From: Magnetospirillum gryphiswaldense MSR-1 v2
GTDB lineage: Bacteria; Pseudomonadota; Alphaproteobacteria; Rhodospirillales; Magnetospirillaceae
Length of the DNA stretch: 64,000 bases
Direction: 5' to 3'
Assembly: GCF_000513295.1 (NCBI RefSeq)
Contig: NC_023065.1
Span: 2,402,501-2,466,500 of the forward strand
The translations under genes were made by a program, and so were the position numbers. This document shows, piece by piece, positions 1 to 64,000 of the stretch. The notes under the pieces were generated by a model. It ran no database searches and was not told the DNA's origin. It was given only the letters and a program-made list of their open reading frames with translations. Position 1 is the first letter of the stretch. Each line of letters opens with the position of its first letter.

Positions 1-1071
1 CAGGGCAGCTTCGGCCAGCATTTCCTGCTCGCCGGCCAAGCGATCGACGGCGCCTTGGGCATCGGCGGCACGGGCGTGCTCGCGCCCCAAATCCGACGCC
101 GCCTGAGCCAGACGGGATTCCAGGTCGCGGCGCGTTTCGGCCAGACGGCCTTCTTCCGAATCCAACTGCTCACGTTCGACGATCAGGCGCTGCCAACCGG
201 CTTCCACCTCGGCGTGGGCGCGGCGCATTTCCGGCAAGTCCGCCGCCGCTTCCGCTTGGGCGGTGGCAGCGATGGCGGCCAGTTCGGTGGCTTGCTCGAC
301 CTTGAGATCGGCCTCTTTCATGGCCATGCGCGCGGCGTCGATGGTGGCCAGGGCTTCCAACCAGGCCAGATACAGCACCTGCGCCTCGATGGAACGGATT
401 TGCTCGGACAGCGTGCGATAGCGGGCCGCCTGCCGGGCCTGACGCTGCAAGCCCTTCAACTGTTCGTCCAAGGTGGCCAGCACGTCGTCGAGGCGGGCCA
501 GATTGGTCTCGGCGTTCTTCAGCCGTAATTCCGCTTCGTGTCGGCGCGAATAGAGACCGGAAATGCCCGCCGCCTCTTCCAGCAGCCCGCGCCGTTCCGA
601 CGGTTTGGCATTGATCAGGGCGCCGACCCGGCCCTGGCTGACCAGCCCGGACGAGCGCGCCCCGGTGGCGGCGTCGGCGAACAGCAATTGGACGTCGCGA
701 GCGCGGATTTCGCGGCCATTGACACGATAGCTGGACCCCTGGCCGCGCTCGATGCGGCGGATGACCTCGACCTCGTCCATATCATACTGGGGCGGCGCGG
801 TGCGGGACGTATTGTCCAGCGCCACCAGCACCTCGGCGACGTTGCGCGACGGGCGGCCCGAGGTGCCGCCGAAGATGACGTCGTCCATCTCGCCGCCGCG
901 CATCTGCCGGGCCGAGGTTTCGCCCATGACCCAGCGCAAGGCCTCGATCAGGTTGGACTTGCCGCAGCCGTTGGGGCCGACCACCCCGGTCATGCCGGGT
1001 TCGATCAACAGCTCGGTGGCGTCGACGAACGACTTGAACCCCGACAGACGTAGCTTGGTGAACTGGATCAC
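1..1071 (-). CDS. smc: Smc chromosome segregation ATPase, N-terminal part (runs off window start)
   Basis: This is the N-terminal 357 codons of the SMC ATPase, which forms the condensin-like ring with ScpA/ScpB that compacts and segregates chromosomes. Translation from GTG at 1071 begins VIQFTKLRLSGFKSF, followed by a Walker A loop (GPNGCGKSNL) near residue 34, the R-loop/ATPase lobe, and then the start of a long Glu/Ala/Arg-rich coiled coil still open at base 1. It lies 27 bp downstream of a dsbA-type gene, and the order dciA-dsbA-smc next to mutY is common in alphaproteobacteria. The hinge and C-terminal Walker B lobe are outside the window. Identification is secure; the GTG start is supported by the SMC N-terminal consensus. 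Confidence 0.95.
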   Translation of the reverse strand, partial: MIQFTKLRLSGFKSFVDATELLIEPGMTGVVGPNGCGKSNLIEALRWVMGETSARQMRGGEMDDVIFGGTSGRPSRNVAEVLVALDNTSRTAPPQYDMDEVEVIRRIERGQGSSYRVNGREIRARDVQLLFADAATGARSSGLVSQGRVGALINAKPSERRGLLEEAAGISGLYSRRHEAELRLKNAETNLARLDDVLATLDEQLKGLQRQARQAARYRTLSEQIRSIEAQVLYLAWLEALATIDAARMAMKEADLKVEQATELAAIAATAQAEAAADLPEMRRAHAEVEAGWQRLIVEREQLDSEEGRLAETRRDLESRLAQAASDLGREHARAADAQGAVDRLAGEQEMLAEAAL

Positions 1072-1098
1072 CGGGTGCGCGCCCCCAAGCGCCGCGGC

Positions 1099-1701
1099 TT
1101 ACTTGCCGGCTTCCGTCAGAATCTTGTTGAAATCCTCATAGGACTTGGCGCCCACCACCAGCTTGCCGTTGACGACGAAGGACGGGGTGGAATCGATCTT
1201 GAACTGCTCGTGCCCATGTTCGGCCCGGGTCTGAATGCCCTGGAACAGATCCTGGCGTTGCAGGCAGGCATCCACGTCCTCGCCGGTCAGGCCGGCCAGA
1301 CGCACGGTCTTCTTCAAGGCATCCAGCGGGTCTTTCGAGCCCAGCCACTTGTCCTGCTGATCCATGATCAGGCCGAGAACGCCGAAATAACGCTCGGGCC
1401 CGGCGCAATGGGCGATCATCGAGGCGCCGATGGACAAGCCGGCGGGACCGGTGGGGAAATCGCGGTAGACCAGCTTGGCCTTGCCGGTGTCGATCCAGTT
1501 CTTCTTCACCTCGGGCAGCGTCCCCTTGTGGAAGGTGGCGCAATGGCCGCAGGTGGTCGAGGCGTATTCGATGATGGTGATGGGGGCATCGGCCTTGCCC
1601 AGCACCCGGTCGATGGGGAAGCTGTCGTCCTTGCCGGCGGCCGAAACGGCGGGGGCGGACAGGGCGACCAGGGCAGCGCACAACCAAGCAAGAACCTTCA
1701 C
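1099..1701 (-). CDS. DsbA-family thiol-disulfide oxidoreductase, exported
   Basis: The 200-aa protein has an N-terminal signal peptide (about residues 1-21, ending APAVSAAG) and a thioredoxin-fold DsbA-like domain. The active-site motif CGHC is at residues 51-54 and a cis-Pro loop (STPSF) lies in the C-terminal third. It should act in the periplasm, oxidising or isomerising disulfides in exported proteins. The family is the DsbA/DSBA-like oxidoreductase found next to smc in many alphaproteobacteria. It is co-directional with dciA (upstream) and smc (27 bp downstream), so the three probably form one transcription unit. Which redox partner it uses cannot be told from the sequence. Confidence 0.88.
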   Translation of the reverse strand: MKVLAWLCAALVALSAPAVSAAGKDDSFPIDRVLGKADAPITIIEYASTTCGHCATFHKGTLPEVKKNWIDTGKAKLVYRDFPTGPAGLSIGASMIAHCAGPERYFGVLGLIMDQQDKWLGSKDPLDALKKTVRLAGLTGEDVDACLQRQDLFQGIQTRAEHGHEQFKIDSTPSFVVNGKLVVGAKSYEDFNKILTEAGK

Positions 1702-1753
1702 GGCCTACCTCCATGGAAAGATGGCCGGATATTAGGCGCCGATCTCCCGCCGT

Positions 1754-2236
1754 TCAAGGCTTCCCGCCCAGATGACGGCCCAGGCGCTCCAGCGCCGCCC
1801 GCAAATCCGGGTCTTCCACCCGATCGAGCGCCGGCACGTGACGGTCGGAAACCTGTGCCGCCGGCGGCGGTGGCGCGGCTGGCCGCTTGGGCAGCGGGCC
1901 GTGGCGGAACTTCAGCCGGGCCACCGCCGCCCAGCCGAAATAGCCGTTGATCCGTTCCAGGATCAGCGGTTCCAGGTGCTGCAACTCGGTGGCGAAAGCC
2001 GAATTGGCCACCTTGATCTCCAAGGTGCCGCCGGTGCGTTCGTTGGGCGGGAAGCGCACGCGGATGGGCAGGGTATAGGTGGCCACCGCGGCACCGACGA
2101 TGGCCGGCCAGTCGACGATCATGGCACCGCCGGCAAAGCCGTGACGGCCAAAGATCGGCTTGGTCAGCGATCCCACCGGGATGCCCACCTGCACCATGCC
2201 GTAACGGCGATTGTCCTTTGTCTTCTCGTCACTCAT
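1754..2236 (-). CDS. dciA: DciA/DUF721-family protein
   Basis: The 160-aa protein has the DUF721 core: a conserved WPAIVGAAVA segment near residues 44-53, then a basic beta-rich stretch and the AFATELQHLEPLILERIN helix. DUF721 proteins include DciA, the helicase operator that promotes loading of replicative DnaB in bacteria lacking DnaC. The C-terminus is Pro/Ala-rich and low-complexity. It is transcribed away from mutY, with only 34 bp between the two starts, so both promoters must lie in or overlap that gap. The family call is firm; function as helicase loader is by family. Confidence 0.8.
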   Translation of the reverse strand: MSDEKTKDNRRYGMVQVGIPVGSLTKPIFGRHGFAGGAMIVDWPAIVGAAVATYTLPIRVRFPPNERTGGTLEIKVANSAFATELQHLEPLILERINGYFGWAAVARLKFRHGPLPKRPAAPPPPAAQVSDRHVPALDRVEDPDLRAALERLGRHLGGKP

Positions 2237-2270
2237 GGACCTAGGATAATCCAGCCGCTAAGGTGCCGCC

Positions 2271-3335
2271 ATGTCCGTGTGTGATCCATCCGCCCTGGCC
2301 CGTTCCCTGCTTGCCTGGTACGACCGGGCCGGACGCGCCTTGCCGTGGCGGAAAAAGGGCAACGAACGCCCCGATCCCTACCATGTCTGGCTGTCGGAAG
2401 TGATGTTGCAGCAGACCACGGTGGCGGCGGTGACCCCCTATTTCCTGCGTTTCATTGAGCGCTGGCCGACAATCGCCCAACTGGCCACCGCCCCCACCGA
2501 CGATGTCATGCATGCCTGGGCCGGCCTGGGCTATTATGCCCGCGCCCGCAACCTGCACGCCTGCGCCAAGATGGTGGCCCAGTGGCGCGGCGGCCAGTTC
2601 CCCGATGACGAAGAGGCGTTGCGCAAGCTGCCCGGCGTGGGCGACTACACCGCCGCCGCCATCACCGCCATCGCTTTCGGCAAGCGCGCCGTGGTGGTGG
2701 ACGGCAACGTCGAACGGGTGATGGCCCGCCTGTTCGCGGTCACCGAGCCGTTGCCGGCGGCCAAGGGGCGATTGAAAGCGCTGGCGGCACACCTGACCCC
2801 GGACATGCGCCCGGGCGATTATGCCCAGGCGGTGATGGATCTGGGCGCCACCATCTGTTCACCGCGCAATCCGGCTTGCGGCATCTGCCCGTGGATGAAC
2901 GAATGCCAGGGCCGCCGTCAGGGCATCGAGGCGCAATTGCCGGCCAAACTGGCCAAGCCGGAGCGCCCGACCCGTCACGGCATCGCCTATTGGACCGCGC
3001 GCAAGGACGGCGCCGTGCTGATCCGCCGCCGCCCGCCCCAAGGATTGCTGGGCGGCATGATGGAAATCCCGTCGACGCCGTGGCGCGACGACACCCCGTG
3101 GGACATGGCCGAACTGGCCGCCCATCAGCCGGTCGCCGCCCAATGGCGCCCGCTGCCGGGGCTGGTGCGCCACACCTTCACCCATTTTCATCTGGAATTG
3201 CGCCTCGTCGCCGGCAAGGCCAGCGCCAACGCCACGCCGCTGGGTCTGTGGGTGGCCTTGGACAAGCTGTCCGACCACGCCTTGCCCAGCGTCATGGTCA
3301 AAGTGGTCAAACATGCCCTGGCCAAGGCCTATTGA
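2271..3335 (+). CDS. mutY: A/G-specific adenine glycosylase MutY
   Basis: The 354-aa protein removes adenine mispaired with 8-oxoguanine (base excision repair). It shows the helix-hairpin-helix LPGVGDYTAAAI followed by the catalytic Asp segment (VVVDGNVERV). The four [4Fe-4S] cysteines are arranged C-x6-C-x2-C-x5-C (CSPRNPACGICPWMNEC), and a C-terminal NUDIX-like domain reads 8-oxoG. Length is normal for the family. It is divergent from dciA and followed 20 bp later by a secreted hypothetical gene with its own strong ribosome-binding site. No defects are seen. Confidence 0.95.
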   Translation: MSVCDPSALARSLLAWYDRAGRALPWRKKGNERPDPYHVWLSEVMLQQTTVAAVTPYFLRFIERWPTIAQLATAPTDDVMHAWAGLGYYARARNLHACAKMVAQWRGGQFPDDEEALRKLPGVGDYTAAAITAIAFGKRAVVVDGNVERVMARLFAVTEPLPAAKGRLKALAAHLTPDMRPGDYAQAVMDLGATICSPRNPACGICPWMNECQGRRQGIEAQLPAKLAKPERPTRHGIAYWTARKDGAVLIRRRPPQGLLGGMMEIPSTPWRDDTPWDMAELAAHQPVAAQWRPLPGLVRHTFTHFHLELRLVAGKASANATPLGLWVALDKLSDHALPSVMVKVVKHALAKAY

Positions 3336-3355
3336 GAAAAAGGAGGAAACCAACC

Positions 3356-3928
3356 ATGCGCGCCTGCATTCTGGTCTGCTTGCTTGGCCTCGCCGCCGCC
3401 CCGGCCCTGGCCGCCGATCATACCCCCGCCGGCGAACGGCTGTTGCTGGCCCCGCCCACCGGTTGGCAGCCGGTGCAATTGTCGCGTACGGACAAGATGG
3501 TGGTGACCCGGCTGTATCCGCCCGGCCAGGACGAAAAATCGTGGACCGAAATCCTGACCGTGCAGATTTATCCCAAATCAGGGCAGACGGCACGGCAGTT
3601 CGCCGACAGTATCGTCCAGTACACCCGCGACGCCTGCGAAGCCGCCGGCCCCAGCGCCGTCAACGAAAAGCCGGTCAACGGCTATCCCATGGCCAGCGTC
3701 TCGGTCACCTGTTCCAAGGGCAAGGCCTCGGGCCAGGGCGGCTTCGTCCTGGTCACCGCCATCCAGGGCAAGGACGCGCTTTACGCGGTCCAGCGGCAAT
3801 GGCGCGGCGCCCCCTTCGGCCCGCGCGACACGCCGGCCTTTCCGCCCGACATGCTGCGGCAGTGGAGCGCCTTCATCCACAATGTCAGCCTGTGCGACAC
3901 CCGCGACAGCCGTCATCCCTGTCCATAA
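3356..3928 (+). CDS. Secreted protein of unknown function
   Basis: The 190-aa protein has a classical signal peptide ([20 protein letters not shown], cleavage about residue 20), so it should be periplasmic or secreted. The ATG at 3356 is chosen because AGGAGG lies at 3341-3346; an open frame continues upstream but overlaps mutY out of frame. Three cysteines lie in the mature part (near residues 98, 120 and 181). I do not recognise the fold; the overall look (TGWQPV..., then W-T-E-I-L-T-V strands) suggests a small beta-rich periplasmic protein. It probably ends at the shared palindrome at 3936-3978. Confidence 0.75.
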   Translation: MRACILVCLLGLAAAPALAADHTPAGERLLLAPPTGWQPVQLSRTDKMVVTRLYPPGQDEKSWTEILTVQIYPKSGQTARQFADSIVQYTRDACEAAGPSAVNEKPVNGYPMASVSVTCSKGKASGQGGFVLVTAIQGKDALYAVQRQWRGAPFGPRDTPAFPPDMLRQWSAFIHNVSLCDTRDSRHPCP

Positions 3929-3935
3929 TGGTACC

Positions 3936-3978
3936 CGGGGAAAAGTACACTGAGGCGAAGCCGAAGGACTTTTCCCCG
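3936..3978. terminator. Bidirectional stem-loop between convergent genes
   Basis: An 11-bp perfect stem (cggggaaaagt at 3936-3946 pairing with acttttccccg at 3968-3978) with a 21-nt loop sits in the 58-bp gap between the stops of the secreted protein gene and prfC. The A/T block next to the G/C block gives a U-tract-like run in either direction, so it can serve both genes. Confidence 0.6.
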
Positions 3979-3986
3979 AGTATCCA

Positions 3987-5573
3987 TCAATGTTGCTCGC
4001 GCGTGGCGGTGAAGCGGATGGCGGGGAAATCCTGCTGCGCCCGACCCAATTGCCAGGTGTTGCGGGCCAGATAGACGGCGGCGCCTTCGCGGTCCTCGGC
4101 CATGTTGGTCTTGTGGGCCAGGGCGAAACGGTCCATTTCCTTGGCATCGTCGCAACTGACCCAGCGGGCGGTGACGAAACCGCCATCCTCGAACCCGGCC
4201 TTGATGCCGTATTCGGATTCGATGCGGGTGGTCAACACGTCGAACTGCAACGGCCCGACGACGCCGACGATCCAGGTCGAGCCGTCGACGGGCTTGAACA
4301 CCTGGGAAACCCCCTCTTCCGCCAGATCGTCCAGGGCCTTCTTCAATTGCTTGGCCTTCATCGGGTCATCCAGGCGGACGCGGCGCAGCACTTCCGGGGC
4401 GAAGGTGGGAATGCCCAGGAAGTTCATGTCCTCGGCTTCCGACAGGGTGTCGCCGATGCGCAACTGGCCGTGGTTGGGGATGCCCATGATGTCGCCGGGG
4501 AAGGCCTCTTCCGCCAGTTCACGACTTTGCGCCAGGAAGAACACTGGGTTGACCAAAGCCATCAACTTGCCCGAACGCACATGCTTGACCTTCATGCCGC
4601 GCTTGAAGCGGCCCGAACAGATGCGGAAAAAGGCGATGCGGTCGCGGTGGTTGGGGTCCATGTTGGCTTGGATCTTGAAGACGAAGCCGGCCACCTTGTC
4701 CTCGGTCGGCTCCACCAGCCGCTTGTCGGTCTTGCGCGCCAGCGGGCTGGGCGCCAACCGGCCGATGCCGCGCAGCAATTCGGCGACGCCAAAGGTCTTC
4801 AAGGCCGAGCCGAAGAACACCGGGGTCATGTGCCCGGCGCGGAAACTTTCCAGATCGAATTCGGGATAGCCGCCCCGGACCAGTTCCACCTCGTCGCGCA
4901 GGCGGGCGGCGGCGGCGGCCCCCACCGCTTCGTCCAGCTTGGGGCTGTCCAGGGGGGCGTCCACCGCCATCTCGGCGATGTGATCGCCGCGACCGGGGTC
5001 GAACATGATGACGCGGTCGTTGACCAGATCATAGACGCCCTTCAAGTCGCGGCCCATGCCGATGGGCCAGGTCACCGGCACCACGTCGAGGGCCAGGGTC
5101 TTTTCCACCTCGTCCAGCAGGTCGATGGGCTCGCGCCCCTCGCGGTCCACCTTGTTGATGAAGGTGACGATGGGCATGTCGCGCATGCGGCAGACTTCGA
5201 ACAGCTTCAAGGTCTGGGTTTCGATGCCCTTGGCCGCGTCCAGCACCATAACCGCCGAATCGACGGCGGTCAGGGTGCGGTAAGTATCCTCGGAAAAGTC
5301 TTCGTGGCCGGGCGTGTCCAGCAGATTATAGGACAATCCCTCGTGCTCGAAGCTCATCACCGAGGCCGACACCGAGATGCCGCGCTCTTTCTCGATGGCC
5401 ATCCAGTCCGAGCGGGTACGCCGCTGTTCGCCGCGCGCGCGCACGGCCCCGGCCATCTGAATGGCGCCGCCGAACATCAAAAGCTTTTCCGTCAACGTCG
5501 TCTTACCGGCGTCGGGGTGGGAAATGATGGCGAAGGTGCGGCGCAGGGCCGTTTCTTGAGCAAGTGAAGTCAT
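3987..5573 (-). CDS. prfC: Peptide chain release factor 3 (RF3), translational GTPase
   Basis: The 528-aa GTPase recycles RF1/RF2 from the terminating ribosome. G1 is HPDAGKTT near residues 19-26, G2 includes the ERGISVS switch, G3 is DTPGHEDF and G4 is NKVD. An EF-Tu-like domain 2 and the RF3-specific C-terminal domain follow. Length matches the family (about 525-530 aa). It is convergent with the secreted-protein gene. The start has clear upstream spacing and the N-terminal sequence is as expected. No anomalies. Confidence 0.95.
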   Translation of the reverse strand: MTSLAQETALRRTFAIISHPDAGKTTLTEKLLMFGGAIQMAGAVRARGEQRRTRSDWMAIEKERGISVSASVMSFEHEGLSYNLLDTPGHEDFSEDTYRTLTAVDSAVMVLDAAKGIETQTLKLFEVCRMRDMPIVTFINKVDREGREPIDLLDEVEKTLALDVVPVTWPIGMGRDLKGVYDLVNDRVIMFDPGRGDHIAEMAVDAPLDSPKLDEAVGAAAAARLRDEVELVRGGYPEFDLESFRAGHMTPVFFGSALKTFGVAELLRGIGRLAPSPLARKTDKRLVEPTEDKVAGFVFKIQANMDPNHRDRIAFFRICSGRFKRGMKVKHVRSGKLMALVNPVFFLAQSRELAEEAFPGDIMGIPNHGQLRIGDTLSEAEDMNFLGIPTFAPEVLRRVRLDDPMKAKQLKKALDDLAEEGVSQVFKPVDGSTWIVGVVGPLQFDVLTTRIESEYGIKAGFEDGGFVTARWVSCDDAKEMDRFALAHKTNMAEDREGAAVYLARNTWQLGRAQQDFPAIRFTATREQH

Positions 5574-5627
5574 GCGGGTTTTTGTCCCGAACGGCGCTAT
5601 AAATCAAGGAAATTGACGGAGCCCGCC

Positions 5628-5825
5628 ATGTTGGACCTGAAGCTCGACCGCGATCTGGAAAACCGCCTGACCATCGTTGCCCGCAGGCAGGGCCGCAGCC
5701 CGGAAGAGTGCGCGCTGGCCGCCATCCGCTCTTACGTGACCGATTGCGAGGAGGCGGCCCAACTGGCCCGCCAATTATCGGGCGGCGAAACCATGATGCG
5801 CCCGCCCGACGGCTTCTATGATTGA
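5628..5825 (+). CDS. Small ribbon-helix-helix/CopG-like protein
   Basis: The 65-aa protein looks like a CopG/Arc-type DNA-binding or antitoxin-like domain: LDLKLDRDLENRLTIVARRQG (strand plus helix), then SPEECALAAIRSYV (second helix). The ATG at 5628 is preceded by a GACGGAG ribosome-binding site. There is no partner toxin next to it: the next gene is convergent and belongs to a different system. It could be an orphan antitoxin or a small regulator. The family assignment rests on pattern only. Confidence 0.55.
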   Translation: MLDLKLDRDLENRLTIVARRQGRSPEECALAAIRSYVTDCEEAAQLARQLSGGETMMRPPDGFYD

Positions 5826-5830
5826 AAAGA

Positions 5831-5864
5831 AAATGGCCGCCTTCGGTACCGAAGGCGGCCATTT
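5831..5864. terminator. 34-bp perfect palindrome, bidirectional terminator
   Basis: The sequence from 5831 to 5864 is a perfect palindrome with AAATGGCCGCC arms around GGTACC, flanked by A-rich sequence on the left and T-rich on the right. It sits between the small CopG-like gene and the stop codon of the giant surface-protein gene, both of which it can terminate. Confidence 0.8.
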
Positions 5865-5877
5865 CTAAATCAACGCC

Positions 5878-8800
5878 CTACCCCAACAAGCGTTCGATAT
5901 TGTCGAAATGCATGGTGGACGAGGTGTTGTTGAGCGCGTCCTGGAAGACGATCTGACCGTCGGCGTCGGTGCTGAACACCACCGAGTTCTGGTCTTCGCT
6001 GACATTGGCCGTGCCGCTTTGGATGTCGACGATGAACGACTTGCTGGCATCGTCGGCGGCGGTGGCCAGGATGTCGCCGCCGTCCACCACGGTGAAGGTC
6101 CAGTCGAAGCTGTCGGCGGAGCCGTTGTTGTACTGCACCATCAACGCGTCGATGCCGTTGCTGCCGCCATCCAGGCTGCCATCATAGCCCCACGGCACGA
6201 TCATGGTGTCATCAACCACGGCGCTGCCGTCCGAGTTCCAATGCACTTCACCCGCTGCCTCGCCTTCCAACGCCAGATTACTGCTGAGGTTGGTGGTGAA
6301 GGTGCTGGTGCTGCCATCGGACAGGGCGACGGTGATGTCGCGGCTGCCCGCATCCAAGGTACCGTCTTCACTGGACAGGATGATGCTGTCGGCGATGGTT
6401 TCGTAATCCGTCGCCGAGCCCGATCCCGAGAAGATCAGCGCGTTGCTACCGCTGTCGAAGCTGACGGTGATGCCGCTGGTGATGCCGTTGCCCGACACTT
6501 CCAGCAAGCCGGCTTCGTTGACGCTGACGGTCATGCCGCTAAGCGCCAGCGAGTCCCCGGTCAGGCCATCCAAGGTCACCGTCATCTGGTTGATGCTGGC
6601 GCCATCGGCGATATCCAACCCGGCGGTGACCGGGATGGTACCGTTGAGATGGGCGCCGTCATCGCCGAAATAGACGCTGCCCAGGGCATCGCCGCTGACC
6701 GTGGTCGGAGTGGCGCTGCCCGCCTCGTCCACCGTCACCGGAATGGACAGCGAGCCGGAAACCCCGCCCGTGCTGTCGGTCACCGTCACGTCGACGTTGC
6801 GCATTCCGTCCAGCAAAGTGCCGGTCGAACTGGTGAAGATGACGTGGGTGTTGACGATGGCCTGATAATCGGCGAACGACGCCGCCGGATTGCTGAAGGT
6901 CAGGGTGTCGGTACTGTCGTTGTAAGTGACGGTGAAGGTCTTGCCGTTGACGCTCACCGTCATGTTGCCCGAGCCGTCGAAAGCCGGGCTAACCCCGCTC
7001 AGGCCCAAGGCATCGCCGGCCTTGGCGCCGCTGATATGCAGCGACATCGATTGCAAGGCGGTGCCGTCCACGTCGCTGATCAGCACGCTGGCATCGTGCA
7101 TCAGATGCATGGCGGCGTTGTGCGCCCCCGCCGCGATACCCAGGCCGGCGACACCGGACAGGGCCAGAGTGGGGGCATCGTTGACCGCCACCACAGTGAC
7201 CGCAAGGTTCTGGCTGGTGGACGCCGTGTCGCCATTGGCTTCGGTGGCGGTGGCGGTCAGGCTCAGATTGACGGTGCCATTGTAATCGGCGGGCGGCACC
7301 ATCTTCACATTGGTCAAGGTGCCGGAAATGGTCACCGACCCGCCTTCGGTGTTGACCGTGTGCTCGGTCCAGGTGGTGCCGTTGGTGGTGGCCAGGAACT
7401 TGGTCCCCGCCGGTGCCCCGGCAATGGTCAGCGACAGGGTTTCCGAGCCGTCGGTATCGACACGCGCATCGGCGATGTTAAGGGTGATGGCGGTGTCTTC
7501 GTTGCCGCTCACCGTGTTGGCCGTCACATTCAGGGTCGGCGCATCGGCATCGGCGACCAGGGTGACGGTGAAGGCGAACGAACCCGAGCTGGCGCTGGTA
7601 TCGGTGTTGCGCACCGTGTCGCCATAGGTACCGGTACCGGCATTGAAGGAATCGGCGTCGTCATCGACCGAAACCACCGACACGCCCATGGTCCAGGTGC
7701 CGGCCACATGGGTGGCTCCGTCGAAGTACAGCTTGCCGCTGCCCAGCAGGTCCAGGCTGCGCACTTCGGTGGCGGAAACCGTCACCGTCCAGGTGGAGCC
7801 GGTCTGGGTCCAGGTGCCCACCGCATTGCCGGCGGCATCGGTGATGCCGTTTTGCAACGGCACGCCGGTGATGGTGATGATCGCCGTTTCCGAAGCGTCG
7901 AGAACCTGGACGCCCAAATCCAGGGCCAGCAACACGTCTTCGGTACCGCTGACATTCTGCGGATTGACGGTGGCGCCGTCGGCGCGGGCCGCCACCACGA
8001 CGGTGAACGGTGCCGAGCTGTCCTCGACCCAGGTGTTGGTGCCGGCTTCCTTGGCGAAGGTGGTCACGGTCAGGTTGGCGTCGGCGGAATTGTCCTGGGC
8101 CGGAACGAACTTGACGCCCTGCAATTCCCACTTGCCGGTGCTGGTGTTGAAGGAAAGCGAACTGTCCTTCACCGTCCAGGTGCCGTTGCCGTTGTTATAG
8201 GCGCCGGTCAGCGAGGCGCCGGTGGGCACGCCGCTGATGATCACCGACATGGTCTCGGTGCTCCAGTCGGTGCCGGCGGCGATGACGTCGGAATGCTGGA
8301 TTTCCATGTTGAGCGCGATGCCGCCCGACTGGTCCTCGATGCCGGCATTGACGCCGGGGGTGAAGACGCTGTCGTCCACCACCGCATCCACCACGATCTG
8401 GAAATGCGAGGTCTTGGTCTGGACGTCGGTCAGGGTGGTGGCACCGCCATCGACGGTGACCTGATCCTTGACCTCGACCAGCACTTGCAAGCCGACCGTG
8501 CCGGAATAGTCGTTGGCGGGGTTGAAGTGCAGACCGCTCAAGACGATGCCCGAGCTGTTGAACAACGAGGTATCGGTCACGGTGACGGTATATTCGGTAT
8601 AGCCGCTGCCGTGCACCCCTGCGCTCATGGTGAAGCCGCCGCTACCGTCGGCGGTCAGTTCCCCCGTCACCTTGCCGCCTTCGTCGGCGATGCGAATCTT
8701 GATGACGTTGGAATTCAGGCTTTCCGAATTATCGATGTCGATATCGGTGATGGTCAGCGTGATGCCGGCATCGGCGCCATCCTCGGCCACATGATCGATA

Positions 8801-11800
8801 TTGCCCTGAACCGAGGGGCCATCGACCACCGGGGTGATCTTGACCGGCACCGCCTGCAACGCCGCCGAGGCGGTGTCATAGCGGCCATCGGCGGTGGTCA
8901 CCACCACCCGGGCCTGAAGCGCATTGGTATCGCCGGCGAAATCCTTGGGCGGGGTCAGGGTGACACTGCCCAGGGCGCTGTACGGCACCGAATAGGTGAA
9001 GGTATCGGCGCTGCCATTGGCATCGGTATCGACCGCGTCGATCTGGTAATAGCCCGAGCCGGAAATGCTCCAGCCCTTGGGCACCACCAGGGCGACGCTG
9101 ACGGTGGAGCCATCACTGGCCACGCCGTTGGCGCCCACGGTCAGCGGGTCGCCGTTGCCGTCGACGACACTGATCAAAGGCTTCAACTGCGACAGGGCGA
9201 CCGCACCATCCTCGGTGCCGGTAATGGTGCCGGTGATGTCGCCGGTGGGGATGGGCGGCAAGTTCTCGCTGCCGCCGGACCCGCCGAAATCACCGAAATT
9301 GACGACGACGCTGACCGAACCGTCCTCGGTGTCGGAACCGCCATCGGGATCGACGTCGGTAACCACCGCCTTGATGGTCAAGGTGACGTCGTCGGCGATG
9401 TTGTCGCCATTGGCGTCGGTACGGCTGTAAAGCGAGGTCGCCACCAGCTTGATGCTGGCGATCTCGGTGCCGCCCGGCACGGTCCACGACCCGTCGCCGT
9501 TGTTGATGCCGCCTTCCACCGACACGCCGTTGGGCACGCCGCTGATCTTCAGGTACAGACTTTCCGAATTGTCGCCGCTGTAAAGGGCGGTGTCGGCGAC
9601 GCTGATATCGCCGGTCAGGGTTACCTCGTGCGTGGTGATGGTGTGGCCGCCCACGACCATGGTGCCGTTGACGTAATCATGCACCAGCGGCGTTGCGTCG
9701 GTATCGGCGTCGATGACCAGATTGGGTTCATCGGCCACCGCCTTGACCACCACCTTGCCGCTGATATCGCGCGCCTGGGTATCGGCGCCGTCCTGAGCGG
9801 TCACCGTCATCTTGATGTTGAAATCCTTGGCCCAATTGGCGGGCACGCCGTGCAGGGCCAGCCCCGAGACCGTGACGCTGGTCTGGCCGGGGGTGACGGT
9901 GACGGACGGCACGGTGATCTGATAATTGCCCGAGCCATCGGCCTGGGCCGTATAGGTGTTGCCGCCATAGGTGACGGTGACGTCGTCGAGGATTCCGGCC
10001 ACCGTGGCAGGCGGCAGATTGGCGACGCTGGTGCCGGCATCGGCCGCCGCCTTGGCCAGCAAGGTGTCGACCAGCAGATCGACATCGACCACCACATTGG
10101 TGATGCTGGCGATGCTTTCGATGCCGCCATTGCCGTATCCGGTGATGCCGTCGCCCATGTCGGCGACATTGGCGGTCAGGCTGATATTGACGACGCCGGC
10201 ATCTTCATTGCCGCTACCACCGATGCTGCCGGTGGGCAGGTCGGCGTCGGGGGCGACGGTGACACGCAAGGTGGCGTCGACCTTTTCATAATCACCGTCG
10301 TTTTCGGTGGTGATCAGGCTGACCGACAGGTCGAAGGTACCGGAATAATTGGTCGGCGCGATCAGACGGACATTGTCCACGTAATCGGGCGCCACCGACC
10401 ATTTGCCGTTACCGATATATTTGAGCTGATCGGTGCTGACGCCATCCAAGGTCACGGTCACGCCGGCGGGCACGCCGGAGATGACCACGCTCAGGCTTTC
10501 CGAGCCGTCGGTATCGACGCTGACATAGGTTTCCAGATGCGGATGGATGACATTGCCCTCGGTGCCGTTGGCCTGGGCGATGTATTTCTGTTCCGCGTCC
10601 ACCCACGTCACGTTGGACGGATCGGCGACGCCGGTGACCACCACGTTGATGGTGGCGGTGCGGGTGGCGGTGCTGGTGCCGTCGGTGGACACCGCGTTGA
10701 CCTGAAGCGCCACGTCGACGTTGGAATTGGCCGCCGGCTTGAAATACAGGTTCTTCAACTCGGCTTCACTGAAGGTCCAGGTGCCAGCATTATTGTGACC
10801 GGCATCGTACTCGGTGTAGGTGCCGTTGGCATTCTTCAGCCAGAAGCTGCCGCCATTGGCGTTGCCGATGGTGACGCTCAGGGTTTCCGAGCCGTCGATA
10901 TCGGTTTCACTGGGGCGGATATCCAGCTTGACCAGGCTGTCTTCCAGCACGCGGGCGTCGCTGACCACCAGATTGGGCTGATCGGCCACCGCGTCGACGA
11001 CGACATTGAAGGCCACCGAGGTGGTGGCGGTCTTGGTCGCCACCTGACCGCCGGTGGCGGCCTCGGTGGTGGTGACGTTGAAGACGATCTTGCTGGCGTC
11101 GGCGTCGGAATCCTGCGGCGGGTGGACGAAAACATTGCCCAGCTTATTCAGGTCCAGCGTCCAGGTGGTGCCGCTGTTGCCATAGGCCTTGTACTGACCG
11201 TCGGCGGGGTCCAGATAGACCACCGACCAGCCCGCCGGCACATTGGTCAACGTCGCTGCGGTCAGGGTTTCCGAGCCATCGGTATCGATGCGCGCCGCCG
11301 TCAGGTCCAGGGCGATATAGCCGTCTTCCGACCCGGTGATGGTGGTCTGGGCGGTGGTGGTGTTGCTGACCACCGTCGCCGCCATGCCGCCAATGCTGAT
11401 GCTGGGGGCGTCGGCCACCGCCTTGACGGTGATGGTGCCGATGCTCGACGTGGTGGTGTAGCTGTCCGGGCTGCCGGCATCCGCGGTGGTGGTCCGCACC
11501 CGATAGGTGACGTCCAGATCGGAATTGGCGTTGGGGACATATTTCAGATTGGCCACCGTATAGGTGGAGGTTCCGGCGTTATAGGTCAGCGTCCCCACCG
11601 GCACGTTGTAGATGGTGTAGGTGACGCCACCCACATCGGTGGTACCGGCGGCGGTCAGGGCAACGCCCGACAGCTTCAGCGCCCCGTCCATGGTACCGGA
11701 GACCAGGATCTCCACATTGCCGGTCAGACTTTCCGAACCGTCGGTGTCCGTCAACTTGATGGTGGGGGCAAAGGTGATGCCGACGGAATCCTCGTTGCCG

Positions 11801-14800
11801 CTGGCGGTGCCGGAGATGGTGGTGGTATCCGCCACCGGGTCAATGCGCAGCCACAGGGATTGCTGGGCGCCGGTCGCCTCACCGGCACGGCTCAGGTCGT
11901 TAGCCGCGTTGTTGTCGAAGTTGTTCGACGCCGTCAGCGCCGCGTTGGCGTTGCTGACTTCCCCGGCGGTATCGCCATCGGTTTCCTTGGCGATGGGGGT
12001 AATTTTCACCTCAAGGGTGGAATTGCCCCAGTTTTCGTCACCGCCGATACGCACCTTGCCGGCGGCCACATCGGCGGCGCTGACGGTGATGCTTTCGCCG
12101 TTGGTCAGTTCCTTGAAGGTATCGCCGGCATCGGGGCTGGCCAACGTGCCCTTCTGGCCGTCGCCATCGGCGTCGATCCAGATACGGGTATAGGAATTGG
12201 TGGCGGTGATCTTGAAGTACAGCACTTCCGAGCCGTCGGCGCTGGTGGTGGCCAACCCGGTGGGGGTGGTGCCGTCCTCGCCCGAGATGCTGGTCAGGGC
12301 ATCCTTCAGATTGTACCAATCGTCTTCGTTGACATGGACCGCCGCCCCTTCGGTGGCGCCCTCGGTCACCACCAGGGTGGGGGTATCGGCGTCGCCATAA
12401 ACCTTGACGTTGACCACTTGGTTGACCGTCTGGCTGCCGCCGGCGGCTTCGGTGGTGGTGGTGCTGAGGTTCAAGGTGAAGTCGGTGAGGTCGATGCCGG
12501 TATTGGTGCTGGTGGTGGGGCCATAGCTGTCGACATTGCTGTCTTCCACCAGACCGGTGACCCGCAGATCGGCCAATTGCGCCTTCAGCGTGTTGGTGTC
12601 GTTGCTGCTGAAGCTATAGGCGCCATTGCCGTCCGGGGTCAGCAAGGTGGTGCCCTGATACAGGCTGAGACCGGCGGGCAGGCCGGAAACGGTGACGGTC
12701 ACCGTTTCGCTGCCGTCGGTGTCGACCAGCGGCGCCGCGATGTTGAGCGCCACGAACTTGTCTTCCACGCCGACGGCGCTGGCCGTGGGGGTGACGGTAT
12801 CGACCACGGCATTGACGGTCAGGGTGACGGTCTGGGTGGTCTGCGCCGTATCCGCCCAGGTCTGGCCATAGGCGGTGTTGGTGGCGGTGGGGGTGGCATC
12901 GGAATCGGTATCGTTGGCCACCGCGCGGATGGTGAAGCTGGTATCGCCATCGTCATTGGCGGTCTTCGACTTCATATAGACACCCGACAGGCTACCATCG
13001 GCGGCGACCAGACCGGCGGGAATCTTGTAGCCGGTATGGGTGGCCCCAGACGGATCGGTATAGGTGCTAGTAGTCAGCGCCACATAAGTGCCGCCGACAT
13101 TCTGGTACAGCCCGAAACCGCTGTTCAGATCCTCGACATAGACCGTCAGGGTCTCGCTGCCATCGGCGGCGCCCACATTGGCCTTGATTGCGGCCAGGGA
13201 CACATAGGTGTCCTCGTTGCCGCTGATGGCATTGCCGCTGATCACCGGATCGACCACGCCGATATCCACCCGCAGGCTGGCCGGGCTGCTGATGGCCACG
13301 TCACCGTTACTGGATTCCTGCGACACCCCCCACACGGTCAGGTTCAGGTCATTGGAATAATTGCCGCTGACCGACAGGCGCAGATCAGCCAGATCGCCGG
13401 CATTGACCTTGTAGACCGGGTTGCCGGCGGAGGCGGTGATGTTGGTGCCGTCCACGGCGAAACTGGCGCTGATGGGGGTGACGGCGACGCCCCCCACGGT
13501 CAGGGCGCCAGCGGCGGCGGGCACACCCGAAATATAGACGTACTGGGCCTCGGAGCCGTCGTTATCGGCATTGGACACCGAAATAGACAACGGAATCGAG
13601 CCGCCGGCAGCGCTTTCCATGGTGCCGGTATTGACAGTGGCGACCACGGGGACGTCGGCCACGGCGGTGACGGAGATGGTGGCGTCTTCCTTGACCCAGG
13701 TCTTGGTGATGCCGGTGTCGTCGTCATAGGCCTGGATGCCCACGTCGTACTTGATGGTTCCGGCGTAATCATCCTTGGGCATGAACGACAGCCCCTGAAC
13801 CACATAGGTGTCGCCGGTCTGGGTGAAGGTGGCGCTGTTGATGGTGAAGGTGGTGGTGCCGTCGCCATTGGCGCTGCCAGTCAGAGCCACCCCGTTCAAA
13901 TAGACGGTCCCGTTCAGGAAATTGGCATCGTCGGTGGTGATGGTCACCAGGCCGGTGGGCTTTTCCGAATGATCCAGATCCTTGAATTCGATGGTCGGCG
14001 TCAGGGTGATGGCGGTGCCGGCATCGTCGCCGCGATTGTCGCTCAGACCGGTCAGGCCGTCTTCAAAGCCGCTATTGGCAGCGCTGATGGCGGTATCGGC
14101 CTCGTGCTGGGCCACCACTTTCAGGGTCAGGGTATCGACATCGCTTTGGGCGGTGGCCGAACGCGCCAGATCGGTGTCGTTGTCGATGGCATCGTCGGCG
14201 ACGCCATTGGCTTCCGTCGACTTGGTGACCACGTCGAACTTCAAGGTGTCGGTATTGTCGGTGCTGGCCCAGTCTTCCTTGCCGCCGACGAAAATCTTGC
14301 CGTCATAGACATCCTTGGCCGACACCTCGACGGTGCGCCCATTGGCCGCGTTCAGGTCGATGACGGTGTCGCCGGCGCTGATGCCGGCAACGCCGTCATT
14401 GTCGATGACCAGACGGGAATCCTGCTGGGCGGTGATCTTGAAGGTCAGGGATTCCGACCCGTCGGTGCTTTCGATCTTGCCGTCGCCATCGCTATCGGTA
14501 TCGCCATCGGCGCTGCCGGCTTCGGTCAGATTGCCCTGAACGGCGGCGGCATTGCCGCTGGTATCAGCGGTCACGGCGGCGCGCAGGTTATAGAAATCGT
14601 CTTCGTTGATGATCTGGGTGGCGTCGACGACGCTGACCACCGGCTTGTCGGCATCCGACAACACGTCGACGGCGATGGTGGTCGACACCGATTCGGTATC
14701 GCCGCCCACGCCTTCGGTGGAGGTGGCGGTGACGGTCAGGTTGAAATTGCCGTCATAATCCTGGCCGCCCTTGATCTGCAACCCGGTCAGCTGCGCCGGC

Positions 14801-16830
14801 GTAAGCGTATAGGTGACGGTGCCGTTGCCGTTATCGACCACGCTGCCGTGGTTGAGGGTGAAGGTGTTGGCCGGGCCGGTAACGGTGATCGACAGGCTTT
14901 CCGAGCCGTCGGTGTCGTTGAGCGACGAGGTGATGCCCAGATTGAACCACTTGTCCTCGACGCCGATGGCGCTGGCCGCCGCTGCCAGATTGGGGGCGTC
15001 GGCGACCGGGGTGAAGGTCACCCGCACGGCGGCGGTGGCATCGGCGATATCGGGGGCCAGCGAATGGATGGTCGTGCCGGTATCGTTCAAGGTGGCGCTG
15101 TTGTCGTCGTCGCTGTCTTGCTCGGCGTGATCGACATCGTTGACCACCGCGCGCAGGTTGAAATCGATGGCGTCGGATTTATTGGCGTCGGACCAGCGGG
15201 TTTGCAGGCCGGTGATATTGCCGTTGCCGTCCATGTAGCTGGTGACGTCATAACCGGTATGGCTGACACCATCGGCATCGGTATAAGTGGTGGTGGCAAG
15301 CGGCGTGCCGGTATTGGTGTCGCGGATGACCACGCCGGCGGGCACATCTTCCAGATAGACCTTCAGCGTCTCGGCACCATCGGTGCCCGTACCCGCCATA
15401 TCGGCGTTGATGGTCGCCGACAGCGACAACGCAGCCCATTCATCTTCATTGACATTGTAGGTGCCGCCGGTGGCGGTGGGATCGACCACGCCGACATCAA
15501 CGTTGATGGTCACCGGACCGCTGATTGCCACGTCGCCGTTGGAATCCTCGGTGCTGGTGGCTCGTACGCTCAGGGTGAAATCAGCGCTGTCGTTGCTGGC
15601 CGATTTGACCTCGATGCTGTCGCGGTAATCCGCCGGCACCACATAATAGGTGCCGTCGGGCAGGTTGGCATCACCGGTCACGGTGGTGGGCGACACCGTC
15701 TGCACCACGCCATTGCCGTCGGTATAGCGCAGACTGGCGCCATCGGGCAGATCGCTGATGTAAAGGGTCTGGGTTTCCGAATTGTCGACGCCCACATCCT
15801 TATCGACGACGCTGATATCCAGGCCGATCCAGGCATTTTCCATGCCGGCGGAATCCACCGCCGACAGACCGGGGGCGTCGGCGACGGCGACGATGGTGAC
15901 GCTCAGCGGAGCGGACGAGGTCGCGGTGGTGCCGGTATCGGACGAGGTGGCGGTGACGGTCAGGTTGAGCGTGCCGCTGAAATCGGCATCATCATCATCG
16001 TCCACATTCTTCAGATAGATGTCATCCAACTGGGCCTGGGTCGGATTGGTCAGAGTCCAGGTGCCGCCGCTGAGGCTGCCCACCGGATTGCCGGCACCAT
16101 CGACGATGGTGAAGTAATCGGGGACGCCGCTGATCGAGATGGACGACAGAGTTTCCGGCCCATTATCGCTATCGGCGGTGGAGACGGTAATGGTCAGCTT
16201 GGTGGGGATGTCCTCAGTACCGGTGGCGGCGACCACACTGAGGTTGGGGGCCTGGGCCACCGGCGGATTGTCGGGATCGGGGGTGATTGTCGGCGGCACC
16301 ACGGGGGGCAAAGCCTCTGGCGGCAGTTCCTCGGCAGCAGCAGCCGGCACGGGGGCGTCGCCGCCGTCTTCCTCGTCCTCGCCCAAGCCGTTGGCGGTGG
16401 GGCGCGGCGCTTCCTCGGCATCTTCCGGGCGCAAACCTTCACGGTTGGGCGGGGCGTCGTTTTCGTCGCCTTCATCCGCCGCTTCCGGGGTGAATTTCGG
16501 CTGCGGGTTCTCGAACCGGGCCTCGACAATATTGTCGGGCTCGCTCGGCGTATAGACTTCAGGGATGACCTGATCGCCGACCGGCACCGCGCCTTCTTCC
16601 GGCGGCGCACCGGCCTGCATCTTCTCGAAGGTCTCGCGGTTGGCGGATTGGACGTTGGCGAAGCCCTTGACGTCCTCCTTCTCTCCGGCGCTGGCCTCGG
16701 GCATACCCTGCTCTTCGGCGTCATCCAGGCGGTCGGTGCCTTTGCCGTCCAGATGCAGGGCATCCAGGGTGGATACATCGGCGCCTTCGTTGGTCGGCGC
16801 CTCGGGCTGGTTCAGATTGTCTTCAGCCAT
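5878..16830 (-). CDS. Giant repetitive cell-surface protein / adhesin, type I secretion substrate
   Basis: About 3650 aa. The ATG at 16830 (MAEDNLNQPEAP) is preferred because GGAG lies 8 bases upstream; an in-frame ATG at 16851 lacks one. Residues 1 to about 190 are very acidic and Pro-rich. From about 190 to 3300 there are dozens of cadherin/Ig-like repeats of roughly 100-130 aa. Each is marked by an ED pair, a DTDGSE(T/S)L calcium-binding-like motif, a SGVPAG turn and a W-T strand, and ends in an A(D/N)xP linker. The last 350 aa differ and end HFDNIERLLG. I see no GGxGxD RTX nonapeptides and no LPxTG. The three downstream co-directional genes are a type I secretion adaptor and two ABC exporters, so this is very likely their substrate, a LapA/BapA-like adhesin. 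Near-absence of Cys and very high Asp/Thr/Gly fit a secreted Ca-binding filament. Confidence 0.85.
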   Translation of the reverse strand: MAEDNLNQPEAPTNEGADVSTLDALHLDGKGTDRLDDAEEQGMPEASAGEKEDVKGFANVQSANRETFEKMQAGAPPEEGAVPVGDQVIPEVYTPSEPDNIVEARFENPQPKFTPEAADEGDENDAPPNREGLRPEDAEEAPRPTANGLGEDEEDGGDAPVPAAAAEELPPEALPPVVPPTITPDPDNPPVAQAPNLSVVAATGTEDIPTKLTITVSTADSDNGPETLSSISISGVPDYFTIVDGAGNPVGSLSGGTWTLTNPTQAQLDDIYLKNVDDDDDADFSGTLNLTVTATSSDTGTTATSSAPLSVTIVAVADAPGLSAVDSAGMENAWIGLDISVVDKDVGVDNSETQTLYISDLPDGASLRYTDGNGVVQTVSPTTVTGDANLPDGTYYVVPADYRDSIEVKSASNDSADFTLSVRATSTEDSNGDVAISGPVTINVDVGVVDPTATGGTYNVNEDEWAALSLSATINADMAGTGTDGAETLKVYLEDVPAGVVIRDTNTGTPLATTTYTDADGVSHTGYDVTSYMDGNGNITGLQTRWSDANKSDAIDFNLRAVVNDVDHAEQDSDDDNSATLNDTGTTIHSLAPDIADATAAVRVTFTPVADAPNLAAAASAIGVEDKWFNLGITSSLNDTDGSESLSITVTGPANTFTLNHGSVVDNGNGTVTYTLTPAQLTGLQIKGGQDYDGNFNLTVTATSTEGVGGDTESVSTTIAVDVLSDADKPVVSVVDATQIINEDDFYNLRAAVTADTSGNAAAVQGNLTEAGSADGDTDSDGDGKIESTDGSESLTFKITAQQDSRLVIDNDGVAGISAGDTVIDLNAANGRTVEVSAKDVYDGKIFVGGKEDWASTDNTDTLKFDVVTKSTEANGVADDAIDNDTDLARSATAQSDVDTLTLKVVAQHEADTAISAANSGFEDGLTGLSDNRGDDAGTAITLTPTIEFKDLDHSEKPTGLVTITTDDANFLNGTVYLNGVALTGSANGDGTTTFTINSATFTQTGDTYVVQGLSFMPKDDYAGTIKYDVGIQAYDDDTGITKTWVKEDATISVTAVADVPVVATVNTGTMESAAGGSIPLSISVSNADNDGSEAQYVYISGVPAAAGALTVGGVAVTPISASFAVDGTNITASAGNPVYKVNAGDLADLRLSVSGNYSNDLNLTVWGVSQESSNGDVAISSPASLRVDIGVVDPVISGNAISGNEDTYVSLAAIKANVGAADGSETLTVYVEDLNSGFGLYQNVGGTYVALTTSTYTDPSGATHTGYKIPAGLVAADGSLSGVYMKSKTANDDGDTSFTIRAVANDTDSDATPTATNTAYGQTWADTAQTTQTVTLTVNAVVDTVTPTASAVGVEDKFVALNIAAPLVDTDGSETVTVTVSGLPAGLSLYQGTTLLTPDGNGAYSFSSNDTNTLKAQLADLRVTGLVEDSNVDSYGPTTSTNTGIDLTDFTLNLSTTTTEAAGGSQTVNQVVNVKVYGDADTPTLVVTEGATEGAAVHVNEDDWYNLKDALTSISGEDGTTPTGLATTSADGSEVLYFKITATNSYTRIWIDADGDGQKGTLASPDAGDTFKELTNGESITVSAADVAAGKVRIGGDENWGNSTLEVKITPIAKETDGDTAGEVSNANAALTASNNFDNNAANDLSRAGEATGAQQSLWLRIDPVADTTTISGTASGNEDSVGITFAPTIKLTDTDGSESLTGNVEILVSGTMDGALKLSGVALTAAGTTDVGGVTYTIYNVPVGTLTYNAGTSTYTVANLKYVPNANSDLDVTYRVRTTTADAGSPDSYTTTSSIGTITVKAVADAPSISIGGMAATVVSNTTTAQTTITGSEDGYIALDLTAARIDTDGSETLTAATLTNVPAGWSVVYLDPADGQYKAYGNSGTTWTLDLNKLGNVFVHPPQDSDADASKIVFNVTTTEAATGGQVATKTATTSVAFNVVVDAVADQPNLVVSDARVLEDSLVKLDIRPSETDIDGSETLSVTIGNANGGSFWLKNANGTYTEYDAGHNNAGTWTFSEAELKNLYFKPAANSNVDVALQVNAVSTDGTSTATRTATINVVVTGVADPSNVTWVDAEQKYIAQANGTEGNVIHPHLETYVSVDTDGSESLSVVISGVPAGVTVTLDGVSTDQLKYIGNGKWSVAPDYVDNVRLIAPTNYSGTFDLSVSLITTENDGDYEKVDATLRVTVAPDADLPTGSIGGSGNEDAGVVNISLTANVADMGDGITGYGNGGIESIASITNVVVDVDLLVDTLLAKAAADAGTSVANLPPATVAGILDDVTVTYGGNTYTAQADGSGNYQITVPSVTVTPGQTSVTVSGLALHGVPANWAKDFNIKMTVTAQDGADTQARDISGKVVVKAVADEPNLVIDADTDATPLVHDYVNGTMVVGGHTITTHEVTLTGDISVADTALYSGDNSESLYLKISGVPNGVSVEGGINNGDGSWTVPGGTEIASIKLVATSLYSRTDANGDNIADDVTLTIKAVVTDVDPDGGSDTEDGSVSVVVNFGDFGGSGGSENLPPIPTGDITGTITGTEDGAVALSQLKPLISVVDGNGDPLTVGANGVASDGSTVSVALVVPKGWSISGSGYYQIDAVDTDANGSADTFTYSVPYSALGSVTLTPPKDFAGDTNALQARVVVTTADGRYDTASAALQAVPVKITPVVDGPSVQGNIDHVAEDGADAGITLTITDIDIDNSESLNSNVIKIRIADEGGKVTGELTADGSGGFTMSAGVHGSGYTEYTVTVTDTSLFNSSGIVLSGLHFNPANDYSGTVGLQVLVEVKDQVTVDGGATTLTDVQTKTSHFQIVVDAVVDDSVFTPGVNAGIEDQSGGIALNMEIQHSDVIAAGTDWSTETMSVIISGVPTGASLTGAYNNGNGTWTVKDSSLSFNTSTGKWELQGVKFVPAQDNSADANLTVTTFAKEAGTNTWVEDSSAPFTVVVAARADGATVNPQNVSGTEDVLLALDLGVQVLDASETAIITITGVPLQNGITDAAGNAVGTWTQTGSTWTVTVSATEVRSLDLLGSGKLYFDGATHVAGTWTMGVSVVSVDDDADSFNAGTGTYGDTVRNTDTSASSGSFAFTVTLVADADAPTLNVTANTVSGNEDTAITLNIADARVDTDGSETLSLTIAGAPAGTKFLATTNGTTWTEHTVNTEGGSVTISGTLTNVKMVPPADYNGTVNLSLTATATEANGDTASTSQNLAVTVVAVNDAPTLALSGVAGLGIAAGAHNAAMHLMHDASVLISDVDGTALQSMSLHISGAKAGDALGLSGVSPAFDGSGNMTVSVNGKTFTVTYNDSTDTLTFSNPAASFADYQAIVNTHVIFTSSTGTLLDGMRNVDVTVTDSTGGVSGSLSIPVTVDEAGSATPTTVSGDALGSVYFGDDGAHLNGTIPVTAGLDIADGASINQMTVTLDGLTGDSLALSGMTVSVNEAGLLEVSGNGITSGITVSFDSGSNALIFSGSGSATDYETIADSIILSSEDGTLDAGSRDITVALSDGSTSTFTTNLSSNLALEGEAAGEVHWNSDGSAVVDDTMIVPWGYDGSLDGGSNGIDALMVQYNNGSADSFDWTFTVVDGGDILATAADDASKSFIVDIQSGTANVSEDQNSVVFSTDADGQIVFQDALNNTSSTMHFDNIERLLG

Positions 16831-16880
16831 GATTTTCTCCACATCCCCCACAAATTATAAAAGCCATCCGTACCCGACAC

Positions 16881-18254
16881 TCAGCGTTCGCGGAACGCCT
16901 GCGAGAACGAGGCCTGCAACGGTTTCAGCAAGTACTGCAACAAGGTCTTGTCGCCGGTGATGATGTCCGCCTGCACGGTCATGCCGGGCAAAATGCGGTT
17001 CTGTCCCTCGTGCGTCCCCACATACGGATGCTGCAACAAGACCCACCCCTTGTAATAGGGCTGGTTGTCCTTCTCATCCACATAGGTGGTCGCCGAGATA
17101 TCGCGCAACGTGCCTTCGACACTGCCGAAGCGGACGAAGTCATAGCTGGCCACCTTGATGATGACCTTCTGGCCGCTGTGCAGATGCCCGACATCGCGGG
17201 TGCTGATACGGGTTTCCACCAGCAATTCATCATCGACCGGAACGATTTCCATCAACATGCCGCCGGCGGGCACCACGGCGCCCACGGTCTTGGCCTTGAG
17301 ATTCTGGACGAACCCCTTGGCCGGCGAGACGATTTCCAGGCGATTGACGCGATCATGCAGGCGGCTCATGGATTCCTCGACCTGGACCAACTCGGTGGAC
17401 ACCGTGCCCAATTCGCCCAGGGTGTCCTGGCGGATATTGTTGTCCAGATCGCCGATGCGCTTGGCCAATTCCTCCAACGCCTTGGCGGCGGTGGCTTCCT
17501 GGCCCTTCAGGCGCGACAATTCGGCTTCGACGGCAGCGCGCTGGCGGCGCACCGCATAGAAATCCACCTTGCTGGAATAGCCGGAATTATACAGCTGCTC
17601 GCGCATGCCGACCTCTTCCGACACCAATTTCAGTTGTTCCTCGGCGGAACGCTGCTGATTCTGCGCGGCGCGGATTTCCTCGCGCTTTTGCATGATCTGT
17701 TCCTCGAACACCTTGCGCTGCGACGACCAGCGCTCGGTATTGGCGCGCAGAATGTCCAATTGATCGACAATCATGGGCGCGTACTTGACGCCGAAGCCGC
17801 TGAAATCGGGCTGGCGATTCTCGACGAAGGCGCGCAGGCGCTCGGACTTGATGGCCAGACCGGCGCGGCGGCTTTGCGCCTGCTCCAATTCGGCGCTGGC
17901 CTGGATGGGATCGAGCCGCACCAGAACCTGACCGGCCTCGACCATGGCCCGGTCCTCGACCAAAATCTCGCGGACGATGCCGCCCTCCAGATGCTGAACC
18001 ACCTGAACCGAGCGCGAGGGCACGGCAGTGCCGAAGGTCACCGCCACCTCGTCGATGCGCATGAAGCTGGCCCACACGATGAAGGCGGCGACCACCGCCG
18101 AAACAATGATGACGGCCGCGCGGGAAACCGCCGAAATCCCCGATTCCTCGACGATGGCGAACTGCGCCAGATGCCGGATCTGGCGGGTGGCCTTTTCCAG
18201 TTTGGGCGGTCCCATGGGCGATGGGGTCGGGGTGAGGGCGGCAGCTTCGGACAT
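16881..18254 (-). CDS. HlyD-family type I secretion adaptor (membrane fusion protein)
   Basis: The 457-aa protein bridges inner-membrane ABC exporter and outer-membrane channel. A single transmembrane helix lies near residues 43-65 (VIIVSAVVAAFIVWAS). It is followed by the HlyD signature region (VQHLEGGIVREILVEDRAMVEAGQVLVRLDP), a long coiled-coil hairpin (about 115-290), and a lipoyl/beta-barrel C-terminal half ending in the conserved ILPGMTVQADI motif. It lies between the exporter genes and the giant surface protein, all on one strand, so it should be co-expressed with them. No TolC-type outer-membrane gene is present in the window, so the channel must be encoded elsewhere. Confidence 0.9.
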   Translation of the reverse strand: MSEAAALTPTPSPMGPPKLEKATRQIRHLAQFAIVEESGISAVSRAAVIIVSAVVAAFIVWASFMRIDEVAVTFGTAVPSRSVQVVQHLEGGIVREILVEDRAMVEAGQVLVRLDPIQASAELEQAQSRRAGLAIKSERLRAFVENRQPDFSGFGVKYAPMIVDQLDILRANTERWSSQRKVFEEQIMQKREEIRAAQNQQRSAEEQLKLVSEEVGMREQLYNSGYSSKVDFYAVRRQRAAVEAELSRLKGQEATAAKALEELAKRIGDLDNNIRQDTLGELGTVSTELVQVEESMSRLHDRVNRLEIVSPAKGFVQNLKAKTVGAVVPAGGMLMEIVPVDDELLVETRISTRDVGHLHSGQKVIIKVASYDFVRFGSVEGTLRDISATTYVDEKDNQPYYKGWVLLQHPYVGTHEGQNRILPGMTVQADIITGDKTLLQYLLKPLQASFSQAFRER

Positions 18255-18275
18255 GATGACTTTTTTCCCGGGGGC

Positions 18276-20471
18276 TCAGAAGAAATTGGGCGGCAGACGA
18301 TCCAACACCTGCTTGGCCGGACCGACCATGCGCACCTGACCTTGCACCAGCACGACGATCTTGTCGGCCAGTTTCAGGTGAGAGGGGCGATGGGTGACCA
18401 GGAAGACGGTGCTGTGACCCTTCATGCGTTCCAGGGTTTTCATGAATTGGCGATCGGACATGAAGTCCAGGCTGGACGCCGGCTCGTCGAAAAGAGTGAT
18501 GGGGGCACGCTTCAGATAGGCCCGCGCCAAGGACAGCCGCTGGCGGAAACTGGCCGGCAAGCGGTCGGTGGCGCCGTCGCCCAGCTTGGTCTCGAACTGC
18601 CGGGGCAATTCCAGGATATCTTCCAAAAGGCCGGCTTCCTGGCAGGCCCAGCGCAATTCCTCGTCCGACGCCTCGGGCCGGGCCAGACGCAGATTTTGCC
18701 CCACCGTACCGAAATACATGTCGGGCTGCTGCGGCACATAGGCGATCAGACGGCGAAGTTCGATGGGATCAAGCTGACGGATGTCGATGTCATCGATCAT
18801 CACCGCGCCGGTCTGCGGGCGGTACAGCCCCAGCAACAGCTTGAGCACGGTGGACTTACCCGAACCATTGGGGCCGATCAGCGCCACCACCTCGCCCGGC
18901 TCGGCCTGAAGCGCCAGCCCCAACACCGCCGGATCGGAATCGGCGGCATAGCGCAACGACACATTGGTCAGCGTCACCTTGCCCTTGAATTGCGGCAAGG
19001 TCTGGATGGACGGGGTCAGTTGACGCTCCGGCTTCAACTGCATCAGCCGGTTGATCTGACCGATAGAGGCCTGGACGCGCTCGATCTGCGCCGCCAAGGT
19101 GAAACCGGTCTGCAACGGGCGCAAGATCCACCACACCACGATCATCGACGCCATCAGGCCGCCCACGGTCATGCTGCCCAGCAGAACCCGTTCCACGCCC
19201 CACCCCAGGGTGATGATGCCGGTCAGCATCACCAGGCCTTGCGAGGCGGTGGCCACAACCACGTTGGCACGGGTGGATTCATGGCTTTTCAAGGCGGCAT
19301 CGGCCGACAGCGTGCGGAAGCGGTCACCCCAGATGCCCGCCGCCCCGGCTTCCTTGATGGCGCGGGGCTTGGACAGAGCCTCGACCAGGAATTCCTGTCG
19401 GCGCGAGGCGGCGCGGGTGGCGGCGTTGACCTTGCGCTCGACCACGGGACGGGTGGCGAAGGCGATCATGGTGAACAGCACCAAGGCCCCCAGCGGCACG
19501 AACACCAAGGGGCCGCCCAACAAAGCCATGGCCAGCAGGAAGACGATGATGAACGGGGCCTCGGCCAAGGTGGTGGCCAGCGGTCCGGTGAAGAACTCGC
19601 GTACCATCTCGAAATCGCGTAAGCGCGCGATCTGGGAATTGGAGTTGGCTTGTTCGGTATAAGGCGGCGCCAGCATCAGCAGGCGGCGGAAAATGGCCAG
19701 CCCCAGCAGGTGATCCAGCCGCGCCCCCATATAGGCGATCATGCGCGAGCGCACGCCGCGGATGGCGTAATCGCCCAGGATGGCGATGATCGACCCGGCC
19801 AGCAGCGATACCAGAAGCGGCACCGATCCGGTGGGCAGGAACTGGTCGTAGATGGCCATGATGAACAAGGGCGTCACCAGCACCAGCAGGTTCGACACCA
19901 GGGACGCCGCCAGCATGCGCACGAACAAGGGCTTGAAGCGGTTGGTGACGGCGAAGACGAAATTCTTGGGGGCGTCTTCCAGCTTGGCCCGCTCATCCTC
20001 GTCCAATTGGGCGAAGCGATAGATGCGACCGCGCACCTTCGGCGGCTCGACGGTGACATAGGCGCGCTGCTCGGCATCGAAAGCGACGATCTTGCCGGGA
20101 TTTTCCTCGTCCTCGCGCACCAGCACCATGGCCATCTTGCCCGGCGCCATGTACAGGCATGGCATCAGACGCAGATCCATGCGCGACGGCGCCAGTTCCA
20201 GCGACCGGCTGGCATAGCCCAGATTGGCCAGGATGTTCAAAAGATCGGTGAGGTCCAAGGTGTCGGCGAAATGCGGCAGCGATTCGGCCACATGCACCAG
20301 ATCGCCTTCCCAGCCCAGCGACGACAACAGCGGCAGGATGCAGGCGGCCACATCGGTGACCGCCTCGAACCCACCCAGATGACCGTCGGCGGCGCGCTCT
20401 TCGTTCAGGTCGAAGCGCGGCGGCGGCGCATCCCAACTGGGGGCGGCACCATGATGCGACGGCGCGGTCAT
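18276..20471 (-). CDS. Type I secretion ABC exporter with N-terminal peptidase-like domain
   Basis: The 731-aa exporter has an N-terminal domain of about 160 aa resembling the catalytically dead C39-like domain of LapB/HlyB (no catalytic Cys motif). A six-helix ABC membrane domain (about 165-450) and a nucleotide-binding domain follow. Walker A is GPNGSGKST, Walker B is ITLFDEP, and the H-loop is VTHRP with His present. The ABC signature is degenerate (SFRQR where LSGGQ is usual). It overlaps the second ABC gene by 4 nt (ATGA), so the two are translationally coupled. The substrate is most likely the giant surface protein. Confidence 0.88.
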   Translation of the reverse strand: MTAPSHHGAAPSWDAPPPRFDLNEERAADGHLGGFEAVTDVAACILPLLSSLGWEGDLVHVAESLPHFADTLDLTDLLNILANLGYASRSLELAPSRMDLRLMPCLYMAPGKMAMVLVREDEENPGKIVAFDAEQRAYVTVEPPKVRGRIYRFAQLDEDERAKLEDAPKNFVFAVTNRFKPLFVRMLAASLVSNLLVLVTPLFIMAIYDQFLPTGSVPLLVSLLAGSIIAILGDYAIRGVRSRMIAYMGARLDHLLGLAIFRRLLMLAPPYTEQANSNSQIARLRDFEMVREFFTGPLATTLAEAPFIIVFLLAMALLGGPLVFVPLGALVLFTMIAFATRPVVERKVNAATRAASRRQEFLVEALSKPRAIKEAGAAGIWGDRFRTLSADAALKSHESTRANVVVATASQGLVMLTGIITLGWGVERVLLGSMTVGGLMASMIVVWWILRPLQTGFTLAAQIERVQASIGQINRLMQLKPERQLTPSIQTLPQFKGKVTLTNVSLRYAADSDPAVLGLALQAEPGEVVALIGPNGSGKSTVLKLLLGLYRPQTGAVMIDDIDIRQLDPIELRRLIAYVPQQPDMYFGTVGQNLRLARPEASDEELRWACQEAGLLEDILELPRQFETKLGDGATDRLPASFRQRLSLARAYLKRAPITLFDEPASSLDFMSDRQFMKTLERMKGHSTVFLVTHRPSHLKLADKIVVLVQGQVRMVGPAKQVLDRLPPNFF

Positions 20472-22192
20472 GCGATCACCTTTCCGGCAAGGCCAACATC
20501 GGTGTTGGCCACCGGCGCCTGTGGCGGCGCCGCCTTGACCAGCTTGCCGCCTTCGATGCGCAGCACCTTGTCGGCCAGACGCTGCATGCTGGGGCGCAGG
20601 GTGACCATGATCAGGGTGGTGTCACGCGACATGGACTCGAAGTACTGACGCAAACGTTCGTCGCCGGGGCCGTCCATGGCGGCGTTGGCTTCATCGAACA
20701 AAAGCACCCGCGGCCGGCTGACCAAAGCACGGATGACGGCGACGCGCTGGACCACGCCACGCGGCAGAATGTCGGTGGAGCCGTCGCCGACTCGGGTGTG
20801 ATACCCGTGGGCCAGACGATAAACCACCTCGTCCAGCCCCATCACACCGGCCAACCGCAAGGCTTCCTTGCGGCGGTCGGGACGGAACATGGTCAGGTTT
20901 TCCAAGATGGTGCCGCGCAGCAACTCGCCACGTTGAGGAATGAAGGCGATGCCGTCCGACCGCATCAGGTGATCGCGTTCGTGCTGCTGGATGGGAATGC
21001 CGTCCAGTAGAATCTCGCCCTCGGTCGGAGCGATGGAGCCGTGCAACATGCGCAACAGCGTCGATTTGCCGCAGCCGTTATCGCCGCCGATAGCGATGCG
21101 CTCGCCCGGACGGATATGCAGGTCGAGACCGTTGAACAAAGGCTCGGCATCGGCAGCATGCTTGAACACCACGCCTTTCAAATCCACCTGCCCCCGGATC
21201 GGCTGCACCACCGGCGCCTCGGCCCGGGGCTCCAACGGCAGTTGAAAGATGGTCTCGAAGCGCGCCCGCATCAGCTTGGCGGTCTGCCAGCGGGTCCACA
21301 GCCCCACCGCCTTCTGTACCGGCTGCAACGCGCGGCCCGCCAGCAAGGTGCAGGCCGACAGGCCGCCGACGGTGAGGACGTTGTCCACCACCATCAGGCT
21401 GCCGAAAATGACCACCGACAAGGTCAGCAATTGCGAGAACACACCGGCCACGCCCAGGGAATTGGTGCTGACCTGGACCACGCGGTGCGAATTCTTGGCC
21501 ACCGCTTCCTGCAAGCGGGCGTAACGCTGGATCATCTGCGCTTCCATGGCCATGGACTTGACCGAATGGACGCCGTGGATGACCTCGATGCTGAAATTCT
21601 GGCGACGATCGCGGACGGTGTTGAAATCCTGGATCGCCTGCTCGGAGGCCTTGCTGCCCAGCAGGGCGAAGGCGGCAAACCCAATCAACACGGCGGTGGG
21701 GGCCAGCACCAGCCAGCCGGCCAGATAACCGATGGCCCCCAGGAACAGCAGGACGAAGGGCAGATCGCAGACCACCAGGGTCCAATTTTCCGAAAACACC
21801 TCGCGCACGGTGGGCAAACCGCCCAAGCGCTCGATCAATTCGCCGGGACCGACCTTTTCCAGTTCGTCGGCGGGGGTGTCGAAGACATGGGCAAAGGCCT
21901 TGCAACTGGCCGTGTGCTCGAACTGAATGCCGATCCAGCCGACGATCTCGGCTCGGGCCACCCGCAGCACCCCCTCCAGCACCACCGCCGAGACGACGCC
22001 GGCCAGCAACAGTAAAAGCGTACCAAGGGAAGAATTGGGGATGATGCGGTCATAGATCTGGAGCAACGCCAAGGGCAGCGCTAGGGCAAGGATATTGAGA
22101 AACACCGACGCCACGACCACATAGCCGCCTCCGCGCCGAAGTCCATCATAAACCCCTGGAGTAAAATCCTTATGCCCGTGTTTCGCGCCCAT
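20468..22192 (-). CDS. Second type I secretion ABC exporter subunit, degenerate ATPase motifs
   Basis: An ABC transmembrane domain plus ATPase without a C39-like domain, about 574 aa from the ATG at 22192; an in-frame TTG at 22261 would add 23 residues. Helices start at VVVASVFLNILALALPLALLQIYDRI. Walker A is GGDNGCGKST and Walker B is VLLFDEAN. The signature is replaced (LPRGVVQ) and the H-loop His is lost (VTLRP). It is the first gene of the operon and couples to the other exporter by a 4-nt overlap. Pairing of two different half-exporters suggests a heterodimer with one weak ATP site; that is inference. Confidence 0.85.
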   Translation of the reverse strand: MGAKHGHKDFTPGVYDGLRRGGGYVVVASVFLNILALALPLALLQIYDRIIPNSSLGTLLLLLAGVVSAVVLEGVLRVARAEIVGWIGIQFEHTASCKAFAHVFDTPADELEKVGPGELIERLGGLPTVREVFSENWTLVVCDLPFVLLFLGAIGYLAGWLVLAPTAVLIGFAAFALLGSKASEQAIQDFNTVRDRRQNFSIEVIHGVHSVKSMAMEAQMIQRYARLQEAVAKNSHRVVQVSTNSLGVAGVFSQLLTLSVVIFGSLMVVDNVLTVGGLSACTLLAGRALQPVQKAVGLWTRWQTAKLMRARFETIFQLPLEPRAEAPVVQPIRGQVDLKGVVFKHAADAEPLFNGLDLHIRPGERIAIGGDNGCGKSTLLRMLHGSIAPTEGEILLDGIPIQQHERDHLMRSDGIAFIPQRGELLRGTILENLTMFRPDRRKEALRLAGVMGLDEVVYRLAHGYHTRVGDGSTDILPRGVVQRVAVIRALVSRPRVLLFDEANAAMDGPGDERLRQYFESMSRDTTLIMVTLRPSMQRLADKVLRIEGGKLVKAAPPQAPVANTDVGLAGKVIA

Positions 22193-22446
22193 CCGCGGCA
22201 AACCTTCTGATTCTGCGACTTTAGCAGGATAGGCGACGCACAAGACGGACTCCACAGACAAATTGTGACGTATTGTGCCTAATTTCCGGTCGACGCATTG
22301 ATTCTTAAACAGCTCATGAACAAACAGTCGCTACCTTGAATAAAGATTAAGAATCTCTCCAACCATACCCCTGTCCGCACACATGCCTTTTAACATAGCC
22401 ATCTCGGCAGAATACCGTCACAGACATACCCAGCCCCCGCCCTTCT

Positions 22447-22460
22447 CTGATCCAGATCAA
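22447..22460 (+). promoter_or_regulatory. FNR/FixK-like box in front of a small membrane-protein gene
   Basis: The sequence cTGATccagATCAA matches the FNR consensus TTGAT-N4-ATCAA at 9 of 10 positions. Its centre (22453.5) is about 41 bases upstream of a plausible transcription start near 22495, which fits a class II activator site. The 330-bp gap 22193-22522 otherwise holds the divergent promoter of the secretion operon, and I see no other gene in it. The site predicts induction of the next gene at low oxygen. Confidence 0.55.
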
Positions 22461-22522
22461 GGCCTACAGTGATTTCAGGTGCTAAGGTCCGCCCCTATGC
22501 AACGTGCAAGGGGGAAACCGTC

Positions 22523-22627
22523 ATGGTCTTGGACAATGAAGCCATCATCGCTTTGGGCTTTCTGGTCAGCATCTTGGTCGTCACCGGCGGACTGCTGTAT
22601 TTCGTTCTGACCAAGATGAAGCGTTAG
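22523..22627 (+). CDS. 34-aa single-pass membrane protein
   Basis: A short frame from ATG 22523 encodes MVLDNEAIIALGF... with one hydrophobic helix (about residues 7-29) and a basic tail (KMKR). The upstream gggggaaa run could serve as a ribosome-binding site, and a strong rho-independent terminator lies 25 bp after the stop. Together with the FNR-like box this makes a complete tiny transcription unit. It resembles in size the small accessory subunits of respiratory oxidases, but I cannot assign it to any of them. It is easy to miss because of its length. Confidence 0.6.
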   Translation: MVLDNEAIIALGFLVSILVVTGGLLYFVLTKMKR

Positions 22628-22651
22628 AATGGGGGCGGTTCCCGCCATCAG

Positions 22652-22678
22652 AAAAGGCCGGCACTTTGCCGGCCTTTT
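22652..22678 (+). terminator. Rho-independent terminator
   Basis: A 12-bp perfect stem (aaaaggccggca / tgccggcctttt) with a 3-nt loop and a T-tract lies 25 bp after the stop of the 34-aa membrane-protein gene. Confidence 0.85.
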
Positions 22679-22809
22679 TGTTTTCTCGACGCTGCCTTAT
22701 TGACATCGCATTGGGGAAAGAGGGTTTTCCCATGCACCGTCACTGGATCGCCGCCTATCTGACGGGCGGACGTTCCCCCATGCGAGTGGCCGAAGCCCGC
22801 CGTTCGGCA

Positions 22810-23697
22810 TCAGAACATGGTGACGTCGTCATCCGCCCCCGCCTTGGGGGCGATGGCCAGGGTGCTGGGAGACAACGTCAGCACGCCGCCCTGGTGAAAC
22901 GCATCCAAGGCCTGGGCGACCCGGTCGATCCGCTGATGGGTGCGATCCTCGAACTGCATGTCGGTGACGATGGCCGACACCGCCTGTTCGATGGCTTGGG
23001 CGTTTTCCATGCTGGCTTGGGCCGCGGCGGTCAATCTGTGGTCGCGCTCCTTCAGCATGACCAAGGTCTGCTCCACCTCTTCCTTGGCTTCGATCTGCCG
23101 GGTCATATCCATGGACGCGACTTCGGCCAAGGTGGCGTGGCCATTCTTCAAGGCCTCGCTGATGGTATGGATTTCCTGTTTGATACTGGCGGCCAGGTCC
23201 GAAGTGGCCCGTGACAGGTCGCGCACCTCACCGGCGACAACACCGAATGATCGCCCGGCCTCCCCCGCCCGCTCCGCCTCGATGCGGGCATTGAGGGCCA
23301 GCAGGTTGGTCTTGGCGGTGATACGGTCGATGCCTTCCACCGAATGACGCAACCGCGACAGATCCTCCAAGACGGCGTCGATGGCCCGAACCATGCTGAC
23401 TGCTTGCTTGGACATGTGCAGCACCTCGCGGACGAATTCCCCCAAGGTGCCGCCCAGATGGCTGATGACGGCGGAAAATTCGGTGCCGCCGGCTTGCGAA
23501 TCGACGATGCCGGCAATATCCAGAACCTCGCGCACGCAAGCGGTCTGGCCCTGGGTCGAGCGGGCGAGATCGAAGAAGCGGGTCGTCAGGTCCGTGCTGC
23601 TGCTGCCGATCAGTTGCGCCAATTGGCGCAGTTCTTCCGCCGCCGCCGCCGCGGCAAGACGATTGCCGTCATCCTCTCCCTGACCCGAATGAGCCAT
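22810..23697 (-). CDS. Soluble methyl-accepting-chemotaxis-type signalling protein
   Basis: The 295-aa protein is almost entirely helical, with no transmembrane segment. The central part carries the chemoreceptor hairpin-tip signature ([22 protein letters not shown], about residues 128-149), followed by [19 protein letters not shown]-terminal segment [19 protein letters not shown] follows. It should signal to a CheA/CheW complex in the cytoplasm. There is no recognisable input domain in the first 100 residues. An IS630 copy is inserted 7 bp upstream of the ATG, so its native promoter and ribosome-binding site are separated from it and it may be silent or driven from the IS. Confidence 0.8.
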
Positions 23698-23704
23698 GGG
23701 TCTA

Positions 23705-24770
23705 GAGCGGTTTCACGCCGAGCGGAATCGGTAGAGGATTCCCCCTGAGGTCATTTTGTGATTCAACATCTTCGGTAACAACGCTCCCGAGGATGATGCG
23801 ATGACGTGGCGCTCAGGGCAGTCCTATTCTCAGGACTTGCGCGATAGAGTTTTGGCGGCTGTGGACAGCGGCATGAGCGCCTACGAGGTGGCGCCGCTGT
23901 TCCGGGTGAGCGTTTCGTACATCTACAAGGCCCAAGGCCGCCGCCGGGCCACCGGCGAGACGACGGTGAAGCCACGGCCTGGGCGGCCAGGACAGAAGCT
24001 GGCGGCTCACCTTGAGGCGTTGCAGGCGCAGATCAAGGTCGAGCCCGATGCCACGCTGGCTGAGTTGCGCGCCTGGGTTCTGGCCGAATTGGGCGTGTCG
24101 ATCAGCGTCGGCGGCCTGTGGAACACGCTTGAGCGGCTCGACCTCAGTCTGAAAAAAAGAGTGCGCATGCTGCCGAGCAGGAACGTCCCGACGTAGCCGA
24201 AGGACGCATCGCCTGGCGAGCCGAGCAGCCGGCGCTGGACCCAACCCGCTTGGTCTTCCTTGATGAAACCGGGGCATCGACCAACATGACCCGGCGCTAC
24301 GGACGGGCGCCGCGCGGTCAGCGGCTGCTGGCTGCGGTGCCGCACGGTCATTGGAAAATGACCACCTTCGTCGGGGCGCTCCGGCATGACGGAATCTCCG
24401 CCCCCTTCGTCATCGACAAGGCGATGAATGGCGCGATCTTCCTGGCCTATGTCGAGCAGGTCCTGGCTCCGACCTTGCGGCCCGGCGACATCGTCGTAAT
24501 GGACAATCTGCCCGCCCACAAGGTGGCAGGGGTCAAGCAACTCATCGAAGCCCGAGGGGCCACCCTGCGGTATCTGCCGCCCTACTCCCCAGACCTCAAT
24601 CCCATCGAGCTCGCCTTCGCCAAGCTCAAGAGCCTGCTGCGAAAGGCGCAAGCCCGCACCATCAACACCTTATGGGACGTGATCGGAAAACTCATCGACC
24701 TGTTTCCGCCCGAGGAATGCGCCAATTTCTTCGCCCACGACGGATATGGACGCTCGATGTGAAAATGCTC
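23705..24770 (+). mobile_element. IS630-family insertion sequence, copy 1 (1066 bp)
   Basis: The element runs between TA dinucleotides (23703-23704 and 24771-24772), the target duplication typical of IS630. The ends are imperfect inverted repeats: gagcggtttcacgccgagcg on the left and the complement of cgctcgatgtgaaaatgctc on the right. A second copy of identical length lies inverted at 58971-60036, and the encoded proteins of the two copies are the same. Confidence 0.92.
23801..24762 (+). CDS. IS630-family DDE transposase, two frames joined by -1 frameshift
   Basis: The first frame (23801-24196) encodes helix-turn-helix domains ([23 protein letters not shown]...). The second (from about 24159 to 24762) encodes the DDE catalytic domain: FLDETG carries the first Asp, VMDNLPAHK the second, and the Glu is in [15 protein letters not shown]. 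The frames meet at a run of seven A (24152-24158). A -1 slip there gives the continuous sequence [18 protein letters not shown] known from intact IS630-type transposases. Total length is about 320 aa. Confidence 0.88.
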
Positions 24771-24771
24771 T

Positions 24772-24796
24772 AGCCGCCGATCGGGGCGGCTTTTTT
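24772..24796 (+). terminator. Terminator-like hairpin left at the IS630 right junction
   Basis: A 7-bp stem agccgcc (24772-24778) / ggcggct (24785-24791) followed by six T. It reads on the plus strand, but the native plus-strand gene it served is not present: on its left lie only the IS and a minus-strand gene. This hints that DNA was lost when the IS arrived. Confidence 0.5.
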
Positions 24797-24861
24797 GCGT
24801 TTGGACAATCGCCATGGACTCACCATGGACTCATCAGGAATCGAAATCCTGCGCAGGAGGG

Positions 24862-26034
24862 TCATGGCCTCGGCCCCAGCAAGGCCATCATCTCGGTGAG
24901 CCCAATGGCCTCCAGGCCATCCTTCAGAGGATATCGCTCGGTGCCGGGATAGACCACGAAACGGGCATCGGGCTTGATGTCGTCGCAGGCCAGCCAGAAT
25001 CCCTTCGATGGCTGCGGTGATAGGCTGCGCTTGATCTCGATGGCCCATAGCCGGCCAGGTCCGGTGGACAGGATCAGATCCACCTCGGCGCCCGCCGACG
25101 TCCGGTAGAATCCGGCCTGGGCATTGTCTGGTGCCGCCACCAGCAGGTTCTCGATGACATAGCCTTCCCAACTGCTTCCGGCGACCGGGTGCCCGAGAAG
25201 GTCTTCCATTGTTTCCAGCCCAAGCAGGGTATGCACGATGCCGCTGTCGCGGACGAAAATGCGAGGCGACTTGACCATGCGCTTGCCGGTATTGGACATC
25301 CACGGCGTCAACCGCCGCACAAGTAGCAGGTCGACCAACAGGTCAAGATAGCGGGCGACGGTGACGCCGGCAACACCTAGGCCCTGGCCGATGCGGGCGG
25401 CGTTGAGCAGCCCCCCTTGTTCGTGGGCGAGCATGGTCCAGAATCGGCGAAGGGTTTCCGCCGGCACCCGTGGCCCCAACTGAGGGATGTCGCGTTCCAG
25501 ATAGGTGCGGATGAAGGCCTGCCGCCACTCGGCGCTGTCGCGGTCATCAGGTGCCAGGAAGCTGTCCGGGAAGCCGCCGCGCAGCCAGTGGCGATCCATA
25601 TCGCCGATGCCCTTTACCACTTCCTGGGCGTCGAACGGGGTCAACTCGAACATGGCGATGCGCCCGGCCAGCGTCTCCGATGATTGCTTCAGGAGTTCGA
25701 TCGAGGCAGATCCGAGCAAGAGGAAGCGGTCAGACCGACGGCCTCGCCGCCGACCGGCGTCGATCAATCCGCGCAGGACTTTGAACAAATCAGGCGCGCG
25801 CTGGACTTCGTCGAGAATGACCAGCTTGTCTTCGTGGGCGGCCAGGTACAGTTCGGGTTCCGCCAGCTTGGCCAGATCGGAAGGTGACTCGAGATCGAGA
25901 TAGATGGATTGGCGGCTCTCGCCGATTTCCAGCGCAAGCGTTGTCTTGCCACTCTGGCGAGGTCCGAGCAATGCTACCGCCGGATGGCGCTGGAGCAGGT
26001 TCTCGATGGCGGGACGGTGACGGCGCTCAATCAT
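24862..26034 (-). CDS. DUF4143 AAA-family ATPase
   Basis: The 390-aa protein has an N-terminal P-loop ATPase (Walker A LGPRQSGKTTLA near residues 22-33; Walker B KLVILDEVQRAPD near 89-101; sensor LLGSAS). A winged-helix linker and a C-terminal DUF4143 nuclease-like domain follow (YRTSAGAEVDLIL...LWAIEIKRS), which carries the D-x(n)-ExK pattern of PD-(D/E)XK folds. The biological role of this family is not well defined; members are often in accessory regions. It stands alone at the left edge of the prophage-like segment. Confidence 0.8.
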   Translation of the reverse strand: MIERRHRPAIENLLQRHPAVALLGPRQSGKTTLALEIGESRQSIYLDLESPSDLAKLAEPELYLAAHEDKLVILDEVQRAPDLFKVLRGLIDAGRRRGRRSDRFLLLGSASIELLKQSSETLAGRIAMFELTPFDAQEVVKGIGDMDRHWLRGGFPDSFLAPDDRDSAEWRQAFIRTYLERDIPQLGPRVPAETLRRFWTMLAHEQGGLLNAARIGQGLGVAGVTVARYLDLLVDLLLVRRLTPWMSNTGKRMVKSPRIFVRDSGIVHTLLGLETMEDLLGHPVAGSSWEGYVIENLLVAAPDNAQAGFYRTSAGAEVDLILSTGPGRLWAIEIKRSLSPQPSKGFWLACDDIKPDARFVVYPGTERYPLKDGLEAIGLTEMMALLGPRP

Positions 26035-26049
26035 CCTTGCAATTATGAT

Positions 26050-26063
26050 ATCTGATGTCAGAT
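26050..26063. promoter_or_regulatory. Palindrome in front of the DUF4143 gene
   Basis: A 14-base palindrome atctga-tg-tcagat begins 15 bases upstream of the ATPase start, where an operator would overlap its promoter. The rest of the gap to 26253 holds only a 20-codon frame (26103-26165) ending LWITPE with an AAGGAG directly before its ATG, which looks like a gene remnant. Confidence 0.35.
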
Positions 26064-26253
26064 TTGCAAGGATAAAGCGAGACCTTGGTGCCAGCCAAGG
26101 AGATGAGCGACGTGGACGATTGGGATGCGCCGGATGGCATTGATCTGTGGATTACGCCAGAGTGATAGCAAAAATTTTCAAGTCATGAGGGAGGGTGCAT
26201 TTCATGGCTGATAGCCCCCTTTTCCAGCAACTGTTCTTTGTGATTTCCGCTGC

Positions 26254-26604
26254 CTAATCTCTGAAAATCCGTTCCTCATGGATCCGCCGTAACGCCTCTT
26301 CGATATGATCAGCAACGGCAGGATTCACGGCTAATTGCATGACGGATTTGCCCCCAAATTCTTCTTGCGGCTCCGTCAGCCAAATGCAGGCCTTCTCTTC
26401 ATCGCCGAATACATGGTTTGCCAATAAGGTTAAGCGATGGGCTCGACCGACACCGATTCCGGTCAATACCTGTTGTGGTGGCTCGGGCGCTACAGCCTTG
26501 ACGAATTCCTGTGGCGCATCTCCTACAAGGATGTAGCGGATCTTGGCAACGATCTCCGCAAGTTTCGCTTCTCGGTCGGCTTCGCTATCCGCCATGACCA
26601 TCAT
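26254..26604 (-). CDS. DUF2384 (MbcA/ParS/Xre-type) antitoxin-like protein
   Basis: The 116-aa protein ends with the toxin-binding domain of the MbcA/ParS/Xre antitoxin family: LANHVFGDEEKACIWLTEPQEEFGGKSVMQLA, where Gly/Lys/Pro positions match the DUF2384 pattern. The N-terminal half is short and not clearly a full Xre domain. In a typical locus a RES-domain toxin follows; none is present in the 219 bp before the DUF4143 gene or elsewhere nearby, so it appears orphaned. It lies 6 bp after the repressor gene on the same strand, so the two may be co-transcribed. Possible starts are 26604 and 26595. Confidence 0.65.
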   Translation of the reverse strand: MMVMADSEADREAKLAEIVAKIRYILVGDAPQEFVKAVAPEPPQQVLTGIGVGRAHRLTLLANHVFGDEEKACIWLTEPQEEFGGKSVMQLAVNPAVADHIEEALRRIHEERIFRD

Positions 26605-26610
26605 CGCCCA

Positions 26611-27279
26611 TCAGATCTCTCGAGCAAACCAGCGAATCCGCCCAATGATGTTCACTTCATCCGCCGTCCGTTCGTAGGGTGTGTAGAAGGTGTTGTCCGA
26701 TATCACGCGAACCTTCGGAGGGTCGTGGTTTGGGATGTGTTCCAGCCGCTTGGCAACTAGTCCTATTCCATCAAACAATACAAAGATTCCTGGAGGGGTT
26801 GGCAAGCGCTTCGATAGATCTACCAGCACCACGTCACCGGAATGCAGTGTCGGCATCATGCTGTCGCCCTCGACGTGCATGATCCGAAGGTTGTTAGGGT
26901 CGGCTTTCAGGTCGTGGAGAATCCAGGATCGCTGAAAGTGGTAGGGTTCTCCATTCTCGACCTCGTCAGAAACGAGATTCCCGCCGCCCATCGATGCACT
27001 GACTTGGACGGAAGAAATGCTGACGAACACCCCCATGGGGTCTTCCATGATGGGGGACTCGCCATCGACACCACCAATGCCATGGAGCAGCCAGTTCCGT
27101 TCGACATTGAGCGCCTCGGAGATCAGGTCGAGTTTCTCCAGACTCGGGTTTTCCGATCTTCCGCGCATGATGTCGTAGACGAACGACCTGTTGACACCCG
27201 CAAGTTCGGCGACGCGGCCGGCTGTCATGCCGAGTTGCCGGGATCGCGCTCTAAGCCTATCGGCCATGGTGTATCGCAT
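26611..27279 (-). CDS. Prophage CI/LexA-like repressor (HTH plus S24 peptidase)
   Basis: The 222-aa protein has an N-terminal Xre helix-turn-helix (MTAGRVAELAGVNRSFVYDIMRG, about 18-40) and a C-terminal S24 self-cleavage domain. Ser140 (in EGDSMMP) and Lys177 (in GLVAKRLE) form the catalytic dyad. This is the layout of phage repressors that autocleave in the SOS response. It faces away from the gene at 27367, leaving about 90 bp that should hold the operator and divergent promoters. It marks the regulatory end of the prophage-like segment. Confidence 0.85.
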   Translation of the reverse strand: MRYTMADRLRARSRQLGMTAGRVAELAGVNRSFVYDIMRGRSENPSLEKLDLISEALNVERNWLLHGIGGVDGESPIMEDPMGVFVSISSVQVSASMGGGNLVSDEVENGEPYHFQRSWILHDLKADPNNLRIMHVEGDSMMPTLHSGDVVLVDLSKRLPTPPGIFVLFDGIGLVAKRLEHIPNHDPPKVRVISDNTFYTPYERTADEVNIIGRIRWFAREI

Positions 27280-27366
27280 AAAGTTATCCCATGCCTGTGG
27301 ATAGCGTGGATTAAAAAGGATTGATTTGTCGCGGTCAAGAGAATAAAGTAAAGGAGGAACGTTGGC

Positions 27367-28074
27367 TTGCGTGGGTGGTCGCCGATGGTCGGGATCGAAA
27401 AAGACTATTATGCCTTGGAGGAGGTCGAAGAACGCTGGGCTGTGCCCCAGCGCGATCTCGCCTATCTGGCTGAAAATGGCTTGTTGAAGGTCTCTGTTCG
27501 GCTCTACGGCGTTCGGGTCGAACTGGGATCATACGAACACACTGATGATGGTCAGTGCTTTAGCATTCCTGAAGAGTATGTATGGTTTCAGGGGCTGCGG
27601 GATTTACGCCCGCACGATGTCTACAAACTGTTCCATGAAGGTGAAGTTCATGTGCAGCACTTCGATGCGCCGCCCGAGCAGTATTGCGACGTTCTCCATC
27701 CAGAAGACGGCATTGTGATCAAGAAGGAAGAACTTGTAATTCGCAGGGAAGAGAGGGATCGAGCCGAATCGAAGCATGGTCTTGGAGGAACGCCACGGTC
27801 GACCGAGAGTGTGTTTTCCCATCGCAATGACTTCAGCGAGGTGACCCTGGGGGATCGGACCTACACCCTCTGTACTATCCAGGCAAAGGTGGTGCGGATC
27901 CTCCATGACGCCGCCACCACCGCATCCCCCTGGCGTTATGGAAAGTTGGTCTTGGCGGAGGCTGGCTCGTCCTGTACGCGGATGGCGGATCTGTTCAAGA
28001 CACAGCCGGAATGGCGCAAGTTGATTCAATCGGACCAGCGCGGCAAATACCGCATTAACATCAAGTTTTCCTAG
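27367..28074 (+). CDS. Phage-region protein of unknown function, divergent from repressor
   Basis: The 235-aa protein starts at TTG 27367, chosen because AAAGGAGG (27350-27357) is correctly spaced; an ATG at 27385 has none. The N-terminal 70 residues (YYALEEVEERWAVPQRDLAYLAENGLLKVSVRL) look like a DNA-binding helix-turn-helix. The rest contains an acidic middle and a C-terminal basic segment (GKYRINIKFS). Its position directly opposite the repressor is where an early regulator or replication gene would sit. A clear terminator follows the stop. I do not recognise the family beyond the HTH-like start. Confidence 0.65.
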   Translation: MRGWSPMVGIEKDYYALEEVEERWAVPQRDLAYLAENGLLKVSVRLYGVRVELGSYEHTDDGQCFSIPEEYVWFQGLRDLRPHDVYKLFHEGEVHVQHFDAPPEQYCDVLHPEDGIVIKKEELVIRREERDRAESKHGLGGTPRSTESVFSHRNDFSEVTLGDRTYTLCTIQAKVVRILHDAATTASPWRYGKLVLAEAGSSCTRMADLFKTQPEWRKLIQSDQRGKYRINIKFS

Positions 28075-28087
28075 GTCCCCCCTGCGA

Positions 28088-28110
28088 AAGCCCGGCTTGC
28101 CGGGCTTTTT
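28088..28110 (+). terminator. Rho-independent terminator
   Basis: Stem aagcccgg / ccgggctt with a 4-nt loop and a T5 tract, 13 bp after the stop at 28074. Confidence 0.85.
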
Positions 28111-28242
28111 GCATGTCTGGAACGGTCTTCGTCCCCCAGCCATCCCCCAGATCATCCCCTTAAGCTCCCCTGATTCATCCTAATTCGTCCCCTGATGGTC
28201 CATCGGCGGTCCCGACGACGGATTTCTGATCGGACGTCATCC

Positions 28243-28276
28243 TTCTCCTCGGTTTTCGAATGAAACCGAAGGAGAA
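28243..28276 (+). promoter_or_regulatory. Hairpin masking the ribosome-binding site of the HTH gene
   Basis: The arms ttctcctcggttt (28243-28255) and aaaccgaaggagaa (28263-28276) pair with one bulge. The right arm contains the GAAGGAGA ribosome-binding site of the gene starting at 28281. The structure would keep that gene poorly translated unless opened. The preceding stretch 28111-28242 holds several ATCCCC-type short repeats and no gene. Confidence 0.5.
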
Positions 28277-28280
28277 CTAG

Positions 28281-28556
28281 ATGGCAGTCAGGCATATGAA
28301 CCAGATCGAGCTTGCCGCTCGCTGGAACATTTCGCACCGCACCCTTGAGAGGTGGCGGTGGACGGGCGAAGGCCCGAAATTCCTCAAGATGGGCGGCCGG
28401 GTGGTGTACCGGCTGGAAGATATCGAAGCGTTCGAGGTGGAGCGGTCGCGCGACAGCACGACGGTGCGCGATGATCGCCGCCGAGACTCCGATCCGCACG
28501 CTGGTGCTGGACGAGCGGGGCTTCCTCGCCTGGATCGACCGGGCCGCGCCCGGTGA
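28281..28556 (+). CDS. Excisionase/MerR-like helix-turn-helix protein
   Basis: The 91-aa protein begins MAVRHMNQIELAARWNISHRTLERWRWTGEGP, followed by FLKMGGRVVYRLEDIEAFE. This is the winged helix-turn-helix of phage excisionase/AlpA-type regulators. The last about 30 residues overlap the next frame and are low-complexity Arg/Gly/Asp, so the functional part is residues 1 to about 57. The ribosome-binding site is inside a hairpin. It may control the downstream tail genes. Confidence 0.6.
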   Translation: MAVRHMNQIELAARWNISHRTLERWRWTGEGPKFLKMGGRVVYRLEDIEAFEVERSRDSTTVRDDRRRDSDPHAGAGRAGLPRLDRPGRAR

Positions 28557-28779
28557 GCGCGTCGCCTATCACGAAGGCCATCTCGTCTGTGACCGTGCCC
28601 CCCGGATTTCGCCGTTCGCGGAACCGGCGCGGTGCGAGTTGGACCGGGTCGCCGGTCTGGCCATGACCCTGGCCGATAACGGCCACCTGCTGCTGGCCCA
28701 GGGCCGCGTCGCCGAGGACCGGGTGGCCTATTTCGCCATCATGGCCACCCGGCGGACGGTGAAGGGAGGCCGGCAATGA
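28471..28779 (+). CDS. Phage-region hypothetical protein
   Basis: The 102-aa frame begins with ATG 28471 inside the 3' end of the HTH gene and overlaps the next gene's ATG by 4 nt (ATGA). It reads LVLDERGFLAWIDRAAPGERVAYHEGHLVCDRAP, then a helix-rich part (CELDRVAGLAMTLADNGHLLLAQGRVA). Tight coupling on both sides and regular codon use argue that it is real. No family was recognised. The ribosome-binding site is weak, consistent with translational coupling. Confidence 0.5.
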   Translation: MIAAETPIRTLVLDERGFLAWIDRAAPGERVAYHEGHLVCDRAPRISPFAEPARCELDRVAGLAMTLADNGHLLLAQGRVAEDRVAYFAIMATRRTVKGGRQ

Positions 28780-29644
28780 CCATCCCCAATCGTCCCCGTC
28801 TGGCCGATCTCGTCACCATGCCGGTCGGCGCGGTGACCGCTCTGCCCGCCGAAACCCTGGCGCTGCTCCAGGAGGAAGCCGACGAAGCCCTGCGTGCCGC
28901 CAAGACTGTCAAGGATTGGCTGGATGGTACGCTGGCGCTGAAATACGGCTCCCTGGCCGATCAGGACCGCGCCGTCGCCGGCAAGGACACTGGCACCGTC
29001 CGCTTCGCCGACGGACCGGTCACCATCGTCGCCGATCTGCCGAAGCGGGTGGAGTGGGATCAGTCCCGTCTTGCAGCCCTGGTGGAGCGTATCGCGGCAA
29101 ATGCCCAGGCAGCCAGATCGTCGGAAACCCATGCCGCCGCCAGTGCTTCAGCCCCGTCCGGCAATGCCGCTGCGGCCAATGCCAGCGCGGTCGCGGCGCA
29201 GGCATCCCGGCAAGCCTCGGAAAACGCTGCCGCCCAGGCGGAACAGGCCCGGACAGCCACGGTGGCGGCGAAAGCCGTCACCACGCAGGCAGCGATCGAT
29301 GCGGCAGCCTCGGCATCGGCGGCCAATGCCTCGCTAGCGCGACCGGCGCCAGCGAAGCCGCCTCCCGCTCGAGTGCGGAAGCGGCGAATTTGTCCGAGCA
29401 ACGGGCGGCGGCAGCCTCGGCTTTGGCCGTGGCCGCCGAGGCCAGTGCCACCGCGTCGGCAATTGTTGCGGCTCAGGCCGAAAACGATGGCGCCTTCTGG
29501 GCCGGACAGGCCGAGAGCTTCGCCGCGGCGGCGGAAGCGGCGGCCACCATCGTTGCCGATGCCACCGGGCTCGATCTGCAAACCTTGATCGTCTCCGCCC
29601 GCAGGGGCTCGGACTACCGGACGCTCGGCATCGAGTTGTTCTGA
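28776..29644 (+). pseudogene. Tail-fibre-like protein, split by a single-base frameshift
   Basis: The first frame (from ATG 28776) encodes a globular N-terminus (about 110 aa), then a long Ala/Ser-rich heptad-like stretch. At 29331-29334 the reading frame breaks. The Ala/Ser/Glu-rich coil resumes in another frame (GASEAASRSSAEAANLSEQ) and runs to a convincing C-terminus (YRTLGIELF) at 29644. One missing base at the TC-GCT junction would restore a single protein of about 289 aa. Coiled-coil, low-complexity composition and position before other tail-tip genes suggest a tail-fibre or fibre-adaptor role. The shift could also be a sequencing error. Confidence 0.6.
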
Positions 29645-29655
29645 AGGGAAGGCCC

Positions 29656-30066
29656 ATGACCACCCTTGCCCATTACCTGACGCTCAAATCCGCCCAGGAC
29701 AACGCCTTCGCCACCATCTCGGCCAAGCTCGACGATCCCAATCTGCGGATGGACGATTTCGCCCTGATGGTGAAGGCCATCGAGCTGATCGAGACCGTCC
29801 AGGACACCGATTCCTACGACGCCCTGCTGCGCAAGGTGGCGACCAAGGCCGCCGGGCTCTACGCCCCGGACTTAAGCGGCGAGGACATCCTCATGCTCAC
29901 CCGGGCTTCCAGGCTGGGCGACATCCCTCATGGCGGGGAAGAGCGGTGGATGCTGCTCAATCGCGACGAACGGAACATGGATGTCACCGGGGCCGTGATG
30001 GTCGGCGAGCGCAGCCTGGAATCCTTCGGCGATTGCGGCCTCGAAACCTTCTACGCGGAGACCTGA
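29656..30066 (+). CDS. Phage-region hypothetical protein
   Basis: The 136-aa protein starts 12 bp after the previous gene, with a GAAGG ribosome-binding site. It is acidic and predicted helical in its first half (LAHYLTLKSAQDNAFATISAKL) and ends with a beta-rich part (GERSLESFGDCGLETFYAET). Its place between a fibre-like gene and a DUF1833 gene fits a small tail accessory protein. Family not recognised. Confidence 0.6.
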   Translation: MTTLAHYLTLKSAQDNAFATISAKLDDPNLRMDDFALMVKAIELIETVQDTDSYDALLRKVATKAAGLYAPDLSGEDILMLTRASRLGDIPHGGEERWMLLNRDERNMDVTGAVMVGERSLESFGDCGLETFYAET

Positions 30067-30070
30067 TCCC

Positions 30071-30298
30071 ATGCCCCTGACCATCCCCCCGATCCCCAAC
30101 GCTGCTCCCTTCGTGGCGTTCTCCGACAATGTCGGCATCTTCAGCAATTCCAAGGCCCGCGAAATCCCGGCCCGGCTCAATGCCATCGCCCAGGCCCCGA
30201 AGGATCACGTCAACACGCTGTGGCTGCCCGTTCCCGTCACCCATGTGCGTGCCCGGCAAGGACAACCATGCCTGATCCGGCGTTGTCGCAGGCGCTGA
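30071..30298 (+). CDS. Phage-region hypothetical protein, possibly truncated
   Basis: The 75-aa frame starts with MPLTIPPIPNAAPFVAFSDNVG, an N-terminus of the style seen in tail-fibre proteins. After about residue 55 it degenerates into an Arg-rich tail that overlaps the next gene by 31 bp. The original protein was probably longer and has lost its C-terminal part by deletion. Confidence in a functional product is low. Confidence 0.4.
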   Translation: MPLTIPPIPNAAPFVAFSDNVGIFSNSKAREIPARLNAIAQAPKDHVNTLWLPVPVTHVRARQGQPCLIRRCRRR

Positions 30299-30792
30299 AG
30301 GAGGCGTTTGCATCGGCCCCGGCCGGAACGGTGATTCTCGATACGTTGGAGATCTGGCATCCAACCTTTGACGAGCCGATCCGGGTGGTCCGTGACCATG
30401 CCGATCTCACCGCCCGGCTGGAGGCCGGTGCGCCCCGCGATGGCGGTAAGCGGGTGACCTTCGCCGCGCTGGCTTTTGAGTTCTCGCCACCGCCGGTGGA
30501 TACCGCTCCAGTCCCGGAAATCACCGTCACCCTCGACAATGTCGGCAGCGACATCACCGACGCCCTGGAAGGGGCCGCCGTCAGCCAGCAGGTGATTGAG
30601 ATCACCTGGCGGCCCTATCTCTCCACCGACCTCAACGGCCCCCATATGGACCCGCCCATCACCATGACCCTGACCGATGTCGAGGCCGACACCATGAGGG
30701 TAACGGGGCGTGCCCGCATGCTGGACGCGGGCAACAAGTCCTTCCCATCCATCACCTACACCGCCCGGCGCTTTCCCGGTCTGGCGCGGTGA
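30268..30792 (+). CDS. DUF1833-family phage tail protein
   Basis: The 174-aa protein (ATG 30268 with AAGGA upstream) begins PALSQALKEAFASAPAGTVILDTLEIWHPTF and continues with the paired beta-strand pattern of DUF1833 tail proteins (TFAALAFEFSPPPVDTAPVPEITVTLDNVG...). Members sit just before the NlpC/P60 peptidase and the host-specificity protein in siphophage tail-tip modules. That is also the order here once the inserted toxin-antitoxin pair is ignored. Confidence 0.78.
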   Translation: MPDPALSQALKEAFASAPAGTVILDTLEIWHPTFDEPIRVVRDHADLTARLEAGAPRDGGKRVTFAALAFEFSPPPVDTAPVPEITVTLDNVGSDITDALEGAAVSQQVIEITWRPYLSTDLNGPHMDPPITMTLTDVEADTMRVTGRARMLDAGNKSFPSITYTARRFPGLAR

Positions 30793-30798
30793 TGACGG

Positions 30799-31212
30799 CT
30801 ATGCCTCCCAGGGATTGAGGATATCGACGCCGGCCGCCGCGAAGTCGGCGACGTTGCGGGTTACCACGGTGAGCCGGTGCTTCAGGGCGGTGGCGGCGAT
30901 CAGGCTGTCGATGGCTGGCAGCGGTTGTTTGATCCGTGCGGTCAGGCGGCCCCATTCGTCGGCGACAGCGGCATCGACCGGCAGCACGCGGCTCTCGAAC
31001 CAGTCGGGTAACTCGATCTCCAGCCAGGCGATGATCCGGCCGCGCCGCCGCCCATCCGCCAGTTTCTCGGCACCCCGGCGGATTTCACCCAGGGTCAGGG
31101 CGCTGATGAATAGTGCCTCCTGCGGCACCGTCTCGAACCACTCCGCCACCTGTGGCGCCGGGACGGGCCGGATCAGCTCCGACAGGGCGCAGGTATCGAC
31201 CAGATAGCTCAC
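30799..31212 (-). CDS. vapC: VapC-like PIN-domain toxin
   Basis: The 137-aa protein starts at GTG 31212 (VSYLVDTCALSELI). PIN-domain acidic residues are in place: Asp in LVDTC, Glu in LGEIRRG, and Asp in AIDSLIAATA, with the NVADF C-terminal motif. It should be an RNase held inactive by the antitoxin encoded just upstream; the genes overlap by 3 nt (GTGA). The pair sits on the strand opposite the tail genes, 6 bp from the end of the DUF1833 gene, like a moron cassette. Confidence 0.85.
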   Translation of the reverse strand: MSYLVDTCALSELIRPVPAPQVAEWFETVPQEALFISALTLGEIRRGAEKLADGRRRGRIIAWLEIELPDWFESRVLPVDAAVADEWGRLTARIKQPLPAIDSLIAATALKHRLTVVTRNVADFAAAGVDILNPWEA

Positions 31213-31457
31213 AACTCGATGTTCCGCGACGGCGAGCGGTCGCGCTCGATATCGAGGTCCACGCCGGACAGCGGCGACGACCGCAGGAATTCCACCAGCG
31301 ACGGCTTGCGCCCCTTCAGCCGTTCGTACTCGTCCTGGGACATCACCACCGCCGTGGTGCGGCCGCGAACGGTGATCGCCTGCGGGCCTTCGGCTGCGGC
31401 GCTGCGCAGCAGCTCGCTGAACCGGGCCTTGGCGTCCTGAACCTGCCACGCGTGCAT
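31209..31457 (-). CDS. Phd/YefM-type antitoxin
   Basis: The 82-aa protein starts at ATG 31457 (MHAWQVQDAKARFSELLRSA), preceded by CAGGAG at good spacing; the frame is open further upstream but without a ribosome-binding site. The N-terminal half is the Phd/YefM DNA-binding fold (PQAITVRGRTTAVVMSQDEYERLKG). The C-terminal tail (LDLDIERDRSPSRNIEL) is the toxin-binding part. It is coupled to the PIN toxin gene and likely autoregulates the pair. Confidence 0.85.
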   Translation of the reverse strand: MHAWQVQDAKARFSELLRSAAAEGPQAITVRGRTTAVVMSQDEYERLKGRKPSLVEFLRSSPLSGVDLDIERDRSPSRNIEL

Positions 31458-31498
31458 GGGCGTCTCCTGACCATTCTGACCAGATGAGGATAGCAACA

Positions 31499-31933
31499 AT
31501 GACCCGCGAATGCCAGTCGCCGGTTGGTGGCCCCCATTGGGCCATCGCCTTGATCGGCCTGCCGTGGTCCGTCCACGGCAGCGGGCCGGACCTGTTCAAT
31601 TGCTGGGAATTCGTCCGCATGGTCCAAGCCGAGCATTTCGGCCGCCTGCTACCCGAGATCGGCAATCCCGAAGACATGCTGGTCATGGGCCGGACCTTCC
31701 GCGACCACCCCGAGCGGCAACGCTGGGCCAAGGTTGATCCGCCTGTGGAAGGCGATTGCGTGCTGTTGCGCCGGTCCCGCCATCCCATCCATGTGGGAAT
31801 CTGGCTCGACGCGGATGGCGGCGGCGTCCTGCATTGCGCCGAGGGCGCCGGGGTGGTGTTCCAGCGTTCGGACGCGCTCAAGCTCAACGGCTGGGCCATC
31901 GAAGGATTCTACCGGTTCATTGGCGGCCAGTGA
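31499..31933 (+). CDS. NlpC/P60-type phage tail peptidase
   Basis: The 144-aa protein starts at ATG 31499 (GAGGA at 31485-31489). The catalytic Cys is residue 35 in DLFNCWEFVR and the His is residue 98 in RHPIHVGIWL. This is the layout of lambda gpK-like/NlpC-P60 tail-tip peptidases that open the cell wall during DNA injection. Its stop overlaps the start of the next gene (TGATG), the usual arrangement with the host-specificity protein. Confidence 0.82.
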   Translation: MTRECQSPVGGPHWAIALIGLPWSVHGSGPDLFNCWEFVRMVQAEHFGRLLPEIGNPEDMLVMGRTFRDHPERQRWAKVDPPVEGDCVLLRRSRHPIHVGIWLDADGGGVLHCAEGAGVVFQRSDALKLNGWAIEGFYRFIGGQ

Positions 31934-34233
31934 TGACCGCCTCCATCGTCATCGTCACCAATCCGTTCGAGCCGGTGGCCAGCCGCTCGGTTCATGCGGT
32001 GGAATCCGGGATCACGCTGGGCGGCCTGTTGCAGGCTTGCGGCATCGCCGAGGATTGCTGGTCCGACGGGCCGGAAATCCTGATCGGCGGCATGACGGTG
32101 CCGGTCGGCATTTATGCCGTCCGGGCCATCGTGGACGGCGAGGTCGTCACCGTCATTCGCTGGCCCCAGGGCGGCGGGGGTGGTGGCGGGGGCGGCAAGA
32201 ACCCCATGCGGATCGTACTCACCATCGCGGTGATGGTGGCCGCCATCTATCTGGGCCCCATGGCGGCGGTGGCCATGGGCTACACCGCCGCCGGCAGCGC
32301 CGCCGCCATGGCCACCGCCGGAATCGCCCTGGCCGGTTCGATGCTGATCAATACGGTGATCCCGGCCCCCAAGCCGTCCATGCCGTCGCTCAACTGGGGC
32401 GGCAGCGGCAGCGCCCCGGCCCCCAGCCCGACCTATTCGATCCAGGCTCAGGGCAATCAGGGGCGCTTGGGCCAGCCGATCCCGGTGATCTATGGCCGCC
32501 ATCTGATCTATCCCGATCTGGCCTCGGAGCCTTACCAGGATTACGTCGGCGGCGAGCAGTACCTCTACCAGCTTCACGTCATCGGCCAGGGCGAGTATGC
32601 GGTCGAGCAGATCCGTATTGAGGACACCCCGATTTCCTCCTTCGAGGAGGTCCAGACCGAAACCGTTCCTCCCGGCAGCCGGGTCACCCTGTTCGAGCCG
32701 GATGTGGTCACCGCCGCCGAGGTGGCGGGCCAGGAACTGGTGGCGCCCAATCTGGTGCAATCGGGCGACGACGGATATATCGGCCCGTTTACCGCCAACC
32801 CGGTCGATACCACGGCGGGGGCGCTGGGCATCGACGTGGTGATGCCGCGTGGCCTCTATTACGCCAATGACGGCGGCAGTCTCGATAGCCGTACCGTCCA
32901 GTGGCAGGTCGAAGCACGGGCCATCGATGCCGAGGGCGGAGCCATCGGCGGCTGGGCGGTTCTGGCGCAGCCGTCGCATACCGCCGCCACCAACAGCACC
33001 ATCCGTCTGTCCTTCCGCTATTCGGTCAGTCCGGGCCGTTACGAGGTCCGCCTCAAGCGTCTCGACACCAAGGACACCGCCGAACGTACCGGTCATGAAA
33101 TCCGCTGGGGCGCTCTGCGCGCCTATTTGACCGGCCAGCCCGATTTCGGCGCCGTCACCTTGCTGGCGGTCAAGATGCGGGCCACCGACAATCTGAGCCA
33201 GCGCTCCAGCCGCATGATCAACGTCATCGCCACCCGCAAGCTGCCTGTGTGGTCGGCGACCGGTGGCTGGTCGGCGCCGCAGCCGACCCGTTCCATCGCC
33301 TGGGCCTTCGCCGATGCCTGCAAGGCGGAGTATGGCGCCAAGCTGGCCGACAGCCGCATCGACCTCAAGACGCTGGTCACCCTGGATGCCGTTTGGGCTG
33401 CCCGTGGCGATTCCTTCGACGCGGTGTTCGACACCAGCATGACAGTGTGGGAGGCCCTGACCCGTATCGCTCGCTGCGGCAGGGCCGTGCCCATCCAGCA
33501 GGGCGGTATCGTCCGCATCATCCGCGACGCGCCGCAGACCATGCCGGTGGCGATGTTCGGGCCGCGCAACATCGTCAGGGGCTCGTTCAAGATCAAATAC
33601 GTCATGCCCGGCGACGACACCGCCGACGCCGTGACGGTGGAGTATTTCTCGTCGCGGACCTGGAAGCCCGACGAGACCACGGCGAAGCTGCCCGACAGCC
33701 AGGGCGACAATCCCGCCAAGGTCAATCTGTTCGGCTGCACCGCCAAGGACCATGCCCAGCGGGAAGGTCTCTACATCGCCGCCAACAACCGCTATCGCCG
33801 TCGCATGGTCACCTTCCGCACCGAGTTGGAGGGCATGATCCCGACCTATGGCGATCTGGTCGCCATCACCCACGACATGCCCCGCTGGGGCCAGGGCGGT
33901 GAGGTGATCGGCCACCAGGGCGACGTTCTGGCCTTGTCCGAGCCGGTGGAATGGACCGAGGGCGCCACCCATTACCTGGCACTGCGCCGCCGCGACGGTG
34001 GGCTGGCCGGGCCGTTCCGGGTCGAGGCGGTGGCCGATGCACCCACCATGGTGCGTCTCGCCGAACCGCTGAGCGTCACGCCCTATACCGGCGGCTCCGA
34101 GGAGCGGACGTATTTCAGCTTCGGTCCCGGCCAAGCCTGGGCGCAATCCGCCCGCGTGCTGGCCATCCGTCCCCGCGCCGAGCAGGTCGAAATCTCCGCC
34201 GTCGCCGAGGATGCGCGGGTGCATGTGAATTAG
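31933..34233 (+). CDS. Tail-tip host-specificity protein (TipJ/gpJ-like)
   Basis: The 766-aa protein begins with a short ubiquitin-like/gpI-style domain (about 1-80). A Gly run and hydrophobic helices follow (VLTIAVMVAAIYLGPMAAVAMG, about 90-140). Then comes the TipJ core, starting with GRLGQPIPVIYGRHLIYPDLASEPY. The middle contains a fibronectin-like region and the DUF/phage-tail domain with WEALTRIARCGRAVPIQQGG. It forms the baseplate hub and contacts the receptor. Length is shorter than gpJ of lambda (1132 aa) but in the range of alphaproteobacterial homologues. Fusion of a gpI-like N-terminus is notable. Confidence 0.82.
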   Translation: MTASIVIVTNPFEPVASRSVHAVESGITLGGLLQACGIAEDCWSDGPEILIGGMTVPVGIYAVRAIVDGEVVTVIRWPQGGGGGGGGGKNPMRIVLTIAVMVAAIYLGPMAAVAMGYTAAGSAAAMATAGIALAGSMLINTVIPAPKPSMPSLNWGGSGSAPAPSPTYSIQAQGNQGRLGQPIPVIYGRHLIYPDLASEPYQDYVGGEQYLYQLHVIGQGEYAVEQIRIEDTPISSFEEVQTETVPPGSRVTLFEPDVVTAAEVAGQELVAPNLVQSGDDGYIGPFTANPVDTTAGALGIDVVMPRGLYYANDGGSLDSRTVQWQVEARAIDAEGGAIGGWAVLAQPSHTAATNSTIRLSFRYSVSPGRYEVRLKRLDTKDTAERTGHEIRWGALRAYLTGQPDFGAVTLLAVKMRATDNLSQRSSRMINVIATRKLPVWSATGGWSAPQPTRSIAWAFADACKAEYGAKLADSRIDLKTLVTLDAVWAARGDSFDAVFDTSMTVWEALTRIARCGRAVPIQQGGIVRIIRDAPQTMPVAMFGPRNIVRGSFKIKYVMPGDDTADAVTVEYFSSRTWKPDETTAKLPDSQGDNPAKVNLFGCTAKDHAQREGLYIAANNRYRRRMVTFRTELEGMIPTYGDLVAITHDMPRWGQGGEVIGHQGDVLALSEPVEWTEGATHYLALRRRDGGLAGPFRVEAVADAPTMVRLAEPLSVTPYTGGSEERTYFSFGPGQAWAQSARVLAIRPRAEQVEISAVAEDARVHVN

Positions 34234-34296
34234 CCGATTTCATTTCCCGCCCACACAGCCGCCCCACCGGGCGGCATTTTTCGTTGGAGCATTGCC

Positions 34297-34734
34297 ATGA
34301 CCAAGACCTGCGCCGTGCCGCGCGGCATCCGCCTGAACAATCCTGGCAACATCAAGGAATCCCCCGGCGACAAGACCCAATGGCAGGGCGAGTGCGCCAC
34401 CGACGACGATCCGGTGTTCGAGGAATTCGTCAGTCCCGAAGCCGGTATCCGGGCGCTGGCCCGCATCCTGCTCGGCTACCAGCGCCGCTATGGCCTGAAC
34501 ACCATCGCCGGCATCATCAATCGCTGGGCACCGGGCTGCGAGAACGACACCGGCTCCTATATCGCCCATGTCGCCTCCCGCCTGGGGGTAACGCCCGATC
34601 AGGCCATCGACCTGACCAAGGCCGACACCATGGCCGGACTGGTCGAAGCCATCATCCGCCATGAAAACGGCCAGCAGCCCTACGCCAGAGAGGTGATCCT
34701 GGCCGGAATTGGCATGGGGCTGGGGAGCGCCTGA
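34297..34734 (+). CDS. Structural protein P5-like lytic/virion protein
   Basis: The 145-aa protein starts RGIRLNNPGNIKESPGDKTQWQGE and continues with FVSPEAGIRALARILLGYQRRYGLNTIAGIINRWAP. This is the conserved opening of phage P5-like proteins, associated with peptidoglycan processing or virion structure. It directly precedes the holin gene (2 bp gap), so it plausibly forms the lysis pair with it. Confidence 0.75.
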   Translation: MTKTCAVPRGIRLNNPGNIKESPGDKTQWQGECATDDDPVFEEFVSPEAGIRALARILLGYQRRYGLNTIAGIINRWAPGCENDTGSYIAHVASRLGVTPDQAIDLTKADTMAGLVEAIIRHENGQQPYAREVILAGIGMGLGSA

Positions 34735-34736
34735 TC

Positions 34737-35336
34737 ATGAATCTGCTCGATCTCCTCGGCGATGCTGCCGCCATCGCCGCCAATCCCATCGCTGGGCTGG
34801 CCAAGGTAGCGCTGGATGTGGTGCCGGACATCGCCAGCCTGTTCGGTGACGATGCCGAGAAGGCGGTCGGCAAACTGGCCGACACCGTCCGCGCCATCAC
34901 CGGTACCGACGATCCCGACAAGGCCCGCGAGGCGCTGGCCGACCCTAATCTGGTGTTCCAGCTTCGCTCCCAGGCGCAAGGATTCGCCCATGCCGAACGC
35001 ATGCAGCAGATGACCTGGGCCATTACCACACTGACGGCCACCCTGGTCGACCGCCAGAACACCCGTGCCAGGGACAGCGAGTTCATCAAAGCAGGCAGGG
35101 GCAACACTCGCGCCAATGTCCTGCTAGTCACCGCTGGACTCGGCATCGTCGGCGGCATCGGCTTCATGGTGTTCGGCAACGTCGATGGCAACACCGCCGT
35201 TGGTGGCTGCATCATTTCCGTCGTCACCTTGCTGGCGGGAAAGTTCGCCACCGCCTTCGATTTCGAATTCGGTGGATCGGCGGATTCCGAGCAGACCCGC
35301 ACCTTGTTGGCGCAGGCCCCACCTATCGGCAAGTAG
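34737..35336 (+). CDS. 3TM-type holin (gene-transfer/phage release family)
   Basis: The 199-aa protein has an amphipathic N-terminal half and two clear hydrophobic helices near residues 122-142 (VLLVTAGLGIVGGIGFMVFG) and 150-168 (VGGCIISVVTLLAGKFAT). The pattern matches the Holin_3TM family named for gene-transfer-agent release. It is the last gene of the phage-like segment and is followed by a strong terminator. It should permeabilise the inner membrane for lysis. Confidence 0.75.
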   Translation: MNLLDLLGDAAAIAANPIAGLAKVALDVVPDIASLFGDDAEKAVGKLADTVRAITGTDDPDKAREALADPNLVFQLRSQAQGFAHAERMQQMTWAITTLTATLVDRQNTRARDSEFIKAGRGNTRANVLLVTAGLGIVGGIGFMVFGNVDGNTAVGGCIISVVTLLAGKFATAFDFEFGGSADSEQTRTLLAQAPPIGK

Positions 35337-35356
35337 CCCACACTTCCATCCAACTG

Positions 35357-35403
35357 ACGCGGCCGACCGGGGGAGTCCTCTTCCTGGTCGGCCGCGTTTT
35401 GCG
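35357..35403 (+). terminator. Strong terminator closing the prophage-like segment
   Basis: A 12-bp perfect stem acgcggccgacc (35357-35368) / ggtcggccgcgt (35386-35397) followed by TTTT, 20 bp after the holin stop. The next stretch up to 35546 contains no convincing gene. Confidence 0.85.
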
Positions 35404-35546
35404 TTTGTGGCCTGCGATAAGGCAGGTCAGTGGTGGGCTCAGGTCAGGGTCGCTGCCGTCCCCACCGCCGATCTTGATCCGCACCTCGTACGGCGTCTCC
35501 ATCGGTCCCCGCGATTCAAGGGGCCGGGTCCCCTGATCAACTTGCT

Positions 35547-35867
35547 TTATCGATCCAGCATTCTTGCGTCGCCGCCGACCGCGTCGATGATGCTGCGCAT
35601 CTCGAAGGCCAATTCGGGGGGGTGACGATCCAGGAAATCAGAAATCGCCTCGTTGCGAAATAGCTTCGAGACATACCCCCTCGTCACCACCAAAGCCAAC
35701 ATGGTGTCGCCCAGGCTCCCTTCAACCGCCCGGTAATCCCGGTTCAGCCTCTCCATCTCCCGTTCCATCCTTGCGATGTCTTCCGCTGATACCCCATCCA
35801 GCTCGATGCCCTTGAGATGACCAATGTTTTTATGACAATATATGTCGAGCGGCTTGGGTCGGCTCAT
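35547..35867 (-). pseudogene. C-terminal fragment of a RepB/ParB-like partition protein
   Basis: The about 106-aa segment reads HLKGIELDGVSAEDIARMEREMERLNRDYR, then ALVVTRGYVSKLFRNEAISDFLDRHPPELAFEM. This is the C-terminal part of RepB-type (PF07506-like) plasmid partition proteins. The usual ParB N-terminal nuclease-like and HTH domains are absent. The candidate ATG at 35867 overlaps the start region of the divergent receiver gene, so the upstream two-thirds have been replaced. It is probably a remnant of an integrated plasmid or of the island's own mobility genes. Confidence 0.55.
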
Positions 35868-36357
35868 GGGGAAAGCTTTGGATAATCTGGCTAAGTTCGA
35901 TTCCAACAACGTCTGCATACTAGTCATTGATGATGACGTAACCACCCGGACGCTGCTTAAAAAGCTTCTAGCCGCAATGGGGGCGGCAAGAATTTGGGAG
36001 GCAGCAGATGGGATTGAGGGGCTGCAAATTGCCTTTGGAGATCTCACCCCTGATTTAATCTTGTGTGACTTGGGTATGGAGCCTATTGACGGTTTGGCGG
36101 TGATTGGGGCAATCAGAGCGACCGGAAAGACGCATCTCTCCAAAGTCCCCTTGGTTGTTTTCACTGGATCTCACGAAAAAGCAATTTTAGATGGAGCATT
36201 AAAAGCTGGTGCCACCGGGGTCATTCCCAAACCTCATACTCCAAGAGATTTGGCCAAATACCTTTGTGGGCTTGTGAGTAGGACAAAGCCATCATCGGAT
36301 GACCTGAAGGAGTTCCGTGACGCGGCTAAACAGGATTCCGATGAACCTAAGCCGTAA
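35842..36357 (+). CDS. Single-domain CheY-like response regulator
   Basis: The 171-aa protein has one receiver domain: acidic pair in CILVIDDDVT, phospho-acceptor Asp in LILCDLGMEPIDG, Thr in LVVFTGSHE, and Lys in GVIPKPHTP. There is no output domain; a short charged tail follows. It should relay a signal from a histidine kinase not present in the window. An alternative start is ATG 35866; neither has a good ribosome-binding site. Base composition is clearly more AT-rich than the phage genes before it, as in magnetosome-island genes. Confidence 0.8.
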   Translation: MSSGLGRLMGKALDNLAKFDSNNVCILVIDDDVTTRTLLKKLLAAMGAARIWEAADGIEGLQIAFGDLTPDLILCDLGMEPIDGLAVIGAIRATGKTHLSKVPLVVFTGSHEKAILDGALKAGATGVIPKPHTPRDLAKYLCGLVSRTKPSSDDLKEFRDAAKQDSDEPKP

Positions 36358-36372
36358 TAGGGCCACTTGTGA

Positions 36373-36588
36373 ATGATCCTGGGTTTATTCGTCATATCGT
36401 CTATCGCTGTCACGGTGGCATTCTACGTCAAAGGGCCGCTTCCTTGGACTTGTGGGAAAACGAAGCGGTGCGCCATGTACAAGCGGCCCATATGTCCCGT
36501 TGCCAACGGGAAGTGGAAGGTTCGGAAGTCCAATGACTGCCCGTACTTCACGCAACAGCTGGTTATGGTTCCGGCAGATAAGCCTTGA
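36373..36588 (+). CDS. Small membrane protein of unknown function
   Basis: The 71-aa protein has one N-terminal hydrophobic segment (ILGLFVISSIAVTVAFYV) and a Cys- and Lys-rich outer part with four cysteines (TCGKTKRCAMYKRPICPVANG...NDCPYF). It begins 15 bp after the receiver gene, which suggests co-transcription. Four Cys in a short domain could bind metal or form disulfides. No family recognised. Confidence 0.55.
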   Translation: MILGLFVISSIAVTVAFYVKGPLPWTCGKTKRCAMYKRPICPVANGKWKVRKSNDCPYFTQQLVMVPADKP

Positions 36589-36765
36589 TCCTCACTTTAG
36601 GCCGAGTCGGCATTGAGCATGACCAGCCTCTCGCCCATTGGGCATCCATCTTCATTCTTGATGTCGAGAAAGGAGATGGCGCTCCACTTTTGGGTGTTGC
36701 CAACAGTTTTGGTCGGCGAACTTCACGCCTTCTCTCTTTTGCAGAAAATTGGCATCATCACCGCC

Positions 36766-37770
36766 ATGTTGCAAAGTCAGCTCCACCTATTTGAACAGCG
36801 AGCCCCATCGGCAAAGGCTTCATCGCGGGCCGATGGCCGCGCGCCTGCCGATCTCTGCTCGCTACCGGATCAAGAATTGGTGGCAGGAATCGCCACCGCT
36901 GGGATCGCGGAAATCTTCTCCCGGATGACCGAATGTGGGCGGCGTAAGTTGACGGCGGCTGTGCCAGCCCTTGAGGGTATCTGCAAGAGATTCTCCGGCT
37001 TTGGCCTCGATACCTTGATCCGCGAGCAAGCCGTGGCACTCGAAACCTTGGTTGAAATCGGCGGCCCAGAGGCGGCGACTGCGGTGGAGCGGATCATTAC
37101 ACGAGATATGGTTCAGGGGCCTGGGTTGGTGCTGGCTGTTGCCGCCGCAGCTCGAACCGGCGTTAACCTGCCTCCCAACGTGACGACGCGGTTGCTGCGC
37201 CATGACGAACCCGATATCCGTGCCGATGCCTGTCGCAGCGCACGATTGGATCCTGATGTTGTCGCTATCTTGTTGGATCTTCAAGATGATCTTCACCCCG
37301 GCGTTCGCATTGCCGCGGCCTGCGCCCTTGGGCGATTTGGGAAGGTTGATGCCCTAGAGGCGCTGAGCGAAGCGTTAGAATCGGCGCCCAACCACGAAGT
37401 AATCGATGCCTTAGCCGACATTGCCGACGACGATGCCGTCGTGCTGCTTGGTCGGGTGGCGCAAGATCGGCCCGACCTGACCGAAGCAGTGTTATCGGCT
37501 CTTGACGAGTGTGGCTCAGCGTTGTCCGCAAAGGTGGCCGATCGGGTTCGGAGATTGTCGAGAGCTACAACCGCCATGATTGGCCCACACGATATTGTCG
37601 TTGAGATCGATGAAATCCCCTATATCGGCAGATGCGAGTTGAAAGGGGAGACGGTGGTGGTTACCTCCGAGTTTGGCTCCAAGGCGCTGGAGGTTGGCGA
37701 ATTACCTCCTGACGTCGTGGCCAAGCGCCTGCTGGCTGCACTCGTTCGTGAGGCCGAGGGCCATGTCTGA
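36766..37770 (+). CDS. HEAT-repeat-like protein
   Basis: The 334-aa protein (ATG 36766) consists of helical repeats, with HEAT-type units such as VRIAAACALGRFGKVDALEALSEAL and DEPDIRADACRSARLDPDVVAILLDL. A small C-terminal beta domain follows (IVVEIDEIPYIGRCELKGETVVV). HEAT proteins act as protein-binding scaffolds. The frame is open upstream to 36613 with a hydrophobic stretch (WVLPTVLVGELHAFSLL), and AAAGGAG directly before ATG 36676, so a longer form is possible. Its stop overlaps the next small membrane gene by 8 nt. Confidence 0.6.
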   Translation: MLQSQLHLFEQRAPSAKASSRADGRAPADLCSLPDQELVAGIATAGIAEIFSRMTECGRRKLTAAVPALEGICKRFSGFGLDTLIREQAVALETLVEIGGPEAATAVERIITRDMVQGPGLVLAVAAAARTGVNLPPNVTTRLLRHDEPDIRADACRSARLDPDVVAILLDLQDDLHPGVRIAAACALGRFGKVDALEALSEALESAPNHEVIDALADIADDDAVVLLGRVAQDRPDLTEAVLSALDECGSALSAKVADRVRRLSRATTAMIGPHDIVVEIDEIPYIGRCELKGETVVVTSEFGSKALEVGELPPDVVAKRLLAALVREAEGHV

Positions 37771-37894
37771 CCTCCGGCCCCGTCCCTCCCGTGTTCTTCA
37801 GCGTCGCGCCCGCCGGGCGCGGCTGATCCTGACGGCGATCCTCGTCATTGGGCTCGGCGTGGCCTACTATGTTGGAGCGGTCGTGCTCGGTTAA
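37763..37894 (+). CDS. 43-aa membrane protein with basic N-terminus
   Basis: ATG 37763 overlaps the HEAT gene's end (ccATGtcTGA). The product has an Arg-rich cytoplasmic end (RPRPSRVLQRRARRARL) and one transmembrane helix (ILTAILVIGLGVAYYVGAVVLG). The overlap makes translational coupling with the HEAT protein likely, and the two may act together. The size and Arg-rich/TM layout are like small magnetosome-island membrane proteins, but I cannot name it. Confidence 0.5.
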   Translation: MSDLRPRPSRVLQRRARRARLILTAILVIGLGVAYYVGAVVLG

Positions 37895-37996
37895 TGTCGT
37901 CGTCGTTACTCGAATCGAGACCAGCAGGACTGACGATAGGTCGCACCTTTCCATAGCACGCGGGGGGAGCGCGACAGACAGTGGAGAGATTGCCCC

Positions 37997-38950
37997 ATGT
38001 GCGCCGAGTACATACCAGCCAAACCATCAAACAGCCGACGAAGCTGGGAGGATCTCCGCACACTCGAGCGTGACTATTTTCTGCTGGCGGCATTCGGCGG
38101 CCCGTCCGAATGGCAGCCCGTCATGGAAAACCTTGGTCTTGACCGGGTAGAGGCTGCTCGCATCGCCAATGCCATGTCTCCCCTAGCCCAGCCACCGAAA
38201 TCAATTGAGGAGCGCAGTCAGCGAGAGCAGAACGCGTTGACATTCCTGGCCAATCGTCCTTTGGGCTCTGCATTGAAGGAAGCCATTGGGCGGCGTGACG
38301 GAAGTCTGGATATGCCCATAGAGGAGCCTGCGGCGCAGTTCCGGGCGAGAGATGGGGCGCCACCTGATGTTCGAACAGGTGTTTTCTATCACCCCACCAA
38401 TGAGATGCGGCCTCGATACGGACATGAAGACCAGAGTCCGCGCGGTGGCGTCATGGCGACCTTGGAAACAGGACTTAGAGCCGCACAAAATGCCATCTAT
38501 CACATGTTGCGCGTCCTTTCCGGGATTTCGAAAAGACACCTCCTGCCCCGCTTCAAAGCTATTGGCGGTGCCATTCGGACGGGCGCTGGGGAAACGTTCA
38601 GCGCCGTAGCGACCCGCATGGGAATCACGAGGTCGATCCCGCTCACGAGTATGGCTGCCGAGAACAACGACGGCATTACGCCCACTTCAGATCAAGATCT
38701 ACGGCAAGCATCGGTCGAACGCTGGCGCCAAATGGGAGAAACCATTAAGGCCATGACTGTTGCTTCTGCTCTGCGCGGCTACCCACCCGCTCTCGAATTC
38801 ATCCGGATCATCGCACCGGACATAGGGCCTTTCGATGATTCGAAGATACGGGTTTCTCCGAGACGCTATCGCCATATCCAAGGCGCACTTAAGCGCGGCG
38901 ATTCTCTATTCTACAGGGCCTATCGATGGGCTTTTCCGCCCGAAGGCTAG
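37997..38950 (+). CDS. Hypothetical protein, island gene
   Basis: The 317-aa protein has no recognisable domain. The N-terminal 120 residues are charged and helical (LRTLERDYFLLAAFGGPSEW...). A weakly hydrophobic helix occurs around TGLRAAQNAIYHMLRVLSGI, and the C-terminus is basic (SPRRYRHIQGALKRGD). Codon use is less biased than in the core genes of the window. The 275 bp after its stop contain no convincing gene. Confidence 0.55.
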   Translation: MCAEYIPAKPSNSRRSWEDLRTLERDYFLLAAFGGPSEWQPVMENLGLDRVEAARIANAMSPLAQPPKSIEERSQREQNALTFLANRPLGSALKEAIGRRDGSLDMPIEEPAAQFRARDGAPPDVRTGVFYHPTNEMRPRYGHEDQSPRGGVMATLETGLRAAQNAIYHMLRVLSGISKRHLLPRFKAIGGAIRTGAGETFSAVATRMGITRSIPLTSMAAENNDGITPTSDQDLRQASVERWRQMGETIKAMTVASALRGYPPALEFIRIIAPDIGPFDDSKIRVSPRRYRHIQGALKRGDSLFYRAYRWAFPPEG

Positions 38951-39225
38951 TGATGGAACCAATACGGAAAGTCGCCCCGGTGCCGGGGGCAGATGCCGAC
39001 TGACTATCGTTTGCGCAAGACGTGCCTGCGGAGACGGCATAGGTCATCCATTGGCAGAAGTTGCGAATCTCGCTCGCGAGCATGTGAAGAAAGCCATCTT
39101 CCAGACACAGAGCCATGGAACGGCCCTCCCCGAGAAATGCATTCAGCCGGAGGTATCATTGCCACAATAATACCAGACTTCGCCCGTCATTCTGACGGAA
39201 CGGAGTGGCAGGATAGTTGGATCAC

Positions 39226-40389
39226 TCAGAAATTTTCCATGATCTTGGCCTTCTGCCCGTCGTAATCGGCCTGGCTGATCAGGCCCTCATCAAGGGCGGC
39301 CTTCAGCTTTCTCAGGCGATTGATCGGATCGTCGCCTCGGCTGGCAACCACCGGCTTGGAGCGATCAGAAGGAATGGGAACGGCAGGCTTCGGCCGGGCA
39401 TTGGGAGTGATATTTGGCGCTCCACTGGACACCCGATAGAGAAGCCACCTCAGACCTCCGGTTACCGGGCTCATGTCCAGTCCTGCGGCCGCGGACAGGA
39501 TCGCCTTGATCGACGGTATGCGGATGGAATTCGATCCACAGGCCAGCGCAAGCCGTGCCGCCCAATCGCGAACGTAGAGGTCATCGAAGGCTGATAGCCG
39601 TTGGAACAGTTCCGAGCCCTGCGGATTGAGGAAATCCGACCGGGTGAAGATGAGGTTCTCGCCACTGTGGCAGTGCTTGAGCAATCCGGGATCGAACACC
39701 AAGGCCCGCAGCGACAGCAGCATCACCAGCATGGAGAAGTGATCCAACGTCGCATCGAAATGCGTCTCGTTGCGTTCGGGGTGCTGGAAATTGATGCTTC
39801 CGAGCAAGGTGCAGGGCAGCCCGCTCAGTTCAGGAAGATACATGGAATCGTAATCGATCAGCTTCAGCCGACCATCAGGTCCGATCAGGATGTTGTCGTG
39901 TTTAAGGTCGCCATGGGCCACGCCACGGTTCAGCAGATCCAGGCATAGCCGCGCCCAGGCCCGGCTCAGGCCAGCGATCCCACCGCGCTTGTCGCTATCA
40001 CACAGGGTCTGGACCAAGGCGCCGATGGTGCGGCCAGGGACCCAAGGCATGCTGATGACCGGATATTCACCGTGTTTGGCGATGGACGACGTCACGTAGA
40101 GTTCGTCGCGGTGAAGCCGGAGCGGAACCATATAGGGCGAGCCGCTGGCGCCGACGAAGCCGGCGACGGCCTGGTAGCGGCGTTCCAGATCGGGAAGATC
40201 ACGGATGAAGCACTTGATCGCCAAGAGCGATCCCTCGGAATCGGTGACCCGGAATACCCCGGCGAAATTTCCGGCGAGAAACTGCGGGTGGCCTCGGGAA
40301 TCCTTGAACGGTGTCACCTGGAGAGTGGCGAACCGGGCTTTGGCGTTGGAAAGTGCCGCCTTATAGTCCGCCAATACGGGGAACGTCAC
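39226..40389 (-). CDS. Protein kinase-like enzyme with C-terminal SHOCT domain (TerY-P type module 1)
   Basis: The 387-aa protein has an atypical Ser/Thr-kinase core: Lys59 (LAIKCF), catalytic loop HGDLKHDN (Asp161, Asn166), and a metal-binding motif IDYD (178-181) in place of DFG. After a Pro-rich linker, the last about 32 residues form a SHOCT domain (INRLRKLKAALDEGLIS..DY), an oligomerisation element. The start is GTG 40389, which overlaps the VWA gene stop by 4 nt (GTGA), so kinase and VWA protein are made together. A paralogue without SHOCT lies at 50488-51453. Confidence 0.8.
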   Translation of the reverse strand: MTFPVLADYKAALSNAKARFATLQVTPFKDSRGHPQFLAGNFAGVFRVTDSEGSLLAIKCFIRDLPDLERRYQAVAGFVGASGSPYMVPLRLHRDELYVTSSIAKHGEYPVISMPWVPGRTIGALVQTLCDSDKRGGIAGLSRAWARLCLDLLNRGVAHGDLKHDNILIGPDGRLKLIDYDSMYLPELSGLPCTLLGSINFQHPERNETHFDATLDHFSMLVMLLSLRALVFDPGLLKHCHSGENLIFTRSDFLNPQGSELFQRLSAFDDLYVRDWAARLALACGSNSIRIPSIKAILSAAAGLDMSPVTGGLRWLLYRVSSGAPNITPNARPKPAVPIPSDRSKPVVASRGDDPINRLRKLKAALDEGLISQADYDGQKAKIMENF

Positions 40390-41306
40390 TGTTCAAACTC
40401 CGTGGTCCGAGCGTGTGACGAAGCCTCAGCTGCTTGGTTAAAAACGATGGCCGGCCGGGTACCGATATCGAGCAGTTTGACCAACGCGACGGCATCGGCA
40501 TTGAACGCCATGCCGCGCAGGGTCGGCGTGGTTTTCAGGTCGCGCTCGAACAGTTCGCAGATGATGGCGCGATGACGGCCCGACAATTCGCTCGACATCT
40601 CGAACAGCAGGCGGGCATAGGTGTCGTCGGGCAGTTGGCCTGCGCTGGATGGGAACACCACCGGCGCATCGTCGCCACCGGAAATATGGCAGTTCATCAG
40701 CAGGACGTGGCCGTCATTGGTCTTCAGCCCGGTCAACCGCCGGGCGGTCGCCAGAAGTTCTTCGTCGCTGTCAACATCGTTGGCCATGCCGTCAGTAATG
40801 TTGATGACGGCCGGGGGGAATGACCCGGGGTTTGCGGATATCCAGGGTTCCAGGATCGACTGCGCCAAGCGCAGAGCCCCGTTCATGGGGGTGCTTTCCA
40901 CAGCCACCGGCGCCACCCAACGCGAAACGGCGACCCGTTCGACCACCGGCTGACCGCGAACCATGGTGGTGGTCTCTTCCTCAATGGTCTCGGCGTTTTC
41001 CGCCACCTCGGAGATCGGCACCAATGTGCGCCCGGCGAGGTTTCCCAGCCAGCAGAACTCGGCACGGTTGGTGCGCCCATAGCCGATGACGCCAATGTCG
41101 AAATAGTCTCGGACACCTTCATCACGCATACAGCGGTTAATCAACTCGTCGAGGGTTCGGTTGAGCGCCTCCGCCACCACCTGGGCCCGGCTGATCGTCT
41201 GTCCGCTATCATCCACACCGAAGGTGGTGTTCATGGATTTGGATTGATCCACCAGAAAGATAAAGGCGCCGCGCTGGTCGCGGCTGATTTCCTGTGAATA
41301 GGCCAC
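40386..41306 (-). CDS. TerY-like VWA-domain protein (module 1)
   Basis: The 306-aa protein is a single von Willebrand A domain with a complete MIDAS: DQSKS (Asp20, Ser22, Ser24), Thr in STPMN and Asp in ITDGMA. The family resembles TerY proteins of tellurite-resistance-type loci, which occur with a kinase and a PP2C phosphatase (the TerY-P triad). Here it is directly upstream of the kinase and no PP2C gene accompanies this copy. About 60% of residues look identical to the second VWA protein at 52394-53374, so the two modules arose by duplication. Confidence 0.82.
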   Translation of the reverse strand: MAYSQEISRDQRGAFIFLVDQSKSMNTTFGVDDSGQTISRAQVVAEALNRTLDELINRCMRDEGVRDYFDIGVIGYGRTNRAEFCWLGNLAGRTLVPISEVAENAETIEEETTTMVRGQPVVERVAVSRWVAPVAVESTPMNGALRLAQSILEPWISANPGSFPPAVINITDGMANDVDSDEELLATARRLTGLKTNDGHVLLMNCHISGGDDAPVVFPSSAGQLPDDTYARLLFEMSSELSGRHRAIICELFERDLKTTPTLRGMAFNADAVALVKLLDIGTRPAIVFNQAAEASSHARTTEFEQ

Positions 41307-41520
41307 GGATCACGTCTCCTGTGGTTGAACAACGGTAGGATTTACGCTGGAGGGGATCTCTGTCGGCGAAATCAGGTCATATCCGGAGCCTTGATCATGG
41401 AACAACCGGAGGCCCTGAATCTCACGCGCCATCACTTTAGCAAAGACTATGGCTCCATCAAATTTTTGGACAAAACAGCAGGAAACGCAGACTGCTGAAG
41501 TGCGAACATGAGAGTGATTA

Positions 41521-41548
41521 TTAACACCTTCTGCTGCCGGTGTATTGT
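41521..41548 (+). promoter_or_regulatory. Possible sigma-70 promoter for the Leu-Gly-repeat/MmsF-like pair
   Basis: TTAACA (41521-41526) and TATTGT (41543-41548) are spaced 16 bp apart in an AT-rich part of the 327-bp gap between the divergent VWA gene and the biomineralisation pair. About 85 bases of leader would follow before ATG 41634. Nothing else is recognised in this gap. Confidence 0.3.
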
Positions 41549-41633
41549 TATCCGCTTGCAGACTATTGTCGAGCAGGCGAATTTGTGCAACAAGACATGT
41601 ATGTATTTATCTCTTTCCCAGAGGAGTTAGGTT

Positions 41634-42269
41634 ATGGCGGCACAGATGGCAACAGGTATGGCTGGTGGGACCGCGGCGAACGCCGCAGCTCCCGCAGCTG
41701 GCGGCGCGGCCATGGCTGCCGCGGCTGCTCCGGAAATCGAACGTGAGGGTGCCGCTCAGGCCGCCGGCATGAAGGCCGGTGGGGCCAAAGCTGGCGCCGC
41801 GGCCAAGACCGGTGCGGCCAAGGCAGCCGCGGCAGAGGTTGAGCGCGAGGCGGTGACCGCCAAGGCTGCGGGCATGAAAGCCGCTGGAACCAAGGCGGCG
41901 GCTGGTGGTGCCAATCAGGCCGCTATGGCAGCTAAGGGAGCCGGCACGGTTGGTAGCACTGTCGGTGGCGCGACCAAGGTCGCTGCGACCGGCGTCAAGG
42001 GCAAGGCCATGGTTGCCGCCGGTGGAACTGGTGCCGCTGGTGCCGCCGCAGGCGCTGCCACCGGGGCTTCGGTCACTGCCAGCCCCATCGCCGCCGCAAC
42101 CAGCAGCAGCGCCATGCTGTCCGCCAAGGGCGTCAGCTTGGGCCTCGGCCTGGGTCTGGGTGCCTGGGGGCCGGTGCTGCTGGGCGTGGTCGGAGTGGCG
42201 GGCGCCCTCGCTCTTTATGGATATTACAAGAACCGCAATGCCGAGCCGGCTGCGGCCGAAGCCGTCTGA
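41634..42269 (+). CDS. Leu-Gly-repeat magnetosome protein (Mms5/Mms6/MamD/MamG family)
   Basis: The 211-aa protein has an Ala/Gly/Lys-rich low-complexity first two-thirds (repeats such as [21 protein letters not shown]). It ends with the hallmark [16 protein letters not shown] motif (about residues 165-180), a membrane helix and a short KNRN tail. This motif is diagnostic of tightly magnetite-bound proteins such as Mms5, Mms6 and MamD that influence crystal growth. The acidic iron-binding C-terminus of Mms6 is not present (it ends AEPAAAEAV), so it is closer to Mms5/MamD-type members. GAGGAG precedes ATG 41634, and the MmsF-like gene follows 11 bp later. Confidence 0.82.
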
Positions 42270-42280
42270 AGGAGGACGAA

Positions 42281-42616
42281 ATGATCGCACAGACTGTCGG
42301 GCTGTCGCAGGAAACCGGTACGAGCTACAAGCCTTTGGTGATGGCTGCCCTCAGCTATCTCGGCATTCTTTGTTTTGTGCCTTTGATGCGCAACAAGGAT
42401 GACGAATACGTTCAGTTCCATGCCAAGCAAGGGCTGGTGCTGTGGATGGTCGCGGTCCTTTCCATGTTCGTCCTGGAAATTCCCGGCATCGGAAAGTGGT
42501 TCTTCGGCTTCTCGTCTATGCTGGTTCTCGTGCTGTCGGTGGCCGGGCTGGCCTCGGTGGCGTTCCGCCGCGCCTGGAAGCTGCCGCTGGTCGGATATAT
42601 CGCCGACCGCATCTGA
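42281..42616 (+). CDS. MamF/MmsF/MmxF-family magnetosome membrane protein
   Basis: The 111-aa protein shows the MamF-like signature [29 protein letters not shown] and a C-terminal [14 protein letters not shown], with three predicted helices. Family members sit in the magnetosome membrane and MmsF is known to control magnetite crystal size and shape in M. magneticum. The strong GAAGGAGG ribosome-binding site and 11-bp spacing show an operon with the Leu-Gly-repeat gene. Being next to feoAB rather than in mamGFDC or mms6 operons, it best fits the third paralogue (MmxF type); that placement is from memory of other strains. Confidence 0.85.
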
Positions 42617-42695
42617 GACTGCTGAACGGATCCGCCGCGCCGAGATGACTCCATGGGGTCATCTCGGCGTTGGCGTTATTGTAGGGCGTTTCTGG

Positions 42696-42845
42696 TCACA
42701 TCCGGCGCCACCAATCGAGGGCGCCGCACAGCAAGGCGGGGCCGGTATCGGCGATTTCGATGATGCCCATGGCCACGGCAGCCAACCCCAGCAGAATGCC
42801 TATCTTCAGCCTGCCGTTCCGAGGCAGTTGATCGCGAGAGATCAT
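42696..42845 (-). CDS. 49-aa small membrane protein at the end of the feo operon
   Basis: ATG 42845 opens a frame encoding a basic start (MISRDQLPRNGRLK), one transmembrane helix (IGILLGLAAVAMGIIEIA) and a Trp/Arg end (DWWRRM). It lies 22 bp after the Cys-rich gene, on the same strand as feoA-feoB. It is likely a fourth product of the feo operon. No named family was recognised. Confidence 0.5.
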   Translation of the reverse strand: MISRDQLPRNGRLKIGILLGLAAVAMGIIEIADTGPALLCGALDWWRRM

Positions 42846-42867
42846 TGCCGCATCCCCATGGCGGGGG

Positions 42868-43041
42868 TCAGCCACAATCGGTGCGGCCGCCGTTTCGCTT
42901 GGCGCCGCAACTGCATCCGCCGCCACACGACGCCCCGTCGGACGGCCGCCACATCCGCCACAGATGACGGATGACAACGAAGGCCGCTCCCGCTCCCACG
43001 ACGGTAATGGCGCCTATATCCCAGAGTGATCCCCAAGCCAT
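42868..43041 (-). CDS. FeoB-associated Cys-rich membrane protein
   Basis: The 57-aa protein has one N-terminal helix (IGAITVVGAGAAFVVIRHLW) and a C-terminal Cys cluster (SCGGGCSCGAKRNGG, then DCG). This is the layout of the small Cys-rich proteins found after feoB in many bacteria, probably helping iron handling at the FeoB pore. It begins 59 bp after the feoB stop on the same strand. Confidence 0.75.
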   Translation of the reverse strand: MAWGSLWDIGAITVVGAGAAFVVIRHLWRMWRPSDGASCGGGCSCGAKRNGGRTDCG

Positions 43042-43100
43042 GGCGCAACGCTTCTTTCATCAAAAGGTGGCGGAGAGCCGCTCCGCCACCAGAACAAGAC

Positions 43101-45215
43101 CTACAAGAATGTCCCGCCGATTCGGCTGGCGGCCAGGGCCAGCAGCCAAGCGAAGGACAGGGAATAGACCACCGAGAATCCGGCCCAACGCCAGCTCTGC
43201 GCCTCCTTGCCGATGATCGCGATGGTCGACAGGCAAGGCGCGTAGAGCAAGGTGAAGATCATGAAGGCGATGGCCGTGGCGGGCGGCATGGCGTTCTTCA
43301 AGGTCTCGGTCAGTTCCTCCGACCCCTTTTCCTGGGCATAGATGACGGCATAGGTCGCCACCACCACTTCCTTGGCGACGAAGCCGGTCATGATGGCCGC
43401 CGAATCCCGCCAGGAAAAGCCCAGAGGCTCGAACAGCGGTGCCACAGCGATGGCCGAACGCCCCAGATAGCTCTTTTCCAGCTTCTCCTGCGCCTGGGCG
43501 CTTTTCAGCGTCTTCAGCGCCGTTTCCTTTTCCGGGCTGTCGGGAAGCGTGGTCTGTTCGGCGATGACCGTCTCGAAATCCTGGGAATAGGTGATATCGC
43601 GGGGGAACTCCTGGAGGAACCAGATCACGATGGAGCCCACCAGGATGACGCCGGTTACCTTGGCGACAAAGCCCTGGGCGCTGTCCCACATATGGTGCAG
43701 CACCGAATGCAGGGTCGGCAGGCGATAGGGCGGCAGTTCCATCACGAAGGCGTCGCCACCGCTGCCGGGGATGATGCGGTTCAGCAACACCGCCGACACC
43801 ATGGCGGCGACCAGGGACAGCATATACATGGCGAAGACCACGGTGCCGGCCATATCGGCGAAGAAAGCTCCGGCGAACAGGATGAAGACCGGCAGTCGGG
43901 CCGAGCAGTTCATGAACGGCGCGATCAGCATGGCGATCAGACGCGCCCGCTTATTGGTGATGACGCGGGTGGCCATGACGGCGGGGACATTGCAGCCGAA
44001 GCCGGCCACCATGGGGATCAGGGTAGTGCCGTGCAGGCCGAAATGATGCATCACCCGGTCCATCAGGAAGCTGGCGCGGGCCAGATAGCCGGTGCCGCTG
44101 AGGATGGCCATGAAGAAGAACAGAATGACGATATTGGGCAGGAACACGATGGTTCCGCCGACGCCGGCCATGACGCCGTTGACCACGAGATCGTGGAACA
44201 TGCCCTCGGGCAGGGTCTTGTCCACCAGATCGGTGGCAATCTGAACCAAAGCTTTGATCCAGTCGGTGGGAATGGCACCCAGGCTGAAAGTCGTCTCGAA
44301 CATCACCCACAAAATGCCCAGCAGCAGGGGCAGGCCCAAGGTGCGGTTCAGGAAGAAATCGTCGAGGATGCGGGTCAGCTTGAATCCGGCGGTGGGGTCG
44401 CCCTCCTGCTGGCGGGCTTCGCGCAGCAGGCCGTTGGCAAAGGCGAACCTCGCCGAGGCCAGCAGGCCGGCGGTGTCCTCATCATGCTCGTGGACCAGGG
44501 CTGTCTGCTCGGCCTTGATCTCCTCGACCAGTTCGACATGGTTGCTTTCGTGGCGCAGAACCTCGTCATCGCCTTCCAGCATCTTGATCGCCAGCCAGCG
44601 CGAGCGCACCGGGCTCAGCTCCTGGGGGTGCAGCTTGGACAGATGCTGCTGGACGCGCTCGATGGCCGCCTCCAGATGGCTGTCATAGTGTAGCCGCAAC
44701 GGGGCGGCGGCGGGGGTTGCCGAGGCCATGGCCGCCACCGCGTCCAGCAGGGCATCGATGCCCTCCTTCTTCAGGGCGCAGGTCTCCACCACCGGCGATC
44801 CGAGGGCCGAGGCCAATAGGGCGGTGTCGATGCGAATACCGGCCCGCCGGACCTCGTCCATCATGTTCAGCACGGTGATGCGGGGCAGCCCGGTCTCGAT
44901 CAGCTGGGTGGTCAGGAACAGGCTGCGGTCCAGATGGCCGGCATCCAGCACGTTGACGATGATGTCGGGTTCCTCGCCGTGAATATAGTCGCAGCCGACC
45001 TTCTCCTCCGGCGATTGCGACGAGGTGGAAAAAATGCCCGGCACATCGACGATGCGCAGGCTGACCCCGCCATGGGTGATCTCGCGCACATTCAAAGAGG
45101 TCGTCACCCGCTGATAGTTGGCGACGGCGGATTGGGCGCCTGTCAGGGCATTGAACAAGCTGGTGGAACCGGCATTCGGGTTACCCACCAGTGCCACGGT
45201 GACGGGGGATTTCAT
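43101..45215 (-). CDS. feoB: Ferrous iron transporter FeoB (magnetosome-island type) with altered P-loop
   Basis: The 704-aa protein has an N-terminal GTPase domain, a helical GDI-like spacer and two Gate/core membrane halves (GTGYLARASFLMD, GFGCNVPAVMATR, and a later NCSARLPVF). It imports Fe(II) through the inner membrane. Motifs: G1 is GNPNAGSTS (residues 11-19), where the Lys expected at position 17 is Ser; G3 is DVPG (57-60); G4 is NMMD (117-120). The missing P-loop Lys is unusual and may lower GTP binding. It follows feoA by 36 bp. Spacing, order and the magnetosome-gene context match the island-borne feoAB of magnetospirilla. Confidence 0.93.
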   Translation of the reverse strand: MKSPVTVALVGNPNAGSTSLFNALTGAQSAVANYQRVTTSLNVREITHGGVSLRIVDVPGIFSTSSQSPEEKVGCDYIHGEEPDIIVNVLDAGHLDRSLFLTTQLIETGLPRITVLNMMDEVRRAGIRIDTALLASALGSPVVETCALKKEGIDALLDAVAAMASATPAAAPLRLHYDSHLEAAIERVQQHLSKLHPQELSPVRSRWLAIKMLEGDDEVLRHESNHVELVEEIKAEQTALVHEHDEDTAGLLASARFAFANGLLREARQQEGDPTAGFKLTRILDDFFLNRTLGLPLLLGILWVMFETTFSLGAIPTDWIKALVQIATDLVDKTLPEGMFHDLVVNGVMAGVGGTIVFLPNIVILFFFMAILSGTGYLARASFLMDRVMHHFGLHGTTLIPMVAGFGCNVPAVMATRVITNKRARLIAMLIAPFMNCSARLPVFILFAGAFFADMAGTVVFAMYMLSLVAAMVSAVLLNRIIPGSGGDAFVMELPPYRLPTLHSVLHHMWDSAQGFVAKVTGVILVGSIVIWFLQEFPRDITYSQDFETVIAEQTTLPDSPEKETALKTLKSAQAQEKLEKSYLGRSAIAVAPLFEPLGFSWRDSAAIMTGFVAKEVVVATYAVIYAQEKGSEELTETLKNAMPPATAIAFMIFTLLYAPCLSTIAIIGKEAQSWRWAGFSVVYSLSFAWLLALAASRIGGTFL

Positions 45216-45251
45216 ATACGGCTACCCTTGAGGCGATGTCGGATGGGGTGA

Positions 45252-45506
45252 TTATTTCAAGCGAATGCGGATCTGCCGGGCCTCGGCATTGCGCAGGCCC
45301 AGGCTATAGCCCATCAGGCTGTAGATGCGGGGATCTCCGAGCGGAGCAGAGCGATCCAGGGTTACAGCAGTTCCGGACACCACTCCAAGCGACTGCATAC
45401 GGCGCTTGAAAACGCCATCCTCGGTTTCGATCTTGACGATCTCACCCTGCTGCTCGGGACAAAGGTCGGCAAGGGTAAGAGTGTCGATCTTGACCTGCTG
45501 ATCCAT
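45252..45506 (-). CDS. feoA: FeoA, SH3-like partner of FeoB
   Basis: The 84-aa protein has the FeoA SH3-like fold pattern: TLADLCPEQQGEIVKIETEDGVFKRRMQSLGVVSGTAVTL, then the LRNAEARQIRIRL end strand. It is the first gene of the feoA-feoB-small-protein operon. An AGGAGG-type ribosome-binding site precedes the start. It modulates FeoB activity at the cytoplasmic face. Confidence 0.9.
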   Translation of the reverse strand: MDQQVKIDTLTLADLCPEQQGEIVKIETEDGVFKRRMQSLGVVSGTAVTLDRSAPLGDPRIYSLMGYSLGLRNAEARQIRIRLK

Positions 45507-45552
45507 CCTGGAACTCCTCCTTATTTGTTAATGCCGCAATAATCGAAAGCAA

Positions 45553-45569
45553 TTGCGAATGAGTTGCGA
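45553..45569. promoter_or_regulatory. TTGCGA direct repeat in the feoA upstream region, possible Fur-family site
   Basis: Two TTGCGA hexamers start 11 bp apart (45553 and 45564) in an AT-rich stretch about 50 bases upstream of feoA, where an iron-responsive operator would lie. The match to a known alphaproteobacterial Fur or Irr site is loose; the evidence is position and periodicity only. Confidence 0.3.
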
Positions 45570-45942
45570 TTAATTCGGCGTATCGTCCCTCAATCTTGCT
45601 GCCGAGTCAAGGCGCAAAATCCAATGTTGGGCCACCCGGCAAGTCGCATCACAAAGGTCATTCAGCCAACTTGCGATGGGAACAAGCAGATGTTTTCCCT
45701 CGGCACAAGCATCGGTGCAGACGACAAAAAGATGCTTTTTGTCGGCATCGTAAGTGGTGCCAGAGGGAATCAGCAGCGTTCCCTTTTTGAGGATTTTATA
45801 GACCCCTGATCACCGCCGCAGGGCAGTGAACAAACGATCAATTTGCCGGTGCTCTTTGACCAATTCGGCCTGATCATCGGCATGAGGAACGTGGAGATAA
45901 CTCAGAATCCGTTCCAGGGGGATCGGGCGGGAACTGCGGTTG
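45570..45942 (-). pseudogene. Remnants of one or two small genes cut by an IS3 relic
   Basis: One minus-strand frame reads PIPLERILSYLHVPHADDQAE...RLFTALRR and stops at 45810-45812. The same frame resumes with VYKILKKGTLLIPSGTTYDADKKHLFVVCTDACAEGKHLLVPI and ends at 45570. The second part has no start codon and looks like a known type of small conserved hypothetical (IPSG...DADKKH motif). The first part lacks its beginning, replaced by an IS3-family end. Codon pattern suggests former coding sequence, not an active gene. Confidence 0.4.
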
Positions 45943-45948
45943 GGGCCT

Positions 45949-46073
45949 TGGCTATGGATCTATAACCATGACCGCCCCAATATGGGCATCGGCGGTATCA
46001 CACCCGCCCAGAAACTGAAATTGGCAGCATGAATTCTATGTTCGGACCCCGCTAAAAACGGGGGGATTACCAT
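45949..46073 (+). mobile_element. IS3-family transposase 3' remnant
   Basis: Plus-strand codons 45949-46032 translate to WLWIYNHDRPNMGIGGITPAQKLKLAA followed by a stop. This is the conserved C-terminal end of IS3-group transposases (integrase core tail). About 40 bases of IS end sequence with a G/C-rich hairpin follow. The rest of the element is gone. It replaces the 5' part of the minus-strand gene next to it. Confidence 0.7.
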
Positions 46074-46152
46074 GCCAAGCGGCTTGAATTTGGCTCTCTC
46101 GCATAATCCTCTCGCCCTATCTGAACAAAATTTTTCTGCTTCAGTCTGATCG

Positions 46153-46166
46153 CTGACAAATGTCAG
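46153..46166. promoter_or_regulatory. Palindrome CTGACA-aa-TGTCAG upstream of the CZB gene
   Basis: A 14-base palindrome, perfect in both 6-bp arms, lies 80 bases upstream of ATG 46247. It could be an operator for a dimeric regulator controlling the CZB/Leu-Gly pair. No match to a specific regulator is claimed. Confidence 0.35.
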
Positions 46167-46246
46167 TGATACCGCCCCCATTGCTGCTTATACAGGGGGC
46201 GCTTCCACACCAGACAGGCATCCTAGACACTCAAGGACCGAATACG

Positions 46247-47098
46247 ATGATCGCTACCGAACTAGACGTCAACGCCGCCAGGCTGGCCCATCTTCGTTGG
46301 GAGGCGGCATTGGAGGCCACCGTGAACGGTGAAGGGACGCAAGAACCGTTAATGGGTCATGAGGATTGCGATCTTGGCGCCTGGATTTACGGTACTGGCC
46401 TCAGTCGTTATGGAAAATTGGGAGCTGTCTGGCAGTTGAAAACTGCTCATAAGCGTTTTCACCATCTTGCCGAAGAAACTTTGTCTGCATGCGCAGCTGG
46501 CAAGGCCGAGCGCGCTGTGGAAAAGCTGGCAGCCGTTCGCAAGCTTAGTGGCGAAATACTGTTTTTACTGACCTCACTTGAACTCGATGTCATTGAGGCC
46601 GCAATCAGCAGCGCCCAACCCAATGACATTCCGTCTCGGTTGATGAGAGCGTTTTTCCCAAAACCACTCCCCCTCAACATCATTTCTATTCAGGCTTTAG
46701 GCGGGGCTGGCAGTGGTCGTCATACTTTGAACGTCACAGGTGCTCGGCTTGTCCATCTAAAATGGATCCGCGATCTTCAATCGGCGTTCCGCGGCCATGG
46801 TAAAGCTATGCGTGCCCAACCAAGCGATGAGTGCAGCCTCGGAATTTGGATACATGGTACCGCCATGAGGGAGTTGGGTGCCACCGAGGCATTAAAAAAC
46901 CTTGATGCCGTCCACAAGCGATTCCATCGGGAGGTTGACATAGTCATCTCATCTCTCAATCACGGAAAGCTTCGCACTGCCGACGAGGCTTATGAGGAAG
47001 CTCTGGTCCTGAGTGGCGAGATCATCACCCTCCTGACACGCCTACAGGTTGAGCTGGCCGATTCCCATGTCCTGTCGGCAGGAAGTTCAAAACTTTAA
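46247..47098 (+). CDS. Stand-alone tandem CZB (chemoreceptor zinc-binding) domain protein
   Basis: The 283-aa protein from ATG 46247 (AAGGA upstream) is built from two CZB domains. Domain 1 has His15, Cys41 (CDLGAW), His68 and His72 (HKRFHH). Domain 2 has His170, Cys196 (CSLGIW), His223 and His227 (HKRFHR). These are the 3-His/1-Cys zinc ligands of the family. CZB domains normally sit at the C-terminus of chemoreceptors or diguanylate cyclases and sense zinc or oxidants. Here there is no partner domain and no membrane helix. The gene is 34 bp upstream of a Leu-Gly-repeat magnetosome gene, so a metal or redox input to biomineralisation is possible. Confidence 0.8.
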   Translation: MIATELDVNAARLAHLRWEAALEATVNGEGTQEPLMGHEDCDLGAWIYGTGLSRYGKLGAVWQLKTAHKRFHHLAEETLSACAAGKAERAVEKLAAVRKLSGEILFLLTSLELDVIEAAISSAQPNDIPSRLMRAFFPKPLPLNIISIQALGGAGSGRHTLNVTGARLVHLKWIRDLQSAFRGHGKAMRAQPSDECSLGIWIHGTAMRELGATEALKNLDAVHKRFHREVDIVISSLNHGKLRTADEAYEEALVLSGEIITLLTRLQVELADSHVLSAGSSKL

Positions 47099-47132
47099 GC
47101 CTACCACAAGCTGCCTTGAAGGATAGCTCATC

Positions 47133-47639
47133 ATGCCTTTGCGTCTTCATTCTATGCCCGCTGGCCAGGGTTGCCCTATGAACGGAAGCTCCGCTTTAGG
47201 GAGCAAGGCGGGTGCCTTAAAAGGTCTTGGTGCAAAGACCGGGTCTGGGGCGGGGCTGGGCCTCGGGCAATGCAGTACCACGACTGTTGGCAAAATGGCT
47301 GTGGGCGCCAAAGGCGTTCCAATAGGATGGGGGGCAGGCGCAGGGGCAGGAACCGGAGCAGGTACCGGTCTGGGCGGCATTGGGCCATGTGGCACCGCTG
47401 TCGGCAAGGTGGTTGTGGGAGCCAAGTCAGCCACTCCCATAGTGTGGAGCACCGGAGCTGGTGCTGCCTCAGGTCATGGGATCAGTTTGGGTCTAGGCCT
47501 TGGACTTGGGGCATGGGGGCCGGTTTTACTGGGGGCTGGCATTGCTGCACTCGGCTATTACCTCTATGCCAACCGGAACCGAAAGCCCATCCCTAACAAA
47601 GACGAATTGGCGGTAGCCTTAAACGACGCAGCCTGCTGA
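47133..47639 (+). CDS. Leu-Gly-repeat magnetosome protein 2 (Mms5/Mms6/MamD family)
   Basis: The 168-aa protein has a Gly-rich first part (GLGLGQCSTTTVGK, GAGAGTGAGTGLGG), then the [16 protein letters not shown] hallmark (about residues 121-136), one helix and a tail NRNRKPIPNKDELAVALNDAAC. The D/E-containing tail is nearer to Mms6 than that of the paralogue at 41634, though less acidic. It sits 34 bp after the CZB gene. A decayed third paralogue, with a closely related tail, is found just beyond the IS66 at 50309-50435. The 156 bp between its stop and the IS66 hold no gene I can name. Confidence 0.8.
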   Translation: MPLRLHSMPAGQGCPMNGSSALGSKAGALKGLGAKTGSGAGLGLGQCSTTTVGKMAVGAKGVPIGWGAGAGAGTGAGTGLGGIGPCGTAVGKVVVGAKSATPIVWSTGAGAASGHGISLGLGLGLGAWGPVLLGAGIAALGYYLYANRNRKPIPNKDELAVALNDAAC

Positions 47640-47896
47640 TCCGGAAATTCCTCTGCTAAAGTGCGAGCGGCTCTTGTGGCCGTAATGAACTGGGTGAACT
47701 CGCCGACGGCGTAACAAGTGAGGCTTTGCCCCCGACCGAAAGCGCGCCGGCTCCGGTCTCAGGTCATTAGTTAGCGCTTCGTATTGAGGTTCACCGTATC
47801 CCTCCGGCGTGGACCGCCTTCCCGGCCGGGTGAGCTTCGGCGAAGCTGATCGCCTGATTGGCGTTGAAGTTGGCGGAAGTGTCCACGGATTCATTT

Positions 47897-48262
47897 ATGG
47901 ACAGAAACTCGACCGGGCGGCGGCGGAACCGTTCTTGGCCTGAGGATCTGAAGCGGGAGATCGTCGCGGCGACCTACGAGCCCGGGGCCTCTGTGGCCGG
48001 GGTGGCGCGGCGGTACGGGGTCAACGACAATCAGGTTTTCACTTGGCGCAAGCGTTTCGGGGGACAACAGGGCGAGACGGTGCCGGCCCATATGGTGCCG
48101 GTGGTGGTGGCCGAGGACATGGCGGCCTCCGGGCGGAAGGAAGCCTCTTCTTCTGCCGGCGTGGTGGAGATCGATCTGGCTGGTGGCTACCGTGTCCGTG
48201 TCGGCGATGGTGTCGGTGCCCAGCTGCTGTGCCGGGTCTTGGACGTGCTGGAGCGGCGATGA
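47897..48262 (+). CDS. tnpA: IS66 TnpA (OrfA)
   Basis: A 121-aa accessory protein with a helix-turn-helix (SWPEDLKREIVAATYEPGASVAGVARRYGVNDNQVFTWRKRF) typical of IS66 OrfA. Its stop overlaps the tnpB start (ATGA). The frame is open 13 codons upstream, but ATG 47897 fits the family. Confidence 0.88.
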   Translation: MDRNSTGRRRNRSWPEDLKREIVAATYEPGASVAGVARRYGVNDNQVFTWRKRFGGQQGETVPAHMVPVVVAEDMAASGRKEASSSAGVVEIDLAGGYRVRVGDGVGAQLLCRVLDVLERR

Positions 48263-48606
48263 TCCCGGTTCCGACGGGCGTCCGGGTCTGGCTGGCGGTC
48301 GGGCGGACGGACATGCGGCGCGGCATGAACGGCTTGGCGCTGCAGGTGCAGGAGGCGCTCGGCCGCGATCCCCACGCCGGTGACCTGTTCGTTTTCCGGG
48401 GTGCTCGGGGGGATCTGATCAAGGTCCTTTGGCACGACGGCCTGGGCATGTCGCTGTACGCCAAGCGCCTGGAGAAGGGGCGGTTCATCTGGCCCTCTCC
48501 GGCTGACGGCGTGGTGGCGATCTCGTCGGCCCAACTGGCCTACATGCTCGACGGGATCGACTGGCGCAACCCGCGCCACACCTTCCGCCCGCGAAGTGCC
48601 GGATAG
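48259..48606 (+). CDS. tnpB: IS66 TnpB (OrfB)
   Basis: A 115-aa protein with the IS66 OrfB signature TDMRRGMNGLALQVQEALGRDPHAGDLFVFRGARGDLIKVLWHDG. It is required with TnpA and TnpC for transposition in studied IS66 members and is translationally coupled to tnpA. Confidence 0.92.
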   Translation: MIPVPTGVRVWLAVGRTDMRRGMNGLALQVQEALGRDPHAGDLFVFRGARGDLIKVLWHDGLGMSLYAKRLEKGRFIWPSPADGVVAISSAQLAYMLDGIDWRNPRHTFRPRSAG

Positions 48607-48663
48607 GGCGGAAACCCACATTTTTAGCGAGTCAGCGGCCGGGTTTTATGATTCCATTGGGGC

Positions 48664-50271
48664 ATGGAAATCGGCCGCGAGACCCCGACAGACGACATCG
48701 ACGCCCTGAGGGCGGAGCTGGCGGTCGCGCGCGCCAGGGCCGCCGAGGACCAGGCGCTGATCGCGCACCAGAAGCTGCAGATCGAGAAACTGAAGCGCGA
48801 ACTCTACGGCCCCCAGGCGGAACGCTCGGCCCGCCTGATCGACCAGATGGAGCTGGCGTTCGAGGAACTGGCGGCGGCGGCCACCGAGGACGAGATCACC
48901 GCCGAGAAGGCCGCGGCGCGCACCACCAACGTGGCGGCCTTCACCCGCAACCGGCCTGCCCGCAAGCCGTTTCCCGAGCATTTGCCGCGCGAGCGGGTGG
49001 TCGAGCCGGCTCCGTCGGCCTGCTCCTGCTGCGGCGGTGACCGTCTGCGCAAGATCGGCGAGGACGTCACCGAGACCCTGGAGGTGATCCCGCGCCAGTG
49101 GAAGGTCATCCAGCGGGTCCGCGAGAAGTTCAGCTGCCGGGACTGCGAGAAGATCAGCCAGGCGCCGGCGCCCTTCCATGTGACCCCGCGCGGCTGGGCC
49201 GGCCCCAGCCTGCTGGCCATGATCCTGTTCGAGAAGTTCGGGCAGCACCAGCCGCTGAACCGCCAGGCCGAGCGCTATGCCAAGGAGGGTGTGCCGCTCA
49301 GCCTGTCCACGCTGGCCGACCAGGTGGGCGCCGGCTGCGCCGCCCTGGAGCCGTTGATCCGGCGCATCGAGGCCCATGTGTTTGCCGCCGCGCGTCTGCA
49401 TGGCGACGACACCACGGTGCCCGTCCTGGCGAAGGGCAAGACCGACACCGGCCGATGTTGGGTCTATGTCCGCGACGACCGCCCCTTCGGCGGACCGGCA
49501 CCACCGGCGGCCATGTTCTACTATTCGCGCGACCGGAGAGGTGAACACCCCCAGGCCCATCTCGCTGGGTATGCCGGGCTGCTCCAGGCGGACGCCTATG
49601 GGGGCTATGGCGCACTCTACCTGCCCGACCGAAAACCCGGGCCAATCCTGGAGGCCGCCTGCTGGGCGCATGCGAGGCGTCCGTTCTTCGCCCTAGCCGA
49701 CCTGGCGGCCAATGCCCGCCGCAAGGCCGAGGGCCGGGCTGCCTCGGTGATCTCGCCCCTGGCGCTGGAGGCGGTCCGGCGCATCGACGCCCTGTTCGAG
49801 ATCGAGCGCGCCATCAGCGGCCAGGACGCCGACCGGCGGCGGGCGATCCGCCAGGAGCTCAGCGCCCCCCTGGTCGCCGACCTGGAACGATGGCTGACGG
49901 AGAAGCGCGCCGGTCTGTCGCGAGGCAACGATCTTGCCAAGGCCATGGACTACATGCTGAAACGCTGGCCCGCCTTCACCCGCTTCCTCGACGACGGCCG
50001 CGTCTGCATGACCAACAATTCCGCCGAACGCGCCCTTCGTGGCATCGCGCTCGGCCGGAAGTCCTGGCTCTTCGCCGGGTCCGACCGCGGTGGACAGCGT
50101 GCCGCCTCCATGTACAGCCTCATCGTCACAGCCAAGATGAACGACATCGATCCGCAAGCCTGGCTGGCCGATGTCCTTGCACGGATCGCGGGTCACCCCG
50201 CCAGCCGCATCGACGAACTCCTGCCCTGGAACTGGCGGAACGCCAACCCGGCCTCCGCCGTCGCCGCCTGA
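48664..50271 (+). CDS. tnpC: IS66 TnpC transposase
   Basis: The 535-aa DDE transposase has an N-terminal leucine-zipper-like coil, a Cys zinc-binding module (CSCCGG...CRDCEK), and the IS66 catalytic core: DDTTVPVL with the first Asp, ADAYGGYGAL with the second, and NNSAERALRGIALGRKSWLFAGS near the Glu. The C-terminal IDELLPWNW motif is intact, so the enzyme looks functional. Confidence 0.93.
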   Translation: MEIGRETPTDDIDALRAELAVARARAAEDQALIAHQKLQIEKLKRELYGPQAERSARLIDQMELAFEELAAAATEDEITAEKAAARTTNVAAFTRNRPARKPFPEHLPRERVVEPAPSACSCCGGDRLRKIGEDVTETLEVIPRQWKVIQRVREKFSCRDCEKISQAPAPFHVTPRGWAGPSLLAMILFEKFGQHQPLNRQAERYAKEGVPLSLSTLADQVGAGCAALEPLIRRIEAHVFAAARLHGDDTTVPVLAKGKTDTGRCWVYVRDDRPFGGPAPPAAMFYYSRDRRGEHPQAHLAGYAGLLQADAYGGYGALYLPDRKPGPILEAACWAHARRPFFALADLAANARRKAEGRAASVISPLALEAVRRIDALFEIERAISGQDADRRRAIRQELSAPLVADLERWLTEKRAGLSRGNDLAKAMDYMLKRWPAFTRFLDDGRVCMTNNSAERALRGIALGRKSWLFAGSDRGGQRAASMYSLIVTAKMNDIDPQAWLADVLARIAGHPASRIDELLPWNWRNANPASAVAA

Positions 50272-50308
50272 CGCCGCCCCCCCCCTGCGTCCTTCACCGG
50301 ATGGATAC

Positions 50309-50435
50309 GGCAAAGCGGGCGCGGTGAAAGGGCTTGGAGCAAAAGCTGAAGCTGGAGCCTCGGGCCAACCGGGACCGAAAGCCTGCACCTCCAAAGGACG
50401 AATTGGCGGCGCCTTTGGACGACTCCGCATCTTGA
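50309..50435 (+). pseudogene. Relic of a third Leu-Gly-repeat (Mms6-like) gene
   Basis: Directly after the IS66 end, one frame reads GKAGAVKGLGAKAEAGASG, close to KAGALKGLGAKTGSGAG of the 47133 gene. In a shifted frame, 50367-50435 reads NRDRKPAPPKDELAAPLDDSAS then stop, close to that gene's tail NRNRKPIPNKDELAVALNDAAC. The Gly-rich middle, the LG repeat and the helix are deleted, and the 5' end is cut by the IS. The gap to 50487 contains nothing else. Confidence 0.75.
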
Positions 50436-50487
50436 CGCTTTGATTGGCGTAGCCGCTTCGGTAATGCCGCGAGAAAAAGGGCAAGGC

Positions 50488-51453
50488 TCAGGAAAAGAAC
50501 GAAAACAACGCCTTCTTTGGCGGCAAAGCCGGAGTCGCATCGATTTTGGCCGCCGTCTTAAGGATGACATCCATACCTGGAATGCCGATGGAAGGAGCCT
50601 TGGCCGATTTGATCAGGTGCGATGTCCAGTCGCGAACATGAAAATCCGGGCTGACCGCCAATACCTTCAGCAGATCCGACCCCTCCGGCCGGGTAAAATC
50701 ATCCTTGGTCAGGATCAGGTTCTCGCCGTTGTGGTGGCAGCGGAACAACTCCGGCCCAAAGGTCAAAGCCCGCAATGACAGCAAAATGACCAACATGGAA
50801 AAGTGATCGATGGCGGCATCGAAATGCCGAACGTCGCGCTTGGGGTGCTGGAAATTGATGCCGCCCAACATGGTCGAGGGCAGCCCCTTCAATTCGGGCA
50901 GGTACATGGAATCATAGTCGATCAGCTTCAGGCGGCCGTCCTGGCTGACCAGGATATTGTCATGCTTCAAATCGCCATGGGCGATGCCGCGTTGTAGCAG
51001 ATCCAGGCACAGACGGCTCCAGGCCCGAGTCAACCCGGCCAGCGCCGCGGCATTACCCCTTTGGCACAGGATCTCAGCGACAGCGCCAATACTGCGACCG
51101 TCGATCCATGGCATGGTCACCACCGCATAATCAGCATGGGGGGCGACGCGGGATGTGACAAACACCTCGGCCGACAGAAATTGCAGAGGCACCACATAGG
51201 GGCACTGGGCGGACCGGCAAAATTTTGCGACAGCGGAATATCGGCGCGGCAGATCGGGCACTTCACGGGTGAAGCACTTGATGGCGAGATGTTCCCCGTC
51301 CCTGGTCACGACCCTGAACACACCGGCAAAATTGCCGGCCAGGAAAACCGGGCTGCGGCGGGCATCCAGACGCGGCTCGAATTCCAAAGTCGCAAACCGC
51401 CCCTTGGCATTGGCGATGGCCGTCTTGTAGTCGTTGATCAGGGGAAGGGGCAT
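50488..51453 (-). CDS. Protein kinase-like enzyme (TerY-P type module 2)
   Basis: The 321-aa kinase is paralogous to the one at 39226 with the same motifs: Lys59 (LAIKCF), HGDLKHDN (Asp161, Asn166) and IDYD. It ends after the kinase core and lacks the SHOCT tail of copy 1. It follows the PP2C gene with a 6-bp gap, itself after the VWA gene, so all three parts of a TerY-P-like triad are present here in one operon. Confidence 0.8.
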   Translation of the reverse strand: MPLPLINDYKTAIANAKGRFATLEFEPRLDARRSPVFLAGNFAGVFRVVTRDGEHLAIKCFTREVPDLPRRYSAVAKFCRSAQCPYVVPLQFLSAEVFVTSRVAPHADYAVVTMPWIDGRSIGAVAEILCQRGNAAALAGLTRAWSRLCLDLLQRGIAHGDLKHDNILVSQDGRLKLIDYDSMYLPELKGLPSTMLGGINFQHPKRDVRHFDAAIDHFSMLVILLSLRALTFGPELFRCHHNGENLILTKDDFTRPEGSDLLKVLAVSPDFHVRDWTSHLIKSAKAPSIGIPGMDVILKTAAKIDATPALPPKKALFSFFS

Positions 51454-51459
51454 TGAGGA

Positions 51460-52365
51460 TCACCGGTTCCGGGTAAGATCGACATCGATCATGATCAGTG
51501 TGGCATCGTCATTGGCCAGCAATCCTTTATCGCAGAGTGCGCGGATACGCACGGCGAAAGACATATCCGATTTCAGGCAATCGCGCAGCGTCGCCAATTC
51601 GCCGGATATGCCTGGGCCCGGCGTGGCGCGGTGGGCACGGGCGGCCTGCCCAAGCTTGCTCTCGCCACCGCTTAACCTCATGAACTCATTCAACATTCCG
51701 CCAGAAGCCTGGGACCTTGGAAGACTGGCCAGGGTCCGCAGCAGCAGATACTGACCAATTCCGTCCGAGGCCAGAACCACCGTCGCCCGATCCGGCAACA
51801 CCATCTCGCCCCCATGAAGGCTGGCCTCACGCGGCATGTCTTTCCAATTAAGCAAAAAGGGGGCGCGGTCCAGCGCCGAAAGTGTCGCCGGATAGCTAGC
51901 GGCCAGAGCCGGCTGCCGCCCCGTCCGGTCGAACACCATAAGCTGGCTGTCGCCATAGCCCAGCCATTGCAGCATGGCGCGCCCCCGCCGATAAGCCAAC
52001 CACCCCGCCACCAGCGTTGCGAATGAACCTTCCCGGATGAATTTACTGTGCCGGGCCGGGGTAGCCTTGGACAGAGCGGCATGATCCGCACGAAAGTTCA
52101 GACAGAATCCATCCATCCACTGGTTCAGCGCCTTCATGCTCGTGATGGGAGTCTTGGGCAGCCGCGTCACCAGAGTCTCTGCCCAAGGACCGCAGAACAG
52201 CCCCGCGCCGCCAGCCCCATCCGAAACCGCCGCCAACAGACCATCAGGCGTCCTCGTCAGCCGCAGCCGGTCCTCGTTCTGCCGCCACAGCAGTTGGTCG
52301 CCGCTGGCGAAGCTGTCATTACGGGGCTTAACGACCGATCGGCCCTGGGCGGTCCATGAGAGCAT
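51460..52365 (-). CDS. PP2C-like Ser/Thr phosphatase (module 2)
   Basis: About 301 aa from ATG 52365; in-frame TTG codons upstream (to 52416) would overlap the VWA gene and are possible starts. PP2C metal motifs are present: SDGAGGAG, GSFATLVAGW, WLGYGDSQL, VVLASDGIGQ, and NDDATLIMIDVD near the end. It should reverse the phosphorylation made by the adjacent kinase. Module 1 has no such gene. Confidence 0.8.
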   Translation of the reverse strand: MLSWTAQGRSVVKPRNDSFASGDQLLWRQNEDRLRLTRTPDGLLAAVSDGAGGAGLFCGPWAETLVTRLPKTPITSMKALNQWMDGFCLNFRADHAALSKATPARHSKFIREGSFATLVAGWLAYRRGRAMLQWLGYGDSQLMVFDRTGRQPALAASYPATLSALDRAPFLLNWKDMPREASLHGGEMVLPDRATVVLASDGIGQYLLLRTLASLPRSQASGGMLNEFMRLSGGESKLGQAARAHRATPGPGISGELATLRDCLKSDMSFAVRIRALCDKGLLANDDATLIMIDVDLTRNR

Positions 52366-52393
52366 GGGAAGGCATTTCCGAAGCAATGGCTGA

Positions 52394-53374
52394 CTAACCT
52401 TGATCCCCGAATTCAACCTGCATCACGGGTTCTTCAATCTCGAAGGACTCGACGACAACCAGGTCGGAAACCGCCCCCAGCGCCACATGGGGCTCGAAGG
52501 GAGTAGAAACGCCGATGGCCTGACGGGTGCCGATATCCAGCAGTTTGAGCAGCGCCGTGGCGTCGGCATTGTATGCCATGCCTTTGATGATCGGCGCACT
52601 TGCCATATCGCGCTCGAACACCTCGCAGATAACGGCGCGATGCCGGTTGGACAATTCGCTCGACATGTCGAACAGCAGCTTGGCATAGGGATCGCGCGGC
52701 AATTCCGCTGCGGATGAGGGAAACACCACCGGCGCATCAGTCCCGCCCGCAATGTGGCAGTTGATCAGCAGCACATTCCCGTCGCAGGTCTTCAAACCGG
52801 TCAAATTCCGCGATGTCGCCAGAAGCTCGGCATCCGTATTGACGTCGTTGGCCATTCCGTCGGTGACATTGATGACCACCGGAGGGAACGAGTCCGGATT
52901 GTGTCGAACCCACTCGTCCAGGGTGGAATGGGCGAGACGGAAGGCGGCATTCATGGGGGTGCTGTCCACTCCCACCGGATCGATCCAACGCGAAAGGGTG
53001 AGCCGCTCGATCAGGACCTGCCCACGCACCTCGGTTTCGATGTCCACCTCTTCGATCTCCGCGTTGTCGGCCACCTCCGAGATGGGAACCAGCCGACGAC
53101 CAGCCAAGGCACCCCGCCAGCAGAACTCCGGGCGGTTGGTGCGGCCATAACCGATGATGCCGATGTCGAAATAATCGCGCACGCCTTCGTCGCGCATGCA
53201 GCGGTTGACCAGTTCCTCCAAGGTGCCGTTCAGGGCATTGGCGACCACCACGGCGCGGCTGACCATCCGTCCAGACTGATCGGGGCCAAACTCCTTGTTC
53301 ATGGATCTCGACTGATCAACCAAGAACAGGAACACCCCCTTGCACTCCCTGCTGATTTCCTGGGAATAGCTCAT
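52394..53374 (-). CDS. TerY-like VWA-domain protein (module 2)
   Basis: The 326-aa VWA protein has MIDAS residues DQSRS (Asp20, Ser22, Ser24), Thr in STPMN and Asp in VTDGMA. It is a paralogue of the 40386 protein with a longer acidic C-terminus (VVVESFEIEEPVMQVEFG). It is the first gene of the VWA-PP2C-kinase operon and is divergent from mamY. The VWA protein probably presents or scaffolds the kinase substrate. Confidence 0.82.
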   Translation of the reverse strand: MSYSQEISRECKGVFLFLVDQSRSMNKEFGPDQSGRMVSRAVVVANALNGTLEELVNRCMRDEGVRDYFDIGIIGYGRTNRPEFCWRGALAGRRLVPISEVADNAEIEEVDIETEVRGQVLIERLTLSRWIDPVGVDSTPMNAAFRLAHSTLDEWVRHNPDSFPPVVINVTDGMANDVNTDAELLATSRNLTGLKTCDGNVLLINCHIAGGTDAPVVFPSSAAELPRDPYAKLLFDMSSELSNRHRAVICEVFERDMASAPIIKGMAYNADATALLKLLDIGTRQAIGVSTPFEPHVALGAVSDLVVVESFEIEEPVMQVEFGDQG

Positions 53375-53676
53375 GCTCGCCTCCTGGTCGCTCAGTCAGC
53401 CATGACAAGTGCACGACCCACAACATGTTGATATTTAGCGATTACCATAATCGCCCCACGCATGTACACAGCCATATTAGGCAATGCAGGTCCTCACAAA
53501 CAAAAGGCGGTGTTGCGATTAATGCGCATCTTCCGGTATTGACGGACTCGCCACAAAGCCATATCTATCCCTTGTGTCCAAGCTACCTTGCCGGTCAGCT
53601 TGCTGTTACTGTGGCAGTATCCTATACACACCAGAACATTTTGGCGACCACCACAGCCACCACGGGAGCAGCCCTT
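53375..53676. promoter_or_regulatory. Divergent regulatory gap in front of mamY
   Basis: About 300 bp with markedly AT-rich sequence separates the VWA gene and mamY. The mamXY operon promoter must lie here. The frame of mamY stays open back to 53425 but without a ribosome-binding site, and the codons there do not look coding. No specific operator could be recognised. Confidence 0.5.
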
Positions 53677-54792
53677 ATGTTGATGAACTTTGTCAACAAT
53701 GTATCAAAGACGATTAACGGAGGAGCCCGCATCGTATATGTCGGATCGTTCTCCTGGGCTGTCTTATCACTTCTTTTTGTCACCGCTTTCAGTGGCTGGA
53801 ATAATATTTTCTCAATGCTCCCCCACGAGATTTTTATTCTAGTTCTAACCATTTCACTTCCGATTGCTCTGATTGTTTTGATCTTCATGCTCTCGCAGAT
53901 TGTGAGAACCGTCGAGAGCGTGAAGTCTGAAATTTCCACCCTGTCCCAGCGGGATCCTGTTTCCGAAGAGGCGGTCACCATGCTGGCCGATCTGTTCCGC
54001 GAACATCGCGATGCCGTTGCCGCCCAGGTGGCAGCCCAAGTCGAGGCCACCGCCCAGTTGGTCCAGATCAATCAGGACAACCGCGCCCTCGCCGCGCCCT
54101 CGCCGGATTCAGGCGACGAAAACCCCCTGGCCTTGCTGGCCCAAATGTTCCGCGAATACCGCGAGACAGTGACGGCGCAGCTGGAAGCGCAAATCTCGGC
54201 CACCACCCAGTTGGTGGAGGCAAGCCGTGACAGCCGCGACGGCATCGTCGATGAACTGCGCTCCCAACGGGTTCTGTCCCAGGAAATCACCCAAGAACTA
54301 TCCCATATCGCCCAAAGCCGGAATGTGGTTCCGGTCGCCGAGCCCGGCCTCGACCCGTCGCAGCGGATCGACCGCATGCGGGCGTTGGCGGAGGTGCTGG
54401 GGCTGGCCCTCAATGACCTCAGCATGACCGCAACCCAGCTCCTGAGCGAGCACCTGAACGCGGCCCATGGCGACAGGGAGGGAACACAAAAGTTTATTTC
54501 GACCCTGACTAACGCCTATTTCGCGGGTGACAAGAACGTCTTTTTCCGCAGCTTGGTCAGCGAGGTCGTCAACCATTCCGACCAATTGCAGCAATGCGCG
54601 ATTGGTGCCGAGAATGTGCGCCAGCAGATTTCCAAAATCCTGCGCGAGGCCCGTGAGATCCGCTCGCTGGTGTCCGCCTGCGACCCTAATGATCTGGTCC
54701 GGATCGTCTTCGAGGATGGCGAGTTGTGGGCCTTGGAAAAGGCCCTGGCCGAGCACTTCCTCATCGATGGAACCCCCATCTCCGATGCGTGA
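53677..54792 (+). CDS. mamY: MamY, magnetosome membrane-shaping protein
   Basis: The 371-aa protein starts at ATG 53677 (GGGAG upstream), which gives the length I recall for MamY. Two transmembrane helices lie near residues 19-40 and 51-73. A helical cytoplasmic part then carries a tandem repeat: LADLFREHRDAVAAQ...QVEATAQLVQ (103-136) and LAQMFREYRETVTAQ...QISATTQLVE (154-187), period 51. MamY binds and bends the magnetosome membrane (BAR-like) and, in other strains, sets vesicle size or chain position. It is first gene of mamY-mamX-mamZ-ftsZm, 162 bp before mamX. Confidence 0.9.
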   Translation: MLMNFVNNVSKTINGGARIVYVGSFSWAVLSLLFVTAFSGWNNIFSMLPHEIFILVLTISLPIALIVLIFMLSQIVRTVESVKSEISTLSQRDPVSEEAVTMLADLFREHRDAVAAQVAAQVEATAQLVQINQDNRALAAPSPDSGDENPLALLAQMFREYRETVTAQLEAQISATTQLVEASRDSRDGIVDELRSQRVLSQEITQELSHIAQSRNVVPVAEPGLDPSQRIDRMRALAEVLGLALNDLSMTATQLLSEHLNAAHGDREGTQKFISTLTNAYFAGDKNVFFRSLVSEVVNHSDQLQQCAIGAENVRQQISKILREAREIRSLVSACDPNDLVRIVFEDGELWALEKALAEHFLIDGTPISDA

Positions 54793-54954
54793 CGAAAGCC
54801 GACGTCCGAAATTGCATGGCCGCCATTTCCAGCTACGGTCCAGACGGAAGGCCGATGGTCATTCCATTGCGTATGGGAATATGAGATACTTCGGCACTTT
54901 CATCGCTAGCGCATCGGGAATCGGTAGCTCCACTTTGACCACAGTCGAACTCCC

Positions 54955-55764
54955 GTGAACACCAAAGCCGTTGCACATCCCGACATCGCCGTCTGGATCA
55001 TGGCGTTGGGCATTGCCTTCAGCATGGCCCTAGTTCTGACCGCGCTGTTCAATGCCAATCCGTGGGAAGATCACACCTACGATCTGGCGCCTCCCATTGT
55101 CGCTGGGATGGCCGCCCCCCATCGCGATGGCCGCGAGAAGATGGTCTGCTCCAGCTGCCATATCGTCACCCCCGCTTCCGCCGCTACCGGTCCGGGCGCG
55201 GGCACGCTGCCCATCGTTGAGGGAACCCCGGCGCCGCATGTGGATGGACGCGAGAAGATGGCCTGCGCCAGTTGCCACACCATCGTGAAGAAGGGCAGCG
55301 TTGCCAAGAGCGGCAAGGCAAGCCCCGCTCCGGTGGCATTCTCGCAGGGCATGCCCTTACCCGAGGCGATGAGCGTGGCGCTGGCGGTTACCCCGGCACC
55401 GGCGCCCCTGGGCAACGAAGCGCATGAGCGGATGGTGCCCTTCCGCTATCAAGGCAAGATCGTCAGCGTGGCGGGCGCTGGCACCCGCTCGGTCTGGGGT
55501 GATATCTATATTCAGATCAACGATGGGATCAATCCTCCCATGTGGATCGACCTTGCCCCGCTCTGGTTCCTGCAAGCGGAGGGCTGCTTGGTCCGTCCCG
55601 GTATGTTCGTCAAGGGCACCGCCTTCCGCGACCCGACCCAGGCGAGCGCCGGGCTGGATTACGCCATGAGCGTCATGGCCAATGGCGAAGTCTGTGCCCT
55701 GCGTGACGACCATCTCAACGGCCTGTGGGCTAATGTTGGAGGCGTGGATGCCGAAGAGCGGTAA
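54955..55764 (+). CDS. mamX: MamX, dihaem magnetochrome protein
   Basis: The 269-aa protein starts at GTG 54955. It has one N-terminal helix (about 11-33) and two CxxCH haem c sites in the magnetochrome arrangement: CSSCH (65-69) and CASCH (104-108), each followed by a short APH-DGREKM-type repeat. A C-terminal OB/lipocalin-like beta part is rich in Trp and Gly. MamX probably transfers electrons for iron redox balance in the magnetosome lumen. Its 3' end overlaps mamZ by 17 nt. Confidence 0.93.
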   Translation: MNTKAVAHPDIAVWIMALGIAFSMALVLTALFNANPWEDHTYDLAPPIVAGMAAPHRDGREKMVCSSCHIVTPASAATGPGAGTLPIVEGTPAPHVDGREKMACASCHTIVKKGSVAKSGKASPAPVAFSQGMPLPEAMSVALAVTPAPAPLGNEAHERMVPFRYQGKIVSVAGAGTRSVWGDIYIQINDGINPPMWIDLAPLWFLQAEGCLVRPGMFVKGTAFRDPTQASAGLDYAMSVMANGEVCALRDDHLNGLWANVGGVDAEER

Positions 55765-57679
55765 ACCCTCCACCGGCACGACACCGGCTGACTTCGCTCC
55801 CACCCAATGGAATATCATCTATCTGCTGATGACCGTGGGCTCTCTGGTGGCCGCGCTGTCCATCTCTATCCAGCCCCTGCTGCTGGATAAGATTTTCGGC
55901 ATTGCCTTCGAAAAAGAGGGCGCGGTCAACGCCGATATTCAGGTGGTGGCAGAGATCGTCTCCATCGTCTGCGTGGGATGGTTCGGCCTGCTATCCGATC
56001 GGATTGGCCGGGTTCGGATCATCGCCACGGGCTTCCTGATCGCGGTGGCTGGCGCGGCCATGTCCCTGCTCAGCCTGCAAATTGGGCTCGCCTTCGGTGC
56101 CGCCGGGCTGGTGCTGTTCTATCTGACCCGGGTGCTGCTGACAGTGGGGGCCGATACCGTCCAGTTGCAGCTTTCCACCCTGGTGGGCGATGTCTCCTCG
56201 CGGGCCAACCGGCCGCGCCTGATGGGAAATTTGGTGTTCATGATGGTCTTCGGCGGCACCATGCTGTCGGCCATCATCATGCAGATGGCCGATTATAAGG
56301 GCGGTGTGTTCATCATCATGTGCCTGCCGCTGCTGATCGGCATCGCCGGGTTCCAGATGACGCGCGAATCCTTGCGGGATGTAGCACAGCCCCAGCAAGC
56401 GCCCACGGGAGACGAGCATCCCCTTCGGCAAGTCTGGTCGGTGATCACCAGCGACCCGCGCTTGCAATTGGCCTTCGCCGCCGCCTTCTACACCCGCGCC
56501 GACGTGATCATCCTCAGCCTTTTCTTCTCGCTGTGGTGCATTTCCGTGTCGGATCTGGTGGGGGTGACCCGCACCTACGCCACCGCCCATGCCGCCGTGA
56601 TGATCGGTCTATTGGGGCTGGCGGTTCTGGCGGCAATCCCGCTGTGGCGATCCTTCATCGAGCGCCACAGCCGCATTTCCGCCATCGGGGCCAGCCTTTC
56701 CCTGGCGGCGGTCGGCTATATCTGGCTCGGAATGTTCGCCAATCCCTTCAACTGGCTGGTGGCCTTGCCGTTGCTGATGGTAGGCATCGGCCATGCCGGA
56801 TGTTTCGTGACTCTTCAGGTCCTGACTGTGGACGTCTCGCCCAAGCCGATCCTGGGCGCCATGGTTGGGGCGGGCTATCTGGTGGGCGGCCTTGGCACCG
56901 TCATGCTGGTGCAAAGTGGCGGCTATTATTTCGATGCGCTTGGCCCGCGCGCGCCATTCATCCTGATGGGAACCGGCAAGATGCTGGTGACCCTCTACGC
57001 CGCCTGGCTGCTGGCCAACGGCATTGATGAGACCTGCGATCACCACCTTAAATCCACCCGCAAGGTGGATTGGAAGCCGCTGGTGTTCCTGACCGCGGCC
57101 CTCCCCTTCGTCTGGCTGATCGGGCGCAGCGTTATCGAAGGATATTTCTCCAACGGCTCTCTGGGCGAGGCCCCGGTCGGTTTCGTCAACCGCTATTTGG
57201 GCGATTGGGCCTTCACCTTCTTGATCATCTCGCTGTCCATGCGCCCGGTGCAGGAGATTACTGGCATCAAGTCCCTGGCCAAGTACCGGCGCATGATCGG
57301 CCTGTTCGCCTTTTTCTACGCGGTATTGCACGTTCTGGCCTATGTCACCCTGGAATGGGCGCTTAATCTGGGCGACATGGCGAGCGACATCTACAAGCGG
57401 CCATTCATTCTGCTCGGCCTGGCGGCCTTCCTCCTGCTGATCCCCCTGGCCTTCACCTCCACCAACAGCCAGATCAAGAAGATCGGCGGCAAACGCTGGA
57501 AAAGGCTGCATAGGGCCACCTATGTCATCAATGCCCTGGTGGCGCTGCATTTCATCCTTGCTGCCAACCACGAGAATGGCGAACCCTATGTCTATGCGGC
57601 GGCCGTCATAGTTCTTCTGTGGTACCGTTTCTACCAGTGGCGGGGCGGCAATGTGCTGCGCGCCCTGCGAATCGGCTAA
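55748..57679 (+). CDS. mamZ: MamZ, MFS transporter fused to ferric-reductase-like domain
   Basis: The 643-aa membrane protein starts at ATG 55748 (GGAGG upstream). Residues about 20-420 form a major-facilitator domain ([20 protein letters not shown] motif A). Residues about 450-640 form a YedZ/ferric-reductase-like domain with haem-ligand candidates in [11 protein letters not shown] and [19 protein letters not shown]. It is thought to import iron into the magnetosome and adjust its redox state together with MamX, whose gene overlaps it by 17 nt. Confidence 0.93.
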
Positions 57680-57720
57680 ATGGTATTTTTGGCGTTGAAC
57701 CCATTAGCTTCTGCGAAGAC

Positions 57721-58656
57721 ATGACAATGATACGTCCCAGAATCATCGTGATCGGCGTCGGTGGCGCGGGCGGCAATGCCGTCAACAACATGATTCTGTC
57801 CAAGATCGAGGGCGTGGAATTCATAGCCGCCAATACGGACGCCCAAGCCCTGGGGTTAAGCTTGGCCGACCGGCGCATTCCGCTTGGAGGCTATGTCACC
57901 AAAGGCCTGGGTGCGGGGTCACGTCCCGAACTGGGCCGCTCGGCTGCCCAAGAGAGCATCGACGACATCCTGACCGCTATCGACGACGCCAATATGGTGT
58001 TCATTACCGCCGGCATGGGCGGCGGAACCGGTTCCGGCGCCGCTCCGGTCATTGCCCAGGCCGCGCGCGAGCGGGGCATCCTGACCATCGGCGTGGTCAC
58101 CAAGCCCTTCCACTTCGAGGGTGGTCATCGCATGGGCACGGCCGAAGCCGCCATTGAGGAATTGCAGCACGTCGTCGACACCCTGATCATCATCCCCAAT
58201 CAGAACCTGTTTCGCATCGCCTCTGAACGCACCACCTTCATTGATGCCTTCAAGATGGCCGACAACGTTCTGAATTCCGGCGTGCGTAGCGTCACCGATC
58301 TGGTAGTGAAGCCCGGGCTCATCAATTTGGATTTCGCCGATATTCGCATAGTTATGAGCGAGATGGGCAAGGCCATCATGGGCACCGGCGAGGCCGAGGG
58401 CGAACCGCGCGCCGTCAAGGCCGCCGAGGCAGCCATCTCCAACCCGCTCTTGGGCGACACCTCCATCGCGGGGGCCAAGGGAGTGCTGATCAACATCACT
58501 GGCGGCATGGACATGACGCTGTTCGAGGTGGACGAGGCCGCCAACCGTATCCGCACCGAAGTGGCGCCCGACGCCAATATCATCTTCGGATCCACTTTCG
58601 ACGAGAAGCTGGACGGCAAGATGCGGGTCTCGGTGGTCGCCACCGGTATCGCCTGA
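57721..58656 (+). CDS. ftsZm: FtsZm, magnetosome-associated truncated FtsZ paralogue
   Basis: The 311-aa tubulin-like GTPase starts with [23 protein letters not shown]. The tubulin signature GGGTGSG is at residues 100-106, and it ends right after the globular domain (VSVVATGIA). It therefore lacks the linker and conserved C-terminal peptide of division FtsZ that binds FtsA/ZipA. Paralogues in mamXY operons polymerise and are implicated in magnetite rather than essential division. It is the last gene of the operon; a possible alternative start is ATG 57733. Confidence 0.93.
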
Positions 58657-58671
58657 GCCGCTCCGGAAGAA

Positions 58672-58903
58672 TCAAGCATCGGCGGCCCTCAGCAGGCGCA
58701 ATCCATTGAAGGCCAGCAGAAGAGCAGCTCCCATATCCGCCGCAATGGCTCCCCATAAGGTGGCGATATCAAAAACCGCCAACACCATGAAGACGGCCCT
58801 CAACGCGATGGCGAAGCCGATATTCTGGCGGATGACGGCGATCATCCGGCGGGAATGCCCCACCAGCCAAGCCCGCCGGGTCAGGTCGTCCGACATCAGC
58901 GCC
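58672..58903 (-). pseudogene. C-terminal fragment of a P1B-type heavy-metal ATPase
   Basis: The about 77 residues left read LALMSDDLTRRAWLVGHSRRMIAVIRQNIGFAIALRAVFM..., then WGAIAADMGAALLLAFNGLRLL. This is the end of CadA/ZntA-type metal exporters (last membrane pair). Everything upstream, including the CPC and DKTGT motifs, has been removed at an IS5-type end beginning at 58904. It is convergent with ftsZm, 16 bp away. The missing 5' part is not found at the far side of the IS cluster. Confidence 0.75.
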
Positions 58904-58924
58904 AGCTGGACGCCTCCAAAAACC
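58904..58924 (+). repeat. Left inverted repeat of a dead IS5-family element
   Basis: The 21 bases 58904-58924 (agctggacgcctccaaaaac...) are the exact reverse complement of 63717-63737. They lie where the ATPase homology stops. Reading inward, both copies continue with similar GGCG sequence. I take them as the ends of the IS5-type element that carries the broken transposase at 62630-63658. Confidence 0.6.
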
Positions 58925-58970
58925 TCGGCGCTGGCCTGATTTTGGCCTGATCGGATCGGCTGTGGTGTTA

Positions 58971-60036
58971 GAGCATTTTCACATCGAGCGTCCATATCCG
59001 TCGTGGGCGAAGAAATTGGCGCATTCCTCGGGCGGAAACAGGTCGATGAGTTTTCCGATCACGTCCCATAAGGTGTTGATGGTGCGGGCTTGCGCCTTTC
59101 GCAGCAGGCTCTTGAGCTTGGCGAAGGCGAGCTCGATGGGATTGAGGTCTGGGGAGTAGGGCGGCAGATACCGCAGGGTGGCCCCTCGGGCTTCGATGAG
59201 TTGCTTGACCCCTGCCACCTTGTGGGCGGGCAGATTGTCCATTACGACGATGTCGCCGGGCCGCAAGGTCGGAGCCAGGACCTGCTCGACATAGGCCAGG
59301 AAGATCGCGCCATTCATCGCCTTGTCGATGACGAAGGGGGCGGAGATTCCGTCATGCCGGAGCGCCCCGACGAAGGTGGTCATTTTCCAATGACCGTGCG
59401 GCACCGCAGCCAGCAGCCGCTGACCGCGCGGCGCCCGTCCGTAGCGCCGGGTCATGTTGGTCGATGCCCCGGTTTCATCAAGGAAGACCAAGCGGGTTGG
59501 GTCCAGCGCCGGCTGCTCGGCTCGCCAGGCGATGCGTCCTTCGGCTACGTCGGGACGTTCCTGCTCGGCAGCATGCGCACTCTTTTTTTCAGACTGAGGT
59601 CGAGCCGCTCAAGCGTGTTCCACAGGCCGCCGACGCTGATCGACACGCCCAATTCGGCCAGAACCCAGGCGCGCAACTCAGCCAGCGTGGCATCGGGCTC
59701 GACCTTGATCTGCGCCTGCAACGCCTCAAGGTGAGCCGCCAGCTTCTGTCCTGGCCGCCCAGGCCGTGGCTTCACCGTCGTCTCGCCGGTGGCCCGGCGG
59801 CGGCCTTGGGCCTTGTAGATGTACGAAACGCTCACCCGGAACAGCGGCGCCACCTCGTAGGCGCTCATGCCGCTGTCCACAGCCGCCAAAACTCTATCGC
59901 GCAAGTCCTGAGAATAGGACTGCCCTGAGCGCCACGTCATCGCATCATCCTCGGGAGCGTTGTTACCGAAGATGTTGAATCACAAAATGACCTCAGGGGG
60001 AATCCTCTACCGATTCCGCTCGGCGTGAAACCGCTC
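58971..60036 (-). mobile_element. IS630-family insertion sequence, copy 2 (1066 bp), inverted
   Basis: Same length and ends as copy 1, on the opposite strand, flanked by TA at 58969-58970 and 60037-60038. The TA used as target lies inside the left GTTAGTCA target duplication of the IS66 that starts at 60043, so this copy arrived after that IS66. Confidence 0.92.
58979..59940 (-). CDS. IS630-family transposase, copy 2 (two frames, -1 frameshift)
   Basis: Encodes the same two protein parts as copy 1: helix-turn-helix part 59545-59940 and DDE part 58979 to about 59582. They are joined at the A7 run (T7 on the plus strand, 59583-59589). Motifs [15 protein letters not shown] and [11 protein letters not shown] are intact, so it could be active. 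Confidence 0.88.
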
Positions 60037-60143
60037 TAGTCAGTATCCCTCCGGCGTGGACCGCCTTCCCGGCCGGGTGAGCTTCGGCGAAGCTGATCGC
60101 CTGATTGGCGTTGAAGTTGGCGGAAGTGTCCACGGATTCATTT

Positions 60144-60509
60144 ATGGACAGAAACTCGACCGGGCGGCGGCGGAACCGTTCTTGGCCTGAGGATCTGAAG
60201 CGGGAGATCGTCGCGGCGACCTACGAGCCCGGGGCCTCTGTGGCCGGGGTGGCGCGGCGGTACGGGGTCAACGACAATCAGGTTTTCACTTGGCGCAAGC
60301 GTTTCGGGGGACAACAGGGCGAGACGGTGCCGGCCCATATGGTGCCGGTGGTGGTGGCCGAGGACATGGCGGCCTCCGGGCGGAAGGAAGCCTCTTCTTC
60401 TGCCGGCGTGGTGGAGATCGATCTGGCTGGTGGCTACCGTGTCCGTGTCGGCGATGGTGTCGGTGCCCAGCTGCTGTGCCGGGTCTTGGACGTGCTGGAG
60501 CGGCGATGA
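60144..60509 (+). CDS. tnpA: IS66 TnpA, copy 2
   Basis: A 121-aa OrfA, translation identical to copy 1 over its whole length; ATGA overlap with tnpB. Confidence 0.88.
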   Translation: MDRNSTGRRRNRSWPEDLKREIVAATYEPGASVAGVARRYGVNDNQVFTWRKRFGGQQGETVPAHMVPVVVAEDMAASGRKEASSSAGVVEIDLAGGYRVRVGDGVGAQLLCRVLDVLERR

Positions 60510-60853
60510 TCCCGGTTCCGACGGGCGTCCGGGTCTGGCTGGCGGTCGGGCGGACGGACATGCGGCGCGGCATGAACGGCTTGGCGCTGCAGGTGCAGGA
60601 GGCGCTCGGCCGCGATCCCCACGCCGGTGACCTGTTCGTTTTCCGGGGTGCTCGGGGGGATCTGATCAAGGTCCTTTGGCACGACGGCCTGGGCATGTCG
60701 CTGTACGCCAAGCGCCTGGAGAAGGGGCGGTTCATCTGGCCCTCTCCGGCTGACGGCGTGGTGGCGATCTCGTCGGCCCAACTGGCCTACATGCTCGACG
60801 GGATCGACTGGCGCAACCCGCGCCACACCTTCCGCCCGCGAAGTGCCGGATAG
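60506..60853 (+). CDS. tnpB: IS66 TnpB, copy 2
   Basis: A 115-aa OrfB, translation identical to copy 1, with the TDMRRGMNGLAL and FRGARGDLIKVLWHDG motifs. Confidence 0.92.
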   Translation: MIPVPTGVRVWLAVGRTDMRRGMNGLALQVQEALGRDPHAGDLFVFRGARGDLIKVLWHDGLGMSLYAKRLEKGRFIWPSPADGVVAISSAQLAYMLDGIDWRNPRHTFRPRSAG

Positions 60854-60910
60854 GGCGGAAACCCACATTTTTAGCGAGTCAGCGGCCGGGTTTTATGATT
60901 CCATTGGGGC

Positions 60911-62518
60911 ATGGAAATCGGCCGCGAGACCCCGACAGACGACATCGACGCCCTGAGGGCGGAGCTGGCGGTCGCGCGCGCCAGGGCCGCCGAGGACCAG
61001 GCGCTGATCGCGCACCAGAAGCTGCAGATCGAGAAACTGAAGCGCGAACTCTACGGCCCCCAGGCGGAACGCTCGGCCCGCCTGATCGACCAGATGGAGC
61101 TGGCGTTCGAGGAACTGGCGGCGGCGGCCACCGAGGACGAGATCACCGCCGAGAAGGCCGCGGCGCGCACCACCAACGTGGCGGCCTTCACCCGCAACCG
61201 GCCTGCCCGCAAGCCGTTTCCCGAGCATTTGCCGCGCGAGCGGGTGGTCGAGCCGGCTCCGTCGGCCTGCTCCTGCTGCGGCGGTGACCGTCTGCGCAAG
61301 ATCGGCGAGGACGTCACCGAGACCCTGGAGGTGATCCCGCGCCAGTGGAAGGTCATCCAGCGGGTCCGCGAGAAGTTCAGCTGCCGGGACTGCGAGAAGA
61401 TCAGCCAGGCGCCGGCGCCCTTCCATGTGACCCCGCGCGGCTGGGCCGGCCCCAGCCTGCTGGCCATGATCCTGTTCGAGAAGTTCGGGCAGCACCAGCC
61501 GCTGAACCGCCAGGCCGAGCGCTATGCCAAGGAGGGTGTGCCGCTCAGCCTGTCCACGCTGGCCGACCAGGTGGGCGCCGGCTGCGCCGCCCTGGAGCCG
61601 TTGATCCGGCGCATCGAGGCCCATGTGTTTGCCGCCGCGCGTCTGCATGGCGACGACACCACGGTGCCCGTCCTGGCGAAGGGCAAGACCGACACCGGCC
61701 GATGTTGGGTCTATGTCCGCGACGACCGCCCCTTCGGCGGACCGGCACCACCGGCGGCCATGTTCTACTATTCGCGCGACCGGAGAGGTGAACACCCCCA
61801 GGCCCATCTCGCTGGGTATGCCGGGCTGCTCCAGGCGGACGCCTATGGGGGCTATGGCGCACTCTACCTGCCCGACCGAAAACCCGGGCCAATCCTGGAG
61901 GCCGCCTGCTGGGCGCATGCGAGGCGTCCGTTCTTCGCCCTAGCCGACCTGGCGGCCAATGCCCGCCGCAAGGCCGAGGGCCGGGCTGCCTCGGTGATCT
62001 CGCCCCTGGCGCTGGAGGCGGTCCGGCGCATCGACGCCCTGTTCGAGATCGAGCGCGCCATCAGCGGCCAGGACGCCGACCGGCGGCGGGCGATCCGCCA
62101 GGAGCTCAGCGCCCCCCTGGTCGCCGACCTGGAACGATGGCTGACGGAGAAGCGCGCCGGTCTGTCGCGAGGCAACGATCTTGCCAAGGCCATGGACTAC
62201 ATGCTGAAACGCTGGCCCGCCTTCACCCGCTTCCTCGACGACGGCCGCGTCTGCATGACCAACAATTCCGCCGAACGCGCCCTTCGTGGCATCGCGCTCG
62301 GCCGGAAGTCCTGGCTCTTCGCCGGGTCCGACCGCGGTGGACAGCGTGCCGCCTCCATGTACAGCCTCATCGTCACAGCCAAGATGAACGACATCGATCC
62401 GCAAGCCTGGCTGGCCGATGTCCTTGCACGGATCGCGGGTCACCCCGCCAGCCGCATCGACGAACTCCTGCCCTGGAACTGGCGGAACGCCAACCCGGCC
62501 TCCGCCGTCGCCGCCTGA
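60911..62518 (+). CDS. tnpC: IS66 TnpC transposase, copy 2
   Basis: A 535-aa DDE transposase, translation identical to copy 1, with Cys zinc module, DDTTVPVL, ADAYGGYGAL and NNSAERALRG core motifs intact. With two intact copies the family is likely still mobile in this genome. Confidence 0.93.
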   Translation: MEIGRETPTDDIDALRAELAVARARAAEDQALIAHQKLQIEKLKRELYGPQAERSARLIDQMELAFEELAAAATEDEITAEKAAARTTNVAAFTRNRPARKPFPEHLPRERVVEPAPSACSCCGGDRLRKIGEDVTETLEVIPRQWKVIQRVREKFSCRDCEKISQAPAPFHVTPRGWAGPSLLAMILFEKFGQHQPLNRQAERYAKEGVPLSLSTLADQVGAGCAALEPLIRRIEAHVFAAARLHGDDTTVPVLAKGKTDTGRCWVYVRDDRPFGGPAPPAAMFYYSRDRRGEHPQAHLAGYAGLLQADAYGGYGALYLPDRKPGPILEAACWAHARRPFFALADLAANARRKAEGRAASVISPLALEAVRRIDALFEIERAISGQDADRRRAIRQELSAPLVADLERWLTEKRAGLSRGNDLAKAMDYMLKRWPAFTRFLDDGRVCMTNNSAERALRGIALGRKSWLFAGSDRGGQRAASMYSLIVTAKMNDIDPQAWLADVLARIAGHPASRIDELLPWNWRNANPASAVAA

Positions 62519-62555
62519 CGCCGCCCCCCCCCTGCGTCCTTCACCGGATGGATAC

Positions 62556-62563
62556 GTTAGTCA
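62556..62563 (+). repeat. Right copy of the IS66 8-bp target duplication (GTTAGTCA)
   Basis: GTTAGTCA directly follows the IS66 right end. The left copy is split by the IS630: GTTA is at 58967-58970 and TAGTCA at 60037-60042, sharing the duplicated TA. Confidence 0.9.
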
Positions 62564-62629
62564 GGCCCTATCGGCGCCGACTTCCGCAGGACATTGGTGG
62601 TTTCAGGCAATATTCCCCTGGTTTTGCCC

Positions 62630-63658
62630 TCAAGCGGGCGCACGTTTCCTCTCAAGCCACATGAGACGCAGCATGTTGTAGGCGAGGTTGATCATGCCGA
62701 TCTTGGTTTCCGCCCTGGCCTTGCCGATGGTGCGGACGATGGCGGCCATTGGCCCCTTCTGGTGAGCGAAGATATAGCGCACCATGGATTTGAGGGCATT
62801 GGCCTTGCGGGTTCTGTCTGGCATCGGCTTGCCCTTGGGCTTCTTGCGATGGACCTGCGAGACGAAGCCGTTCTTCGCCATAAACGTCTCGTTCTTTTCC
62901 GAGCGATAGGCCGTGTCGGCCCAGACGCCGCTCGCCGTATTGGTCTTGTCGAGTAGATCGGGCAACCGGGCGCCATCATGGGCTGCCGCATCCGTCACCA
63001 GCCATTTGCGGATCAGCCCATGCGCCAGATCCGCCGGAACGTGGTTCTTGTAGCCGAGGGATGGGACGGCCAGATCCACTTGCGGCTGGCCATCCTCACG
63101 GGGCTTGGCCTTGGAATACTTCACCGTCCACCGCGTATCGCGGTCCTTTTGCCGCAATTTCGCTGGCTTGTCCTTCCAGGCGTCGGGAATGGTTCCGGCC
63201 TTGATCGCGGCCTTCTCACCATCGGTATTGCGCTGCTTGGGGGCGGCGACAATGGTGAATTGCCCGACATCGCCAGATAGCCTGCATCGAAGCGCTCGAA
63301 CAGACCCTTGATGGCGTTGGCCTTGGTCAGGTGCTCGCGGAAGGTCCAGATCGTGTTGGCATCGGGAACCGGATCGGAAATCCCAAGCCCAAGCCCAAGG
63401 AACCACTTCCAGGTCAGGCGGTCACGCATGAAATATTCCGTGGCCTCATCGCCCATGCAGGATCAGCACCTTGAACATCTGCACATGATCGAACGGCGGA
63501 CGACCACCTTTGGCGCCATTCGAGCGCGGAACCGTACGCTCCAGGTCAGGACGGAACCGCGCGAAATCGATCGTCCGGTTCAAGTGCTCCAGCACGTCGC
63601 CCTTCTTCGAAAGACCCGCCAGACATGCTTCAACGTCGAAAAAACCCGGTGCCTTCAT
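62630..63658 (-). pseudogene. IS5-family transposase, inactivated by frameshifts and loss of catalytic Asp region
   Basis: Three frames together cover an IS5-type transposase: 63446-63658 (GRPPFDHVQMFKVLILHGR), 63270 to about 63456 (MGDEATEYFMRDRLTWKWFLGLGLG...NTIWTFREHL) and 62630 to about 63265 (TIVAAPKQRNTDGEKAAI ... YNMLRLMWLERKRAPA). A shift occurs near 63455. A small deletion near 63262 removes the segment that normally carries the first catalytic Asp (VDATIV-type motif). The protein cannot be active. The element's presumed right end is at 63737; its left end is at 58904, separated by the IS66 and IS630. Confidence 0.8.
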
Positions 63659-63716
63659 TGCCCAACCTCACCGCCACGATCCCGTCATTGAATCAAAGCC
63701 CCGCCCTCATCGCCAG

Positions 63717-63737
63717 GGTTTTTGGAGGCGTCCAGCT
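63717..63737 (-). repeat. Right inverted repeat of the dead IS5-family element
   Basis: Exact reverse complement of 58904-58924 over 21 bases. It lies 59 bases upstream of the transposase start at 63658, a normal distance for an IS end. Confidence 0.6.
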
Positions 63738-63906
63738 TGCGAAAGCGGAGGCGCGGGACATTGCGGAGGCCGCCCTCGCGCAACTGGTCGCTCGTAGGAA
63801 GGCCGCCATGTTGGCGGAGGGCGACGCCCGCACCAAAGCGCCAGAACCACCAATTGCGCCCCTGTCGGACGCGCTGTGGATTCCCTTCTTCGATTTCTGG
63901 GGGTAA
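63738..63906 (+). pseudogene. 3' fragment of an unknown gene cut by the IS5 end
   Basis: The plus-strand frame reads AKAEARDIAEAALAQLVARRKAAMLAEGDARTKAPEPPIAPLSDALW..FFDFWG and stops at 63906. It looks like a genuine helical C-terminus, but its start is replaced by the IS end. No relation to the ATPase fragment on the other side of the IS cluster is visible. Family unknown. Confidence 0.4.
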
Positions 63907-63935
63907 GCGGGGCGGCAATGAAATTAAGTAATTAA

Positions 63936-64000
63936 ATGGCGGAACCGCATGCCTACTTCGTCGATGCCATCAGCCGTATCGTCGCGGGCCATCCACAGAG
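63936..64000 (+). pseudogene. C-terminal piece of another IS66-type TnpC (runs off window end)
   Basis: Codons from 63936 read AEPHAYFVDAISRIVAGHPQ, which aligns with PQAWLADVLARIAGHPASR near the end of the IS66 TnpC proteins in this window but is clearly diverged. It is probably the tail of a different IS66-family transposase, truncated at its 5' side. Confidence 0.5.

Follow-up and report, generated by a model that had tools for sequence, protein, structure and literature searches.

In the assembly of Magnetospirillum gryphiswaldense MSR-1 analysed here, the mamXY operon is bracketed by two identical IS66 copies in direct orientation (designated here as A and B). This arrangement is best explained, with good though not full confidence, by two independent insertions and the later arrival of an IS630 element beside B. 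The bracket would be expected to permit a 12,247-bp deletion that includes mamXY, while the left edge of A would represent an exchange junction between IS66 copies. The window examined is a 64,000-nt stretch of contig NC_023065.1 (positions 2,402,501 to 2,466,500), and coordinates refer to this window unless genome positions are specified.

Two identical IS66 copies in direct orientation

When A and B, offset by 12,247 bp, were compared base by base, 0 mismatches were found over 2,513 bp, a value that is to be read as a property of the assembly, since short-read assemblies can fill identical repeats with consensus sequence; the assembly is the 2014 MSR-1 genome, obtained from Illumina and 454 reads. 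Both copies are located on the forward strand, and their sameness stops at the element ends, save for one chance G past the right end. The length, offset and direct orientation given for the pair by an earlier, sequence-only reading of this DNA were thus exact. The left terminus starts with GTATCCCTCC and the right terminus, in reverse complement, with GTATCCATCC, 16 of the first 24 bases being identical. The TnpC domains of the IS66 family were detected (Table 1), together with the accessory genes tnpA and tnpB upstream of tnpC, as is typical of this family.

The MSR-1 genome was shown to contain nine near-full-length copies of this element (2,513-2,515 bp), A and B among them, of which five tie for the top score at 100% identity, so that the identity of A and B is not special. 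The genome further contains one copy that lacks its first 253 bp, another without its first 1,494 bp, and seven diverged matches. Among the candidates scored (23 per genome) in 13 genomes of the genus, including MSR-1 itself, full-length near-identical IS66 copies were found in MSR-1 only, while the candidates elsewhere included a 208-bp piece at 99% identity (G010) and a partial copy at 84% (G011).

Table 1. Features of the IS66-bracketed mamXY region (window coordinates)
Feature	Position	Strand	Evidence or remark
LG-rich magnetosome-type ORF, intact, left of A	47133..47639	+	NCBIfam MamD, MamG and Mms6 matches, all below cut-off
Left 8-bp flank of A, GGTTCACC	47788..47795	+	Twin right of truncated copy L012, genome 2,748,337; not right of A
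IS66 copy A, complete	47796..50308	+	Identical to B; Pfam and NCBIfam domains
tnpA of A	47858-48262	+	Pfam HTH_Tnp_1
tnpB of A	48259-48606	+	Pfam TnpB_IS66
tnpC of A	48664-50271	+	Pfam DDE_Tnp_IS66, zf-IS66, LZ_Tnp_IS66; NCBIfam transpos_IS66 above cut-off
Right 8-bp flank of A, GGCAAAGC	50309..50316	+	Twin left of copy L001, genome 2,754,546, 302 kb away
Segment removable by A/B recombination (predicted)	50309..62555	+	12,247 bp = 9,734 bp unique + one IS66; arithmetic
Kinase gene	50488-51453	-	Pfam Pkinase
Two further genes	51460-52416, 52394-53374	-	No Pfam match at E 0.001
mamY, mamX, mamZ, ftsZ-like gene (mamXY operon)	53425..58656	+	NCBIfam MamY, MamX, MamZ, FtsZ above cut-off
Short ORF beside IS630	58672-58995	-	No Pfam match
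Left target duplication of B, split by IS630	GT 58967-58968, TA, then GTCA 60039-60042		
IS630 copy	58969..60039	-	Identical to 23702-24772, inverted orientation; at TA in left target duplication of B
IS66 copy B, complete	60043..62555	+	Identical to A
Right target duplication of B, GTTAGTCA	62556..62563	+	Flank comparison

Genes within the bracket

The interval between A and B spans 9,734 bp. The presence of mamYXZ and ftsZm in this interval, as previously read from the sequence, was confirmed by profile matches (Table 1). Of the VWA/PP2C/kinase operon proposed alongside them, the kinase was upheld, whereas the PP2C and VWA calls found no Pfam match at E 0.001. The supposed ATPase fragment was likewise without a Pfam match; it corresponds to the short ORF beside the IS630, which, by motif, we take to be a possible metal-ATPase C-terminus. 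The intact LG-rich ORF to the left of A is presumably mms5-like, judging by its position and motif.

The kinase gene and its neighbour (50671-53369) have diverged paralogues upstream of feoB1, at 39607-41301, with 68% and 72% DNA identity. Outside the magnetosome genes, a 3,657-codon ORF on the reverse strand (5878-16851) was found to contain internal DNA repeats, including a 67-nt family with four copies.

Separate insertion of the two IS66 copies

IS66 elements generate target duplications of 8 bp, and the 8 bp on either side of each copy were compared. As read in the assembly, B is flanked by TCTAGTCA on the left and GTTAGTCA on the right. Once the TA-flanked IS630, which ends four bases before B, is set aside, the left flank also becomes GTTAGTCA, yielding a perfect duplication. 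The duplication around B belongs to that copy and is interrupted by the IS630, which indicates that B arrived independently, downstream of the ftsZ-like gene and in the same orientation as A, and that the IS630 later entered its left target duplication. A search of 12 loci from relatives for the empty site of B gave no match beyond window position 58905.

The flanks of A (GGTTCACC on the left and GGCAAAGC on the right) do not constitute a matching pair, and the twin of the right flank was instead located beside a distant full-length copy (L001, starting at genome position 2,754,547), whose own flanks are GGCAAAGC and TCTGCGCC. When the 75 bp to the left of L001 were joined to the sequence to the right of A, retaining one GGCAAAGC, the resulting sequence matched Magnetospirillum moscoviense BB-1 (L023) without gaps at 252 of 259 positions (7 mismatches); the 75-bp half was also located at the corresponding position in PR1 (92%) and SS-4 (88%). 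These matches argue that the two halves were formerly contiguous. Furthermore, BB-1 is collinear with window positions 50309-58890 at 97% identity and has no IS66 at the A site. The gap-free match of BB-1 to the rejoined halves indicates that the IS66 at this site went into the remnant of an LG-rich gene to the left of the kinase gene; BB-1 carries this remnant as well, and it reads shorter there than in PR1 (66 codons to the first stop).

The occurrence of two identical, complete and directly oriented copies on either side of an operon is what a composite transposon would also produce, and the sequence-only reading had proposed that A, B and mamXY form such a unit, which would have arrived as a whole and could move again. 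This origin was rejected on the basis of the flanks and the empty A site of M. moscoviense, and is regarded as extremely improbable. The outer 8-bp flanks differ (GGTTCACC left of A versus GTTAGTCA right of B), and each copy's flanks point to its own insertion, in the form of a target duplication for B and a half site in the right flank of A. As the left flank of A may be misassembled, the strongest of these tests is the duplication belonging to B. In addition, M. moscoviense possesses the mamXY block without an IS66 at the A site, and this element was absent from the mamX loci of relatives (0 of 22, many of these loci being short and none covering the B site). A and B consequently appear to be two separate insertions.

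Predicted deletion of mamXY

The inner edges of both copies are supported, that of A by a half target site and the empty site of a relative and that of B by its target duplication alone, so that mamXY is probably bracketed by direct copies irrespective of what adjoins them on the outside. Given the length, the identity and the shared orientation of A and B, a homologous exchange between them, presumably dependent on RecA, would be expected to delete 12,247 bp and to leave a single IS66. The ready deletion mechanism previously put forward for this pair thus remains plausible with regard to its repeats and inner edges, the deletion itself being a prediction from sequence. Its proposed consequence, loss of magnetosome function, was too strong: according to the available parts of two reports, deletion of mamXY in MSR-1 results in an intermediate phenotype (PMC3197154, PMC7908775), and loss of the 12,247 bp would be predicted to weaken rather than abolish magnetite formation.

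Spontaneous deletions in the MSR-1 magnetosome island have been attributed to homologous recombination between repeats, as described in the accessible text of several studies (Lohsse 2011, PMC3197154; Zwiener 2021, PMC7908775; PMC7860042). For a deletion of ~47 kb, near-identical integrase stretches of ~750 bp are named as the likely cause (PMC7908775, in part), and the region downstream of mamXY is described in the consulted portion of another report as a 'virtual hotspot', with phenotypes often akin to that of a mamXY deletion (PMC7860042). These studies concern the same organism, the same island and the same type of cause. For the hotspot, however, tn-tandem (IS4/5-type) copies in the vicinity are the suspected cause, as far as the available text indicates (PMC7860042), and the pair described here is not named in the accessible parts of published accounts of spontaneous mamXY deletion or island instability. 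If the 12.2-kb deletion occurs, it would provide a concrete, PCR-testable cause of weakly magnetic, mamXY-like MSR-1 derivatives, for which the same partly available report suspects the neighbouring IS4/5-type copies (PMC7860042).

Such a deletion would not be frequent in routine passage, given that the PacBio genome of strain R3/S1, after ~15 years of subculture, is separated from that of the DSMZ strain by 11 point mutations and shows no major rearrangement, according to the available text (PMC5920173, PMC12774639). All larger insertions recovered with a gusA trap were ISMgr2 or tn-tandem, and none was IS66, in the part of that report consulted (PMC7860042). In one study, 72 of 158 Tn5 mutants located outside the island were tested for mamAB integrity, and its available text reports no spontaneous island deletion behind a phenotype.

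Within the literature on IS66 that mentions magnetosomes or the species name, the only report retrieved concerns Desulfovibrio magneticus RS-1 (PMC4287615), which presents a larger case of the same kind as the MSR-1 pair. In RS-1, according to the accessible sections of this report, an 82-kb magnetosome island located between direct IS66 repeats is readily lost, and ~90% of the recovered mutants are island deletions (PMC4287615). As described there, the RS-1 element resembles that of MSR-1 in being a three-gene IS66 (~2.4 kb in RS-1), with 100% identical direct copies around magnetosome genes and with more copies in the genome. The RS-1 pair is described as flanking the whole 82-kb island, the loss of which abolishes magnetite, whereas the MSR-1 pair flanks only mamXY (12.2 kb), with a deletion predicted from sequence and an expected loss that is partial.

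The left edge of copy A and its junction with feoAB1

Among the nine near-full-length copies, four were shown to carry perfect 8-bp duplications as they stand (L006, CAAGAGGT; L007, GTTCCTGG; L008, CCTTCTCC; L009, GTAACAAC), B carries a duplication split by the IS630, and four (A, L001, L004 and L005) have unmatched flanks. These unmatched flanks pair with one another or with the left-truncated copy L012, which ends at genome position 2,748,336 and has GGTTCACC as its right flank. Nine unmatched ends correspond to 36 pairs, for which 0.0005 chance 8-bp matches would be expected and four were observed. Pairing 8-bp target duplications across insertion sequence copies in this manner exposes untrustworthy junctions from the sequence alone.

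In this assembly, the feoAB1 region adjoins the left edge of A. As the twin of the right flank of A lies beside L001, 302 kb away, this left edge is a recombined or misassembled junction, and it is most likely an exchange between IS66 copies that was made by the short-read assembler. The adjacency of feoAB1 and mamXY should therefore not be trusted on the basis of the flank analysis. PacBio assemblies place the feoAB1/mmxF region (~10 kb) at the opposite island end and indicate that it was misplaced in the 2014 assembly (PMC5920173). A 2026 paper, in its available parts, counts more than 800 larger structural differences between the two MSR-1 assemblies and considers numerous misassemblies in the earlier one likely (PMC12774639). 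The reassembly studies report the misplacement and the likely misassemblies, whereas their accessible text does not trace the misplacement of feoAB1 to IS66 flanks (PMC5920173, PMC12774639). As far as the consulted text of the published work extends, recombination between repeats is a mechanism of a known kind, to which the present analysis adds the IS66 pair around mamXY and the proposed IS66 origin of the feoAB1 misplacement.

The segment between the truncated L012 and the full-length L001 (L019:6338-12547; genome 2,748,337-2,754,546) is 6.2 kb in length and encodes a 422-residue ORF, without a Pfam match, in addition to insertion sequence debris. The flanks would equally close if the junction were real, that is, if IS66 recombination in the 2014 culture had released this segment, as a circle, from a place between mamXY and the feoAB1 side, with re-entry at a truncated IS66 ~300 kb away. 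Such an excision predicts the observed pairing of GGTTCACC (left of A, right of L012) and GGCAAAGC (right of A, left of L001), as well as a left-truncated L012 and a full-length L001; a second reciprocal flank swap, between L004 and L005, and the proximity of feoB1 to mamXY in relatives are also in its favour. This account is nevertheless considered unlikely, as repeats of 2.5 kb lead a short-read assembler into the same errors, feoAB1 is positioned elsewhere in PacBio genomes of this strain (PMC5920173) and the assembly comparison, in the text available, regards misassemblies as likely (PMC12774639). Moreover, the segment holds other repeats, including a stretch 92-99% identical to genome positions 281,430-281,990, and could itself be a chimera, in which case the GGTTCACC pairing and the PacBio order would no longer conflict.

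With respect to gene order, three relatives (L023, L024 and L027) carry feoB1 a few kilobases upstream of the mamXY block, and the order in this assembly thus resembles a possible ancestral one. The closest relatives of feoB1 (43101-45215) and mamZ (55682-57679) differ: feoB1 is 96.1% identical to that of SO-1 (L027), 95.2% to that of BB-1 and 89.0% to that of PR1, while mamZ is 97.6% identical to that of BB-1, 96.3% to that of PR1 and 86.9% to that of SO-1, which points to a mixed ancestry of the island.

The copies L005 (genome 842,010-844,522) and L004 (genome 1,547,336-1,549,848), which lie on opposite strands, exhibit swapped 8-bp flanks (CAGATGTG and TTTTTATT), a pattern expected from either a ~705-kb inversion between the two copies or a misassembly. 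Among the 13 genomes of the genus, the only other match across the first join of their presumed empty sites was found in G005 (76%, extending 52 bp beyond the join), and no other genome matched across the second. It is quite improbable that, in the 2014 culture, IS66 had both excised and re-inserted the 6.2-kb segment flanking mamXY ~300 kb away and inverted the ~705 kb between these two other copies; if this were true, IS66 would excise and re-insert pieces of the island as circles, and the mamXY bracket would be next.
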